Shown: piece by piece, positions 1 to 47,178 of the stretch
How positions within the stretch are numbered: position 1 is the first letter of the stretch
Layout of the letters: each line of letters begins with the position of its first letter
Source: CAVPRW01 sp046727435 [NCBI: bacterium]
GTDB taxonomy: Bacteria > Tectomicrobia > Entotheonellia > J063
Direction: 5' to 3'
Length of the DNA: 47,178 bases
Assembly (NCBI GenBank): GCA_046727435.1
Contig: JBKPCR010000005.1
Span: 1-47,178 of the forward strand
Made by a program: the position numbers and the translations under genes
Notes under the pieces: model-generated
The model's database searches: none
The model's input: the letters and a program-made list of their open reading frames with translations, nothing else
Told to the model about the DNA's origin: nothing

Positions 1-157
1 CGCTCGCGCAGGTGCAGGTGAAGTTTGCGAAGGGTGAATACCTGGGGATCCACGAGGAGAAGAAGCTCACCTTTCGCCAGTTTGCCCAAGAGTACCTCGC
101 CTACCTTGCGAGAGATGCGGTGAGGGAAAGCATGGAACTACTGAATTCTATAAGTGG
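1..157 (+). pseudogene. Truncated tyrosine recombinase (integrase) fragment
   Basis: The frame open from base 3 reads a basic helical stretch ending in LTFRQFAQEYLAYLAR, which resembles the N-terminal arm and core-binding entry of phage-type tyrosine integrases. The 5' end lies outside the window. The catalytic domain is absent: after about 40 residues the frame runs into the tRNA-Glu fragment and stops at 218. Family knowledge: such integrases recombine at tRNA 3' ends, which fits the neighbour. Inference: a broken integrase left by an older insertion at the same tRNA. The similarity is short, so the call is moderate. Confidence 0.4.
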
Positions 158-200
158 CCCCACCGAGATTCGAACTCGGGTTTCTGCCGTGAGAGGGCGA
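155..200 (-). other. tRNA-Glu(CTC) 3' half, attachment-site footprint
   Basis: Read on the minus strand, this stretch has the anticodon loop CTCTCAC (anticodon CTC), a perfect T-arm (CCGAG-TTCGAAT-CTCGG) and the acceptor strand TGGGGCC followed by A. The upstream bases do not form the D-arm or the 5' acceptor strand, so this is only the 3' part of a tRNA-Glu gene. Anticodon loop to 3' end is a common core for tyrosine-integrase att sites. The geometry places the integrated element on the higher-coordinate side. Confidence 0.75.
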
Positions 201-368
201 TTTGTAGGGCTGAGATAACACACAGATTTTTCAATAACTTGCCGAAATCCTCTACTTTTTCAGTAGCCTACTCGCCGTCCAATGATTATATTGAATACGT
301 AGAATTCCGCGGCTTATGGTCAGTCGTAGCCTCTCTATGGACACCAGGAACTACACGTTCGTCCGGAA

Positions 369-1211
369 GTGTTGGAGCAATACGACATGCCTACTTTTGA
401 CCTGGGAGGATGGCCTCAAGTACACGCCGCAGTGGCGGGATTCCGCATTCAGGCAACCATGCTCTATCCGACCGATGTGAAGCGCCGTGAAGAGCTACAT
501 GCCACGATGGTATTTACCTTCTATGACACCATCAGGGATGATCCCACTGCTTGGGACCGTGAGCCAACCTCTACCGAGCTGTATCCCCTTTATCGTGCGC
601 GGCATCTTGGCGGCAGTCAAGCAGAGGTGGTTCAGCGGGCGCGTGAAGTGGCACGCCGAGGATCAGTTACTGGCGAGGCGCTCATCATTATTCGGCAGAT
701 GGCGCAGCATGGACAGGATGGCAGTGTCAACAAAGCCTGTGACATTTTGGCTAAGGCTGGAAAAGCTGGCAGGTTTACTGGTGGCCATACGCCGATTCCA
801 TACGCTAATAGTAAGGCTCTCCGCGCTAAAGCATGGGTGCCCTATCGGAGCGTGGCACATTTATGGGGAGCTCACAACCTTTTGTGGTCATTTCGCTGGA
901 ATGAGACCCCAGATGGCGAGCGCCCAAGGGAGAGCTGGTACAAGAATTCCTCAGACCTCGAAGGGTTTCTCGACCTCGCAGAAGACTTTCGGCAGTGGGG
1001 AGAGGGGTTTATTCCGCACGCCAGGCACAAGGAAGTGGCACCCCTTTTGAGCCCGGACGAGACGTGGCGTATCCCGGCGGAGACGTTTCTCCCAAAGGTC
1101 CCCCTCACCCCACCTCCTTTAGGACCTTGGTACGCACAATACCTGCAGACGTATGATTCGAGACGGCCAGCCAAGCGTGGGCGGGGCAGGAAGACTCACA
1201 AGAAATCCTGA
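369..1211 (+). CDS. Hypothetical protein, about 280 aa
   Basis: An open frame from a GTG at 369 (an alternative ATG is at 387) codes for about 280 residues with balanced composition. It has several Trp-rich motifs in the second half, a proline-rich segment near the end and a very basic C-terminus (KRGRGRKTHKKS). There is no signal peptide or membrane segment, and I do not recognise the family. It lies just inside the tRNA-Glu scar, upstream of an excisionase-like gene, so it is probably cargo or an accessory gene of the integrated element. The basic tail suggests nucleic-acid contact, but that is inference only. Antisense and alternative-frame readings look like shadows. Confidence 0.6.
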   Translation: MLEQYDMPTFDLGGWPQVHAAVAGFRIQATMLYPTDVKRREELHATMVFTFYDTIRDDPTAWDREPTSTELYPLYRARHLGGSQAEVVQRAREVARRGSVTGEALIIIRQMAQHGQDGSVNKACDILAKAGKAGRFTGGHTPIPYANSKALRAKAWVPYRSVAHLWGAHNLLWSFRWNETPDGERPRESWYKNSSDLEGFLDLAEDFRQWGEGFIPHARHKEVAPLLSPDETWRIPAETFLPKVPLTPPPLGPWYAQYLQTYDSRRPAKRGRGRKTHKKS

Positions 1212-1494
1212 GACGGACCCACAGACCGCCTCAATGACATTTTCCCTCAGAGTTTAATCGTCTCGCTCGAAATTGCCTTCCCCGTTTAGAGACCCTCAAA
1301 AAATTTCCACGCTTTCCTGTCATCCGCTTAAATCATCAAGACATTCAATCACTTCCATAACTACCCATCACCCATCGGTGGGTACCCCTCGCGGAGTGTT
1401 GGCTCCTATCCCATAGGTCCATTAGGGGCGATATTTCCAATTAGTTTGTAGCGATCGAATATTCCGCATATTCAGAAACAACGAGGGATGACCA

Positions 1495-1800
1495 ATGCCA
1501 CCGAAGCGCCCTCTACGAGGGCATATAACACGGGGCCCTGAACGGCGAGAGGACATTATTCACAACGGGAAGCAGCAGCGTTCTGCGTCCCTGCAGCAGG
1601 AGCCGATGTGGACGGTAGCCGAACTATCGGGGCTCACAAAGTACGCCAAATCAACGGTCTACGACTGGGTTCAGCAGGAATATATCCCTCACATCAAAGT
1701 AAGGGGGTGCATCCGCTTTCGTCCGAGCGAAATCCTGGCCTGGTTGGATCAGCACGCTAAGCCAGGGCGAACCCGACGCGTGCCGGAGGTCGAGGTGTGA
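1495..1800 (+). CDS. MerR/excisionase-like HTH protein (HTH_17)
   Basis: This 101-residue protein carries the helix-turn-helix layout of excisionase/AlpA proteins: WTVAELSGLTKYAKSTVYDWVQ (written without its last residue), then a wing with IRFRPSEILAWLDQ, at about residues 38-88. Family knowledge: such proteins bind DNA near att sites to direct excision, or activate element genes. The N-terminal 37 residues are not part of the domain, so an internal ATG at 1606 is an alternative start. The stop codon overlaps the GTG of the next small frame and replication genes follow, so it probably heads the element operon. Confidence 0.75.
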   Translation: MPPKRPLRGHITRGPERREDIIHNGKQQRSASLQQEPMWTVAELSGLTKYAKSTVYDWVQQEYIPHIKVRGCIRFRPSEILAWLDQHAKPGRTRRVPEVEV

Positions 1801-2045
1801 CGCGGTCACTAAAAATGGGGACGCCGCACTCGGCTGCCAGCGAGTCCGGCGTCAATACCATGCGGAATGGAACCCCCAACAGATCGGCTAAGATAGTTAT
1901 AGCCCAACTTCAGCTTCCACGTAAAGCCCTCCAGGCGCTCATCAAACGTTTCCTCGTGGCTCTAGGAACTCGGCTTCTAGGGTCGCCGGCAGCCCGCTGC
2001 GCCGTAACCTGGTTCATGAAGATGGGAGGGCTTCGCCATGCCTAA
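1797..2045 (+). CDS. Small hypothetical protein, possible coupling ORF
   Basis: This 82-codon frame begins with a GTG overlapping the previous stop and ends overlapping the ATG of the primase-polymerase gene, so it would be translationally coupled on both sides. The sequence is basic with no recognisable domain. Its only support is the double overlap. It may simply be a spacer open by chance. Confidence 0.3.
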   Translation: MTRSLKMGTPHSAASESGVNTMRNGTPNRSAKIVIAQLQLPRKALQALIKRFLVALGTRLLGSPAARCAVTWFMKMGGLRHA

Positions 2046-3033
2046 CACACCATGTCATCATCCTCACACCCTGCCTGTGCAAGTCGAATACATCCCGGCA
2101 GTGCTGAAAGACCGCCTTCAGTGGGTCGGGTGGCATTATGCTTTGAGTGCAGGCAAGTGGACGAAAATCCCCATCAATCCGAGCACTGGGAGGAAGGCCA
2201 AAATCAATGATCCCGGTACGTGGGGGACGTTTGTTGAAGCTCTCGAGTGTTGCCAGCGGTGGGGGTTAGACGGCATCGGGTTTGTGTTCACGAGCGACGA
2301 CCCCTATTGCGGAGTTGATCTTGATAAGTGTCGTGACCCTGGCACCGGTCAAATCGAGCCCTGGGCGGACACGATCATCCGGGGGTTGGACAGTTACGCT
2401 GAGGTCTCTCCCAGTGGCACTGGCGTCAAGCTGTTCATGCGCGCCACCCTTCCCCCTGGCGGCAACCGCAGGAGCCTGACCGAGCTGTACGATCGGGGCC
2501 GTTACTTCACCCTGACAGGGCATCATCTTCCGCATACGCCGCGGACCCTCGAAGACCGACAAACCCAGCTCGCGGCCCTGCATGCACGGATCTTTGGAGC
2601 ATCGGCTGCGGCAGGGCCAGCGGCACAGCCTCCACCTCTCAGCCAGACCTCCCGCCCTGCTGCCCTCATCGTCTTCGGCCACCTCAACGATGACGAGGTG
2701 TTATCACGGGCCTTCCAGGCCAGGAATGGCCTGAAGTTTGCCCGCCTGTGGAGGGGCGACACGACCGAGTATGCGTCGCCCAGTGAGGCGGACATGGCCT
2801 TGTGCCATCTCTTGGCTTTTTGGGTCGGCCGTGATCCGGCCAGGATTGACCGCCTCTTTCGGCAGTCGGGGCTCATGCGCCCCAAGTGGGACGTACGCCA
2901 CTTCGCCGATGGGCAGACCTACGGCGCCGTCACCATAGACAAGGCTCTCAAAGGGCTCCACACCAGCTATCAAGGGACCTTGTCCGAAATGTCTGGGGGG
3001 TGGCCATCACGCATCCTCGTGGAGGTGGCGTGA
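2038..3033 (+). CDS. Primase-polymerase, NrS-1 polymerase-like
   Basis: 331 residues. The N-terminal half has the layout of archaeo-eukaryotic-type primase-polymerases of phages and satellites: GVDLD (about 92-96) as the metal-binding acidic motif, SPSGTGVK (about 124-131), and YDRGRYFTLTG (about 151-161) supplying late active-site residues. A helical segment (about 217-290, with SEADMALCHLLAFWVGRD) resembles the helical-bundle domain that follows the catalytic core in NrS-1-like polymerases. The likely role is priming and synthesis at the element's own origin. The stop overlaps the ATG of the next gene, with GGAGGT six bases upstream of that start, so the two are made together. No zinc finger is visible in this copy. 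Confidence 0.8.
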   Translation: MPNTPCHHPHTLPVQVEYIPAVLKDRLQWVGWHYALSAGKWTKIPINPSTGRKAKINDPGTWGTFVEALECCQRWGLDGIGFVFTSDDPYCGVDLDKCRDPGTGQIEPWADTIIRGLDSYAEVSPSGTGVKLFMRATLPPGGNRRSLTELYDRGRYFTLTGHHLPHTPRTLEDRQTQLAALHARIFGASAAAGPAAQPPPLSQTSRPAALIVFGHLNDDEVLSRAFQARNGLKFARLWRGDTTEYASPSEADMALCHLLAFWVGRDPARIDRLFRQSGLMRPKWDVRHFADGQTYGAVTIDKALKGLHTSYQGTLSEMSGGWPSRILVEVA

Positions 3034-4679
3034 TGGCAGAAACGCCCATCGAAGTCATACGGAGCAGGTATGGCTGGCGGGTGACACTCGGCGATCTCAC
3101 CCTGGATGCTGAGAGCCCGCATTACGACCGCGGGATCATTCGGGCGACGCTGACGGTCCGCAATCACACCGCGATCTACTTCCGTGATAATGCCAATCTC
3201 ACCTCGCAACGGGCCAGGACCCGTGTCATACAGCAGTTGGCGGCAAAAGACCTGACCCTGGATGAACGCGCGATCATCGCGCTCGATGAAGCCTGCCGGA
3301 CCCGTCCACGTCCCAATGAGCAAAAAAAATTGTTGTGTGACGGGGGTCCCGACACTTCGGAAAAGGTGGTCGAATTCCGCGCCCTGCAAGCTACGGTGAC
3401 CGATTGGCTGTTGTTGCAAGACCCTGACGTGCTCCCCGTGATACTCGGCGCCATCGTGGCCCATCGCTTCGCAGGCACGTCGCCATGGCTGCTGATTGTG
3501 GCCCCCCCATCGGGAACTAAGACCGAGCTGCTGCGAGCCACCTGGAACGTGCCAGGCGTGTATCCCTTGTCGGAGTTGACCGCCCGCACCTTCGCCTCGG
3601 GGCTAGAGACCCACGGGGACGATCCCAGCCTGCTGGCGCGCCTGACCGATGAAGTCCTTGTGCTCAAAGATTTTACCACCGTGTTAGAGATGCCCCGCGA
3701 AGAACGGCAGGCTATCCTGGCCCAACTCCGCGAACTCTATGATGGACGCTTTGATAAGGTATGGGGGACCGGCAAAGAGTTGCACTGGGAGGGTCGACTC
3801 GGCTTCGTTGCCGGGGTGACGCCCGTCATTGATAGCCATCATGCCGTCATGGCGGTCCTCGGGGAACGCTTCATGATCCTGCGCATGCAACAACCATCGC
3901 GAAAAGCTGTGGCACAAAAGGCGCTCCGGAATGCGGAGTACGAGACGCGTATGCGGGGAGAACTGGCCACAGTGGTGCGGAGCTTTCTCGCCAGCCTCCC
4001 GAATACCCCCCCTGCCGTGCCAGAGGAGATGCGCACGCGATTGGCAAGCCTCGCCGACTTCGTGACCCGCTGTCGCTCCGGCGTCGTACGGGACGGCTAC
4101 CGTCGCGAGCTGGAATATGCGCCCGAGCCCGAGATGCCCGCACGTTTGGCCAAGCAGCTCTTTGAACTCCTGCGCGGCGTAGCACTCGCATTAGGCCATC
4201 ACGAGGCTATCGACGAGGATCTGGACAGGATTTCCCGAGTAGCGTTTGACTGCATCCCCGCCGTGCGCCGAGTCGTCCTGCGGGCCATCGCCACGAGAAA
4301 AGACATCGATGAGAGTCTAACTACCACGAACGTAGCCCAAGGGGTCCAGTACAGCACGGCCACCGTGCGCCGTGCGCTTGAGGATCTCCAGGCGCTCGGC
4401 ATCCTCACCGTGACAAAGCGGGGGCAGGGCGTGCCGGACCGCTGGCACATCAAAGAGGAGTGGCATGAGGCCCTCGATACTCTGCGAACGGTCGAAAGTG
4501 CGCTCGCCGCCAGGACGCAGGCGACCTTTCCCGAAAGGTCGGAAGGGGCGTCACACACACAAACTGCTGACGACGTACCCTGTTCGGTGTTTGGCCAGCA
4601 AGCATGGCGAGAGCTTCCCGGCGGGGATCAGGTCTGTATGGCGTGTGCCTATCAAACAATGTCGGATGATGATGTATGA
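3033..4679 (+). CDS. Replication ATPase/helicase-like protein with C-terminal winged helix
   Basis: 548 residues from the ATG overlapping the primase stop; a longer upstream frame is not needed because GGAGGT sits at an ideal distance. A P-loop-like motif, APPSGTKTE (about 157-165), is followed by DEVLVLKDF (about 207-215), which may be Walker B. A segment near residues 425-470 (STATVRRALEDLQALGILTV) is a winged helix. A cysteine cluster near the end (CSV...CMAC) may bind zinc. Inference: together with the primase-polymerase it forms a two-protein replication module of a plasmid-like or satellite-like element. The ATPase class (AAA or SF3) cannot be settled by eye. Confidence 0.7.
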   Translation: MAETPIEVIRSRYGWRVTLGDLTLDAESPHYDRGIIRATLTVRNHTAIYFRDNANLTSQRARTRVIQQLAAKDLTLDERAIIALDEACRTRPRPNEQKKLLCDGGPDTSEKVVEFRALQATVTDWLLLQDPDVLPVILGAIVAHRFAGTSPWLLIVAPPSGTKTELLRATWNVPGVYPLSELTARTFASGLETHGDDPSLLARLTDEVLVLKDFTTVLEMPREERQAILAQLRELYDGRFDKVWGTGKELHWEGRLGFVAGVTPVIDSHHAVMAVLGERFMILRMQQPSRKAVAQKALRNAEYETRMRGELATVVRSFLASLPNTPPAVPEEMRTRLASLADFVTRCRSGVVRDGYRRELEYAPEPEMPARLAKQLFELLRGVALALGHHEAIDEDLDRISRVAFDCIPAVRRVVLRAIATRKDIDESLTTTNVAQGVQYSTATVRRALEDLQALGILTVTKRGQGVPDRWHIKEEWHEALDTLRTVESALAARTQATFPERSEGASHTQTADDVPCSVFGQQAWRELPGGDQVCMACAYQTMSDDDV

Positions 4680-4869
4680 ACGGCGTCCCTACTGGGGCAA
4701 GACGAATAAGATGTTGCAGTACGGCATCGACCTGGGCATCTGGATGCGGAAAGGCTGGGCCACGAGCTGCGGTAGTCCCGGGAGGTGGCACGGTGGTCGG
4801 ATGCACAGCAAGAGTGGTGGACAGAGCGAGCCGCCGACATGGGGTGGACGGGAGATTGGTGCGCGATGA
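4666..4869 (+). CDS. Small basic hypothetical protein
   Basis: The frame starts at one of three consecutive ATG codons (4666, 4669, 4672) overlapping the ATPase stop and codes for about 67 residues, beginning MYERRPYWGKTNKMLQYGID. It is aromatic, basic and glycine-rich at the end, with no known domain. The alternative frame from 4676 is richer in rare-looking Arg/Ala runs and less protein-like. Coupling to the upstream stop is the main support. Confidence 0.35.
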   Translation: MMMYERRPYWGKTNKMLQYGIDLGIWMRKGWATSCGSPGRWHGGRMHSKSGGQSEPPTWGGREIGAR

Positions 4870-4954
4870 CGCCGAGCGGTAGGCGTTTACGCGGCTGGCA
4901 GAGAAGGCAGGGTAACCCTTACAGGATTTGATGCACTGACGCAAGGAGGGACCT

Positions 4955-5671
4955 ATGAAGCTAGCGGACTTGCGGGACGTTTGCGCTGAAGCCGAGATCA
5001 TGATCTATACGCAGATCAGCCTCTTGCGCCAAGGACACTGTGAGACGCTGGAGGAAGAGGTCAAGTCCAAGTTGATGCTGGCGGATTTTATGCTCCTGAA
5101 AGACGAACTGAAAGAACACATCGGTGCCCTTGAATCCATCCTGACAGTGTGCAACGCCATGGCCGCGGGGCGCTACCTCGAAGATTGGCAGCAGTGCCGC
5201 CGGTGGAGTGGGGACAGCACCTGTCATGGCTGCACGTCCACTGAACAGTGTGAGGCGTTCGACCCTCGTGATCCACACGCCGTGATGGCCTCGCAGCTCT
5301 CGGATCTCTCGCCGCTCAGCGACTTCGCCCGTCAATGGATTCTCTACCAGGAGGAATATCAGCGTCAGTGCCGCGACCTGATGTTCGGCCCCGAAGGGCT
5401 GTTCGGTGGCAGCAAGATCGTGACGTACGACGACGATGGCTCAGATGTCTTGAAGCCGATGAGCGCGGAGGATTCGGTGGCTGCGTTAGCAGCGCACAAT
5501 GCCCAGGAGGATGCCAAGAACGCATCCATGGCGTTGCGGCTCGATCAGTATGACCTCAACCTCGAGCGCCTCGCCTATCTGTGCAGGGTGAAGGGTGATT
5601 TGCAGGAGATTGCGGCCATCATCGAAGGCGGGATGCCCCCACAAGTACGGCCCAGTATTGAGGTGTCATAA
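4955..5671 (+). CDS. Hypothetical protein with helical N-terminus and Cys cluster
   Basis: 238 residues, preceded by a strong AAGGAGG Shine-Dalgarno about eight bases before the ATG. The N-terminal 60 residues are helical and charged. A Cys-rich stretch (CRRWSGDSTCHGCTSTEQC, about 81-99) looks like a metal-binding loop. The C-terminal half is acidic and helical. There is no signal peptide or membrane segment, and I do not recognise the family. It sits in the same-strand series of element genes, so an accessory role in the integrated element is the simplest reading. Confidence 0.65.
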   Translation: MKLADLRDVCAEAEIMIYTQISLLRQGHCETLEEEVKSKLMLADFMLLKDELKEHIGALESILTVCNAMAAGRYLEDWQQCRRWSGDSTCHGCTSTEQCEAFDPRDPHAVMASQLSDLSPLSDFARQWILYQEEYQRQCRDLMFGPEGLFGGSKIVTYDDDGSDVLKPMSAEDSVAALAAHNAQEDAKNASMALRLDQYDLNLERLAYLCRVKGDLQEIAAIIEGGMPPQVRPSIEVS

Positions 5672-5762
5672 AACCGAATCTCACGGCTACGTATCCTGTT
5701 GCATTCGGGGCGAGCCTCCCGATTCGACGCCCTCGATAGCCCAGCCATGCGGGAGCGATGAC

Positions 5763-5984
5763 ATGGACCAAGACCATCACAACGGAGCAAGCGATTGCCC
5801 GGTGTGCGGCCGGAGCCGATGGTGGTACAGCCGCACAGGGGCGCGCGTCTGTCAGCAATGCTATCCAGATGTCATGGCTGCCCTGCATGCCTTGACCGAT
5901 CAGCTCAGTGCCGAGTCCCGCGTGCCGTGCGCCGCATCCCTCGCTGACTGCGAGGATAACGCTGGTGCCGGTTCGGCGGAGTGA
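5763..5984 (+). CDS. Small zinc-ribbon protein
   Basis: From ATG 5763 the frame codes for 73 residues with two CxxC knuckles (CPVCGRSRWWYSRTGARVCQQC, written without linkers: CPVC and CQQC), about 14 residues apart. This is a classic zinc ribbon at residues 12-33. Such very short zinc-finger proteins are common in phage-like elements near replication genes. The longer upstream extension has no ribosome-binding site and an atypical composition. Function unknown; DNA or RNA contact is likely. Confidence 0.6.
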   Translation: MDQDHHNGASDCPVCGRSRWWYSRTGARVCQQCYPDVMAALHALTDQLSAESRVPCAASLADCEDNAGAGSAE

Positions 5985-6131
5985 CCGGGCTCGTTCTGCT
6001 GTGGTCGCGATGTAGCGTCGCGAGTTTCAACCTTCAGGGATTCAGGTTTGCGCGAGGCGCTTAGTGCACACGCTCCGGCGCCGGTCACCGATGTGACCCG
6101 CGTGAGGGCGAGGCAAGGATCAGGAGGACAA

Positions 6132-6755
6132 ATGCGATACTATCATCCTTTCGAACGCAGCGGCTACTCCTTTGCAGAGCGGCTCGGGACACCAGACCCC
6201 ATTAGCGCGGCAATCGGACAGATTGCGCTGCGGTTTGCGGCGTTGGAGGCCCACCTGACGGCGACGCTGATCCACCTGCTGGAGGGGAACGAGTCTTGGA
6301 CCCCTCTGCTCACCGCAGGGCTCTCGTTTGAGGAGAAGCTCCAGCTCCTGGATGAGCGCGTCCGCCTGCTGGCGTCCACCCGGGCGTTCAACACGGGTGC
6401 AATCGATCCCCTCGAGCTGTTTGCCGAGCTGCGGACCCAATGTGCCCAGGCGGCGCAGCTCCGGGCGCACGTTCTTGACCCCACTGGCGCGCAGGCCAGG
6501 CTCATCCACATTGGGCGCTGGAGGTGGCACCGAGCGCAAGGCAGACACCGGCAGGCCCACAACAGTATGGGAGCGCACCAGGACGCGGGTCATGGCCGTC
6601 CCGGTGTGATGGAGAGCGACAGGCTTATGGACCCCGGTGATCTCCTCGATGTGGCCGATTTTCTCTGCATGGTCACCACTAATCTGCAGGAGTTCTTCAT
6701 GCCGGACCGGCCGATCGCTCCCTCGCCTGGAATGGATCTAGAAACGCTGGGGTGA
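6132..6755 (+). CDS. Hypothetical helical protein
   Basis: The ATG at 6132 follows AGGAGG closely, so it is preferred over the earlier TTG at 6048. The 207-residue product opens with helices (IGQIALRFAALEAHLTATLI) resembling the first part of HEPN-like or AbiV-like accessory proteins, then MDPGDLLDVADFL near the end. The middle (about residues 110-155) has a strange Arg/His-rich composition, and the +1 frame is open there. A pair of compensating frameshifts is possible. Function is not assigned. Confidence 0.5.
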   Translation: MRYYHPFERSGYSFAERLGTPDPISAAIGQIALRFAALEAHLTATLIHLLEGNESWTPLLTAGLSFEEKLQLLDERVRLLASTRAFNTGAIDPLELFAELRTQCAQAAQLRAHVLDPTGAQARLIHIGRWRWHRAQGRHRQAHNSMGAHQDAGHGRPGVMESDRLMDPGDLLDVADFLCMVTTNLQEFFMPDRPIAPSPGMDLETLG

Positions 6756-7099
6756 GCCGCCGACAAGGTCATTGGCAGGCGTGGCGGGAGCGTCGATGTG
6801 GCGGTGTCTGTCGCGACCGTGCATCACGACCTTCCGGGCAAAGCCCTCGCCAAGGACCGGCATGCCCCACAAGGTGAGAGGGGAGAATGCGCAGGAGAGA
6901 CAGCAACCCGGATCACTGACGCACCATCCTGCTCGGGACCGCTCCACCCCTAGAGGCAAGACCATCATCGTGTCTCTGGTCCTCGATTGGGCAACCGGGT
7001 GTCCCGCTTCGGGGTGTCCCAATTGCCACAGGAATGTGGTACGATGAGCATATGAAAGTTTAGACTAAATTTGATCAATATTGGCGCGGAGAGACACTG
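6756..7099. other. Intergenic stretch with short repeats
   Basis: No convincing gene. Contains a short direct repeat (GGGTGTCCC twice near 7000-7020) and an 11-bp inverted repeat TTTAGACTAAA close to the next start, which could be an operator for the downstream gene. Nothing else is seen. Confidence 0.4.
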
Positions 7100-7939
7100 A
7101 TGCCACGCCTGTGCACCATTTGCACTCATCCCGCCCGACAGGCTATTGATGACAGGCTCATAGCCGGACAATCGCTCCGTCAGATTTCGGGACAGTATGG
7201 CCTGAGCAAAAGCGCGGTGGATCGCCACCAGGACAACCACGTCACCACCCCGCTCGTCCAGGATAACGCCGATCTTGCGGCCGAGTTTCAGGCCGCGCGG
7301 CAAGCCGACCAGCAGCGCGCCAAGCAGCTCCGGTGGAATGCCCGGGCGGTCATGCGCGCCATGCAGGGCTGGGGGCAAATTCGCAGCGTGGAGGAGTGGC
7401 AGGCCGCTTGCGAAGACGCCCACTAGCGGTATCAATCGGGACGCTTCCTCATCGAGCGCTTGGGCGCGGAGCGCCATCTAGACCCCAACCTGATGGCAAC
7501 CTTATGGAGGTTGCGCCAGGGCCTGATGGACGAATACGGGGCGGAGTCGCCAGCCATGACGATGGTGATCGATCTCGCGGTGATGGCCTACCACAATGCC
7601 TTGCGGGTGCAGGGCTGGATTGGGGATTTGTCGCTCGTGATCGAGCACGAGCTGTTCGCCGAGGAGCCGCTCAAGGTCACGCTGCGCCAGCAATATGGCC
7701 CGCAGTTCGATGGGTTCGCAGTCGAGGAGGCGTTGCGGCGGCTCCGGGAGCAACTGCTGCCCTTGTGTGAGCGGGTGAATCGCCAACTGCTCCAGAATCT
7801 GCAGGCGCTGCAACGGCCCCGCCCAGGCTCATCGCCCATGGTGGCCATTGGCCGAGCGGGACAGGTCAATGTCGCGCCGCAACAGGTGAATGTGCAGCGC
7901 CGGGACGGCCATTCTCCCCAGCCGGTTGTTCCAGGCTGA
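7100..7939 (+). pseudogene. Zinc-finger/HTH element protein split by in-frame amber codon
   Basis: One reading frame runs from ATG 7100 to 7939 but is interrupted by TAG at 7424-7426. The first part (108 residues) has CTICTHPARQAIDDRLIAGQ, then QISGQYGLSKSAVDRHQDNH: a small zinc knuckle plus a helix-turn-helix like those of terminase-small-like or satellite DNA-binding proteins. After the stop the frame continues without a break as RYQSGRFLIERLGAE, then a helical domain. The continuity of composition suggests a single ancestral protein of about 280 residues with a CAG-to-TAG change. A second product starting downstream is possible but has no good ribosome-binding site. Confidence 0.6.
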
Positions 7940-8640
7940 AACGCTCATCTCTCGCGGCTTTGGCCACCGATCGTATGGCAGCGATCGCGTCATGGACACC
8001 GCACACGGGTGACGTGGATCGACGTGTGATGTCCCCACTTGCCCTCACCTGGCTCGCTCAGACAGGTTCCCTTCGCCAGGGCTCAAGCCAGTGTCGTCGG
8101 TTCGACCACCATCCTAGGCGACGACGGCATGCTCGAAGACCTTCGTGGCGCTGGTCCGCCACCTCGCGCCGACCAGCCTGTTGGGTTGGCGTGAACACGC
8201 GCATGGAGGCGACGGGAGGGATGCGGTGAGCAGACGCCCGCGGTGCTCATGGCCCATCCCGGAGGCTGGGCTGGGAGAGGAGAGTCCCCACCCCAGCCGC
8301 TGTTCCAGACCGGCGCCTGACACCCGATCGCCGTGATCGGCCCGGAGCCGACCACGCCGCGCACGAACACCCCGGATCACCGGGACGGACAGGAGCATAG
8401 CGATTGAAGTCGAACCGACGACCTCCGGAGGATGATTCCGTCGCTCTGACCACTGCGCTACTCAGGCCCCCCTTACCTAGTTACTTATTCGCCTCCAGAC
8501 TAATGGCTCGGCAACAGATCTATCGTCTGCTGGATATGCTGGTAGATAGATAGCTGTGCAACACAGTTTTTCACCCAGTCATTTTATCTGCGGCTCTACG
8601 TAGATGACATCGCGACCCAGGCGACTTTGCATCACACCTC
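7940..8640. other. Non-coding gap holding a tRNA-like remnant
   Basis: About 700 bases with only shadow-like frames. The one notable feature is the tRNA-like remnant at 8404-8470. This stretch probably marks the right side of the first mobile module. Confidence 0.5.
8404..8470 (-). tRNA. tRNA-like remnant, CAT anticodon, 3' end lost
   Basis: On the minus strand the sequence keeps a D-arm-like AGTGGTCAGAGC, an anticodon stem-loop with loop ATCATCC (T33, anticodon CAT), a variable loop and the T-arm start GTCGGTTCGACT. The 3' T-stem strand and 3' acceptor strand do not pair with the 5' side. Most likely a tRNA pseudogene, perhaps Met or Ile2, or a tRNA 5' part left at an integration junction. 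A functional tRNA is unlikely. Confidence 0.5.
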
Positions 8641-10422
8641 CTACAGAGTACTTAACATTGAGATCGCACGCAGAAGATCGGGGAAAATTTGAGACTGGGC
8701 TGCACAATCGGCAATCCAGTCGTTCTTATCCGGACGGCCTCGACTACATCCGTCCGTCTTGCCCCGGAGGTCATTTTGCAGCTTGTCCATCGCATCCTGA
8801 TACAAACCACTCTCGATATCCTGCAGAATCGCATTAATCTTATTGGTCAAGGCTTTCCGCTGATTTGGATTCGAAAAACTGGCATCGCTCAGACCATTGA
8901 GGACCTGCACCATCTGACTTAGAACGTTGGCTGCCTCCTCTGTGTTCGAGGTCACGCTCACTGTAAGCGTGCTCGGTGGGCTATCTAGCGCACCATCACT
9001 CACGATGAGGCTGATCACATACATTCCAGGGAGGTCTGGGGTGAATCGCCGGCTCCTTCCATCCCGATAGATCGGGTCAAAATCCGCACGACTCCCCTCG
9101 GGCCTGGACGTGATTGTCCAGCGGAAGATTACCACCGGAGTGCCGTTGGGATCGAAGCTTCCACTCCCATCGAGAGTCACCAGATATCCCACCGGGACCG
9201 TCTGATTATCCCCGGCCACCGCTACCGGCGGCAGGTTATTCATGCTGATGGTCACAAAGTCTTCGGCACTCACACCGAAGCTATCAGTCACTCGATACCT
9301 GACTTCGATGTCACCGAGCGTCAGATAATCATACCGCAACCCCGCGACCTCAAAGAAGCGGCGGTCCGGGAATGTCACGATTGGATCGGATGCAAGGTGA
9401 ACGTAAGACCCTAGATAGGGATTGTAGACTTCCCACGTGTGAAACATTACATCCCCATCTGGATCATAACTTTGACTCGCAAACGTGATCGGGTCGTAAA
9501 CCGAAGTGATGACTATGTCCGGTCCAGCGTCAGCTATAGGTGCGCTGTTCGTTGTCGACACCTCCATCCATGCAGGATCGGACAAATGTCCATATGCATC
9601 CTCCACAGTTAGCGCTACCGTGAAGGTCGTACCCAGAGGTACGTGCGGAACCAGCCATGTCGGGATTGGTCCGTCAGATAGTTCCACTGCTTGACTTTCC
9701 CCGGTAGCCGGATCTTGCCACATGACCAGCCAACGATAATGCGTCAGTGGATCCCCATCAGGATCATAACTTCCTGATCCATTCAGGGTCACTGCCACTC
9801 CCGGCCGAACTCGCTCCGGTTGAGCGATCTGCGCGACCGGGGGACGGTTGGCCGCCGCATTCGGTAGGACATTCACAGTGAATCGTGCACTTGTCACATG
9901 TCCTACATTGTCCGTGACATCTGCACGAAAGCCGTACGTGCCAGGGACATAGAGGAAATAATTCCCCGCAGTGCCCATCCAAATATACGGGGCACCATGC
10001 CCATCGATGATAGAATCGGGATACCTCCACTCAACTCCACCGCAGGTGAGATCCGAACCATCGATAGGTCCGCCACTCATACCTCCCAGCAAGAACAGTG
10101 GTACCTCCGGTGGTGCAGACTCCACCTGCTCCCGAAGGGTGCTGATGTCACAGTCTTCGTCGAATGCATTGAGCGTGGTCCACAGAAACAGGGGACCTTC
10201 ACTAGGAAGAGGAATATCCACGGTGAAATTCAGCCCTTCCCGTTTCAAGCTGAAGACCCGGAATGTCTGAGGATTCTGGAAGTAATCCTCCACTACATAC
10301 ACGCGTTGCGTAGTGATTACTGGCGGACCGGCACTGACCTGGGACGGAGCAACCATCCCAGCGCTGATAACCAGTCCCAGACCGACAGTCGATGCTAGCG
10401 CACTGATCTTACCTAACTTCAC
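8641..10422 (-). CDS. Secreted PKD/Ig-like domain protein
   Basis: 593 residues from a GTG start with AAGGAGC upstream. An N-terminal signal peptide (about 1-31, ending VSAG) is followed by a variable domain and then tandem PKD-like repeats with recurrent signatures: LNGSGSYDPDGDPLTHYRW, SQSYDPDGD and LDGSGSFDPNG. The last 100 residues are helical with paired cysteines. PKD domains are extracellular beta-sandwiches that support surface binding or attachment; no catalytic domain is visible. It stands alone, between a gap with a tRNA remnant and a divergent LuxR-type gene. It is probably exported and possibly cell-surface associated. Confidence 0.8.
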   Translation of the reverse strand: MKLGKISALASTVGLGLVISAGMVAPSQVSAGPPVITTQRVYVVEDYFQNPQTFRVFSLKREGLNFTVDIPLPSEGPLFLWTTLNAFDEDCDISTLREQVESAPPEVPLFLLGGMSGGPIDGSDLTCGGVEWRYPDSIIDGHGAPYIWMGTAGNYFLYVPGTYGFRADVTDNVGHVTSARFTVNVLPNAAANRPPVAQIAQPERVRPGVAVTLNGSGSYDPDGDPLTHYRWLVMWQDPATGESQAVELSDGPIPTWLVPHVPLGTTFTVALTVEDAYGHLSDPAWMEVSTTNSAPIADAGPDIVITSVYDPITFASQSYDPDGDVMFHTWEVYNPYLGSYVHLASDPIVTFPDRRFFEVAGLRYDYLTLGDIEVRYRVTDSFGVSAEDFVTISMNNLPPVAVAGDNQTVPVGYLVTLDGSGSFDPNGTPVVIFRWTITSRPEGSRADFDPIYRDGRSRRFTPDLPGMYVISLIVSDGALDSPPSTLTVSVTSNTEEAANVLSQMVQVLNGLSDASFSNPNQRKALTNKINAILQDIESGLYQDAMDKLQNDLRGKTDGCSRGRPDKNDWIADCAAQSQIFPDLLRAISMLSTL

Positions 10423-10876
10423 CTACTGCTCCTTCATTTCAAATCGCCAGACATCTGGCAGGTGGGCACAAGTCCCCGGTAATTGGGCATATCGCATCTT
10501 GCCCTCGGCACAGAGAACAGGACTTTCGTGTCATGTATCACCTCCCTCCTCTTCAGTTCGAAAGCACCCCTGCGACCTTTATCAGGTGGCTCCCAAAACT
10601 TGTGACGGACAATTGACCATCGTCACCCCCTTCGCTGACGCCGAGACAACTGAAACAGAACTCTCATCATGAAAATGATAGCGAGCATACTGACAACACC
10701 ATTTGAATCGGAAATACTTCGATTACAGGTCTTGAGTATCGCAGGTACGTCGTTCATCTCGGGATGCTCGCTCGCTATTCCTGCCAGCCTCCATGGGATA
10801 TGATCACATCAAATGGCTCTCGTCCAGTACGATGCGCGATGTAATAGCCTTGTCCCATCAGCTTGGGTGTGAGCAT

Positions 10877-10901
10877 GCGACGCGATCTGTACAGATGTCG
10901 C
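10877..10901. promoter_or_regulatory. Palindromic operator candidate
   Basis: A perfect 12-bp palindrome, ATCTGTACAGAT (10885-10896), is flanked by GCGAC and GTCGC, giving an extended dyad with a three-base insertion. The CTGTACAG core recalls LuxR-family boxes. It lies about 120 bp upstream of a LuxR-type gene, so autoregulation is plausible. Confidence 0.4.
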
Positions 10902-10964
10902 GCCACACAGGCGCATCGCTCATCGGTGTTGTTGTAACAAGGTATATCTCTTGCACTCCACTCG

Positions 10965-11000
10965 CGCATCATCACTTGTGATGATGCGACGCATTTTTTT
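10965..11000 (+). promoter_or_regulatory. Perfect hairpin followed by T-run upstream of LuxR gene
   Basis: CGCATCATCAC, a two-base spacer, and GTGATGATGCG form a perfect dyad with 11-bp arms (10965-10988). The run ACGCATTTTTTT follows, ending about 22 bp before the LuxR-type start. It can be read as an operator overlapping the promoter or as a terminator/attenuator in the leader. Confidence 0.5.
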
Positions 11001-11021
11001 GTGCGGGCAGGAGGAGAGGGA

Positions 11022-12152
11022 ATGGATGAGCAGCAATGCGTGCACGCCTTCATGACGGACCTGTATGACGCCGCCACGGAGCCCAGCGCGTGGGAACGTC
11101 TCGGTGCACGCCTGGCCACGGCGCTCGGGGGACAGACGAGCGCGCTGTGGATCGTGGAGCACGGCCACGTTCGTGAGATGGTGAGTAGCCTGCCGGCGGA
11201 GGCGGTGACGCAGTACCAGCAGTACTATCACACACTCGACCCCTGGGCGGCGAGAACCAGCCGCACGCCACGGCTGCAGGCGCGCCTCGGCCCGGAGCTC
11301 GTGCCCCAGCGGGTGGTGCTGGCGTCGGAGTTCTACCACGACTGGGGGGCACGGTTCGGCGTCTGCCACGTGGTGGGCGCGGTCATGCCGCTCGACGTGC
11401 GGGCGACGGCGACGCTCGGCCTGGCCCTGGAGCGACCCTCTACGGCGGAGGCCTTCACCGACGCCGACCGGCAGCGCCTGAACCTCGTCCTGCCGCACCT
11501 CCAGCGCGCGGTCCAGCTCCGTAGGCGCCTCGTCCACCTCGAGGCACACACGCAGGTGGGGTGTGCCGCCCTCAACGTGCTCCCCCTGGGCGTAGTCGTA
11601 GCGGCGGCGGACGGCGCCATCGTGTTCGCCAATACGGCGGCGGAGGGGCTGGCGCGCCGTGACGAGGGGCTTCGGCTGGGGGGGCGGCTCAGCGGGCTGG
11701 GCGCCATGCAGCCCCTGGAGGCGCAGCGGTTGCGCGGGCTCATCCAGGCGGTGACCCACGGGGGCGCAGGCGGCCTGCTACGGATCACCCGCCGCACGCG
11801 GCCCCCCCTGGCCGCGCTGGTGGCGCCCCTCCCGACCCGCCTCCGACCGACGACGGCTGTGGCGCCGGCGCTCGCGTTAGTGCTCATCACGGATCCGGCG
11901 GACGGTCCCGTGCTGACCGTGCCGGCGCTACAACAGCTTTTTGCCCTGACGGCGGCCGAGGCGGGAGTGGCCCTCGCGCTGGCGGCGGGCCGCCGGGCTG
12001 AGGACATTGCGGCGGCGCGCGGGGTGAGCCTGCCGACGGTGCGCACGCAGATCCGCCAGATCCTGGAGAAGACGGGGGCGCGGCACCTGCGCGACCTCAG
12101 CCGACTCCTGGCGGGTCTCCCAGCCCGGCAGCCGCCAGAGACCACATCATGA
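11022..12152 (+). CDS. LuxR-type transcriptional regulator
   Basis: 376 residues from ATG 11022, chosen because AGGAGGAGAGG lies just upstream. The C-terminal 65 residues form a LuxR-type HTH: LTAAEAGVALALAAGRRAED, then GVSLPTVRTQIRQILEKTGA and HLRDLSRLL. The N-terminal 200 residues look like a GAF/PAS-like sensory region with no recognised ligand motif. No receiver aspartate pattern is evident, so it is not an obvious response regulator. Two palindromes upstream suggest autoregulation. The gene is GC-rich and well formed. Confidence 0.8.
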   Translation: MDEQQCVHAFMTDLYDAATEPSAWERLGARLATALGGQTSALWIVEHGHVREMVSSLPAEAVTQYQQYYHTLDPWAARTSRTPRLQARLGPELVPQRVVLASEFYHDWGARFGVCHVVGAVMPLDVRATATLGLALERPSTAEAFTDADRQRLNLVLPHLQRAVQLRRRLVHLEAHTQVGCAALNVLPLGVVVAAADGAIVFANTAAEGLARRDEGLRLGGRLSGLGAMQPLEAQRLRGLIQAVTHGGAGGLLRITRRTRPPLAALVAPLPTRLRPTTAVAPALALVLITDPADGPVLTVPALQQLFALTAAEAGVALALAAGRRAEDIAAARGVSLPTVRTQIRQILEKTGARHLRDLSRLLAGLPARQPPETTS

Positions 12153-12573
12153 CGGCGGGAGGGGACCGGGAACCGAGGCGCGACACGAGTCCCGCCGCCG
12201 CAGGGGCAAAACGCGTGCCGGTGGGCACCTTTCGGCGTCCACGCGGCTGAAGCCCTTACGCTCGCGGCCTTGCTTGAGCCTTCCGTGCGGTGGAGGGAGA
12301 CGCCATCGCTGATGGTTTGTCTCACCGCCGAGACTGTGCGCCGGGAGGCCTCCGCAGGGCAACCCTTAGCCGACAATGCTCAGAGGCCGTGTCCCATCCA
12401 CGAGATAGCACTCTCAATTTCGGGACGGTCACGGTGCATACGGCGCTCGATGGCTGGTGTGTCCGCACATCTGGTCCACGGATGCGAATGATGGCATCGG
12501 CACTATTGGCTTTCCTTCCTGATCCGTGGCGCGTAGAATGCCTCTGACACGTCCGTGACCTCAGGAGACTCCC
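12153..12573. other. Non-coding gap upstream of ABC gene
   Basis: No credible gene. Its right part (12456-12550) is a conserved block also found upstream of the paralogous ABC gene at 35.5 kb. Confidence 0.5.
12456..12550 (+). promoter_or_regulatory. Upstream block shared with second ABC gene
   Basis: About 95 bp that aligns nearly without gaps to 35349-35444. Shared landmarks are GGTCCACGGAT, CATCGGCA and GCGCGTAGAATGCC, and both blocks end shortly before a TrpX-like ABC gene. TAGAAT could serve as a -10 element. It may be a duplicated promoter/operator or the edge of a duplication unit. Confidence 0.5.
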
Positions 12574-13560
12574 ATGACGCGCCGCAGTATCGGGCTTCTC
12601 ATCGCCCTCGCCCTCGGCTTCCTCGTGGCGCCGCTCGCCGCCGAGGCGCAGCCGCCCACGCCCGTGCACCGGATCGGTGTGCTGCTTGATACGACCCCAG
12701 GACGAGACCCCTATGTGGAGGTGTTCCTGGAGGGGATGCGCGCGCTCGGCTATGTCGAAGGCCAGCACCTCGTCCTGGAGGTCAGCGGGGCGGAAGGGCA
12801 GTACGAACGGCTCCCTGACCTCGCGGCCGAGTTAGTCCGTCTCCCGGTGGATGTCATCGTGACCTATGGTACGCCGCCCTCCGTGGCCGCCAAGCACGCG
12901 ACCACGACGCTCCCCATCGTGATGATGAACGTGGGCGATCCGGTGGGGAGCGGCCTCGTCACCAGCCTCGCCCGGCCCGGCGGCAACGTCACCGGCGTGA
13001 CCTCCCTGTCCCCCGACCTCGTCGGGAAACAGCTGGAGTTCCTCAAGGCCGTGCTCCCCACTATCTCCCGCGTGGCCCTCCTCTGGAATCCCGCCAATCC
13101 CGCCAACGTCCTCAATGTGCGGGAGGCGGAGGTGGCGGCCCAGGCGTTGGGCGTCCAGCTGCACCGCGTGGAGGCGCGCGGTCCCGAGGCGTTTGACCGC
13201 GCCTTTGCGGCGATGACCCGTGCGCACGCGGGCGCGCTCCTCGTCATAGGGGACCGCGTGTTCCGTCAGCACCGCAGACGGCTCGCTGAGCTTGCGGCCA
13301 TGAGCCACCTGCCGACCATGCACACCATACGGGCGTATGTGGAGGCTGGCGGCCTCATGTCCTACGGGCATGACTCGCTCAACCTCAACCGACGCGCCGC
13401 CTACTACGTGGATCGCATCCTGAAAGGCACCAAACCTGCTGACCTGCCCGTCGAGCAGCCCAGCAAGTTCGAGCTGGTCATCAACCTCAAGACCGCTGAG
13501 GCGCTGGGCCTGACGATCCCCCCGACGCTCCTCTTCCAGGCCGACGAGCTGATCCGGTGA
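12574..13560 (+). CDS. ABC transporter substrate-binding protein, TrpX-like
   Basis: 328 residues with an N-terminal signal peptide (hydrophobic LIALALGFLVAPLAAEAQ, cleavage near residue 25). Family landmarks are RIGVLLD, GYVEGQ, AAKHATTTLPIVMMNVGDPV, SLARPGGNVTG, RVALLWNPANP and the C-terminal motif LKTAEALGLTIPPTLL. This is the periplasmic type-1 fold of the TrpX/YtfQ-like substrate-binding family, usually partnered with a permease and an ATPase. None is in the window, so it is an orphan. Two paralogs lie at 16.7 and 35.5 kb. The start follows CAGGAG by seven bases. Ligand unknown. Confidence 0.88.
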   Translation: MTRRSIGLLIALALGFLVAPLAAEAQPPTPVHRIGVLLDTTPGRDPYVEVFLEGMRALGYVEGQHLVLEVSGAEGQYERLPDLAAELVRLPVDVIVTYGTPPSVAAKHATTTLPIVMMNVGDPVGSGLVTSLARPGGNVTGVTSLSPDLVGKQLEFLKAVLPTISRVALLWNPANPANVLNVREAEVAAQALGVQLHRVEARGPEAFDRAFAAMTRAHAGALLVIGDRVFRQHRRRLAELAAMSHLPTMHTIRAYVEAGGLMSYGHDSLNLNRRAAYYVDRILKGTKPADLPVEQPSKFELVINLKTAEALGLTIPPTLLFQADELIR

Positions 13561-14045
13561 GCCGGCCAAGATGCCGGATCAGCGCCTGGCACGGAGCCTT
13601 CGCACCGCAAGTGGCCAGGCCCCTATGGCGCTGCCGCTGGTGGGGCGGCCAGCCGCCCGCGTCGTGATCGCTGTGGGGTGGCGGCAAGGTGACACCATCC
13701 ACGGCATCCGGGGGCTGGGAGATCCCAGGCGCCCGGTGGCTTCGCAGGGGCAGCTGTCGTGGTTGGGACCAGCTGGAGAAGGCTCATGCTAGGCATGAGG
13801 CGCGCCGGAAGCGGGAGGGCAGCGGACGCTGGAGGGCGTCGGCTCCAGGCCGTGGTTCGGCCGGGAAGCACGCCCGCCGTGGCCCCACTCCCAACTCTGC
13901 GACGCCCCGTGGTCGCCCACCCCAGGAGCCTGTGCAACCGCAGGAAGCGCGATTCGACCCCGCCCCCGATTTCGACACCACGAGACTTCTGCCGCTTACC
14001 GAATCTCCTCGGAGGCACTCGCGGTGTCGAGACGGTCGCGGTGCC
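13561..14045. other. Gap between convergent genes holding an attC-like element
   Basis: No gene seen. The middle holds a degenerate palindromic element (13788-13861) of the family found between the cassettes further right. Confidence 0.5.
13788..13861 (-). repeat. Degenerate attC-like element A
   Basis: On the minus strand it begins GCCGAAC and contains the family core GCCGACGCCCTCCAGCGTCC, then a CTCCCGCTTCC segment. The expected GTTRRRY end is not recognisable. The same core occurs in elements B, C and D. It lies downstream of the acyl-CoA dehydrogenase-like gene, as an attC should. Confidence 0.5.
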
Positions 14046-15218
14046 TCAGCGCCTCATCTGAAGACCAAAGCCGAGAAAATATTGGCCCGCCATCTCGATG
14101 TTCGAAGGCGCCACCGCAATGTGCTGCGTGGCCACGTGCACGTCGCGGAAGCAGCGTTCGAGGCGGCTGCTCGCATAGATCGAGGTCGTGCCGGCGGTAT
14201 TGAACATCAAGTCCACCGCCTCCGCCGCGCTCTGGGCTGCATGGGTGCTTGCCAACCGGACCCACGCGCTCACCTCATCGCTGATTTCCTCGGACCAGTT
14301 CGGACTTGGGGGCAGCTCGCGTGCGGTCTCGTACAGGAACGCGCGGCCGGAACCGAGTAGGGCCTCGGCGTGGCCGACTCGCTCCTGCACGGTGTGCTGG
14401 GTCGCGAGGGGACTCGTGGCCAGCGTGGCGGTCTTGGTCGCGGCCAGTTCCTTGAAGGCGTCGATCGCATCGCGCGCGATGCCGAGGGCGACCGCGGCCA
14501 CCGAAGGGAAGGCATAGGCGATATTTCTGAATGAGAAGGCCCCGGGCTCGAGGGGGCCGTCGAAGAGGAGCGGGAGCGACCGCTCCTCCGGCACGAAGAG
14601 GTCGGCGACCTGCCAGTCATGACTCCCGGTGCCGCGTAAACCCGCCGTGTACCAGGTGTCGAGGATTTGGCAGTCGGCAACGGGCAGGCAGAAGGCCCTG
14701 ATGTCCGGTCTACCGTCCGACCGCAGTCGTGGCCTTCCGTCCTCCATGACGATGCTGGGGCCAAGCATCCACTCGGCCTGATGACAGCCGCTCGCAAATG
14801 ACCAGCGCCCCGTCAGGCGGAAGCCTCCCGGCACCGGGATGGCCGCTCCCTTGGGCGGAAGGGCGCCAGCGACGACGGTGCTCGGGCCGCCGCGATAGAC
14901 CTCGCGCAGGGCCTTCGCTGGGAGATAGGAAGCGATCACTGCAGCATGCGAGGCAATCATCACGTTCCACCCGACGGAGCCGTCTTGCCGCGAGAGTTCC
15001 TCGATGACGTGCAAGATGGTCTCGTCCTCGGCCGCGGCGCCGCCAAGCGCTCGCGGTACCGCGAGCGCGAAGAGCCCGGCGTCGCGAATCGCCTCGAACA
15101 CTGGGCGAGACATGTGGCGCTCCTGTTCGCCGGCGCCGCGCCACTGCGCGACGATCGGTGCCAGGGCTCGCGCCCGCTCGACCCACTCGCCCCGCTGTAC
15201 GGCTGTATCTGTCGTCAT
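14046..15218 (-). CDS. Acyl-CoA dehydrogenase-fold flavoprotein, group D monooxygenase-like
   Basis: 390 residues from ATG 15218, which has GAGGAGC nearby; a start at 15242 is possible. The protein has the acyl-CoA dehydrogenase fold: helical N-terminus (FEAIRDAGLFALAVPRALGG), middle beta domain (GGFRLTGRWSFASGCHQAEW and TAGLRGTGSHDWQV), and a C-terminal helical bundle (FNTAGTTSIYASSRLERCFRD). The GFRLTGRWSFASG and RGTGS patterns fit the HsaA/HpaB/DszC-type flavin-dependent monooxygenases better than true fatty-acid dehydrogenases. A reductase partner is not nearby. Flanked by an attC-like element, it may be a cassette gene. The substrate is probably aromatic or sulfur-heterocyclic, by family only. 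Confidence 0.82.
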   Translation of the reverse strand: MTTDTAVQRGEWVERARALAPIVAQWRGAGEQERHMSRPVFEAIRDAGLFALAVPRALGGAAAEDETILHVIEELSRQDGSVGWNVMIASHAAVIASYLPAKALREVYRGGPSTVVAGALPPKGAAIPVPGGFRLTGRWSFASGCHQAEWMLGPSIVMEDGRPRLRSDGRPDIRAFCLPVADCQILDTWYTAGLRGTGSHDWQVADLFVPEERSLPLLFDGPLEPGAFSFRNIAYAFPSVAAVALGIARDAIDAFKELAATKTATLATSPLATQHTVQERVGHAEALLGSGRAFLYETARELPPSPNWSEEISDEVSAWVRLASTHAAQSAAEAVDLMFNTAGTTSIYASSRLERCFRDVHVATQHIAVAPSNIEMAGQYFLGFGLQMRR

Positions 15219-15284
15219 GTCCAACGCTCCTCTCTGCTCCAAGTATTCTCAGAACGATCGTTCTTCAGCACGCTCATAGCATTT

Positions 15285-15421
15285 TTCCGGTGATGCCTAG
15301 ACATAATGACTTCCGATGGGTAGGCTGACCTCCGGTTCACACCGCGGGTTAGCTAACCACAAGCCAGAGCCGCCTCGTGCATCACTCCATGCACGATCAC
15401 TCATGAACTCGGAGGTCAACC
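15285..15421 (+). ncRNA. IS110 left end, possible bridge-RNA region
   Basis: The 137 bases upstream of the IS110 transposase fragment are non-coding and structured. GGTTAGCTAACC is a perfect palindrome (15347-15358), and CGTGCAT...ATGCACG forms a seven-base stem (15376-15395). In IS110-group elements this non-coding end encodes the bridge RNA. Because the transposase is truncated, this would be a relic. Confidence 0.35.
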
Positions 15422-15637
15422 ATGCAGAACTCTAGCAAACTGTACGTTGGTCTGGATATGCATAAAGAGTCCATCGCCGTGGCCTATGCCCCGGAAGAGC
15501 AGGGTGCTGAGGTCGTCTTTCTGGGCACCATCGGCCCCCGGCAGGGCGACATCGATACCCTGGTCCACATGGCACAGGGGAAACATGCCAACCAAGTGGT
15601 GGTGGCCATCGCCCGTGAGGTGCCAAGCGCACGCTAA
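15422..15637 (+). pseudogene. IS110 family transposase, N-terminal fragment
   Basis: 71 codons beginning KLYVGLDMHKESIAVAYAPE, the start of the DEDD (RuvC-like) domain of IS110 transposases, with the first catalytic Asp at GLD. Homology ends near residue 58, and the rest of the catalytic domain and the C-terminal serine domain are missing. The fragment lies between the monooxygenase gene and a mosaic of other broken sequences, which marks this spot as a rearrangement site in the cassette region. Confidence 0.85.
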
Positions 15638-15711
15638 ATTCCGTATCCGTTCCCTGTAAACCTTTATCCTCCAGGAGGGACGCTCCGACCCTACGACGAG
15701 AAGCAGCCCCG

Positions 15712-15780
15712 GTCATGTCCTGTGTGAGCGTGGTGAGATCGGCATTGGGGGGCTCGCCATCGTCCAGATCGGCCCAGACG
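15712..15780 (-). pseudogene. Endonuclease/exonuclease/phosphatase fragment, copy 1
   Basis: On the minus strand it reads WADLDDGEPPNADLTTLTQ, nearly identical to part of the larger fragment at 21972-22226. Only about 23 codons survive. It shares roughly 85 percent of bases by eye with copy 2. Confidence 0.6.
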
Positions 15781-15825
15781 CGGTCATCTGCTCGAGCGAT
15801 ACATGCGCATCGAAGGTACCTATGG

Positions 15826-15890
15826 CAAACTCACACGACATCGGTGACTGTTACCCATGTCTCCAGACATTTTTGTGACCTATCTCTCCG
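15826..15890. mobile_element. Possible insertion-sequence end with repeated motifs
   Basis: Two related motifs, TGTTACCCATGTCTCCAG and TGTGACCTATCTCTCCGG, lie about 25 bp apart. Spaced repeats of this type occur at the ends of IS481-like and related elements as transposase-binding sites. No transposase gene is present, so the call is tentative. Confidence 0.3.
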
Positions 15891-15931
15891 GCCGGTCATG
15901 GTTCTGAATAACCGGTAGCTGCCAGAGGCCG

Positions 15932-16480
15932 CTATCCGCAAGCATCTTTGTTCCCGAAATGCTCGGGCTGATTAGACCAACCCTCCCAGCCTTCCTTGCT
16001 CCTCACCTTCACCCACCAACTGAACCTGAGCTCCTGTTTAAGCTCACCCCAGCATTCCTCCTTGTTTTCGCAGCGCGTGCCCGGTGAGCCGCCATAGGGG
16101 CTGAAGCCCAGATCTTCTTCCTGCATTGCACCGTTCCGCCATACTTTGAAGTGGCCCTCCCCCACATAGGTGTAGACCCATAAGACGTCGCCGGGCTTGT
16201 ACGCAGCGTGCGGCGTCTTGACGACGAAGCGGACGGGACGCGAATGCACCTCGCCGGTGATCGCTTCGACAGTGGCCCCGGCCTTCAGGAGCCCGACCAC
16301 TTTGGCGTTCTGATCGGGCTTGGCGTAGGCGACAGTATCCGTCTTCGTGTTCCAAGCCCGGCAGACACAGCACTCGAAGGGGCATGCGCCTTTGTCGATG
16401 TATGTCGGTGGCGGCGATTCCGCGCGCGTGGCGGCGCCTGGCCATAAGGCCACGGCGATGACGAACAGGAGCGTTTTCAT
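15932..16480 (-). CDS. Secreted SH3-like domain protein
   Basis: 182 residues from ATG 16480. The N-terminal signal peptide (KTLLFVIAVALWPGAATRAE) is followed by a Cys-rich stretch (CPFECCVCRAW, residues 34-44) and an SH3-like beta domain with AKVVGLLKAGATVEAITGEV. A C-terminal Trp-rich part contains EGWEGWSNQPEHFG. This resembles exported SH3b/DUF proteins of the cell envelope. The gene begins about 20 bases after attC-like element B, the spacing typical of a promoterless cassette gene. Specific function unknown. Confidence 0.7.
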   Translation of the reverse strand: MKTLLFVIAVALWPGAATRAESPPPTYIDKGACPFECCVCRAWNTKTDTVAYAKPDQNAKVVGLLKAGATVEAITGEVHSRPVRFVVKTPHAAYKPGDVLWVYTYVGEGHFKVWRNGAMQEEDLGFSPYGGSPGTRCENKEECWGELKQELRFSWWVKVRSKEGWEGWSNQPEHFGNKDACG

Positions 16481-16498
16481 CCGTCGTGCTCTTTGGCA

Positions 16499-16585
16499 GC
16501 TCACGCCCCTGCGTCAGCCGCGCCTGAAAGCGGGAGCGCCGCGGACGCTGGAGGGCGTCGGCTGCAGTGGTTGGTTCGGTTGGGG
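16499..16585 (-). repeat. attC-like element B
   Basis: On the minus strand it runs from CCCCAAC through GCAGCCGACGCCCTCCAGCG to CGCGGCTGACG and ends in a degenerate GTGAGC. The inner arms GCAGCCG and CGGCTGAC pair. The variable loop is nearly the same as in elements A, C and D. It lies between the ABC gene and the SH3-like gene. Confidence 0.6.
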
Positions 16586-16679
16586 ATGCCCCGTGGGGCC
16601 GTGGGTGAGGTACTGCCCATCCCGCGCCGCCGCCCCCTGCTGCCCGTGCCACGCCCCCGCACGGCTCCCCTGCGCACGC

Positions 16680-17666
16680 CTAGCGTATCACCTCGTCAGC
16701 CCGGAAGAGGAACGTCGGCGGGAACGTCACGCCGAGCGCCTCCGCCGTCTTCAGATTGACGACTAACGAGAACTCGGCCCGCTCAATGGGCAGGTCGGCG
16801 GGTTTGGCGCCTTGCAGGATCTTGTGCACCAAGACGGCGGAACGCCGGCACAGCGCGCGCGGGTCTGCCCCATACGCCACCAGGCTCCCCGCCTCGGCCA
16901 AGTGCCACCCGTACGCCATGGTCGGGAGCCGGTGCCGGAGCGCCAGCGCCAGGAGCGGCTGCCGATGCGTGGCAAAGAGCGGGGAGCCCATGATCAGGAG
17001 CGCGTCGGCACCGCCCTGGACCATGGCAGTGAAGGCCGCTTCGAAGGCGGCGGGAGCGCCCGCCTCCACGCGCTGGAGCTGCACGCCCAGCGCCCGCGCT
17101 TCCCGCGTGAGGTTGCTCGGCACCTCGGCGTGGGCCGCCTGGGCCGGATCGACCAGGACCGCCACCCGGGAAATCGTCGGCACCGCCTCCTTGAACAGCT
17201 CGAGACGCTTCCCCGACACCTCGATGGCCGGGAGTTCCAGCCCGGTGAGGTTGCCCCCGGGTCGTGTCACACTCGCGACGAGCCCCTGTTCCACCAGCCC
17301 ATCCGACACGCCGACGACGATGGGAATGGTGGTGGTGGCGCGCTTGGCAGCCCACGCGGCGGGGTCCGAGACCGTCCAGAAGACATCTGGAGTGCGTTGG
17401 ACCAGCTCAGCGGCCAGCGCGGGGAGCCGGTCGCTGTGCCCCTCGCCGTACCGATAATCGAAGAGGATGGTCTGTCCCTCCACATAGCCGAGGTCGCGCA
17501 ATCCCTGCTGAAAGGGCAAGAGACAAGGCGTCGGACGCTCTTCAGAAGCGGGTTCCAGCACCGCGACCCTGGGGATTTTCTCCCGCGGCTGCGCTGTGCT
17601 GGCGAGCGGTGCCGCGAAGAGGCTCAAGGTGAGTGCCACGAGGCACCTAACAGCGCTGTACCACAT
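16680..17666 (-). CDS. ABC transporter substrate-binding protein, TrpX-like (second copy)
   Basis: 328 residues with a signal peptide (ALTLSLFAAPLASTAQ). Landmarks of the family are RVAVLEP, GYVEGQ, AAKRATTTIPIVVGVSDGLV, SVTRPGGNLTGLE, RVAVLVDPAQ and LKTAEALGVTFPPTFL. It ends with EVIR and TAG, the conserved C-terminus of the family. It is clearly diverged from the copies at 12.6 and 35.5 kb and lacks their shared upstream block. No permease or ATPase is nearby. It lies between a half attC and attC-like element B, so it may have been captured as a cassette. Confidence 0.87.
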   Translation of the reverse strand: MWYSAVRCLVALTLSLFAAPLASTAQPREKIPRVAVLEPASEERPTPCLLPFQQGLRDLGYVEGQTILFDYRYGEGHSDRLPALAAELVQRTPDVFWTVSDPAAWAAKRATTTIPIVVGVSDGLVEQGLVASVTRPGGNLTGLELPAIEVSGKRLELFKEAVPTISRVAVLVDPAQAAHAEVPSNLTREARALGVQLQRVEAGAPAAFEAAFTAMVQGGADALLIMGSPLFATHRQPLLALALRHRLPTMAYGWHLAEAGSLVAYGADPRALCRRSAVLVHKILQGAKPADLPIERAEFSLVVNLKTAEALGVTFPPTFLFRADEVIR

Positions 17667-17711
17667 GGTCGTCTCCCCGAGTCGGTCTCATGCTGATGTC
17701 TTCTTGCCAAT

Positions 17712-17733
17712 GAAGCTGAACCTATTGTTAGGC
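17712..17733 (-). repeat. Half attC-like site (R' side only)
   Basis: On the minus strand GCCTAACAATAGGTTCAGC matches the R'-L' half of typical attC sites. No matching right half follows before the ABC gene 50 bases on. The stop codon of the upstream small gene (TAA) lies inside GCCTAAC. Likely a deletion remnant. Confidence 0.5.
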
Positions 17734-17962
17734 GACACGCCTGCTCTTGACACGTTTCCAAACTCCTCTCGCAACGAGCACCGGCAGGATCAAGACCGCC
17801 AGCCAGCCTGCGATGGCTGCCATGACCTAGAGTGGCGGCGGAAGCATGTCGGCATGCGGCCCCGCCAGCACGATCCCCATGACAAACGCCGCGACGCCCA
17901 TGCCGAGGAGGGCAGCAAAAAAACGCCAGGGCGGTCAGCGCCTCTCTCAGAAGCACAGTCAC
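17728..17962 (-). pseudogene. Small membrane protein, disrupted by frameshift and amber codon
   Basis: Starting at GTG 17962 the frame reads TVLLREALTALAFF. If the seven-T run near 17920 had six T, it would continue as AALLGMGVAAFVMGIVLAG, then PHADMLPPPL, a TAG (17827-17829), and in the same frame MAAIAGWLAVLILPVLVARG to a TAA inside the half attC. The joined product would be about 77 residues with two membrane helices. The part from ATG 17823 (31 residues) could still be made. It follows the DUF3565 gene by nine bases. Confidence 0.5.
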
Positions 17963-17971
17963 GCGTTGCTC

Positions 17972-18181
17972 CTACGTGCGGCGATCTGGCGGCGCCCCTG
18001 CGTCGCATTTGGCACAAGACAGCACGCGGCCGAGGGCTTTGGACCTGCCCTCTGCCGTGATGACCCACGGCCGGTTGCTCCATGGTGGATGATGCCGGAC
18101 ATGTTGGTTGTGGCCACACTCGAGCTCAGCCACCCAGTGCTGCTCATCGTCCTGATGGAAGCCGACAATGCGGCGCTCCAT
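17972..18181 (-). CDS. DUF3565 family protein
   Basis: 69 residues from ATG 18181, beginning ERRIVGFHQDDEQHWVAELE, then CGHNQHVRHHPPWSNRPWV and a terminal CAKC. This matches the DUF3565 layout: a small domain with CGH and CxxC probable metal ligands. The start is only 15 bases after the GTTAGGC end of attC-like element C, a typical cassette gene position. A longer upstream frame merely translates the palindrome. Function of the family is unknown. Confidence 0.8.
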   Translation of the reverse strand: MERRIVGFHQDDEQHWVAELECGHNQHVRHHPPWSNRPWVITAEGRSKALGRVLSCAKCDAGAPPDRRT

Positions 18182-18196
18182 GGGTGTTCCCTCGTC

Positions 18197-18278
18197 GCCT
18201 AACACAGGCGCTGAGCCACGTCTGGAAGCGGGAGCGCCGCGGACGCTGGAGGCAGGCATTTTCATGCCTTTGTTGGGC
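18197..18278 (-). repeat. attC-like element C
   Basis: On the minus strand it begins GCCCAAC (RYYYAAC) and ends GTTAGGC (GTTRRRY), 82 bp in all. The outer arms GCCCAACAAAGGC and GCCTGTGTTAGGC pair at 11 of 13 positions. The loop carries the family core CCTCCAGCGTCCGCGGCGC. It separates the SDR gene from the DUF3565 gene and is the best-formed example of its type. Confidence 0.75.
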
Positions 18279-18321
18279 TGCACACCCTCGCGTGACGCAG
18301 GCTCGCACCAGGCTTGACGCC

Positions 18322-19077
18322 TTAGCGGGTCGTGTAGCCGCCGTTGGCGAAGATCGTCTGTCCCGTGATCCACCGGCCGTCGGTCGCCAGGAATTTCACG
18401 ATCGGAACGATGTCCTCGATCTTGGTGAGTTCGCCGTTCATGCTCTGAGACTTGTGGTAGGCGACCGCGTCCGGCGTCTCGGCGGGGTAGAAGAACGGGG
18501 TATCCATCGGTCCCGGCGCTACGTTGTTGACCGAGATGCCGCGCGGGCCAAACTCCTTCGCCGCCGCCCGCGTGAAGTGTTCCACCGGCGCCTTGCTGCC
18601 GGCATAGGTGGAGTACAGCCCGGTGAATGCCGCCAGGAGCGAGGTCACGATGGTAATGATCGTGCCGCCATCGTGCATCCGCTTCCCCGCCCCCTGGATG
18701 AAGAAATACGCCGCCTTGGCGTTGACGGCGAACATGCTGTCGTACTCTGCCTCGGTGGTCTCGACGAACGGCTTCTTGAGCACCTTGCCGACGGTATTGA
18801 CGGCGATGTCGACGCGGCCATAGCGCTTGATCGCCTCATCGAACAGCCTGACGACTTCAGAGACCTTGGTCAGGTCTCCCTGGATGGCGAACGCATCGCC
18901 GCCCGCTTCCGTGACGGCTTTCACCGTCGTATCGGCCGACACCTTCGTGGCGTCGCTGTTGTAGTGCACGACGACGGAAGCGCCGTCGGCCCCAAACGTC
19001 CGGCTGATGAGTCCGCCCAGATTCTTGGCTCCGGCTCCGACGACGACCACCTTGCCTTGTAGTGTCTGATGCGCCAT
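18322..19077 (-). CDS. Short-chain dehydrogenase/reductase (SDR)
   Basis: 251 residues with the classical SDR layout: a nucleotide-binding motif VVVGAGAKNLGG (about 10-21, a variant of TGxxxGxG), NTVG after the fourth strand, a catalytic Ser in VTSLLAAF and the YAGSK motif (YxxxK) about 150-160. The end, ITGQTIFANGGY, is typical. It acts as an NAD(P)-dependent oxidoreductase in the cytoplasm; the substrate is unknown. The AAAGGAGG ribosome-binding site is strong. attC-like elements E and C flank it on both sides, so it is a complete single-gene cassette. Confidence 0.9.
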   Translation of the reverse strand: MAHQTLQGKVVVVGAGAKNLGGLISRTFGADGASVVVHYNSDATKVSADTTVKAVTEAGGDAFAIQGDLTKVSEVVRLFDEAIKRYGRVDIAVNTVGKVLKKPFVETTEAEYDSMFAVNAKAAYFFIQGAGKRMHDGGTIITIVTSLLAAFTGLYSTYAGSKAPVEHFTRAAAKEFGPRGISVNNVAPGPMDTPFFYPAETPDAVAYHKSQSMNGELTKIEDIVPIVKFLATDGRWITGQTIFANGGYTTR

Positions 19078-19117
19078 CGCGTTCCTCCTTTCAAGCTCAG
19101 TTGGTCACACCCGGTAA

Positions 19118-19216
19118 GCCCAACGCTCCCGCTGAGCTGCGGCCCACAGCCACCAAGGCCAGGAATACCCACAAAAGCCTGCGCTGTGGGCCGTCAGCTC
19201 CAGTGGGTTGTTCGGC
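19118..19216 (-). repeat. attC-like element E
   Basis: On the minus strand it begins GCCGAAC and ends GTTGGGC. Its long arms, with GGAGCTGACGGCCCACAG on one side and CTGTGGGCCGCAGCTC on the other, pair almost fully with small bulges, as in folded attC sites. It is 99 bp long. It lies directly upstream of the SDR gene and downstream of the muconolactone-isomerase-like gene. Confidence 0.75.
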
Positions 19217-19290
19217 TTTTCGCGCCGCCGCATCCCAGGACGCTGCCCGCCGTGGCGTTGCGCCGCTTCGCTGTGCTGTGCCGTCACCAC

Positions 19291-19626
19291 TTAGCGAGGA
19301 GTTGCCTTCACTTGCTCAAGTATTTGCCGGACCCGGGTTAACCGAGACTGCCAGCTTTCCAGCGGAGTGACTTGCCACTTGAGCAGGGCCCAGAAAGGCA
19401 AGCTCATCAATATCTCACCTACCTCGTCGTTGGACGCCGCGTCGACGATAAATGCGGTACCCCTGGTCCCAGCCGGAGCCCCTCCAGCCAGCACTTTCCC
19501 TTCTGCCTCCAGCTTCACCAGGCGTTCCAAACTGGGAATAACGAGAGATTCGAGGTACTGGGCAAACTGTTGAGGGGGAACCGGATAGCCAGGATCGACG
19601 ATTTCTCCATGGACCAGGTATCGCAT
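19291..19626 (-). CDS. Muconolactone isomerase-like (ferredoxin-like fold) protein
   Basis: 111 residues from ATG 19626, chosen because AAAGGAGGATGG precedes it. The sequence MRYLVHGEIVDPG, LVKLEAEGKVLAGGAPAGTR, FIVDAASNDEVGEILMSLPF and WQVTPLESW matches the dimeric alpha-beta barrel fold of muconolactone isomerase-like and YCII-like proteins. No specific catalytic residue can be assigned. The frame stays open for another 124 codons upstream, but that part has no domain and is probably non-coding leader. The downstream neighbour is attC-like element E. Confidence 0.75.
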   Translation of the reverse strand: MRYLVHGEIVDPGYPVPPQQFAQYLESLVIPSLERLVKLEAEGKVLAGGAPAGTRGTAFIVDAASNDEVGEILMSLPFWALLKWQVTPLESWQSRLTRVRQILEQVKATPR

Positions 19627-20979
19627 CTTCCATCCTCCTTTCACTTCGATTTCAAGGGTGTCACGTTCCCTGACTTGTTCATCAGTACGAATACCAGGAG
19701 TCTTCACCCGCAGTCTGTAGAGGGATTTGCCTAACGAGAAAGTGTTTTGATTGCCCGCATATACAATGCCTGTAGTTGCGCGGCCTGGTGTGGCATGAGC
19801 CAGCTCATAAGACACCACCTCCCTTCCTTCCGCTAGCTGGAAGCCGAACTCTTGATTATATAGACATCCGTCCAGATATCCTTCCCGAGACCTCGACGGT
19901 TGGTGTCGAGATATCCCCCAATCACGGGGGTATATGCTGAAATTTTGCCGCATATTAGCACAGGCGGGGATTTTATGGCTCAAGCTTTTATGCGTCATGG
20001 CCGGCTGCAGGTCACCGCGGGAAGACAGCGCCGTCCATCATGGCTGTCGGCCTTTCGAGAAGCGCGGTGAGACGCGTGTCCCGGCGCGCAGCCGCACGTC
20101 TGCAACGGGCACACACGCGCGGTCGAGCGGTCCCGGGGGCCGTGGTGAGCGCCCCGCCCTTCAGGAGACTGAGAGGCGCGTGAGGCGTTGCGGCCTCAGG
20201 AGGCGCGTCACGGCGGGAGCTGTGGCGTACCGGTGGGGACGATCGCCAGGCATCGGGGGCCTCCTCCATCATGGGAGCGAGATATGACTCAATGACTGTA
20301 GGTTGGTGCGATTGTACTGGGGCTGGTCTGTGGTGTCAACGCCGACCTGGTGACCCGGGTGATCGCAGCAGGCCGAGGGTGTCGCCAATTCAGGCATGCC
20401 CCGTGATCCTGGCGCGCCCCTATGAGCACACGACAGCCCAGCCCACCCCATCGGTGCAGTCTTTCGCGGCACCCCTGGGTCTGCCGGACCAATTCGAGCA
20501 GGTCACAACTGGACATGGCCGACCGTATTCCCCCTTGGCATCAAAGCCGTGTTGATACGGGTGACGAAGTTTGCGACGTAGAACGTCCCGGAGCACGACC
20601 GGTCAGACGTGCTCCCTGGCTTCTTGCCGAGGGCGAAAGCATCGTTTATCTGCTCAGAAACTTCAGTTGCCGCCGTCTCCGTTTCTGCCCTCAGGCCACC
20701 ACGCAGCGTATGGAGATCTCATTATAATGTCCCTAAATCGGAGCGGAGCTAACCAGACCTTGTCTCATCAGCAAGTCCACGACCGTTGACGCGCCGGTTG
20801 ACAGGCTCTTTCAATCGGCCACATGCGCACCGAGGCTTGCCGGCACTTCCATGGGAGCTGTTAGGTTGGTTGACCCCTTCCCTTGAAAATAGCCGATCGT
20901 TTTCATGCCTGTTGGTGCCCCGGCGGGGCATGGTACTTATTTTGCCATATTATCGAAATTGAAGAAATTCGGCGCATCA
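19627..20979. other. Long gap with one dispersed repeat
   Basis: About 1.35 kb with no confident gene. It holds the dispersed repeat at 20040-20280 and a GC hairpin (GCCCCGGCGGGGC near 20923) beyond the AT-rich genes. An open frame continuous with the muconolactone-like gene reaches 19998 but has no domain. Confidence 0.45.
20040..20280. repeat. Dispersed repeat, copy 1
   Basis: About 240 bp resembling 24842-25105. Shared blocks include GAGGCGCGTGAGG, GTTGCGGCCTCA and TCCCGGCGCGCA. On the minus strand both copies contain an open frame of 86 codons with the shared peptide PHAPLSL and ALTTAPG. It could be a small gene pair or a non-coding repeat. Confidence 0.5.
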
Positions 20980-21387
20980 TCACTGACGGCCTTTGTCTAT
21001 CTCAACCCATAAAACATTTTCATCAGCAAGACGGAATGTACTTAAGATTTTATTCTTGAGCGCATTGCTTGGATCATCACCTCTTAGATCCGATCCCTCA
21101 TAAGGTGTTTCGGTCTCATATTGCCATCCATCGATAATCTGGCGCTGGCCATTAATATTACGGGTGTTAGACATCTGGATTTTACCCCACCATGAAACAT
21201 TTGACGTAAGCCAATTTTCGAAGTAATCTTTGTTTTTCTTGTAGAGATTGGAGTATCTCCCGCTAGAAGGAATCCAAAAGCGCAATACTAGTTTGATTTG
21301 AGATTTATCGGGCGTATCAGTCTTATCACTACTTTCCAGATATTTTGCGAAATTAACATGGACCTTGTTATCATTTGTAATGCTCAC
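20980..21387 (-). CDS. AT-rich hypothetical protein
   Basis: 135 residues, lysine- and asparagine-rich, in a segment markedly more AT-rich than its surroundings. The sequence (VHVNFAKYLES, then FWIPSSGRYSNLYKKNKD and WGKIQMSNTRNINGQRQIID) is soluble-looking with several Trp residues. I do not recognise a family. It lies 51 bases downstream of the membrane-anchored gene on the same strand, so the two are likely one transcription unit. The base composition points to recent transfer. Confidence 0.65.
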   Translation of the reverse strand: MSITNDNKVHVNFAKYLESSDKTDTPDKSQIKLVLRFWIPSSGRYSNLYKKNKDYFENWLTSNVSWWGKIQMSNTRNINGQRQIIDGWQYETETPYEGSDLRGDDPSNALKNKILSTFRLADENVLWVEIDKGRQ

Positions 21388-21438
21388 CAGATTAGTACGC
21401 CATAGATTCCTAATAACCTCAGAGAACTGATCAAACGA

Positions 21439-21936
21439 TCAATTTGTATTTGATTCTTTTTTTATCTCTCCATAAAGTTCGCTTATAGTCTTTCCAGATT
21501 CCTTCATTAGTTTATCCATTAAAATAGATTCTGCTCGACTTTGCTCTTTTTGTATTACAAACTGCTCAAATAAAATTGAAGTTCTATCTTCCGGAATTTG
21601 TCTAACGTAGTATCTTCTTCTTGAATCATAATCAATTACACTATCCGCCCTCAAGCTCAATATAATCTTTCTTAATTCTTGCTTTGATGATTGTTTTGGC
21701 GGAATATGTGTGCGATAATTTTCATTTGCTATTTCCTTCAGGTACTCATTGTAAAGGCTGTCAAAATCAAGTGCGCGTTTATTGTCCAAAACATCATAAA
21801 CGGCTGTCCTTTGCCAATTGTTTATCTCCTTGTCTCTATCTTCGGTGCGTTTCGAAGCCATTTGGTATGCGAGCGCAGCTATAGCTACAATAGCAGACAC
21901 TAAAGCAATTGCCGTAGCAATTCTTCCCTTTTCCAT
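21439..21936 (-). CDS. AT-rich membrane-anchored protein with winged-helix-like domain
   Basis: 165 residues. The N-terminal helix (IATAIALVSAIVAIAALAY, about 6-24) is a membrane anchor. After a charged linker comes a region with WQRTAVYDVLDNKRALDFDS and ELRKIILSLRADSVIDYDSR (about 42-105) that looks like a winged helix, followed by a charged helical tail (EQSRAESILMDKLMKESGK). Family not recognised. It heads a two-gene AT-rich unit inside the cassette region. A cytoplasmic winged helix tethered to the membrane suggests a sensor or regulator, but this is inference only. Confidence 0.65.
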   Translation of the reverse strand: MEKGRIATAIALVSAIVAIAALAYQMASKRTEDRDKEINNWQRTAVYDVLDNKRALDFDSLYNEYLKEIANENYRTHIPPKQSSKQELRKIILSLRADSVIDYDSRRRYYVRQIPEDRTSILFEQFVIQKEQSRAESILMDKLMKESGKTISELYGEIKKESNTN

Positions 21937-21971
21937 TATTCATTCTCCTATCTTCACCCGCGCCACCAGCG

Positions 21972-22226
21972 TTACCGCATCCACAGCTCGACGAGCACCG
22001 GACAGTGATCGGAGAGCTGATCCCACACCGCTTTGTCTTGCTGACGATAGGTCACCTGGCGAAACGAGGTGCGGTCAACCCAGGGCAACACCCGCCGGTC
22101 GACGACGATGTGATCGATGAACTCCGTGAAGTTGTTATCCCGGCAGCTCACGGGCATCTCCTGTGTCAGCGTGGTGAGGTCGGCGTTGGCGGGCTCGCCA
22201 TCATCCAGGTCGGCCCAGGCCTTTAG
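21972..22226 (-). pseudogene. Endonuclease/exonuclease/phosphatase C-terminal fragment, copy 2
   Basis: The minus strand reads ADLDDGEPANADLTTLTQ, then FTEFIDHIVVDRRVLPW and LSDHCPVLVELWMR. The FIDHI and SDH motifs are the late catalytic motifs of the EEP (DNase I-like) fold. The N-terminal two thirds are missing. The frame is joined upstream to unrelated sequence that resembles a group II intron end. A shorter copy lies at 15.7 kb. Confidence 0.7.
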
Positions 22227-22229
22227 ATG

Positions 22230-22346
22230 GCGCGTACTCCAGACCCCACCTCGCGATGACGCCCTGGCGCTTCCCTGGTCCTTCGGCTCCACGCACACCT
22301 GGACAGGGGACTTTCACTCCCAAGCATGACAGCATGCACGGCACAC
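22230..22346 (-). mobile_element. Possible group II intron 5'-end fragment
   Basis: On the minus strand the stretch starts GTGTGCC (group II 5' consensus GUGYG). It continues with the hairpin GGGAGTGAAAGTCCC and then a block GAGCCGAAGGACCAGG and GGGGTCTGGAG, which resembles domain I of bacterial group II introns. No domain V and no reverse transcriptase are present, so it would be a truncated relic. It directly abuts attC-like element F. Confidence 0.45.
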
Positions 22347-22398
22347 ACGCTTGAGTTCAGCCGCCGCCGTAGGCGGTCGGCTCAACGAATAGTTAGGC
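22347..22398 (-). repeat. attC-like element F, right end replaced
   Basis: On the minus strand it begins GCCTAAC, then TATTCGTTGAGCCGACCGCC, a short loop, GGCGGCGGCTGAACTCAAGC. This is the closest match here to classical integron attC sites (R', L', L''). The expected GTTAGGC end is replaced after the first two bases by intron-like sequence. It follows the SnoaL-like gene. Confidence 0.75.
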
Positions 22399-22423
22399 CA
22401 GATTCTTCATGGAAGCGCTAGGC

Positions 22424-22828
22424 TCAGCTGGCAGGGACCGAGTGATGCTCATGCATGACCGTCCACCGACCGCCGATTTTGCGAAAGCAAATGGTCAAGC
22501 GAAAATCGAGCTCAACTTTATCCCCGTTTGCCTCCGTTCCACCACAGCGCATAAGGGCAGTGCCAAACGCCACATCATCACCCGCAGTAATGTTTAGCTC
22601 GCTGATGTCAAAGACCCCCGAGTCCTGAAACCAAGCAAAGAATACATCCCACGTTTTTTTGTAAGCTTCAATTCCCTTCGATTGAGCCGGAGGCGGGACG
22701 TCGAACATCAATATCTCCGGGGAGTGGTTGGCCATAATTCCATCGAGATTCTTGGTGCGGACTGCCCTTGCCCAACTCTCGACTAGGTTGCAGATCTCGG
22801 CTTCATCTGTCGATCTATTGGTGCGCAT
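22424..22828 (-). CDS. SnoaL-like/DUF4440 family protein
   Basis: 134 residues. The pattern EICNLVESWARAVRTKNLDG, ILMFDVPPP, KGIEAYKKTWDVFFAWF and ICFRKIGGRWTVMHEHHS is typical of the NTF2-like cone fold (SnoaL_3 / DUF4440). Members include isomerases, hydrolases and uncharacterised stress proteins; the substrate cannot be told. The gene starts about 60 bases after attC-like element G and ends just before element F, so it is a single-gene cassette. No signal peptide. Confidence 0.85.
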   Translation of the reverse strand: MRTNRSTDEAEICNLVESWARAVRTKNLDGIMANHSPEILMFDVPPPAQSKGIEAYKKTWDVFFAWFQDSGVFDISELNITAGDDVAFGTALMRCGGTEANGDKVELDFRLTICFRKIGGRWTVMHEHHSVPAS

Positions 22829-22885
22829 ACTCTTGCCTATCTCCTTGATTGGGCTTGCTGCAAGTATCGGTAGTCACGCTTCGCA

Positions 22886-23045
22886 GCCTAATGTTGCCCT
22901 TGCAGCGGCGCGCCGCTGCAAGGGCCTGTTGAGACTGTCGAAAAACCCCGAATGTCGAAAAACAGGGGCCCTAACTCCTGTAGTTTCAAGGGTGACCTGC
23001 TGCGAAAAATCCAGAAATTGGACTTTTTCGACAGTCTCGTTAGGC
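22886..23045 (-). repeat. attC-like element G, interrupted by a MITE
   Basis: The outer ends on the minus strand are GCCTAAC and ATTAGGC. Removing the 108-bp insertion and one GTT restores a 49-bp site with a perfect inner palindrome (GCCCTTGCAGCGGCG and its complement). The perfect inner dyad lacks the bulges of classical attC sites. It separates the GYD and SnoaL-like genes. Confidence 0.65.
22931..23038. mobile_element. MITE with 15-bp terminal inverted repeats
   Basis: 108 bp bounded by GAGACTGTCGAAAAA and its exact complement TTTTTCGACAGTCTC. GTT flanks both ends (22928-22930 and 23039-23041) as a likely three-base target duplication. There is no coding capacity. The internal TGTCGAAAAAC is repeated near the left end. 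The parent transposon is not in the window. Confidence 0.85.
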
Positions 23046-23133
23046 GGCCGCTTCAGGGCTCGGACGTGCGATCACCTCTCACACGGCCCTGAGCCGGCTG
23101 CTCCGTCGTTGACTGAGCACGCCTTGAAAGGCG

Positions 23134-23424
23134 TTACGGCATCGTGCCGACAATTTTCTTCATGTCCTCCAAAGAGAAGCCACGCAACGTCTCCGTCCGC
23201 ACGTTGCCGAGCGAGCCCACCTGCAGCAGGGCGGTGGTAACCGCTTCATCGCTCCCCTCCATGACCGCCACGATATCGTAATGCCCGACGGTGTAGTAAA
23301 GGTCCTTCACCCTGACCCCCAGCTTTTCAGCCATCGCCCTGAACGCTTCGTACCGATCCGGCGAGTCCTTGATGTTCCGGATTCCCTGATCAGTAAAGTT
23401 CAGAAGACTAATAAACGTTGCCAT
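23134..23424 (-). CDS. GYD domain protein
   Basis: 96 residues from ATG 23424 with AAAGGAGATGG upstream. The sequence MATFISLLNFTDQGIRNIKD, KLGVRVKDLYYTVGHYDIVA and LGNVRTETLRGFSLEDM is the GYD family (named for its Gly-Tyr-Asp motif, here GHYD), a small ferredoxin-like domain of unknown function often encoded near detoxification genes. A longer frame upstream only translates the palindromic region. Flanked by attC-like elements D and G. Confidence 0.9.
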   Translation of the reverse strand: MATFISLLNFTDQGIRNIKDSPDRYEAFRAMAEKLGVRVKDLYYTVGHYDIVAVMEGSDEAVTTALLQVGSLGNVRTETLRGFSLEDMKKIVGTMP

Positions 23425-23554
23425 GATCCATCTCCTTTGGTGAGCGATACCGTACTGGCGGTCGCCGACCGAGCATGCTGGAAGAAGACCGCCATTCCTC
23501 CAGAGCTCCGGATGCCACAACGTCTGCAAGATTCCGACTGCCGCGTCACGCTGC

Positions 23555-23612
23555 GCCTGAGCCGCGCCCGGAAGCTGAAGCGGAGCGGACGCTGGAGGGC
23601 GTCGGCTCAGGC
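23555..23612 (-). repeat. attC-like element D (inner part)
   Basis: GCCTGAGCCG and CGGCTCAGGC form the arms, with the family loop GACGCCCTCCAGCGTCCGC between them. The RYYYAAC and GTTRRRY boxes are not intact. It lies between the ABM gene and the GYD gene. Confidence 0.55.
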
Positions 23613-23795
23613 CGATGTGGGCCCCCGCACAGTGAAGGACACGGCCCAGGGGTTTTATCTGCCTCACTCACGGGGGGTCCTTGCACCGTGTCCCGCGCCT
23701 GCCTTCTGACGCCCCCGTCACGTCTGCTTGGAGGCGGGTAGCACTGGAGAGCCCCCTGGGGGTGTGGTCCAGCGGCGCGCCCTGGGAGGAGGGTG

Positions 23796-24428
23796 TCATA
23801 CCGATCGCACGACTTCGTAGACCTCGCCGCTGAGCGGCGCGCTCGCGTACTCGCTGGCCGGATGCGCTCCCACGAACGCCTGGAGTTCCGGGATCTGCGA
23901 GCCAGGACTCACGGCCCTGAGGGCATCCATCGTGCTATAGAATTGGACCACCTGGTACCTATACTGATGGCCGAACAAACGCCCCAATCCATTCGAGACG
24001 AACCCCGGCACATATTGCTTACGGAGTTCGAAGACCTCCTTGCGCGTGCGCTCAAAGCTTGCCGCGTTGCCTGGTCGCGGGTCAAGAGTCCAATCAACCA
24101 GGACAGCATAGGCAGGCTGCCCTTCCCCTGTGACGCGAAAAAGCACGTCATATGCTTCCTGCGGCCGGCCCGGGGTGACCAACCCTTGGATGGGGTTCGC
24201 CTCCACGAAGGTGCTGAACACCTCGCCTTTGGCCCAGGCTTGTCGCGCTTCCCGGCTCTCCCAGAGCATGAGGAAGACATGTTTGGCCGGATAACTGAGG
24301 GAATTTAACAGTGCTCCGGTCTGGAAACCGCGCTGCGCTTTCGCCAGGTCACTGAGCTGAGCCCACCAGGCCTCAAACGCATATGCCTTACCTGGGACAA
24401 CCATGACCTCTGTCCGTATTCCATACAT
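23796..24428 (-). CDS. Two-domain antibiotic biosynthesis monooxygenase (ABM)-like protein
   Basis: 210 residues. Two ferredoxin-like ABM/NIPSNAP-type halves are visible: residues 1-100 (YGIRTEVMVVPGKAYAFEAW, then HVFLMLWESREARQAW) and 105-210 (AYAVLVDWTLDPRPGNAASF, then YRYQVVQFYSTMDALRA). The internal duplication suggests a pseudo-dimer. Family members are cofactor-free oxygenases or haem-binding proteins. It is the right-most gene of the minus-strand cassette series. The start at ATG 24428 follows AAAGGAG. Confidence 0.75.
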   Translation of the reverse strand: MYGIRTEVMVVPGKAYAFEAWWAQLSDLAKAQRGFQTGALLNSLSYPAKHVFLMLWESREARQAWAKGEVFSTFVEANPIQGLVTPGRPQEAYDVLFRVTGEGQPAYAVLVDWTLDPRPGNAASFERTRKEVFELRKQYVPGFVSNGLGRLFGHQYRYQVVQFYSTMDALRAVSPGSQIPELQAFVGAHPASEYASAPLSGEVYEVVRSV

Positions 24429-25562
24429 GGCGTTGACTCCTTTCTGCGATGTGACACTGCGGCTTGCCCTCCATGCGCATGCCCGGTATGGCGTCGTGCA
24501 TGATCATGACTGGCTTGGGATTCAGGCGCAGGAACACCACGTCTGGGTTCTAACGACATAGAAGGAAATTCAAACGCTATTTTGCCGATGACCGCTGTTG
24601 CTTCAGCCGGGGGATACCTCCTTTCTACTCGGGTGGAACTTGGGCCTGACTACTGATTAGATGGAAAGGTTTCCGTAGACCCTTCCCGACAACCATATGG
24701 TTGATGTCAAGATCACCTCCTATGACAGCTGTCTCGGCGGAAATTGTTCAGCCGCATCACCGACAGACAGATAGTATGCGCCGAGCGTTTCGGCGTCATT
24801 ACGCGTTACAGCTCAACGCAGGAACACCGTGCCGTTTATACGAGCGGTCAGCCTTTCGAAAAGCGCTGCGAGACACGCGTCCCGGCGCGCACTCGCACGT
24901 CTTCAAGGGCGACCACGCGCGGTCGATCGGGGCCGGGAGCCGTCGTGAGAGCCCTGCCCTTGGCAAGGCTGAGAGGCGCGTGAGGAGTTGCGGCCTCACC
25001 AGCAATGGGGATTGCGCCAGGAGGAACCTCATGGCGAGAGGAGAAGCGATGAGGATGGGGGAGGACGTCGCCTGCGTCATCAGCGGTCTCCTCGGCTCTT
25101 GCAGCCAAGAGCGCGGCAGCATCAGGGCGAGTTGTTGCGACTATCGTCGGGTGTGAAATGCCATGTCAACAGGATGATTATAGGATTCCGATGGCAAAAG
25201 CCATGCCCACGTGCCCCATGCCTGCCAGCCCGCACCATCGCGCGAGGGGAGCTGCAGGACAGGGAGCGCGGGTGCGCAGATCTCCACATCGGAGAGGGTG
25301 AAAACGTCGCGAACATGCCGTGGAAATGCCCGCACACGCGACCGAGCCGAGGAAGTGTTCGATCCTGAGCACCATGCGTCGATTTACACAGAAGCGGGAT
25401 AGACGGTCACACACGCAGTGCGGTCGCCGGTGAGGCCGGCGACGCGGTGGACGCGCGTGATGTCGAGGGCTTCGGTGTGCGCCATCACTAGCCTTGATGT
25501 GGCCGAGGCGGAGGCCTAGCCCGAGGACATGACGGTCAGAACGCCTGCTTCTGCAAAGTCCC
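24429..25562. other. Long gap with dispersed repeat
   Basis: About 1.1 kb with no confident gene. It contains the dispersed repeat at 24842-25105. Everything else looks like shadow frames. Confidence 0.45.
24842..25105. repeat. Dispersed repeat, copy 2
   Basis: Related to 20040-20280 over about 160-230 bp, with shared blocks GAGGCGCGTGAGG, TTGCGGCCTCA and CGTCCCGGCGCGCA. The minus-strand frame shares PHAPLSL and ALTTAPG with copy 1. The two copies bracket the right half of the cassette region. Confidence 0.5.
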
Positions 25563-28500
25563 TCACCGCCCCTCCACCTGCGCCAGCGCTGCCTCCGTCT
25601 GGGGCAGCCAGAAGGTCATCTCCATGGCGCGGTACATCTCGATAGCAGTCGACAGCTCCATGTGGGCCTGCTCCCGTCGGCCGATCTTGGCATAGAGCGT
25701 TCCGAGGCCGAGGTGGCAGTGGGCCTGCAGCGGGCGCATCCCGAGTTCCTCAGCTAGGGCCAGGGCCTGCTGGTAGTGCGTTTCGGCCTGCTCACTCTCC
25801 GAGGGCTCCCGCCGCGCCACAATGTCTCCGAGGAGGCGCAGGGCATAGGCCTGGTTACCCCGTTCCTGGTGCTCGCGGGCATGCGCCAGCGCATGCTCGG
25901 CGAGGGCGTGCGCCTCCTCGAAACGACCGGCCAGCACCTGCGCCTCCCCCAGAGGGAGACCATAGAGCGCCTGCCAGCGTACCATGTCCGTTGCAATGGT
26001 CTGCTCCAGCGCCTCCGTGAGCAGCGACACGGCGTCGGCAATGCGCCTGGCCAGGGTATACGCCTCACCTAAGGCCGCAGCCATCACGGGGGAAAAGAAC
26101 GGGAGCTCCGCGCCCTGACAGATGTCCACGGCCCGTTCAAGAAGGGGGAGTGCCCTGCGCAGGTCTCCTTGGCGGAGGGCTAGCAGACCGATCCCTCGAT
26201 AAGCAAGCATGAGGCTCGCGGGGTGAGCCACCGCCTCAGCAATCCGGAGCCCTTCGTCCCCGAGGGCACGGCCCTCGGCGAACATGCCCAGGTCGGCATG
26301 GCACCAGGCGAGCCAGGCACGGGAGTATACGGCGGGTAGGAAGACCCGACCGAAGCGCTCATGGCGCCGCGCGCCATCGAGGGACGCCACGGTTTGCCCG
26401 AGGCAGTCGATCGCCCGCCGATAGTCGCCCTGGGCATAGTGGGCCAGGCCAAGGTGTTGGTTCGCCAGCGCGTGCAGGACGACCTCCCCACCGGCCGTGG
26501 CAAGCGCGAGGGCGCGCTGACCGTAGGCGATCGCCTGATCATACGCGCCCATGATCCAGAAATGGTCTGACAGAAAAAGCGAGACCTGTGCCAGCCGACG
26601 CGGGTCGCCCAGGGCCTCGGCGAGGGCCTCGGCCTCGCGCAGACATGCCAGGGTACGCCCAAAGTCGCCGAGCGGTCGGAGCGCCGTGCGCAGGGCGCAC
26701 CAGAGATCGATGGCCTGCGCGCGCGTGTCGTGCGCCTCCGGCAGATACGGCAGGGCCTTGAGTGCCTGCTCGAAAGACCCCACGGCTTCGCGGTGGGCCG
26801 ACCGCGCCAGGGCCTTCTCCCCTGCCTTGCCACAGTACATCACGGCCTTGTCCCACACCTCACCGCGCAAGGCGTGGTGGGCCAGGCGCTCGACCTGCTC
26901 GGCCAGCCGGTCGCCCGCGGTCGCCTCCACGGCCTCGACGATACACGCATGTAGCGTGCGCCGCCTTTCCTGGAGGAGACTGCCGTAGGCCACCTCGTGG
27001 GTGAGGGCGTGCTTGAATATGTACTCGTGCTCGGGAAACAGCCGCGTCTCATAGAGGAACTCGGCCGCCTGCACGTGCGCGAGCCCCCAATGCAAGACGG
27101 CCTCGGGGAGGCCGGCAATGGTCTGCAACAAGGGCAACGGCACGTCGGTACCGATGACGGCGGCGGTTTGCAGCAGGCGCTTCTCCTCGGGGGGCAGGCG
27201 ATCGATACGCGCGGTCAGCACCGCCTGCACCGTGGCGGGCACCTGCAGGCGGTTGAGGGGTGCGCCGAGATGATAGGCGCCCGGCTCTCCGACCAGCGCC
27301 CCGGTCTCGATCAGCGTGTGCACGCTCTCCTCCAGAAAGAAGGGATTGCCCTCGGTGCGCTCGATCAGCAGGGGCGTGAGGGGCGCCAGGCTGGGGTCGT
27401 CACCGAGGAGGGCCTGCAGCAGTGCGTCGGCGCTCGCCGGCGGCAGCGGGTCGAGCCGCAGTTGCGTGTAGTAGGTCTTGCTGCCCCAGCCGTGCTGATA
27501 CTCCGGGCGGTAATTCACGAGCAGCAGCATATGGGCCGTCGGCAGGCTCTCGATGAGACTGTCGAGCAGCGCCTGGGTCTCGGAGTCGATCCAGTGTAGG
27601 TCCTCGAACACCAGGAGCAGGGGCTGCACCTGGCTTTCGCGCAGCAGCACGCGCTTGAGCGCGGCGAGAGTGCGTTGCCGCCGCTGGGGCGGATCGAGCG
27701 TCAAGAAGGGGCTGTCGGCGGGCAACGCATCCAGGAGCCCCAGCAGCGTCGGGATGGTGTCCTGGAGCGCCTCGTCCAAGGTGAGGAGGTGCCCGGTCAC
27801 TTTGGCCCTGACGGTGTGCGGCTCGTCGCCGTCCTCGACGTGCACATAGCGCTTGAGCAGCTCCACAACCGGGAAGTAGGGCGTGGCTTTGCCGTACGAC
27901 ACCGAGGCCGCCTCCAACACGAGCCAGCCCTGGGTCCGTGGGGAGTGGATGAACTCGTACAGCAGGCGGGACTTGCCGACCCCGGCCTCCCCCACCGTGG
28001 CTAGCACCTGGCCGTGCCCCGTCCCGGCCCGCACCAGCGCCTGCGCCAGCGCCGCCAGTTCGATCTGGCGCCCCACCAAGGGGGTGAGCCCCCGGACGAC
28101 TGACGCCTGCAAGCGCTGACGGAGCATACTGGCGCCGACCAGCGCATAGACCTCCACAGGTGGCGCCAGGCCCTTCACCGGGATCGGTCCCAGGGCGTTC
28201 ACGCGGACCAAGCCCTCCACCAGACGAAGGGTCGCGGGCGTCAGCAGGATATTGCCAGGCGTGGCCAGCTGTTCCATGCGCGCCGCCAGGTGCACCGTCT
28301 GCCCGATGGCCGAGTAGTCCATGTGCAGGTCATTGTCGATGCTGCGCACCACCACCTCGCCGGAGTTGAGCCCTACCCGGAAGTGCACGGCCAGGCCGTG
28401 CGTGCGCCGCACCTCCTCACTGTAACGGCGCAGCGCGGCCTGCAGCGCCAACGCCGCATAGCAGGCCCGCACCGCATGGTCCTCATGGGCCAGAGGAGCC

Positions 28501-28994
28501 CCAAACAGGGCCATGATGCCGTCGCCCATGACCTGGTTGACGGTCCCCTCATACCGGTGCACGGCGGCCATCATGCGCTCCAGCACCGGGTCGAGGATCG
28601 CACGCGCCTCTTCGGGGTCGCGATCGGCCAGCAACTCCATCGAGCCCTTCAGGTCGGCAAAGAGCACGGTGACCTGTTTGCGCTCGCCTTCCAGAGCACT
28701 GCGGGACGTCAGGATTTTCTCCGCCAGATACGGCGGCGTGTAGGTCAGCGGGGCCGGGGCCTGCCCCAGCGCGGGAGCGGCGGCGGGGCCTGCCACCGAC
28801 ACCGTGTCGCCCGCCCAGACCAAGACAGTGCCCCGCTCATCCACGGCGAGGCGTTGGCCCTCAATGAGTTCGTTCTTCAAATCGTTCAGGGCCGCGTCGT
28901 CGAGCTGGAACTGGCGCTTGAGGGTGCTGTAGGTCAGGCGTCCGCGCCGCTGGAGCATGGCGATCGCGTGGTCGAGAATCTCCTCGAAGGTCAT
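25563..28994 (-). CDS. Class III adenylate/guanylate cyclase-AAA ATPase-TPR regulator
   Basis: 1143 residues from ATG 28994, with GGAGGG eight bases upstream (ORF start could be 29090). Order: HTH-like N-terminus (1-62); class III cyclase domain (about 105-285) with metal Asp in LFADLKG (114) and GDGIMALFG (158); P-loop ATPase (GEAGVGKS, 335-342, then LLLVFEDLHWID); NB-ARC/STAND-like linker; and TPR repeats from about 690 to the end. In such proteins the cyclase makes cyclic nucleotides and the ATPase and TPR parts gate it. The substrate-specifying residues cannot be judged by eye. It stands alone, with an AT-rich gap upstream. Confidence 0.88.
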   Translation of the reverse strand: MTFEEILDHAIAMLQRRGRLTYSTLKRQFQLDDAALNDLKNELIEGQRLAVDERGTVLVWAGDTVSVAGPAAAPALGQAPAPLTYTPPYLAEKILTSRSALEGERKQVTVLFADLKGSMELLADRDPEEARAILDPVLERMMAAVHRYEGTVNQVMGDGIMALFGAPLAHEDHAVRACYAALALQAALRRYSEEVRRTHGLAVHFRVGLNSGEVVVRSIDNDLHMDYSAIGQTVHLAARMEQLATPGNILLTPATLRLVEGLVRVNALGPIPVKGLAPPVEVYALVGASMLRQRLQASVVRGLTPLVGRQIELAALAQALVRAGTGHGQVLATVGEAGVGKSRLLYEFIHSPRTQGWLVLEAASVSYGKATPYFPVVELLKRYVHVEDGDEPHTVRAKVTGHLLTLDEALQDTIPTLLGLLDALPADSPFLTLDPPQRRQRTLAALKRVLLRESQVQPLLLVFEDLHWIDSETQALLDSLIESLPTAHMLLLVNYRPEYQHGWGSKTYYTQLRLDPLPPASADALLQALLGDDPSLAPLTPLLIERTEGNPFFLEESVHTLIETGALVGEPGAYHLGAPLNRLQVPATVQAVLTARIDRLPPEEKRLLQTAAVIGTDVPLPLLQTIAGLPEAVLHWGLAHVQAAEFLYETRLFPEHEYIFKHALTHEVAYGSLLQERRRTLHACIVEAVEATAGDRLAEQVERLAHHALRGEVWDKAVMYCGKAGEKALARSAHREAVGSFEQALKALPYLPEAHDTRAQAIDLWCALRTALRPLGDFGRTLACLREAEALAEALGDPRRLAQVSLFLSDHFWIMGAYDQAIAYGQRALALATAGGEVVLHALANQHLGLAHYAQGDYRRAIDCLGQTVASLDGARRHERFGRVFLPAVYSRAWLAWCHADLGMFAEGRALGDEGLRIAEAVAHPASLMLAYRGIGLLALRQGDLRRALPLLERAVDICQGAELPFFSPVMAAALGEAYTLARRIADAVSLLTEALEQTIATDMVRWQALYGLPLGEAQVLAGRFEEAHALAEHALAHAREHQERGNQAYALRLLGDIVARREPSESEQAETHYQQALALAEELGMRPLQAHCHLGLGTLYAKIGRREQAHMELSTAIEMYRAMEMTFWLPQTEAALAQVEGR

Positions 28995-29613
28995 CACCGA
29001 CCCTCCATCACTCTGGCGCTTGCGCCGATTCTGCGTCATTGCAGGTATATGCTGACTTATATGCGAGAAATGCCACGAGTATATCAGCAACGGCGGGAAG
29101 TAAAACGATAAATTGTACCGGCTTGGGGCGATCCGTCACAGGACGGATCACGAGGCAAGAGCACCTGTCTATGCAACCGGAGAAGGGCTGCCGCCCGCGG
29201 TCACCTGAGGTCGCTACGCCTGAACCATGACGTCTGAGGAGTATGATCAGGAGGCATTATGGCCTGCTAGAGCGACCATCGGTCTGGAACCTGCCGGCTC
29301 ACCCGCGCATCCATGACGGGCATTCTATCGGACTGGCCGTGAAGGATCGCCCACCGCGGGGCGCAGCCGGCTCCGCACCACGAGAGGGCTTGCGGGCGAC
29401 GCTGCCGGACGCGGCGCATGGCAAGGCGATTGAGCGCAGATCTCCCATACGATAGTCTAGATACGGTGATTGAGACGCTCATGTGTTGCGCTAGGCATAA
29501 AGCTTATGTCTCATGACTTCATCTGATCCTGCATCAAATAACCATAGACGACTTGTCATCTCTCTTGATGGTCTATTGTTTATCACACGTGTATTATCAC
29601 ATCGATGATGATC

Positions 29614-29642
29614 TTGACTTTTTATGTGTTTTAGTATAGTAT
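29614..29642 (+). promoter_or_regulatory. Sigma-70-type promoter
   Basis: TTGACT (29614-29619), 17-bp spacer, TAGTAT (29637-29642). It reads into a stretch with no ORF but a strong terminator 115 bp further on. Confidence 0.55.
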
Positions 29643-29648
29643 TAACTG

Positions 29649-29792
29649 ACCTACAAAAGTCTTAACCAAATGCTGAGAATACGCTTGTGAGGAGATGCGT
29701 GAGGCCCAGTCTTACCGCGACTGAGTGATCATGCACGCGTGAAGGAAGCATTCAGACAAAAAGCCCCAGGTCATGACGGCCTGGGGCTTTTT
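29649..29792 (+). ncRNA. Candidate small RNA
   Basis: About 144 nt between a promoter (29614-29642) and an intrinsic terminator (29758-29792). It contains the small hairpin CAGTC-GACTG and the dyad CACGCGTG. A nine-codon frame from ATG 29695 is the only coding potential. No known RNA family is recognised. Confidence 0.45.
29758..29792 (+). terminator. Intrinsic terminator, also symmetric on the other strand
   Basis: AAAAAGCCCCAGG, loop, CCTGGGGCTTTTT: nine-base GC-rich stem with an A-run before and a T-run after, so it can work in both directions. Confidence 0.8.
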
Positions 29793-30183
29793 GCTTGATA
29801 ATCCTGTAGGTTGGCGAGGTCGACCGTCGTGGTGCGCATGACGCCGAGCATGGGACGGCATCTGACGTCTCCATGCATGTGTTGGCGGCCTCAGAGGACG
29901 TGCCACTATGAGGAGGAACAGCGATGACGACACACTGAACTGATCAGATCGGGAGTATTGAAGCGGTGGCCACAGCGGCTCACACCACCCTTGCCGGAGG
30001 ACGTGAACCGCCGTGGCGTGCACGTGATGCCGATGCCACTCGGCACCACGCAGGAGATGATACGATGATCCTACCATTCTTGCAGCCATGCGTGCAAGGC
30101 TTGAGGCGGCGATGGCGGAACATGACGCCACCGTCTTTCCCCTCCGCCGACGCGATCGTCGGCATCACGAGGAGGGGGTAGCC

Positions 30184-31611
30184 ATGCCACACACACGAGG
30201 AGCTTCGCTCGACGAGACGGCCCTCGCCTATCTCGCCGCGGGCCGATCGGTCGTGCCCATTGCCCCGGGGTGTAAAGCCCCCAGTGTCGTGGACCCCAGG
30301 ACCGGGCCACCCGTGCTGATCCGCTGGGAGCGCTACCAGGACACCCGCGCCACCCCCGAGGAGGTACAGCGCTGGGTCACGGGCCACTCTCCCATGGGGA
30401 TTGGCCTTGTCGCCGGTCCGGTAAGCGGCATCACCCTCGCCGACGGCACGCGGGCGGCGCTGGAGGTGTTAGATTTTGATGACGCGGAGGTCCACGCGCG
30501 CTTCCTGGAACTGGTGGCGGCGTGTGGCGCCGGCTCACTGCTGGAGCGCCTCGTCTGCGAGGAAACCCCTGGCGGTGGGCGCCACTACGGCTATCTGTGC
30601 GTCGAGTGGAGTGGGAGCACGATCCTGGCCAGGCGCCCGCTGGGTGTCGATGCATACGGACGCACGCGGTTCGAGACGCTGATCGAGAGCAAGGGCCAGG
30701 GTGGCCAGTGCGTGGTGGCCCCCACCCCGCCGGGGATTCACCCCCACCATCCCACGCGGGGGTATACGCTGCTGCGCGGGGACTGGACTCAGGTGCCGCT
30801 GATTACGTCCAAGGCGCGGCGCGTGCTGTGGGCCTGTGCCCGCGCGCTGGATGAGGTCTCCCCACGACCCGCCGATCGTCTCTCACCACCCCAGGCCCGC
30901 ACCCCCACCCATCGGACTCGGCCCATCGTCCCCCTCACCCCCAAGAGACCCAAACAAGGGACGCAAGTAAAAGCATATGCCCTTACTTGCTCCCCTGTTG
31001 TACAGCAGTTCATGCGGGGAGGCGAGGGCTTGCGGATGCTCTATCAGCGGCCGGATGTGGCGCTGCGGTGCGCGGGGGTGCTGGGGGTGCCGACCACTCG
31101 CGTGGGGCAGGGGTTTTTGTGCGTGCTGCCGGGGCATACGGAACGCCACCCCTCGGCGAGCCTGCACTGGGACCCCAAGACCGGCGCCGTCATGTACCGC
31201 GACTGGCACGCCCGCGGTGGCGTCGCCTGGTACACGCTGCCCGACGTGCGCGCCTCGCTGGCGTGCGGGCAGGCGGTGCGGCTGCGCGGGCCATCGGTGG
31301 CGACGTGGCAGCTCCGGCTGCTGGTCGAGGCGCGGATCCTGGAGCCCTATCCTGTGCCGGCTTGTCCGCTCCCACCTGAGGTGCGCCCCGCCGTCCGCAA
31401 GGTCTACGAGGGCTTTCGCTTCTTGCTCGCCTGCAAGTGGTGGCACACCCCCCAGGCGCCGACGCCGTTCTCATGGCGCTTTGCCGCGGCCTGGTGTGGC
31501 CTCGGCGAGCGACATGTCGGCGACGCCATGCACTGGCTGCTGGCGCATCGGTTTCTCCGCCAGGTGGGGAAGCACAGGCGCACAGCGCTGTTTTTGCCCG
31601 GTGTGGTGTAG
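30184..31611 (+). CDS. Primase-polymerase with C-terminal zinc-finger-like and winged-helix regions
   Basis: 475 residues from ATG 30184 (GAGGAGGGGG upstream). The N-terminal 230 residues form a bifunctional primase-polymerase (prim-pol) domain: AYLAAGRSVVPIAPGCKAP, LEVLDFDD as the metal-binding motif, and ETPGGGRHYGYLC with GGQCVVAPTPPG late in the domain. After a proline-rich linker comes FLCVLPGHTERHPSASLHWD (about 345-364), which resembles a CHC2-type primase zinc region, and then a helical, winged-helix-like end. It is a distant relative of the 2.0 kb protein by role, not by close similarity. Likely replicates a plasmid- or satellite-like element. The stop is TAG. Confidence 0.78.
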   Translation: MPHTRGASLDETALAYLAAGRSVVPIAPGCKAPSVVDPRTGPPVLIRWERYQDTRATPEEVQRWVTGHSPMGIGLVAGPVSGITLADGTRAALEVLDFDDAEVHARFLELVAACGAGSLLERLVCEETPGGGRHYGYLCVEWSGSTILARRPLGVDAYGRTRFETLIESKGQGGQCVVAPTPPGIHPHHPTRGYTLLRGDWTQVPLITSKARRVLWACARALDEVSPRPADRLSPPQARTPTHRTRPIVPLTPKRPKQGTQVKAYALTCSPVVQQFMRGGEGLRMLYQRPDVALRCAGVLGVPTTRVGQGFLCVLPGHTERHPSASLHWDPKTGAVMYRDWHARGGVAWYTLPDVRASLACGQAVRLRGPSVATWQLRLLVEARILEPYPVPACPLPPEVRPAVRKVYEGFRFLLACKWWHTPQAPTPFSWRFAAAWCGLGERHVGDAMHWLLAHRFLRQVGKHRRTALFLPGVV

Positions 31612-31768
31612 GTGACCCTGGTCCGCCGCTCTGAAGGATTATGAGAGATGACCGCGAGCCAGCCTCATGCCCATGAGGCGGCACGTGCGTATGGCCCTGC
31701 ACCCCCCTCTGGACCCTCACGTGATCGTGCCGCCTCAGTATGCCGGGAGGTTGCGAGCCACGCGGCGA

Positions 31769-32224
31769 TCAGCGCGCACCGGCCTCGCTGTCAGACGCGC
31801 CGTCATCCTCGTCGAAGAGCGGGAGCTGGAGGCCGTAACGCGCCTTGGCGTGCTCGCGGTAGGTCTGCGCCTTGAAGAGGTGGTGCCGCGCCATGCCGTA
31901 GTGATACGCGACCACCTGGCGGTACTCCTCTGGGCCGAAGAGTTCCTCCTGCATAAACACGCGTTCTGGTCGGCCGTCGTCGCCCGCCCGCACGATGTTG
32001 GCCAGCGTCGGCCAGCCGCGGCCGTCCGTGACCTGCCGCAGCATGCGCCGCACGTGGATGCGCTCCATGTGGGCTGCGGCCTTGCGGTAGAATGCCTCGG
32101 TGAAATACCCCTGCTGTCGGCACAGCTCGACGTACTCCTGGATGGTCCCCCAGCGCCGCAACGTGGTGACCTGGAGGAAGTGCTCCCGCGTCCCCGGGGT
32201 GGGGGCTTCAAGGGGGCTCGTCAT
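31769..32224 (-). CDS. Hypothetical element-associated protein
   Basis: 151 residues from ATG 32224 with GAGGAGG upstream. It is helical with many aromatic and charged residues (REHFLQVTTLRRWGTIQEYV and ERIHVRRMLRQVTDG), and its C-terminus is acidic (LPLFDEDDGASDSEAG). There is no membrane segment or known motif. It converges on the primase-polymerase gene. The reading is more protein-like than the opposite strand. Probably an accessory gene of the second mobile module. Confidence 0.6.
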   Translation of the reverse strand: MTSPLEAPTPGTREHFLQVTTLRRWGTIQEYVELCRQQGYFTEAFYRKAAAHMERIHVRRMLRQVTDGRGWPTLANIVRAGDDGRPERVFMQEELFGPEEYRQVVAYHYGMARHHLFKAQTYREHAKARYGLQLPLFDEDDGASDSEAGAR

Positions 32225-32734
32225 CGCCGCCTCCTCTCTGAGGGCATCCGCCTGATGCCTGGACGAGGGTCCCGGCCCATGTGTTGAAGATGATCAACTG
32301 AATACTGATAACTTGTAGCGTACCAGTGATACTCCCGTCGGGGCAAGAAAAAATGCGCGATCCCACTTCGTAAGGCATTAGGGTGTCGGGATGAAACCCT
32401 ATAGGGACGAAACTGACGTGGTGTACCCTCACGTCCGCAGGCCCTGACGCGTGCGGGGTGACGCCGGCTTGCCCGATGACACACACGCTAGGGGTCGCGT
32501 GGGGTTCACCTCTACCGGAGCCGCGAGCTGCCCGAGGCCCCGCGTTGCTCGCTGAAATTCCCAATACCTCCGTACGGAGTGGGAGTGGCCCCCACCTCAT
32601 TCCTCAGATCCTCTCTGTAGCGTCCTCGTGATTGACGTGCTTGTATCGTGGGCGTACACTCGCGCCCACTTGCTAGGGTAATGCCATGAGCCCCCCCCCC
32701 GCGTGCCCATGAGCTGGGCGTAGAGGAGCTGAGC
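32225..32734. other. Gap with promoter for the LamG gene
   Basis: About 510 bases with no confident gene. It contains the promoter at 32632-32660 and a ten-C run near 32691. Confidence 0.45.
32632..32660 (+). promoter_or_regulatory. Promoter upstream of LamG protein gene
   Basis: TTGACG (32632-32637), 17-bp spacer, TACACT (32655-32660), about 75 bp before the LamG start. Confidence 0.45.
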
Positions 32735-33814
32735 ATGCTACCATCGAGCCCCCTCGCTAAAGCCCCGTTTTATCTCAGTTGGCTACTTGCCGTCTTCTGC
32801 TTTCTGAACAGCAGCACCTCGGCGCAGACCTGTATCCAGCCGCCAGCGGGGCTGGTGAGCTGGTGGCCGGGGGATGGAAATGCGCAGGACATTATCGGCT
32901 CTAACGACGGTACGCCACAAGGCGGGACGACGTTTGCCCAAGGCCTGGTAGGGCAGGCGTTTAGTATTGATGGGGTGGATGATGTTGTGGAAGTGCCGAA
33001 TGCACCCAGCTTGAGTTTCAATACGAATTCTCCAATCTCTATAGATCTATGGGCATTTCGGACTGGGACGAATCCGGTGATGCACCTTATCGGCAAACGG
33101 GTGGATTGCGACGGAGATTTAAATTACCAGATGGCGTTGAACACTGAGAGTGGAGAAGGTTTGGTCTTCGGCGCTGGCTTTGGAAATGAGGTTGCTACCG
33201 GAATAGACCTGCCACTGAACACGTGGACACACTTAGCTGGTACCTTCGATGGAACGACCTATCGATTCTATATTGATGGACAGTCCGTCGCTGCTGCTGG
33301 CACGCTTGGACCTACACATGCAGCGCCGTTGCTGATTGGTGGATCAGGGACTTGTGCTACATTCGAAGGCTTAATGGATGAAGTCGAAATCTTCAACCGT
33401 GCCCTCTCTACCTCGGAAATCCAAGCCATCTTCAACGCCGGCAGCGCAGGCAAGTGCAAGGAGACAGAGGTTCAGGAGGTCACGATCGACATCAAGCCCA
33501 GCAGCTTCCCCAACAGCATCAACCCTAAGAGCCGCGGGGTGATCCCAGTGGCCATCCTGACTACGGATATCTTTGATGCCACCACCGTCGATCCCCTGAG
33601 CGTCCGCTTCGGCCCCAACGGGGCGGAGGTGCACGGCAAAGGACATATTCGGGACGTGAACCACGACAGGGAGCCCGACCTCGTACTCCACTTCAAGACC
33701 CAGGCCACCGGGATCACATGTGGCGAGACCTCAGCCTCCCTCACGGGAGAAACGTTTGACGGTGAGCCCATTCAGGGGTCTGATACCATCAAGACCGTGG
33801 GATGTAAACACTAG
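32735..33814 (+). CDS. Secreted LamG-like domain protein
   Basis: 359 residues with a signal peptide (FYLSWLLAVFCFLNSSTSAQ). A LamG/concanavalin A-like beta-sandwich follows: LVSWWPGDGNAQDIIGSNDG, SIDLWAF, LNTWTHLAGTFDGTTYRFYI and LMDEVEIFNRALS. The C-terminal 110 residues (IDIKPSSFPNSINPKSRGV, then DVNHDREPDLVLHFK and TVGC) are a recurrent extracellular domain of unknown role with Asp-rich Ca-binding-like residues. Probably exported and sugar- or surface-binding; no catalytic motif is seen. Free-standing, with its own promoter. Confidence 0.85.
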   Translation: MLPSSPLAKAPFYLSWLLAVFCFLNSSTSAQTCIQPPAGLVSWWPGDGNAQDIIGSNDGTPQGGTTFAQGLVGQAFSIDGVDDVVEVPNAPSLSFNTNSPISIDLWAFRTGTNPVMHLIGKRVDCDGDLNYQMALNTESGEGLVFGAGFGNEVATGIDLPLNTWTHLAGTFDGTTYRFYIDGQSVAAAGTLGPTHAAPLLIGGSGTCATFEGLMDEVEIFNRALSTSEIQAIFNAGSAGKCKETEVQEVTIDIKPSSFPNSINPKSRGVIPVAILTTDIFDATTVDPLSVRFGPNGAEVHGKGHIRDVNHDREPDLVLHFKTQATGITCGETSASLTGETFDGEPIQGSDTIKTVGCKH

Positions 33815-33984
33815 CCAGACCATGGTCAGGTCGGTCGCCTACACTCCGCACCGAGATACAGGGAATTTCGGCGTGGGTTGGACCTCGCCGGCCGGGCATT
33901 GCCATGCGCCTCCGGCCTCTCGAACACCGCAACAACCTACTGGCTGGCCTCAGGAAACGCGTTCCGGCTGTCCCCTCAGTGTGC

Positions 33985-34150
33985 GGCTCGCACTAATAGC
34001 ACGCCCGGCTCGCACTAGAGCACCGTTCCTGGCCCACAACCATTGATTCTGGCGGGTGTCCCAGGCCCACATGCATTGCGCCGGAGACCACAGTATTGCA
34101 CCTGGGCTCGCAATCTTCTCTCGCCGGCTCACATTCATTGCACCTGACGG
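33985..34150 (+). repeat. Degenerate direct repeats GGCYCRCA
   Basis: Five to six imperfect copies starting GGCTCGCA, GGCCCACA or GGCTCACA, several followed by CATTGCACC-like text, irregularly spaced at about 22-40 bp. Could be binding sites at an insertion-sequence end. Confidence 0.4.
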
Positions 34151-34187
34151 GGAGCGTGGCGCACCGAGCCATCGCGCACAAGATTCG

Positions 34188-34216
34188 TTGACACACTTGC
34201 TTAACTCCACTATACT
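34188..34216 (+). promoter_or_regulatory. Near-consensus sigma-70 promoter
   Basis: TTGACA (34188-34193), exactly 17-bp spacer, TATACT (34211-34216). It is the best promoter match in the window and lies about 300 bp upstream of the DUF1566 gene. Confidence 0.65.
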
Positions 34217-34408
34217 TGCGCTGATTCTCCCTCGCTGGACGCCACATGCCCGCTGCCGTTGTTGAGGTAACCGCTGGCTGCACGAGAGGAGGAGACACGC
34301 CCATGAAACGAGTATCTATCCTCCTGTTCTTCGCACCGCCTGCCATGATGAGCCTCACCACTCCATCCCGTTTCTTCACCAGGTGCCAACTCCCGACCCC
34401 ACTCTAAC

Positions 34409-34434
34409 CCCTCCCCGTCGGGAGGGACATTTTT
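34409..34434 (+). terminator. Intrinsic terminator
   Basis: CCCTCCC, four-base loop, GGGAGGG, then ACATTTTT. It lies between the promoter at 34188 and the DUF1566 gene. Confidence 0.6.
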
Positions 34435-34512
34435 CAGTCCATCTCTATACCCGAACTCAGCATCATACCTCGTTTGCTGGCTCACCTATGGTATACCAGC
34501 GGAGGAAGAACC

Positions 34513-35130
34513 ATGAGCAAGATTCTGCGCTTTTGCGCGATAGCAACAGTGTTTTTTGCCATGAGCCACATGATTGTCGGGGCTGCCGCGCAGACGGAAA
34601 GCTTCAGGCCTGCTGATGTGCAGACGGAAATTCTCAAGAGCTGGTCGAGGAAGATTAAAGACGCCACGAAGCGGTTTGAGGTGCTAGACAGATTTCAGGA
34701 CGAGGCAGTCCTCGATCGGGAAACCCAATTGGTGTGGCAAAGAGAGCCTAAGGATAAACCTTTTTCGTCTTTTTTTGAAACCGATTTTTTCGGTGCCGTC
34801 CGTCATTGTTATACAGTGACAACAGGCGGTCGCATGGGATGGAGGTTGCCCACAGCGGAGGAACTGACAAGCCTATTAGTTGAGACGCCAACGGTCAATC
34901 CAGAAATTCCAAGAGCCGCGCTTCCACCTGGGCATCCGTTCATTGGTATTACTTCGGCCCGCTATTGGTCAATCAGCGAGGGTAGTTTTAATTCAGCTCC
35001 AGCCAGGTATGTGGTAGCCCCGAATGAACCGGAAATTTCAACGGTTACGATAGAGGTGGACTTAGAGGCGATTCATCCAACTTGGTGTGTACGTGGTCCT
35101 GGTGGTGGGCAAAGCTCCAGAGAGCCGTAG
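34513..35130 (+). CDS. Secreted DUF1566 (Lcl C-terminal-type) protein
   Basis: 205 residues from ATG 34513 with GGAGG upstream. The signal peptide (ILRFCAIATVFFAMSHMIVG) is followed by a helical part and a DUF1566 domain: LDRETQLVWQREP, CYTVTTGGRMGWRLPTAEEL, ARYWSIS and TWCVRGPGG. DUF1566 domains are secreted C-type-lectin-like folds of unknown ligand. It is free-standing on the plus strand. Whether the upstream promoter reads through the terminator to reach it is open. Confidence 0.8.
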   Translation: MSKILRFCAIATVFFAMSHMIVGAAAQTESFRPADVQTEILKSWSRKIKDATKRFEVLDRFQDEAVLDRETQLVWQREPKDKPFSSFFETDFFGAVRHCYTVTTGGRMGWRLPTAEELTSLLVETPTVNPEIPRAALPPGHPFIGITSARYWSISEGSFNSAPARYVVAPNEPEISTVTIEVDLEAIHPTWCVRGPGGGQSSREP

Positions 35131-35348
35131 GAGGCCTGTGAATAGCCGTGGAATAGTCCGCCGTGGAAAGGACGAATCGTGACTGGAGGTTTTCGCATCG
35201 TTGCTGCCGCTCACCCTAACAGAAAGTTCCTATGGCTGGCCGTATAAGGCATATTATATGCTGAGTTTGGGCCTGATTCCCTGTCTTGCAGTCGCTCCAT
35301 CCACCAGTTATCCCGCGAAAAACTCGTCTATAATTGTGCTCGTAGATT

Positions 35349-35444
35349 GGTATATCCGCGGATTGGGTCCACGGATTTGGACGATTTCATCGGCAAAATT
35401 TGATTTCCCTCTCTGGCACGTCGCGCGTAGAATGCCCCCGACAC
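35349..35444 (+). promoter_or_regulatory. Upstream block shared with first ABC gene
   Basis: Aligns to 12456-12550 with shared GGTCCACGGAT, CATCGGCA and GCGCGTAGAATGCC at about the same distance to the start codon. The minus strand of both also reads similar peptides (IRGPNPR and IRGPDVR), which may be fortuitous. Confidence 0.5.
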
Positions 35445-35467
35445 CGCTGTGCATGGAGGAGGTTCCC

Positions 35468-36451
35468 ATGACATGCCGCACCCTCGGGCTCCTCGTGATC
35501 CTCGCTCTCGCTCTTCTCGTGGCGCCGCTCGCCGCTGAGGCGCAGCCGGTGGGCAAGGTCTACCGTATCGGCTTCCTGTCGACGGATCCCCCACTCGCCC
35601 ACCTGTGGGAGGCGCTCCTGGACGGGTTGCGGGAGCGCGGGTATCGCGAAGGGCAGAACCTCGTCTTCGAGCGCCGGTTCTCGGAAGGCCACGCGGAGCG
35701 TTTCCCCGAGTTGGCCACCGAGCTGGTCCGGCTCAGCGTCGATTGCCTCATCGTGACCACGACGCCCGCCGCGCTCGCCGCCAAGCACGCGACTCAAACC
35801 ATTCCGATCGTCATGACGACGGCGATCGACCCCGTGGGAGCGGGGTTAGTGGCGAGCCTAGCACGACCCGGCGGCAACCTCACGGGGCTGAGCGGCCTTG
35901 GCGCGCAACTCAATGAGAAACGGCTGGAGCTGCTGCAAGAGGTCGTGCCAGGCTTGACCCGGGTAGCGGTCCTCTGGAATGCGGCGAATCCCGCCAACGC
36001 GGCGGCATGGCACGAGACGCAGGCGGCGGCCCACGCGTTGGGCCTGCGGCTCCACTCCCAGGAAGTGCGGGGCCCACAGGACTTCGAGGGCGCGTTCGCC
36101 CGCATGGCCCAGGCGCGCCCGGAGGCGCTCCTCGTCCTGTCGGATGCGTTCATCGGGATGCACCGCCACCAGATCGTGGCGTTCGCCACCCAGCAGCACC
36201 TGCCGGGCATGTTTGCCGGCAGGCCATCAGTCGTGGACGGCGGTTTGATGTACTATGGACAGAACCCGTCTAACAATTACCGGCGCGCGGCCTACTATGT
36301 GGATCGCATCTTGAAAGGTACCAAGCCCGCCGATTTGCCCGTGGAGCAGCCGACGACCTTCGAGCTGGTCATCAACCTCAAGACTGCTGAGGCCCTCGGC
36401 CTCACCATCTCCCCAACCCTCCTCTTCCAGGCGACCGAGGTCATCCGCTGA
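35468..36451 (+). CDS. ABC transporter substrate-binding protein, TrpX-like (third copy)
   Basis: 327 residues from ATG 35468, after GGAGGAGG. The signal peptide (VILALALLVAPLAAEAQ) and family motifs RIGFLSTD, REGQNLVFERRFSEG, AAKHATQTIPIVMTTAIDPV, SLARPGGNLTG, RVAVLWNAANP and LKTAEALGLTISPTLL are clear. It is closer to the 12.6 kb copy than to the 16.7 kb copy, and shares its upstream block, so these two derive from a duplication. No permease or ATPase gene follows. Ligand unknown. Confidence 0.88.
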   Translation: MTCRTLGLLVILALALLVAPLAAEAQPVGKVYRIGFLSTDPPLAHLWEALLDGLRERGYREGQNLVFERRFSEGHAERFPELATELVRLSVDCLIVTTTPAALAAKHATQTIPIVMTTAIDPVGAGLVASLARPGGNLTGLSGLGAQLNEKRLELLQEVVPGLTRVAVLWNAANPANAAAWHETQAAAHALGLRLHSQEVRGPQDFEGAFARMAQARPEALLVLSDAFIGMHRHQIVAFATQQHLPGMFAGRPSVVDGGLMYYGQNPSNNYRRAAYYVDRILKGTKPADLPVEQPTTFELVINLKTAEALGLTISPTLLFQATEVIR

Positions 36452-36560
36452 TGCCTGGGGGATCGCCTCTGCGATCGCTGTGCCTCATCACTTGTGCACA
36501 TCCGTGGAGATGCCTCGTGGATCGACCATCAGGGCACGTCGACAGCTCTCAGGAGGCGGT

Positions 36561-36785
36561 ATGGACGAACCGAGGACCAACGTCATTCCCTTCCCCCATC
36601 CCCACCGGGGCGATCCCGAGCCCCGCCGAGACGCGCTGGCCCAAATTGGCTTTCGCTGGGCGAGCGGTGTCTGGCGCCGGGGGCGCGTCGTGCTGACCGA
36701 CGACGCCATCGACCAGATGGACGCGCGCACGTGGGCCTCATCGCTGCGGCGCTGGACGCGGCGACGGCCCCAACGGCGGGGGTAG
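36561..36785 (+). CDS. Small hypothetical protein
   Basis: 74 residues from ATG 36561 with the strong ribosome-binding site AGGAGG. The sequence DALAQIGFRWASGVWRRGRV, then DDAIDQMDARTWASSLRRW has a compact basic pattern but no known domain. It resembles the short proteins of phage-like modules. It lies between the ABC gene and the convergent DUF262 gene. Confidence 0.6.
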   Translation: MDEPRTNVIPFPHPHRGDPEPRRDALAQIGFRWASGVWRRGRVVLTDDAIDQMDARTWASSLRRWTRRRPQRRG

Positions 36786-36886
36786 CGCCGCAGCGAGTGT
36801 CGAGACATCGGCCTAGGGCGTGGGTAAGACAGGCCTGCGCTCGTCATCGTGTTGACGCCCTACCCCTATTCGGCAAGATTGGAGGC

Positions 36887-39046
36887 CTACGGCGCCTGCT
36901 TGCGCGCCTCGTAGGCCGCCTTGGCCCAGGCGAGCACCTGGGGGAGGTCCGCCTCTGACCGCAGTATGTAATAGCCCCGCGGCGTCGTCCGACTGAGGCT
37001 GAGCCCCTCCCATCCCTGGCCCCCGGTGAACATGCTCAGCGTCAGCCCGTCCCCGGTGTGCAAGAAGTCGGCGCACAAGAAGAGCCGCTCAGGAGAATAG
37101 TACGATATGCCGCCGACGCACCGCCGCCCTTTGGTGGGCTGCGCCTCGATGTCAGGGGCTAGGGCGCGGACACCCTGATCCAGCCTGAGAAATAGACGCT
37201 GGGTGGCCTCGGATTGCTGTGTCAGGTACGCCTCAAGGCTCTGGGGTGCCCCCCGGCCTGTGGCCACCCTGGTGGTCCCCTCGTGAGTGAAGGCCGCGGT
37301 ACTGCCCCCGTGCCCACGGATGCCGGGTGGGCTCATGGTCCCTTCCGTCATAGGGATGGCCTGTGCGATCCCGGTCGCCTGCTCAATCGCTTGTCCCAGC
37401 AATGCCTGCCGCCAGTCGAGAAAGCCCTCAAAATCATTGCGCCAGAGCGGGGAATTCGGCGCATCAGGGAGCAGGTGTGATTGGAGCAACGCTCGGAACT
37501 TCTCAACTCCGAAGGTCGTCTGGAGCTGGCCAAAATAGTCCGCGGGGGCACGCGTATGCAACGCCTTGTTGGTGGCGCCGTCGATAAGTGTGCGGTTCAG
37601 CATGCAATCCCGGAGCCGTGGGACCACCCCCTGCCGGTCCACATACGCCTTGGGGAAGACGTGATGGTCATCGATGCGGTGCTCGACCATGAGGTCACCT
37701 GTGAGCTTGGCCACACTGTGGAAGTCCCGGGGGCCGCGGCTCAAGATGAGGCACATGGTGCCGCGGTAGAGGCTGCTCTGGCGGCTCGTAGCCTCTCGGA
37801 GCGCAAAGGGGTCGAACCGGAAGCCGTTGACACTCTCGGGTGGCTCCCCTCCGACACACCAGGCTAGCAGTTCCCCGGCATCTTTCGCGGCCTGGTTGTT
37901 CGACCCCCGTTCGTACATCTCCCCGAACACGGCACACCAGAACCAGCGGACCAGCTTCTGTCGGATCACCCCCGTCTCAGGACTCACCGATCGCGGCAGC
38001 TTCGCCAGTACCGCCGCCAGCGCTAAGAGCATGGGCCTATAGGGGAACCATTTGGCAGTGACCACCCCGCAGTCATCCCGCAGGATCTCGAGTGCGCGGG
38101 CGAGGCTCGCCACGACGCGGTCCCACCACACCGCAATGGTGCTGGCCTCAAGGTGCAGCACGTCACCGAGCTGACACGACGGGGTCGTGCGGGCCACCAA
38201 CGAGATGATCTGCAGGATATAGTAGGGGTTCACCCGAAACTCGCCGATGATCGGGTAATGAGCGCGTGTCTCCTCCCAGAGCCGCCGGAGGCTGAGGTCT
38301 TGCGGCCAGAAGCGCGCGTTCAGCAGCTCGAAGGCCGACAGCTTAACGCCAGTGGCGTGCAGCTTCACAAACATACGGCACACGGCCTCGACGCTGGTCG
38401 TCTGCGAGAGGGTGACCACCGGAAATTGATAGGTTGCGATTGGCCGAATCCAGCGCTCTTCCACCTCGCTGAGCGCGTCCTCGAGTGTGTCCCGCTCCCC
38501 GTCACGCGCCCGGGCGCGCGCCACCTGACGGCACCAACGGCTGAAGTCTCCCAGGCCATCTCTGAGGATGCTCAGCGGCACAACCAAGGTCTGCGCTTGC
38601 ACGCGAAAGGACTCATACGTGTGCGCTTTTCTGGTAGCCGTGCGCAGGTGGAACAGGCCGTCGTCAAAATCGTCGCCAGCGAGCAGGCGGCGGAGGTCCA
38701 CATAGTACCGGTAGACGCCAACACCGTAGAACACTTGGTACAGGGACGTGAGACGTTGTTGACCGTCCAACACTAAGAAGATCGGTTGGCAATCGCCAAG
38801 GGCCGGGGCTCCTTGAAAGGCCCGCCATGCAAACAGCTTCTGCGTGTTCGGGATACGCAACACGCTCCCGGCGTACGTGCCCTCAGCCATCGATACGATC
38901 AGCTCCTTTGTCATGGACGGATCCCAGACGAAATCCCGCTGAAAATCGGGGAGTGCGACTTCGCGCGTGTGAATTTGTCTGAGGAGTGCGATCAGTTCGC
39001 GGGGATTGGTGTCTTCAAATAAGTGTGCCGTGGATCGATACGCCAT
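36887..39046 (-). CDS. GmrSD-like DUF262/DUF1524 nuclease with DUF5655-like C-terminus
   Basis: 719 residues from ATG 39046 (AAGGAGGG six bases upstream; the frame extends further but without support). The N-terminal DUF262 domain has LPDFQRDFVWD (32-42) and IFLVLDGQQRLTSLYQ (89-104), the DGQQR motif used in nucleotide-driven ParB-like NTPase/nickase domains. The DUF1524 part has an HNH-type signature, HHVFPKAY (461-468), with a downstream NRTLI and N493. A C-terminal extension (about 600-719) resembles DUF5655. Known relatives include GmrSD type IV restriction enzymes, which cut modified DNA. A divergent XRE gene with an operator-like dyad suggests a self-contained defence locus. Confidence 0.82.
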   Translation of the reverse strand: MAYRSTAHLFEDTNPRELIALLRQIHTREVALPDFQRDFVWDPSMTKELIVSMAEGTYAGSVLRIPNTQKLFAWRAFQGAPALGDCQPIFLVLDGQQRLTSLYQVFYGVGVYRYYVDLRRLLAGDDFDDGLFHLRTATRKAHTYESFRVQAQTLVVPLSILRDGLGDFSRWCRQVARARARDGERDTLEDALSEVEERWIRPIATYQFPVVTLSQTTSVEAVCRMFVKLHATGVKLSAFELLNARFWPQDLSLRRLWEETRAHYPIIGEFRVNPYYILQIISLVARTTPSCQLGDVLHLEASTIAVWWDRVVASLARALEILRDDCGVVTAKWFPYRPMLLALAAVLAKLPRSVSPETGVIRQKLVRWFWCAVFGEMYERGSNNQAAKDAGELLAWCVGGEPPESVNGFRFDPFALREATSRQSSLYRGTMCLILSRGPRDFHSVAKLTGDLMVEHRIDDHHVFPKAYVDRQGVVPRLRDCMLNRTLIDGATNKALHTRAPADYFGQLQTTFGVEKFRALLQSHLLPDAPNSPLWRNDFEGFLDWRQALLGQAIEQATGIAQAIPMTEGTMSPPGIRGHGGSTAAFTHEGTTRVATGRGAPQSLEAYLTQQSEATQRLFLRLDQGVRALAPDIEAQPTKGRRCVGGISYYSPERLFLCADFLHTGDGLTLSMFTGGQGWEGLSLSRTTPRGYYILRSEADLPQVLAWAKAAYEARKQAP

Positions 39047-39211
39047 GAGGAACCCTCCTTCTCCTGTCACCCCCACACGCCGCCGTGACCGGGGGACACA
39101 CTCCCCCGCAGAGACGTGATCTTGAATAATCGCGTGGTCGTGGGAGATGTTACGTTGGAGGGGAGGGTTCATCGAGGCTGGTACCTGGGCCACCCATATA
39201 CGCGAACATGG

Positions 39212-39224
39212 CTTGATAGTCAAG
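39212..39224. promoter_or_regulatory. Operator-like dyad in the divergent region
   Basis: CTTGA-TAG-TCAAG, a perfect short dyad within an AT-rich stretch between the DUF262 gene and the XRE gene. It is a plausible XRE binding site. Confidence 0.4.
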
Positions 39225-39307
39225 ATAATTTCTTCAAAAATCCCGTCTATGTTCCCTTCACCAGCTCGCGGGAGCCTGCTACGCTGGGCATCAGAGGGAG
39301 ACGTGGA

Positions 39308-39655
39308 GTGGACATCAAGCGCGTGGTGGGGCGTAATATCCGCATGGCCCGCAAGGCTCAAGGGCTGAGCCAATTAGTGCTGGCCGAGCGCAGTGAGCTG
39401 TCAGCCGATTTCATCGGCAAAGTCGAACGGGGGACGACGAGCCCCTCCATCGAGAGCCTTAAGGCCATCGCCACCGCCATGAATCTCTCCCTCGGTGATC
39501 TCTTTGCCGGGGAACTGCAGGCAGATTCTTCACAGGAGGCCCTGATTGAACTGATCGGGCTCTGCAGAGGACGGGCACGAGAGGACATCAAACTGGTAGT
39601 AGGGATTGCTCAACTGATCTTTCAGGGACGGCGAGACCGCTTACGGAAAGCATAA
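39308..39655 (+). CDS. XRE family transcriptional regulator
   Basis: 115 residues from GTG 39308 (the upstream extension to 39116 is unsupported). The XRE helix-turn-helix is clear: VGRNIRMARKAQGLSQLVLA, then SADFIGKVERGTTSPSIESL and IATAMNLSLGDLF (about 6-66). The C-terminal helical part is probably for dimerisation. It is transcribed divergently from the DUF262 nuclease gene with a 260-bp shared region, as is typical when the regulator controls a restriction-like partner and itself. Confidence 0.85.
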   Translation: MDIKRVVGRNIRMARKAQGLSQLVLAERSELSADFIGKVERGTTSPSIESLKAIATAMNLSLGDLFAGELQADSSQEALIELIGLCRGRAREDIKLVVGIAQLIFQGRRDRLRKA

Positions 39656-39769
39656 GGAGGGAAGGTCCAGGCACCGATGCGAGATGAGACTCGACCCTGC
39701 CAGCAGCGTAATTGCTCCACAGCATCAGCTCTAGTGCCTTGAAGACCGACTCCATTTAAGACCGGCACA

Positions 39770-40280
39770 TCAGACGAACGCGGCCAGCGTCAAGATAACG
39801 ACAATGATGCCGCCGATGGCCAGCTTGGATGCCGTCCCCCAGAACCGGCCCACGGCCGCCCCCCACCCCGCCTCGACGCTCGGGAACAGCGGGCGTCGTG
39901 CCCACAGATCCCCAAAGAGTGAGCCCAGAAAGGCGCCAAGACAGGCGCCGATCAGCGTCCCCACAATGGGCACCGGGAGCGCCGTGCCCAGGAGCCCACC
40001 GACGAGGCTGCCGAGGACCGCCAACGCCGCCGCTCGTGTGGACCCCCCCCGCGCGGCCTGAGCCCGCCGCCCCTAGGGCAAACTCCAGCACTTCCCCCAG
40101 TGCGGCCAACCCCGCGGCCACACCCAGCACGGTCCAGCTCACCCGGACGTACTCTGGTTCCCACCACGTCAGCACGGCGGTGACCAGGACCATGAGCCAC
40201 GTCCCCGGCAGGTTAAACAGGATGCCGCCCCAGAAGCCCAGGTTTAGCACCGTCAGCAGCACCGCATAGAGGTAGACCAT
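39770..40280 (-). pseudogene. DUF456 membrane protein, frameshifted at a G-run
   Basis: From ATG 40280 the frame reads MVYLYAVLLTVLNLGFWGGI, LFNLPGTWLMVLVTAVL and LAALGEVLEFALGAAGSGRA, the first part of DUF456. It then leaves frame at the eight-G run at 40043-40050. With seven G it would continue LAVLGSLVGGLLGTALPVPI, GTLIGACLGAFLGSLFGDL to 39770, the glycine-zipper second part of DUF456. The parts fit end to end, so either the gene is mutated or the consensus has one extra base. Phase variation at the G-run is a third option. Confidence 0.7.
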
Positions 40281-40892
40281 CACTGGCCCCGTTCCGAGAT
40301 CCCGAATGTGCGCGTGAGGTGTTCGTGGGGTCACTCACCCCCAGTCTAGCGTAATATAGTCAAATGGCCTCGCTCGTGGGAGCGCATGGTGAGGCCCCGG
40401 GTGAGGGCTATGCCACGAAGTGTGCTGGCAGCTCGAGGAGCACCGCGGAGGACTGGCAACGGACATGGATGGGCTCTTCGCCGGCGCGCCGGGGTCCATA
40501 GCGGATCCCCGCGTACTGGAATGATCCCACAAGGCCAGGTTGGCGGGACAAATGGTGGGCAAGCGCCGTTTCAATCCGTTTGCGCAATCGGATGTGGCCG
40601 GTCAGGGGGGCGAGGTGGAGCCGATAAGTCAGATGACGTTAGCCAAGGCTGGAGCGAGCGTGGGTAGCCGCTCCACGAATGCGGCTAGAGGGGATGCACG
40701 GTCGTTCCCATGCATCCCCGACCACAGGGCACATTTCTGGCCCCCCGCAATCCGCCCTGGATGATAAGTCTGGTACATCCCCGGGTCGTGGGTGAGTGTG
40801 GGATGCCGGTTTTGGCACAGCGGTCTGGTCTGCCGGGGCGCGGGGCCAGGTGTAGCCGGGAGATGAGGCAAGAACACGTCGCTGAGCCTCGT
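40281..40892. other. Gap without credible gene
   Basis: About 600 bases. Frames on both strands look like shadows. No repeats or promoter of note. Confidence 0.4.
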
Positions 40893-41159
40893 TTAGGATT
40901 CCTCCGGCCAGACATGGATGGTAAATTTTTTCGTCTGGCGGATAACCGCTGGGCCCGTCTGATGGACTATGAGTTGGATGAGAGGAAGATCGCCGAGATC
41001 CATCTGGCAGCCGTGGCAGACCAGCTGCCTCGGCAGGTCATGAGGGGATTCGATCCCCGGAGGGAGATCCTGCTTGCGGACCGTATTCACCTCCCCCATG
41101 AATGGACATCGCCACTGACACATCCACGCCGGACCACGCAAGATGTCGTCGATCGTCAT
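40893..41159 (-). CDS. Small hypothetical protein
   Basis: 88 residues from ATG 41159, beginning MTIDDILRGPAWMCQWRCPF, with scattered cysteines (CQWRC and CHGC) and an end FTIHVWPEES. Family not recognised. The plus strand is also open here (40710-41183), so strand choice is uncertain. This strand looks slightly more natural because of its start and its end. Confidence 0.35.
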   Translation of the reverse strand: MTIDDILRGPAWMCQWRCPFMGEVNTVRKQDLPPGIESPHDLPRQLVCHGCQMDLGDLPLIQLIVHQTGPAVIRQTKKFTIHVWPEES

Positions 41160-41637
41160 CAGGATACACGCTCCTCTAGTTGACAAGAACGCATCACCGG
41201 CACCCCCGGCTTCTGGCAGCGAAGAATGTGGCGAGCCGCGAGTGGTTTTCACCGATCACCTGATTCTTGAGGCAGGCGCCGGGACTTGGGAACGGCATGA
41301 GGTGACTCGCCAGACGGCTGCGCCGCGATCGCCTGCCGGCGGCGTCAGACGAGCGATGGCAGATGTCACCGGGCGGTGCGAGATGGCATGACAGGGCGGG
41401 GGACACCTCCGTAGGGACGTGCAATTCTCCCTTCTCCAGCACTGAACACGAGAGCCTGTATTCGTTCGAGGATCCCATGGCTCTGCCTATTCTGCAACGA
41501 AGACGGCGCTCTGAGTGTGGGGCGCCGTCCGCCAGAGCCTTCAGGGGCATAGCCTTCTCAATGCACGAGGCGTGCTCATTGGGATCTGCAGTGCGCAGGG
41601 AGGCAACAATGGCTGCGCCAATGCTCAGCACGCCGTT
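41160..41637. other. Gap without credible gene
   Basis: About 480 bases with only shadow frames. Nothing notable. Confidence 0.35.
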
Positions 41638-42129
41638 TTAGACGGCCTGCGAATACGGGACCTCCGGATAAGCCACCGAGGCCGGGGCCAGGGGGTCGGG
41701 TCCGAAGCGATTCGGTCCCGTGGTGCCCTTGCAAAACCCCAGCATAATGGTCGGCACAAGATTGACCAGGGGCACCAATAGCAGCCAGCAGAAATGCGCG
41801 GATCGATCCAAATCGTGCGCGCGTTTCATGGCGAGCATGAGACTGGGATAGATGGTGATGAAGGCCGCTAAGGCACCCAAGCCGGGCGCTATCGACTCAA
41901 AAATGACATACGGAATGATGTATATGACTGCCAACAGCAGGCTTCCTAACCAATATTTGGCACGATTGATCCGCCCGTGGTGCGAACAGAAGAGATGCGT
42001 CAACGACGAATTCTGTGGTGCATGATGATCTGGGGACATTTCATGCCGAGGGCTCGTCAGCATGGATCGACAATACTTGCATTTCAGGGCCCCCTCCTGA
42101 ATTTCTTCTTTACAAAATGGACATGTCAT
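41638..42129 (-). CDS. Zinc-ribbon DUF805 membrane protein
   Basis: 163 residues. An N-terminal zinc ribbon (CPFCKEEIQEGALKCKYC, residues 3-20) is followed by DUF805: GRINRAKYWLGSLLLAVIYI, YPSLMLAMKRAHDLDRS and FCWLLLVPLVNLV, LGFCKGTTGPNRFG. This gives four membrane helices with the conserved R-H-D-R motif (KRAHDLDRS). The start overlaps the stop of the upstream zinc-ribbon gene, or lies just after it if that gene is corrected. Role unknown; inner membrane. Confidence 0.85.
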   Translation of the reverse strand: MTCPFCKEEIQEGALKCKYCRSMLTSPRHEMSPDHHAPQNSSLTHLFCSHHGRINRAKYWLGSLLLAVIYIIPYVIFESIAPGLGALAAFITIYPSLMLAMKRAHDLDRSAHFCWLLLVPLVNLVPTIMLGFCKGTTGPNRFGPDPLAPASVAYPEVPYSQAV

Positions 42130-42147
42130 GATGACCTCCTTGTCTCT

Positions 42148-42509
42148 TCAGTGTCCGAGGAATGCCAGTAATGCCATTCCTCCGAGTACGATCGCCGAGA
42201 CCGCCACCCCCGACCCAGTTGTTGCCGGATGAGACTCGCCGTACCAAGACCAACTGCTGCTCCACTGAATAACACGCCTCCAAGCCACGCCTCGGCGTCG
42301 AATTGAGCGCCGTTCATGAGCGTTAGGACGCAGAGGATGCCCAATATGAAGGATGGGACGGGCAAGCAATCGGTTTCTCCGGCTGATGGCTGAACCTTTT
42401 GCGCGTGAGCAGAGGCTGGGAAGGAATACAGAAGAGAGCCGCACTCCTTGCATATGAGCGCCCCATCGTCAATCGATTCCACGCACAAGGGGCAGCGTCG
42501 CTGCGTCAT
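42148..42509 (-). pseudogene. Zinc-ribbon membrane protein with frameshift near its end
   Basis: From ATG 42509 the frame codes for CPLCVESIDDGALICKECGS (a zinc ribbon), then VPSFILGILCVLTLMNGAQF and LGGVLFSGAAVGLGTASLIR. At the five-G run near 42217, in-frame text becomes WRSRRSYSEEWHY. Shifted by one base it gives VAVSAIVLGGMALLAFLGH and stops at 42148, a natural third membrane helix. One missing G would explain this. It forms a pair with the DUF805 gene. Confidence 0.65.
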
Positions 42510-43197
42510 CGACATCTCCCAACGGGATTGCCCGCCACGGCGGGCCCTGAGCACCTTCAACGGATGGGGCCGCAAGGGTGACTTTGCCGATCAGGTCTGC
42601 GGTGGGCCGGAGGATTGATGCAGCATGGGGCAGATGATCTGGTCTTGGCGTACCCTTACCTATCGACAGGGCGGTTGGGAACTTGAGGGCTGGAGGGCAC
42701 CCGATCCACGGCTCACCCCCTCATGACCTGAGGCGAACACCGGGAGCCGGTGGTCGTCAGCGGGGCTGGGGCCGTGCGTGTATGTACGAACGTCAGGCGC
42801 CGCCGGTCACCCACTCGCATAGCAAGCATGCCGTGACTCTGTTGGGGAAGTCTACAAGGCGCGAAAAGCAGGCCTGCATTCAATATCGGAGAGGTTGGGT
42901 CGTGGCAAGGTTCGTCATAGGATGAGGAAGGGCCTCATAGGAGAGCCTGAGACGCCGGCACGCCTCAGGCCCGGGGCACTACCACGCTAGCGGAACAGTT
43001 CGCACGCGCGGGGCAAGTGCCCCACACACGTGGCTCGCCCCTGCTCCAGCGATGAGCGGTAGCCTGATAGCCTCGCCTGTGCCTGGAGGAGGTGTTATGG
43101 ACCCTCCAGAGGCCCGCGTGACCCTAGGCTGCTAGCCCGCGTGGATCATGACGAGGGCGACCGTGAGGGTGTGCCACCGACCCTGCGGCACACCGGG
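42510..43197. other. Gap without credible gene
   Basis: About 690 bases. A hairpin with arms GCCTGAG and CTCAGGC lies near 42947-42971, which may be a terminator-like or attC-like inner dyad. Otherwise nothing is seen. Confidence 0.4.
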
Positions 43198-44493
43198 TCA
43201 CGTACGCCCGGAGTCGAGCGGGGTGTGGGCCTTGCCGGCTTCGGGCTCGACCACCACGTTCGGCGGCACGTCGGAGCCCGTCTCCTCGGCGAGCGCGGCT
43301 TGGACCGCTCCCTGCTCTACTGCCTCTCGGGTGTCCTCGGGGGTGGGCCGTTGGACGGTCCTGGTCGGGTGGAGGTCCGGTTCCCCCTGCGCTGCCACGC
43401 GTTCCGAGAGGACCTCGGCGAGCGCTGTTGCTGAAATGAGGCCGCGCTCAGCCGCGTGCGCCGCCATGGCAAAGCTGTCGGCGGCGAGCAGCAGGCTGCT
43501 GCCGGCCTCGACCACCTCCTTGGCCAGGGCCTCGATGGCGCGGAGCCGCTCGGGGGGTCGGCTGATCGAGCGGATGTAGATCGCCACCACCCGGCCGGGG
43601 TGCTCGCGGACCACCTGGGCATAGATCTCGGGGTCGCGCTGGCCGCTGTCACCGATGAGGAGGAACGGCCGGTAGTGATAGAGCGCCACCATGTGCCGGA
43701 TCAGGGCAAGCTTGTGGTCCAGGGCGCGCCGGGGGAAGGGGTGGCGCAGACTCACCCCCCACTCCCGCAGGAACAGGATCGGACCCACGGGGATGCCGTG
43801 CAGGTGGAAGAACTCATCCAGGACCTCGTAGAGGCTCCAGGGCCCACGGGAGACGTAGAGCATGGGGTTCCGCTCGGCGCCGGAGACGCCGCCGTGCAGG
43901 GCACGATAGAAGGCGGCCACACCGGGGAACGCCACCCGGCTGCGAGCCCCCTGGGCGAAGAGGCGCCACAGCATCATGACCTTGTTCGCCACGCCAGTAT
44001 TCACGACGGTGTCGTCGATGTCACTAGTCACCACGAAGCGGGCAGTCCGTGGCGGTACGAACAGCTCGCCCATGGCTTGAGCACCGGAGTGACTGACCAG
44101 TTCGAGCTTCATGGGGTGCCAGAGGCGCGCGGCGGGTGGGGGCTGTATCGGGTGGAGGTGCACCCGGAAGTAGCCGTCCCGGTCCGTGGTCACTCGCTGC
44201 TCCGTGCCGCCGAAGCGGGCTACCAGAATGGCCTCCGCCACGCCCCGGCGCAGGAGCCGCCGTCCGGCGTCGAGCAGATCTCGGCGCCACGTGCCTTCGC
44301 GCATGCGTGCCCCAAGGCCTCCCTGCCGGAAGACGCGGCCCATGAGGAAGACCTCGTCAGGGGAGCCGTAGCCGCGGTAGGGCTGGATGACAAGGTCCCT
44401 GTGCCCGCCGACAACCCTGACCGGGCGGGCCAGCAGGTGCAGGACCCTACGACATACGAGGGCAATAGATGTGAACAGACGAGAGATACGCAT
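43198..44493 (-). CDS. App1-type phosphatidate phosphatase family protein (DUF2183)
   Basis: 431 residues from ATG 44493; a GTG at 44529 is possible. The HAD-like catalytic motif FVVTSDIDDTVVNTG (DxDxT, about 155-165) and downstream AFPGVAAFYRALH, YVSRGPWSLYEVLDEF and PFLLIGDSGQRDPEIYAQV fit the App1/DUF2183 family. These are Mg-dependent phosphatidate phosphatases in yeast; bacterial function is less clear. The last 100 residues are low-complexity (PTPEDTREAVEQG). It stands alone on the minus strand. Confidence 0.85.
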   Translation of the reverse strand: MRISRLFTSIALVCRRVLHLLARPVRVVGGHRDLVIQPYRGYGSPDEVFLMGRVFRQGGLGARMREGTWRRDLLDAGRRLLRRGVAEAILVARFGGTEQRVTTDRDGYFRVHLHPIQPPPAARLWHPMKLELVSHSGAQAMGELFVPPRTARFVVTSDIDDTVVNTGVANKVMMLWRLFAQGARSRVAFPGVAAFYRALHGGVSGAERNPMLYVSRGPWSLYEVLDEFFHLHGIPVGPILFLREWGVSLRHPFPRRALDHKLALIRHMVALYHYRPFLLIGDSGQRDPEIYAQVVREHPGRVVAIYIRSISRPPERLRAIEALAKEVVEAGSSLLLAADSFAMAAHAAERGLISATALAEVLSERVAAQGEPDLHPTRTVQRPTPEDTREAVEQGAVQAALAEETGSDVPPNVVVEPEAGKAHTPLDSGRT

Positions 44494-45149
44494 CGGTGTC
44501 TCTGGAGCCGCGGATACCGGGATCCGCACATCCCGGATATAACGAATGGCCTAAACGCAGTGGATCGGCGGGGCCACGCGTCGCGAGCTTCCACGTTCCT
44601 CGGCGCATAGCTCCGCTCTGACGCATGCGGGGCACGAGAGATGCGGTGCGACACCATTCCCGCCGCTCAGCGCCATATCTTCCATGATCGAACGCCATGG
44701 TGAGAGAAGAGCTGTCCCCTCAGGAGGACATGACCTGGCGCCGGCAGGCATGTCAGGACAGGAGGGGTGGGAGACTGGCGAGGGCGCTGGCTCAGCATCG
44801 AAGAGCCTCCTTGATGAGGGCCGCGAGGCGTCGTTCAGTTCTGATCAGTGGCATGATTGTCGCAGGGCTGGTCTGCCTTGTCAATACCTCCCGGGCCTCC
44901 GCCCTGCCCATTGCCATCGCAGGGAGGACGGTGCATCGGCCCTCCCCACAGACCGACGCCTCTCAGGCACAACAGCGGCCCCGAAGATGGCGTGGAGAAA
45001 CCCAGCCCTTGCGTGGCAGGGGCCACGTGGGGTGATCGCAGCGCCTATACCCACCGTTTACGGTCCGCTTGTACAATATCGCGCCAGGGGTCATGGCGCT
45101 GAGCGCTGGTGCGACTGATGCTAGCGCCACGAGCACGCCCGGCCCTGAG
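44494..45149. other. Gap with one weak signal-peptide-like frame
   Basis: About 650 bases. A frame from ATG 44814 to 45035 begins RRSVLISGMIVAGLVCLVNT like a signal peptide but then becomes a basic, Gln/Arg-rich tail without a domain. It is not called as a gene. Confidence 0.35.
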
Positions 45150-45353
45150 TCATGCGTCGTCCACCTCGGGAACGTGTAGGAAGTATCGATACTCCCCACG
45201 CCGCACGGAACTGTGCCCAACCATCCCCTGCTCCTCCAGTCAGACGAGCTGATCATCCGCACCGGGGTAGTGTGGGCCGTAGTAGAGGCCATCCGGGTGC
45301 TGAATCCAGGTGTAGCCGGAGCCCTCAAGGTAGGGCCATTCAGGTCGCGCCAT
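45150..45353 (-). pseudogene. Small protein frame broken by in-frame TGA
   Basis: From ATG 45353 (GGGAG eight bases upstream) the frame reads MARPEWPYLEGSGYTWIQHP, DGLYYGPHYPGADDQLV, then TGA (45240-45242), and goes on in frame as LEEQGMVGHSSVRRGEYRYF to TGA at 45150. The two halves have the same composition and suggest one 67-residue protein with a point nonsense change. It is part of the minus-strand set of small mobile-element genes. Confidence 0.45.
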
Positions 45354-45454
45354 GGCGAAGTCTCCCACTAACCGTTACATCGGCCTCGCAGCGGTGTCAA
45401 TCCAATACGTCAGCGACTAACGATGGGATGGCCACACAGGGCAGGGGCGACTCG

Positions 45455-45682
45455 TCACCGCCTCCATGACGAGCCAGTGTCTACCCCCAGTCTGACCGCT
45501 AGGGCAGAAGCGGCCACGCGAGGCGCCAGGTCGATGGCGTTCACCTGCCCCATGATCTGGATCATCGACTCGCCGGTGGCGCCCTGCTCGCGGTATCTCG
45601 CGATCATAAAGGCGCGGCGCACGTCGCCAGACGCAGATTTCCAGGCTTGCTCCAGCCGGTGCAGCGCCTCGTCCTCGCTCAT
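45455..45682 (-). CDS. Small hypothetical protein
   Basis: 75 residues from ATG 45682, which overlaps the stop of the zinc-finger gene (ATGA), so the two are coupled. The sequence [20 protein letters not shown], then [13 protein letters not shown] and [20 protein letters not shown] is helical. No known domain. A longer upstream extension is a shadow. Confidence 0.6.
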
Positions 45683-45906
45683 GCGGGCTCCCTCCCACAG
45701 GCTTGCTCGATCCACCAGGCCATGCGAAATTCCGCCAGAGTCCTCCCGCCGACCCCGCAGCCGAAGCAGTGCCAGGCCGACCGCACCACCACGAAGGAGG
45801 GCGTCTCTTCCTGATGGAAGGGGCACAGCCCGATCCACCCAGCCCGGTTGTGTGGTCGCAGCTCGACGTAGGCCCTGATCCCGGCCACCAGGTCCTCACT
45901 CACCAC
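45679..45906 (-). CDS. CHC2-type zinc-finger protein (DnaG zinc-domain-like)
   Basis: 75 residues from GTG 45906 with GAGGAGG upstream. The motif [15 protein letters not shown] then [10 protein letters not shown] is the CHC2 zinc ribbon of DnaG-type primases (Cys-His-Cys-Cys at CPFH and CFGC). The rest of a primase is absent, so it is a stand-alone zinc domain. Such mini-primase proteins accompany replication modules of satellites and integrative elements. It overlaps both neighbours, indicating an operon. Confidence 0.8.
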
Positions 45907-46073
45907 ACCTCCTCGCGAGTGAAGTCGTGGTTCACGATGTTCCGGGCGAGTTCACGCACGTCCTGCTCATCGATGGTGAGGGTCTTCCCCAACCGTCGGC
46001 GGTCCTCGACCCAACGGTCGATCACCCCGGTCACCCGCCGCTCGACCACGTCCTTGGTCAGCTCCTCAGCCAT
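45900..46073 (-). CDS. Small hypothetical protein
   Basis: 57 residues from ATG 46073, after GGAGGGAGGAG. The product is acidic and basic mixed: [20 protein letters not shown], then [20 protein letters not shown] and [15 protein letters not shown]. No known domain. The frame stays open upstream, but the strong ribosome-binding site marks the start. Its end overlaps the GTG of the zinc-finger gene. Confidence 0.65.
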
Positions 46074-46075
46074 GG

Positions 46076-46345
46076 CTCTCCTCCCTCCCTCGTTCGCCAC
46101 TCCCATGGTCAGCCCCCTCGACTGCAGGTCGAGGCGGACCAGCGCGTGGCCACTCGCGATGAACGCCTCGTCGATCTCCAGGTAGCGGCTCTTGCGGCGC
46201 TCCTGGTGGTACTGGTCGGGGACCTCCGTGGGGTCCACCGCGTCAGCGGATAGGGCATCGGCTTGATGGTGACCATGACGGTGCGCAAGCGCAGCAAGGC
46301 ATCGCACAGCTCTGGCGGGTAGGGCCGAATGAGCGTGAAGCCCTT
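46076..46345 (-). pseudogene. Frameshifted hypothetical gene
   Basis: Two natural-looking peptide stretches lie in different frames: FTLIRPYPPELCDALLRLRT plus VMVTIK in one, and DPTEVPDQYHQERRKSRYLE plus IDEAFIASGHALVRLDL in the other. The switch falls near 46255. A single-base indel would join them into a protein of about 90 residues directly upstream of the 57-residue gene. Confidence 0.4.
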
Positions 46346-46505
46346 TTCTAAAGCGGGGTTCTAGGCGGACTGGCTGACCAATTGCGGGAGGAGAGTAGGC
46401 CATTATCTCTCGGTTTGCGCCAGGGGGTGCGTGAGCTGATACGTGTTGGAAAATTAAGAGGTTAATCGATTGATGATGAATTTTTATAAGCATCTTAGAT
46501 TAATA

Positions 46506-46534
46506 TTGAAGTTTATTGATTGGAAAAGTATAGT
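46506..46534 (+). promoter_or_regulatory. Promoter in an AT-rich divergent region
   Basis: TTGAAG (46506-46511), 17-bp spacer, TATAGT (46529-46534). The AT-rich island 46448-46550 lies between the minus-strand small genes and the HTH gene, where promoters and perhaps an origin would be expected. Confidence 0.45.
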
Positions 46535-46637
46535 ACTGGAATCAATCGGTACGGAGCGGGTGCCAGCGGTACGTCGCACGGGCTCCGGTCGCAAGGCCCA
46601 GGCAGGGAGAGCACCAGCGGAAGGATCCCGCGCCGCT

Positions 46638-46847
46638 ATGGACGAGTTACTCACACCGGAACAGGCCGCCGCTATCCTCCAGCTGAGTCCGAAAACGCTG
46701 AAGGACTGGCTGCGCGCCGGCAAGCTGCCGGGGTGCAAGATCGGCCGCTTCTGGCGGGTCAAGCCCGCGGACCTCGAAGCCTTTATCCGGGCCTCTCGCC
46801 TCAGACACGGGCGCGAGGAGCCTGCAGACCCCCGTCAAGACTGCTGA
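46638..46847 (+). CDS. AlpA/excisionase-like HTH protein
   Basis: 69 residues from ATG 46638. The HTH_17 pattern is clear: LLTPEQAAAILQLSPKTLKD, then WLRAGKLPGCKIGRFWRVKP and DLEAFIRAS. It is a minimal one-domain DNA-binding protein like excisionases and AlpA-type regulators. Upstream codons to 46470 are open but basic and unsupported. It is divergent from the small minus-strand gene set and probably regulates that element. Confidence 0.8.
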   Translation: MDELLTPEQAAAILQLSPKTLKDWLRAGKLPGCKIGRFWRVKPADLEAFIRASRLRHGREEPADPRQDC

Positions 46848-46877
46848 CGGGGCGGTGTGGGCGCTCCCAGAGGGGTG

Positions 46878-47178
46878 ATGACGGGAGGGCGCGAGACGGA
46901 GGAGGAGATGACACGGCACAGCCCAGGACAGACGAGCGTAGAGCTGACCGCAGCCGCCACGACGCAGACGGAAGCCGCCCGCCAGCGCGTGGTCTTCGCG
47001 TGGGGCCAGATCCTCTTCACCGAGCTGCGGCGGGTGTGGGCGCAGCTCGACACTGCGGAGGCCCTGGCCTATGAGGATAAGCTGGCGGCGCAGGTGCATG
47101 TGCTCGAGGACGCCACCGCCAGCCTCGACCAGTTGTCCCGCACGCTAGGGCGCAGCTGCCGCCGCCTCAAGCGGCACC
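46878..47178 (+). CDS. Partial hypothetical protein, runs off the window
   Basis: An open frame from ATG 46878 (or ATG 46908 after GGAGGAG) continues past the end with at least 100 residues. It is Thr/Ala-rich at first, then helical: RQRVVFAWGQILFTELRRVW, then LAAQVHVLEDATASLDQLSR. No domain is recognised. It follows the AlpA-like gene by 30 bases and is probably its operon partner. Confidence 0.6.
   Translation, partial: MTGGRETEEEMTRHSPGQTSVELTAAATTQTEAARQRVVFAWGQILFTELRRVWAQLDTAEALAYEDKLAAQVHVLEDATASLDQLSRTLGRSCRRLKRH

What the first reader, a model, noticed from the sequence alone, without database searches (positions are those of the whole stretch)
13788..24428. Integron-like cassette array without a visible integrase
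At least nine short genes lie on the minus strand, and six or more palindromic elements separate them. Elements C (18197-18278), E (19118-19216), F (22347-22398) and G (22886-23045) have RYYYAAC-type left ends, and C and E also keep GTTRRRY-type right ends, in gene orientation. Gene starts follow the elements closely (15 bases for DUF3565). Elements A, B, C and D share one loop sequence, as expected of a host-specific attC family. Cargo is small detoxification-type enzymes. Established: this layout defines integron cassettes or CALINs. Inference: the genome holds a large sedentary array whose integrase is elsewhere or lost.
Basis: partly seen in the sequence, partly recalled or inferred. Interest (0 to 1): 0.85.

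Follow-up and report, generated by a model that had tools for sequence, protein, structure and literature searches.

The report
Decayed integron cassette cluster lacking integrase
This stretch of an uncultured bacterium's DNA is a worn-down row of small movable genes, most followed by the folded tag that an integron integrase recognises; it is a real example of a known kind, and a relative carries about a hundred matching tags plus integrase genes.

Summary
A covariance model built only from 12 attC sites of another genome (MAG G001) finds six sites in the window, all on the minus strand within 13781-23623, at E from 6.6e-15 to 0.0019 (E, D, A, B, F, C). Apart from a mirror of E, nothing else in the 47 kb reaches E 0.05. 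In controls it finds 14 sites in three class 1 integron plasmid pieces and nothing below E 0.5 in three unrelated contigs. Site E is textbook. F resembles the attC that follows aadA1 on plasmids. A-D share a loop motif that 41 of 95 G001 sites also carry. No integrase was detected in the window. G001, which carries homologues (63-74%) of a flanking window protein, has three integron integrases and about 116 attC matches. So this is a CALIN, and a decayed one: only C and E keep both R boxes, A and C have lost arm pairing, and G carries a 108-bp insert. 'Large sedentary array' is shown for the relative, not for this genome. Known kind, new lineage; ordinary in mechanism.

The parts
13781..13861 (-). 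attC site A (shared loop; left end GCCGAAC, right end ATGAGCC broken; arm pairing weak), last site in reading direction
   Evidence: R1 39.6 bits, E 9.1e-9; shared loop; arm pairing no better than shuffles, 1769 of 2000
14046..15242 (-). acyl-CoA dehydrogenase-like gene before site A
   Evidence: PF08028 2.6e-25
15422..15637 (+). likely remnant of an IS110-type transposase N-terminus, opposite strand, inside the cluster
   Evidence: NF033542 E 0.0012, 18 bits, far below its 140-bit cut-off, positions 1-51 of 343; no Pfam match
15932..16480 (-). gene of unknown family (listed ORF runs to 16504 and overlaps site B; ATG at 16480 and signal-peptide look judged by eye)
   Evidence: no Pfam match
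16498..16580 (-). attC site B (CAGCCG(A)CGCC/GGCGCGGCTG arm with extrahelical A; right end GTGAGCT)
   Evidence: R1 39.6 bits, E 9.2e-9; arm matched by 58 of 2000 shuffles
16680..17666 (-). ABC transporter substrate-binding protein gene
   Evidence: PF04392 3.4e-39
17972..18181 (-). DUF3565 gene, ATG 15 bases after site C
   Evidence: PF12088 2e-32 on 17972-18169; start read
18197..18278 (-). attC site C: both R boxes canonical (GCCCAAC/GTTAGGC), shared loop, but left arm no longer pairs
   Evidence: R1 20.7 bits, E 0.0019; arm score 4, matched by 1826 of 2000 shuffles
18322..19077 (-). short-chain dehydrogenase gene
   Evidence: PF13561 1.9e-47
19118..19216 (-). attC site E, textbook: GCCGAAC...GTTGGGC, 17-bp arm with extrahelical A (a second extrahelical G by eye)
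   Evidence: R1 61.4 bits, E 6.6e-15; 0 of 2000 shuffles as good
19291..19626 (-). muconolactone isomerase/YCII-like gene (listed ORF runs to 19998; a ribosome-binding-site-like stretch precedes the internal ATG, by eye)
   Evidence: PF02426 1.8e-10 on residues 140-218 of the long ORF
20980..21936 (-). two A+T-rich ORFs (37.5% GC, window 62%) without Pfam match
22341..22398 (-). attC site F, short type like the attC of aadA1 cassettes; right end broken (GCGTGTGTGC)
   Evidence: R1 29.2 bits, E 8e-6; arm matched by 47 of 2000 shuffles; blastn to plasmids, listed E 3e-10 to 0.04, lying 3' of aadA1 in the two such records opened
22424..22828 (-). SnoaL/NTF2-like gene, stop codon 25 bases before F
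   Evidence: PF13474 7.4e-20; PDB 3f7s 1.9e-20; spacing
22886..23045 (-). element G: attC-like 30-base perfect palindrome with a 108-bp inverted-repeat insert (22931-23038) flanked by AAC
   Evidence: R1 only 14.3 bits, E 0.12
23134..23424 (-). GYD-domain gene
   Evidence: PF08734 4.5e-27
23543..23623 (-). attC site D: 15-bp arm with extrahelical A, shared loop, both R boxes damaged
   Evidence: R1 52.7 bits, E 1.9e-12; 0 of 2000 shuffles as good
23796..24428 (-). ABM (antibiotic biosynthesis monooxygenase-like) gene, first gene of the cluster
   Evidence: PF03992 5.1e-10

Best explanation
A CALIN: a decayed cluster of at least six integron attC sites, all in one orientation and without a neighbouring integrase. 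Each cassette is one gene plus its attC. The cassettes were inserted by an integron integrase recombining the folded bottom strand of attC at the G/TT point of the R' box. In a relative, integrase genes are found on contigs other than those where attC sites were read. Since then the cluster has been eroding: four of six R' boxes are broken, two sites have lost arm pairing, one attC-like element is interrupted by a small inverted-repeat insert, and a likely transposase fragment and A+T-rich DNA lie inside. Shown: attC-type sequence and structure, orientation, a gene ending 25-184 bases before each site, no integrase detected in the window, a relative with integrases. Inferred: past insertion by IntI, and that only E (perhaps C) could still recombine if an integrase acts in trans.
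For: Model R1 (12 sites of G001, 23 pairs, 94.5% of cells paired, 14 pairs with changes on both sides, covariation score reached by 0 of 500 shuffles) hits six window sites on one strand. Positive and negative controls behave. In G001, 95 sites were kept in 25 of 28 stretches searched; the 21 stretches with two or more each show one orientation (20 opposite-strand matches dropped). 41 of 95 carry AGCGTCCGC, as do 4 of 6 window sites. G001 has three integrases over the TIGR02249 cut-off. F matches the attC 3' of aadA1. Genes end 25-184 bases before the next site. The five best G001 matches of a window protein are 63-74% identical.
Against: Site spacing (840-3125 bases) is wider than in most G001 arrays. 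The arms of A and C pair no better than shuffles, so these rest on loop sequence and R boxes. G is not significant. The stretch between E and F (3.1 kb) has no site although it could hold several cassettes. No contig of G001 fetched here shows an integrase and R1 attC sites together, so that link is by genome, not by adjacency. R1 was trained on G001 sites of the same loop family as A-D, so A-D are less independent of it than E and F. One G001 integrase has a weak tblastn match over 150 aa at 4967-5383 (26%, E 0.13), in an ORF without a Pfam or NCBIfam match.
Confidence: 0.92

Rival explanations
1. The sites are single cassettes inserted independently by an integrase at secondary chromosomal sites (attG-like), not the remains of one array. 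Each right end would then be ordinary chromosome.
For: Four of six sites have a non-GTT right end, B, D and F each reading GCG then TG. Gaps are wide and hold other remnants. In G001, 2 of the 3 sites with GTG aligned at R' are the last site of their stretch.
Against: All six share one orientation. C and E have GTT right ends with a gene close behind. 19 of 21 last sites in G001 keep GTT, though several lie near contig ends. Simple decay explains broken boxes without this.
Confidence: 0.1
2. The repeats are another palindromic repeat family (REP- or MITE-like) spread between genes.
For: The A-D loop is strongly conserved, and G does contain a MITE-like insert.
Against: Extrahelical bases, R boxes and compensatory changes match attC. 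The same loop motif sits inside 41 of 95 attC sites read in G001, most of them in same-orientation runs. E and F lack the loop yet fit.
Confidence: 0.02
3. A live integron fragment whose integrase lies just outside the window, so that 'CALIN' is only an effect of contig length.
For: No whole genome is held; the relative has three integrases.
Against: An integrase would be expected upstream of the first cassette (above 24.4 kb). The 22.7 kb there holds a cyclase/TPR gene and others, none an integrase among the ORFs scanned. The sites are decayed.
Confidence: 0.06

Closest known systems
CALIN (cluster of attC sites lacking integron-integrase; IntegronFinder, PMC9024848, passages read)
   Same: Several attC sites in one orientation, single genes between them, no integrase nearby; that paper cites the proposal that CALINs are degraded integrons.
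   Different: Four of six R' boxes broken and foreign inserts inside; host near a lineage of which few genomes are held.
attC arrays of the relative MAG G001 (SXND01, 'Proteobacteria bacterium isolate F1-120-MAGs186')
   Same: Same attC architecture and, for A-D, the same loop motif; homologues of a window protein at 63-74%.
   Different: About 116 matches and three integrases there; six sites and none detected here.
attC of aadA-type cassettes in class 1 integrons
   Same: Site F aligns over 62 bases at 81.8% with the attC after aadA1; also 52 bases at 90.6% with an attC-like stretch beside ere(A) on LC623924.
   Different: Different gene (SnoaL-like) and a broken R' box.

Membership tests
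attC recombination site | R''/R' boxes RYYYAAC and GTTRRRY | tested here: met
   Met on both sides in C and E only (E with one mismatch); left box only in A, B and F; neither in D
attC recombination site | Paired arms with an extrahelical base on one side only | tested here: met
   E, D, B and F with extrahelical A (0, 0, 58 and 47 of 2000 shuffles as good); A and C fail this test
attC recombination site | Fits a covariance model of attC sites | tested here: met
   Six sites, E 6.6e-15 to 0.0019; controls. Model made here, not IntegronFinder's; G not met (E 0.12)
attC recombination site | Recombined by IntI as folded bottom strand | not testable with these tools
   needs an in vivo assay
CALIN | At least two attC sites clustered in one orientation | tested here: met
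   Six on the minus strand, gaps 840-3125 bases
CALIN | No integron integrase nearby | tested here: met
   Best tblastn of the three G001 integrases in the window E 0.027, inside a cyclase gene; no integrase domain in the 30 ORFs scanned
Complete integron | intI with attI and Pc next to the first cassette | tested here: not met
   No intI detected in the window; attI and Pc not searched for
Sedentary chromosomal integron with a large array | Tens of similar attC sites in the same genome | tested here: inconclusive
   Genome not held; true of relative G001

The most novel reading that the evidence does not exclude
The cluster is a landing zone where integrases working from other loci dropped single cassettes at non-attC sites, so that right ends read GTG instead of GTT, and two of the genes brought their own promoter with a long leader (about 20339-19850 and 25169-24650). 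That would make it cassette dispersal outside arrays in a poorly known lineage.
Probability: 0.08. Interest if true: 0.55.

Novelty: new member of a known kind. Interest (0 to 1): 0.33.

Why it matters
It places a real, decaying cassette cluster near a lineage whose whole phylum has five genomes in the collection searched here, and shows that a relative holds about a hundred attC sites with three integrases. It also shows an aadA-type attC behind a gene that is not a known resistance gene, in a bacterium that is probably environmental (inferred), which bears on where the attC sites of resistance cassettes come from. The mechanism itself is well known.

Tried and rejected
Rfam at gathering threshold gave nothing in the window; at E up to 10 on 13000-25500 it gave six matches, E 3.2 to 8.8, all below their gathering scores, so a suspected group II intron domain V near 23.1 kb is not supported. 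Three of the five genome pattern hits (two Sphingomonas, one Paenibacillus) were set aside as chance: their flanks show no attC features by eye and R1 finds nothing below E 0.5 there. For the model, 3 of 15 aligned G001 sequences were dropped before building (one partial, one short and misaligned, one with an extra base). For the counts, 20 of the 120 matches were dropped, each on the opposite strand and overlapping a kept site that scores higher; at L087 4937-5033 the overlap is only 21 bases, so that one may be a separate site. Site C of the window was added. The 28 G001 stretches were chosen because earlier searches pointed to them, so they are not a random sample. In G001 only the best 150 of 5603 first-look candidates were scored, so 116-120 is not a full count, and it includes a few mirror matches. 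The SnoaL protein gives no tblastn match to the LC623924 stretch with the F-like attC. The promoter-leader repeat has no match in plasmids, viral contigs (exact pattern only) or five genomes, no Pfam or NCBIfam match for its two 86-aa ORFs, and only modest folding scores (z -1.56 and -2.35). My notebook entry calls it 'not coding-like'; on re-reading that is too strong (see Noticed in passing). Naming G001's phylum failed: a paper search for its isolate name, its accession prefix and one assembly number recalled from memory found none.
Full report
What was claimed.

Checking the sequence. A loop of 28 bases is shared by four places, all on the minus strand; none is expected in 100 shuffles, although the pattern was drawn from these places. 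Element E (19118-19216) has RYYYAAC-type (one mismatch) and GTTRRRY ends and a 17-bp arm interrupted by a single extrahelical A on one side. No Rfam family reached its gathering score in the window.

Finding relatives. No whole genome is held for the window. A pattern scan of genome contigs (84,980 species by the tool's description) for the shared loop gave five stretches. Two lie in one MAG, SXND01 ('Proteobacteria bacterium isolate F1-120-MAGs186', here G001); three, in Sphingomonas (two) and Paenibacillus, look like chance. In G001 one of the two places (C197:3956-4037) is a textbook attC in a run of eight same-orientation sites; the other (C132:1420-1501) is less regular.

An attC model that owes nothing to the window. 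Twelve G001 sites were aligned and a structure with both extrahelical positions was written by hand. 94.5% of cells pair, 14 of 23 pairs show changes on both sides, and the covariation score is 0.507 against a shuffled mean of 0.126. The model (R1) was run over the window with filters off. Its six best places are E, D, A, B, F and C, all minus strand, E-values 6.6e-15, 1.9e-12, 9.1e-9, 9.2e-9, 8e-6 and 0.0019. The next are the mirror of E (0.0029), a plus-strand place at 13458 (0.063) and element G (0.12); 20 more follow up to E 5. As controls, R1 found 14 sites at E<=1.3e-4, all in gene orientation, in three class 1 integron plasmid pieces (2 in L064, 4 in L065, 8 in L067), none in a fourth plasmid piece (L066) whose annotation shows no integron, and nothing below E 0.5 in the three chance contigs; a mirror (E 0.043) and one weak place (E 0.22) in the integron pieces complete the list. 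The 14 control sites score 24.7-45.9 bits; the window's six score 20.7-61.4.

Site F is independent support. By blastn it resembles 1935 plasmid records at an E limit of 1; the 20 listed have E 3e-10 to 0.04. In the two aadA1 records opened (E 8e-5 and 0.04), the match begins a few bases after the aadA1 stop. F follows its own SnoaL-like gene by 25 bases.

The relative. G001 has three integron integrases over the curated cut-off, one of them with a TGA inside. It has 120 R1 matches at E<=0.1 and 116 at E<=0.001 (150 of 5603 candidates scored). R1 was run on 28 G001 stretches plus the window. After 20 opposite-strand matches were dropped, 95 G001 sites in 25 stretches remain: 85 have GTT at the aligned R' and 78 have AAC at R''. 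The 21 stretches with two or more sites each have a single orientation, with gaps mostly of 0.5-1.5 kb. The integrase genes start about 0.4, 1.3 and 1.1 kb from contig ends, and no R1 site was found in the stretches of those contigs that were fetched. Assembly breaks may hide the junction, so I cannot show an integrase beside an array. In the family of G001, R1 matches at E<=0.001 number 116, 7, 0 and 1 in four genomes. Of the four genomes of its order only G001 has an integrase at E<=1e-60. The 1175-aa cyclase/TPR protein at 25563-29090 is 63-74% identical to its five best G001 matches (three further G001 matches 34-54%) and at most 52% to the other genomes, which suggests, without proving, that the window comes from a near relative of G001. 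Against that, a GmrSD-type protein of the window was found in G002 only, at 31%, among the five genomes of the phylum, and the promoter-leader repeat in none of the five.

The window as a cluster. In reading direction the order is ABM, D, GYD, G, SnoaL, F, a nuclease-like fragment and two A+T-rich ORFs, MIase-like, E, SDR, C, DUF3565, ABC substrate-binding, B, an unknown gene, a likely IS110 remnant on the other strand, acyl-CoA dehydrogenase, A. Gene stop to site is 25-184 bases. No integrase domain is among the 30 ORFs scanned. tblastn of the three G001 integrases gives at best E 0.027 inside the cyclase gene, and 0.13 over 150 aa at 4967-5383 in an ORF of no known family.

Decay. GTT right ends remain in C and E only. 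B, D and F read GTG at the crossover triplet, and A reads ATG. Arms of A and C pair no better than shuffles. G carries a 108-bp element (22931-23038) with 15-base inverted ends and AAC on either side, as a 3-bp target duplication would leave. A 76-base fragment at about 15703-15777 recurs at 22143-22218 at 87%.

Mechanism and standing. From established knowledge of integrons (recalled), IntI recombines the folded bottom strand of attC at G/TT; cassettes enter one by one and can be left behind when the integrase is lost or when DNA is rearranged. By the published rule (at least two attC, no integron integrase; PMC9024848, passages) this is a CALIN, and that paper cites the proposal that CALINs are degraded integrons. 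Taxon-specific attC families are also described (PMC8352920, passages), which fits the shared loop. The right-end pattern would also be expected if single cassettes had been inserted at secondary sites (attG; recalled, and named in the start of the abstract of PMC12901181 in search listings), but six sites are too few to decide.

Verdict. Real, correctly recognised, a new member of a known kind, modest interest. I did not search for print reports of integrons in G001's phylum, because its name is not known to me.

Noticed in passing
window about 20339-19850 and 25169-24650, minus strand: Two copies of a promoter-plus-leader module: sigma70-like hexamers (TTGACA-17-TACAAT; TTGACA-18-GATAGT) align, and a core of about 230 bases is 73-83% identical; it precedes the MIase-like and ABM-like genes. 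Structured RNA or short reading frame is open: 4 of 57 predicted pairs show double changes, but in the 92-base part 9 of 16 differences fall in one codon position of a frame shared by two 86-aa ORFs, while the 140-base part gives 15, 15 and 8.
   Followed up: partly
window 22931-23038: A 108-bp inverted-repeat, MITE-like element next to an attC-like palindrome with AAC on both sides; its exact 15-base end was not found in the other loci held.
   Followed up: partly
window 20980-21936: A+T-rich island (37.5% GC) with two ORFs without Pfam match.
   Followed up: no
window 15703-15777 and 22143-22218: The same 76-base fragment, 87% identical; the ORF at 21972-22298 has a weak match to the C-terminus of exodeoxyribonuclease III (TIGR00633 E 0.013, below cut-off).
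   Followed up: partly
window 2038-4679 and 30088-31611: NrS-1 polymerase HBD-like and Prim-Pol replication proteins, suggesting mobile elements on both sides.
   Followed up: no
L087 2962-3043, L028 5332-5413, L084 12375-12415: Rare attC sites of G001 with GTG instead of GTT at the aligned R' (3 of 95); two of the three are the last site of their stretch.
   Followed up: partly
L067 470-2125: On plasmid pYKBP039, six attC matches about 319 bases apart, apparently a run of similar small cassettes.
   Followed up: no
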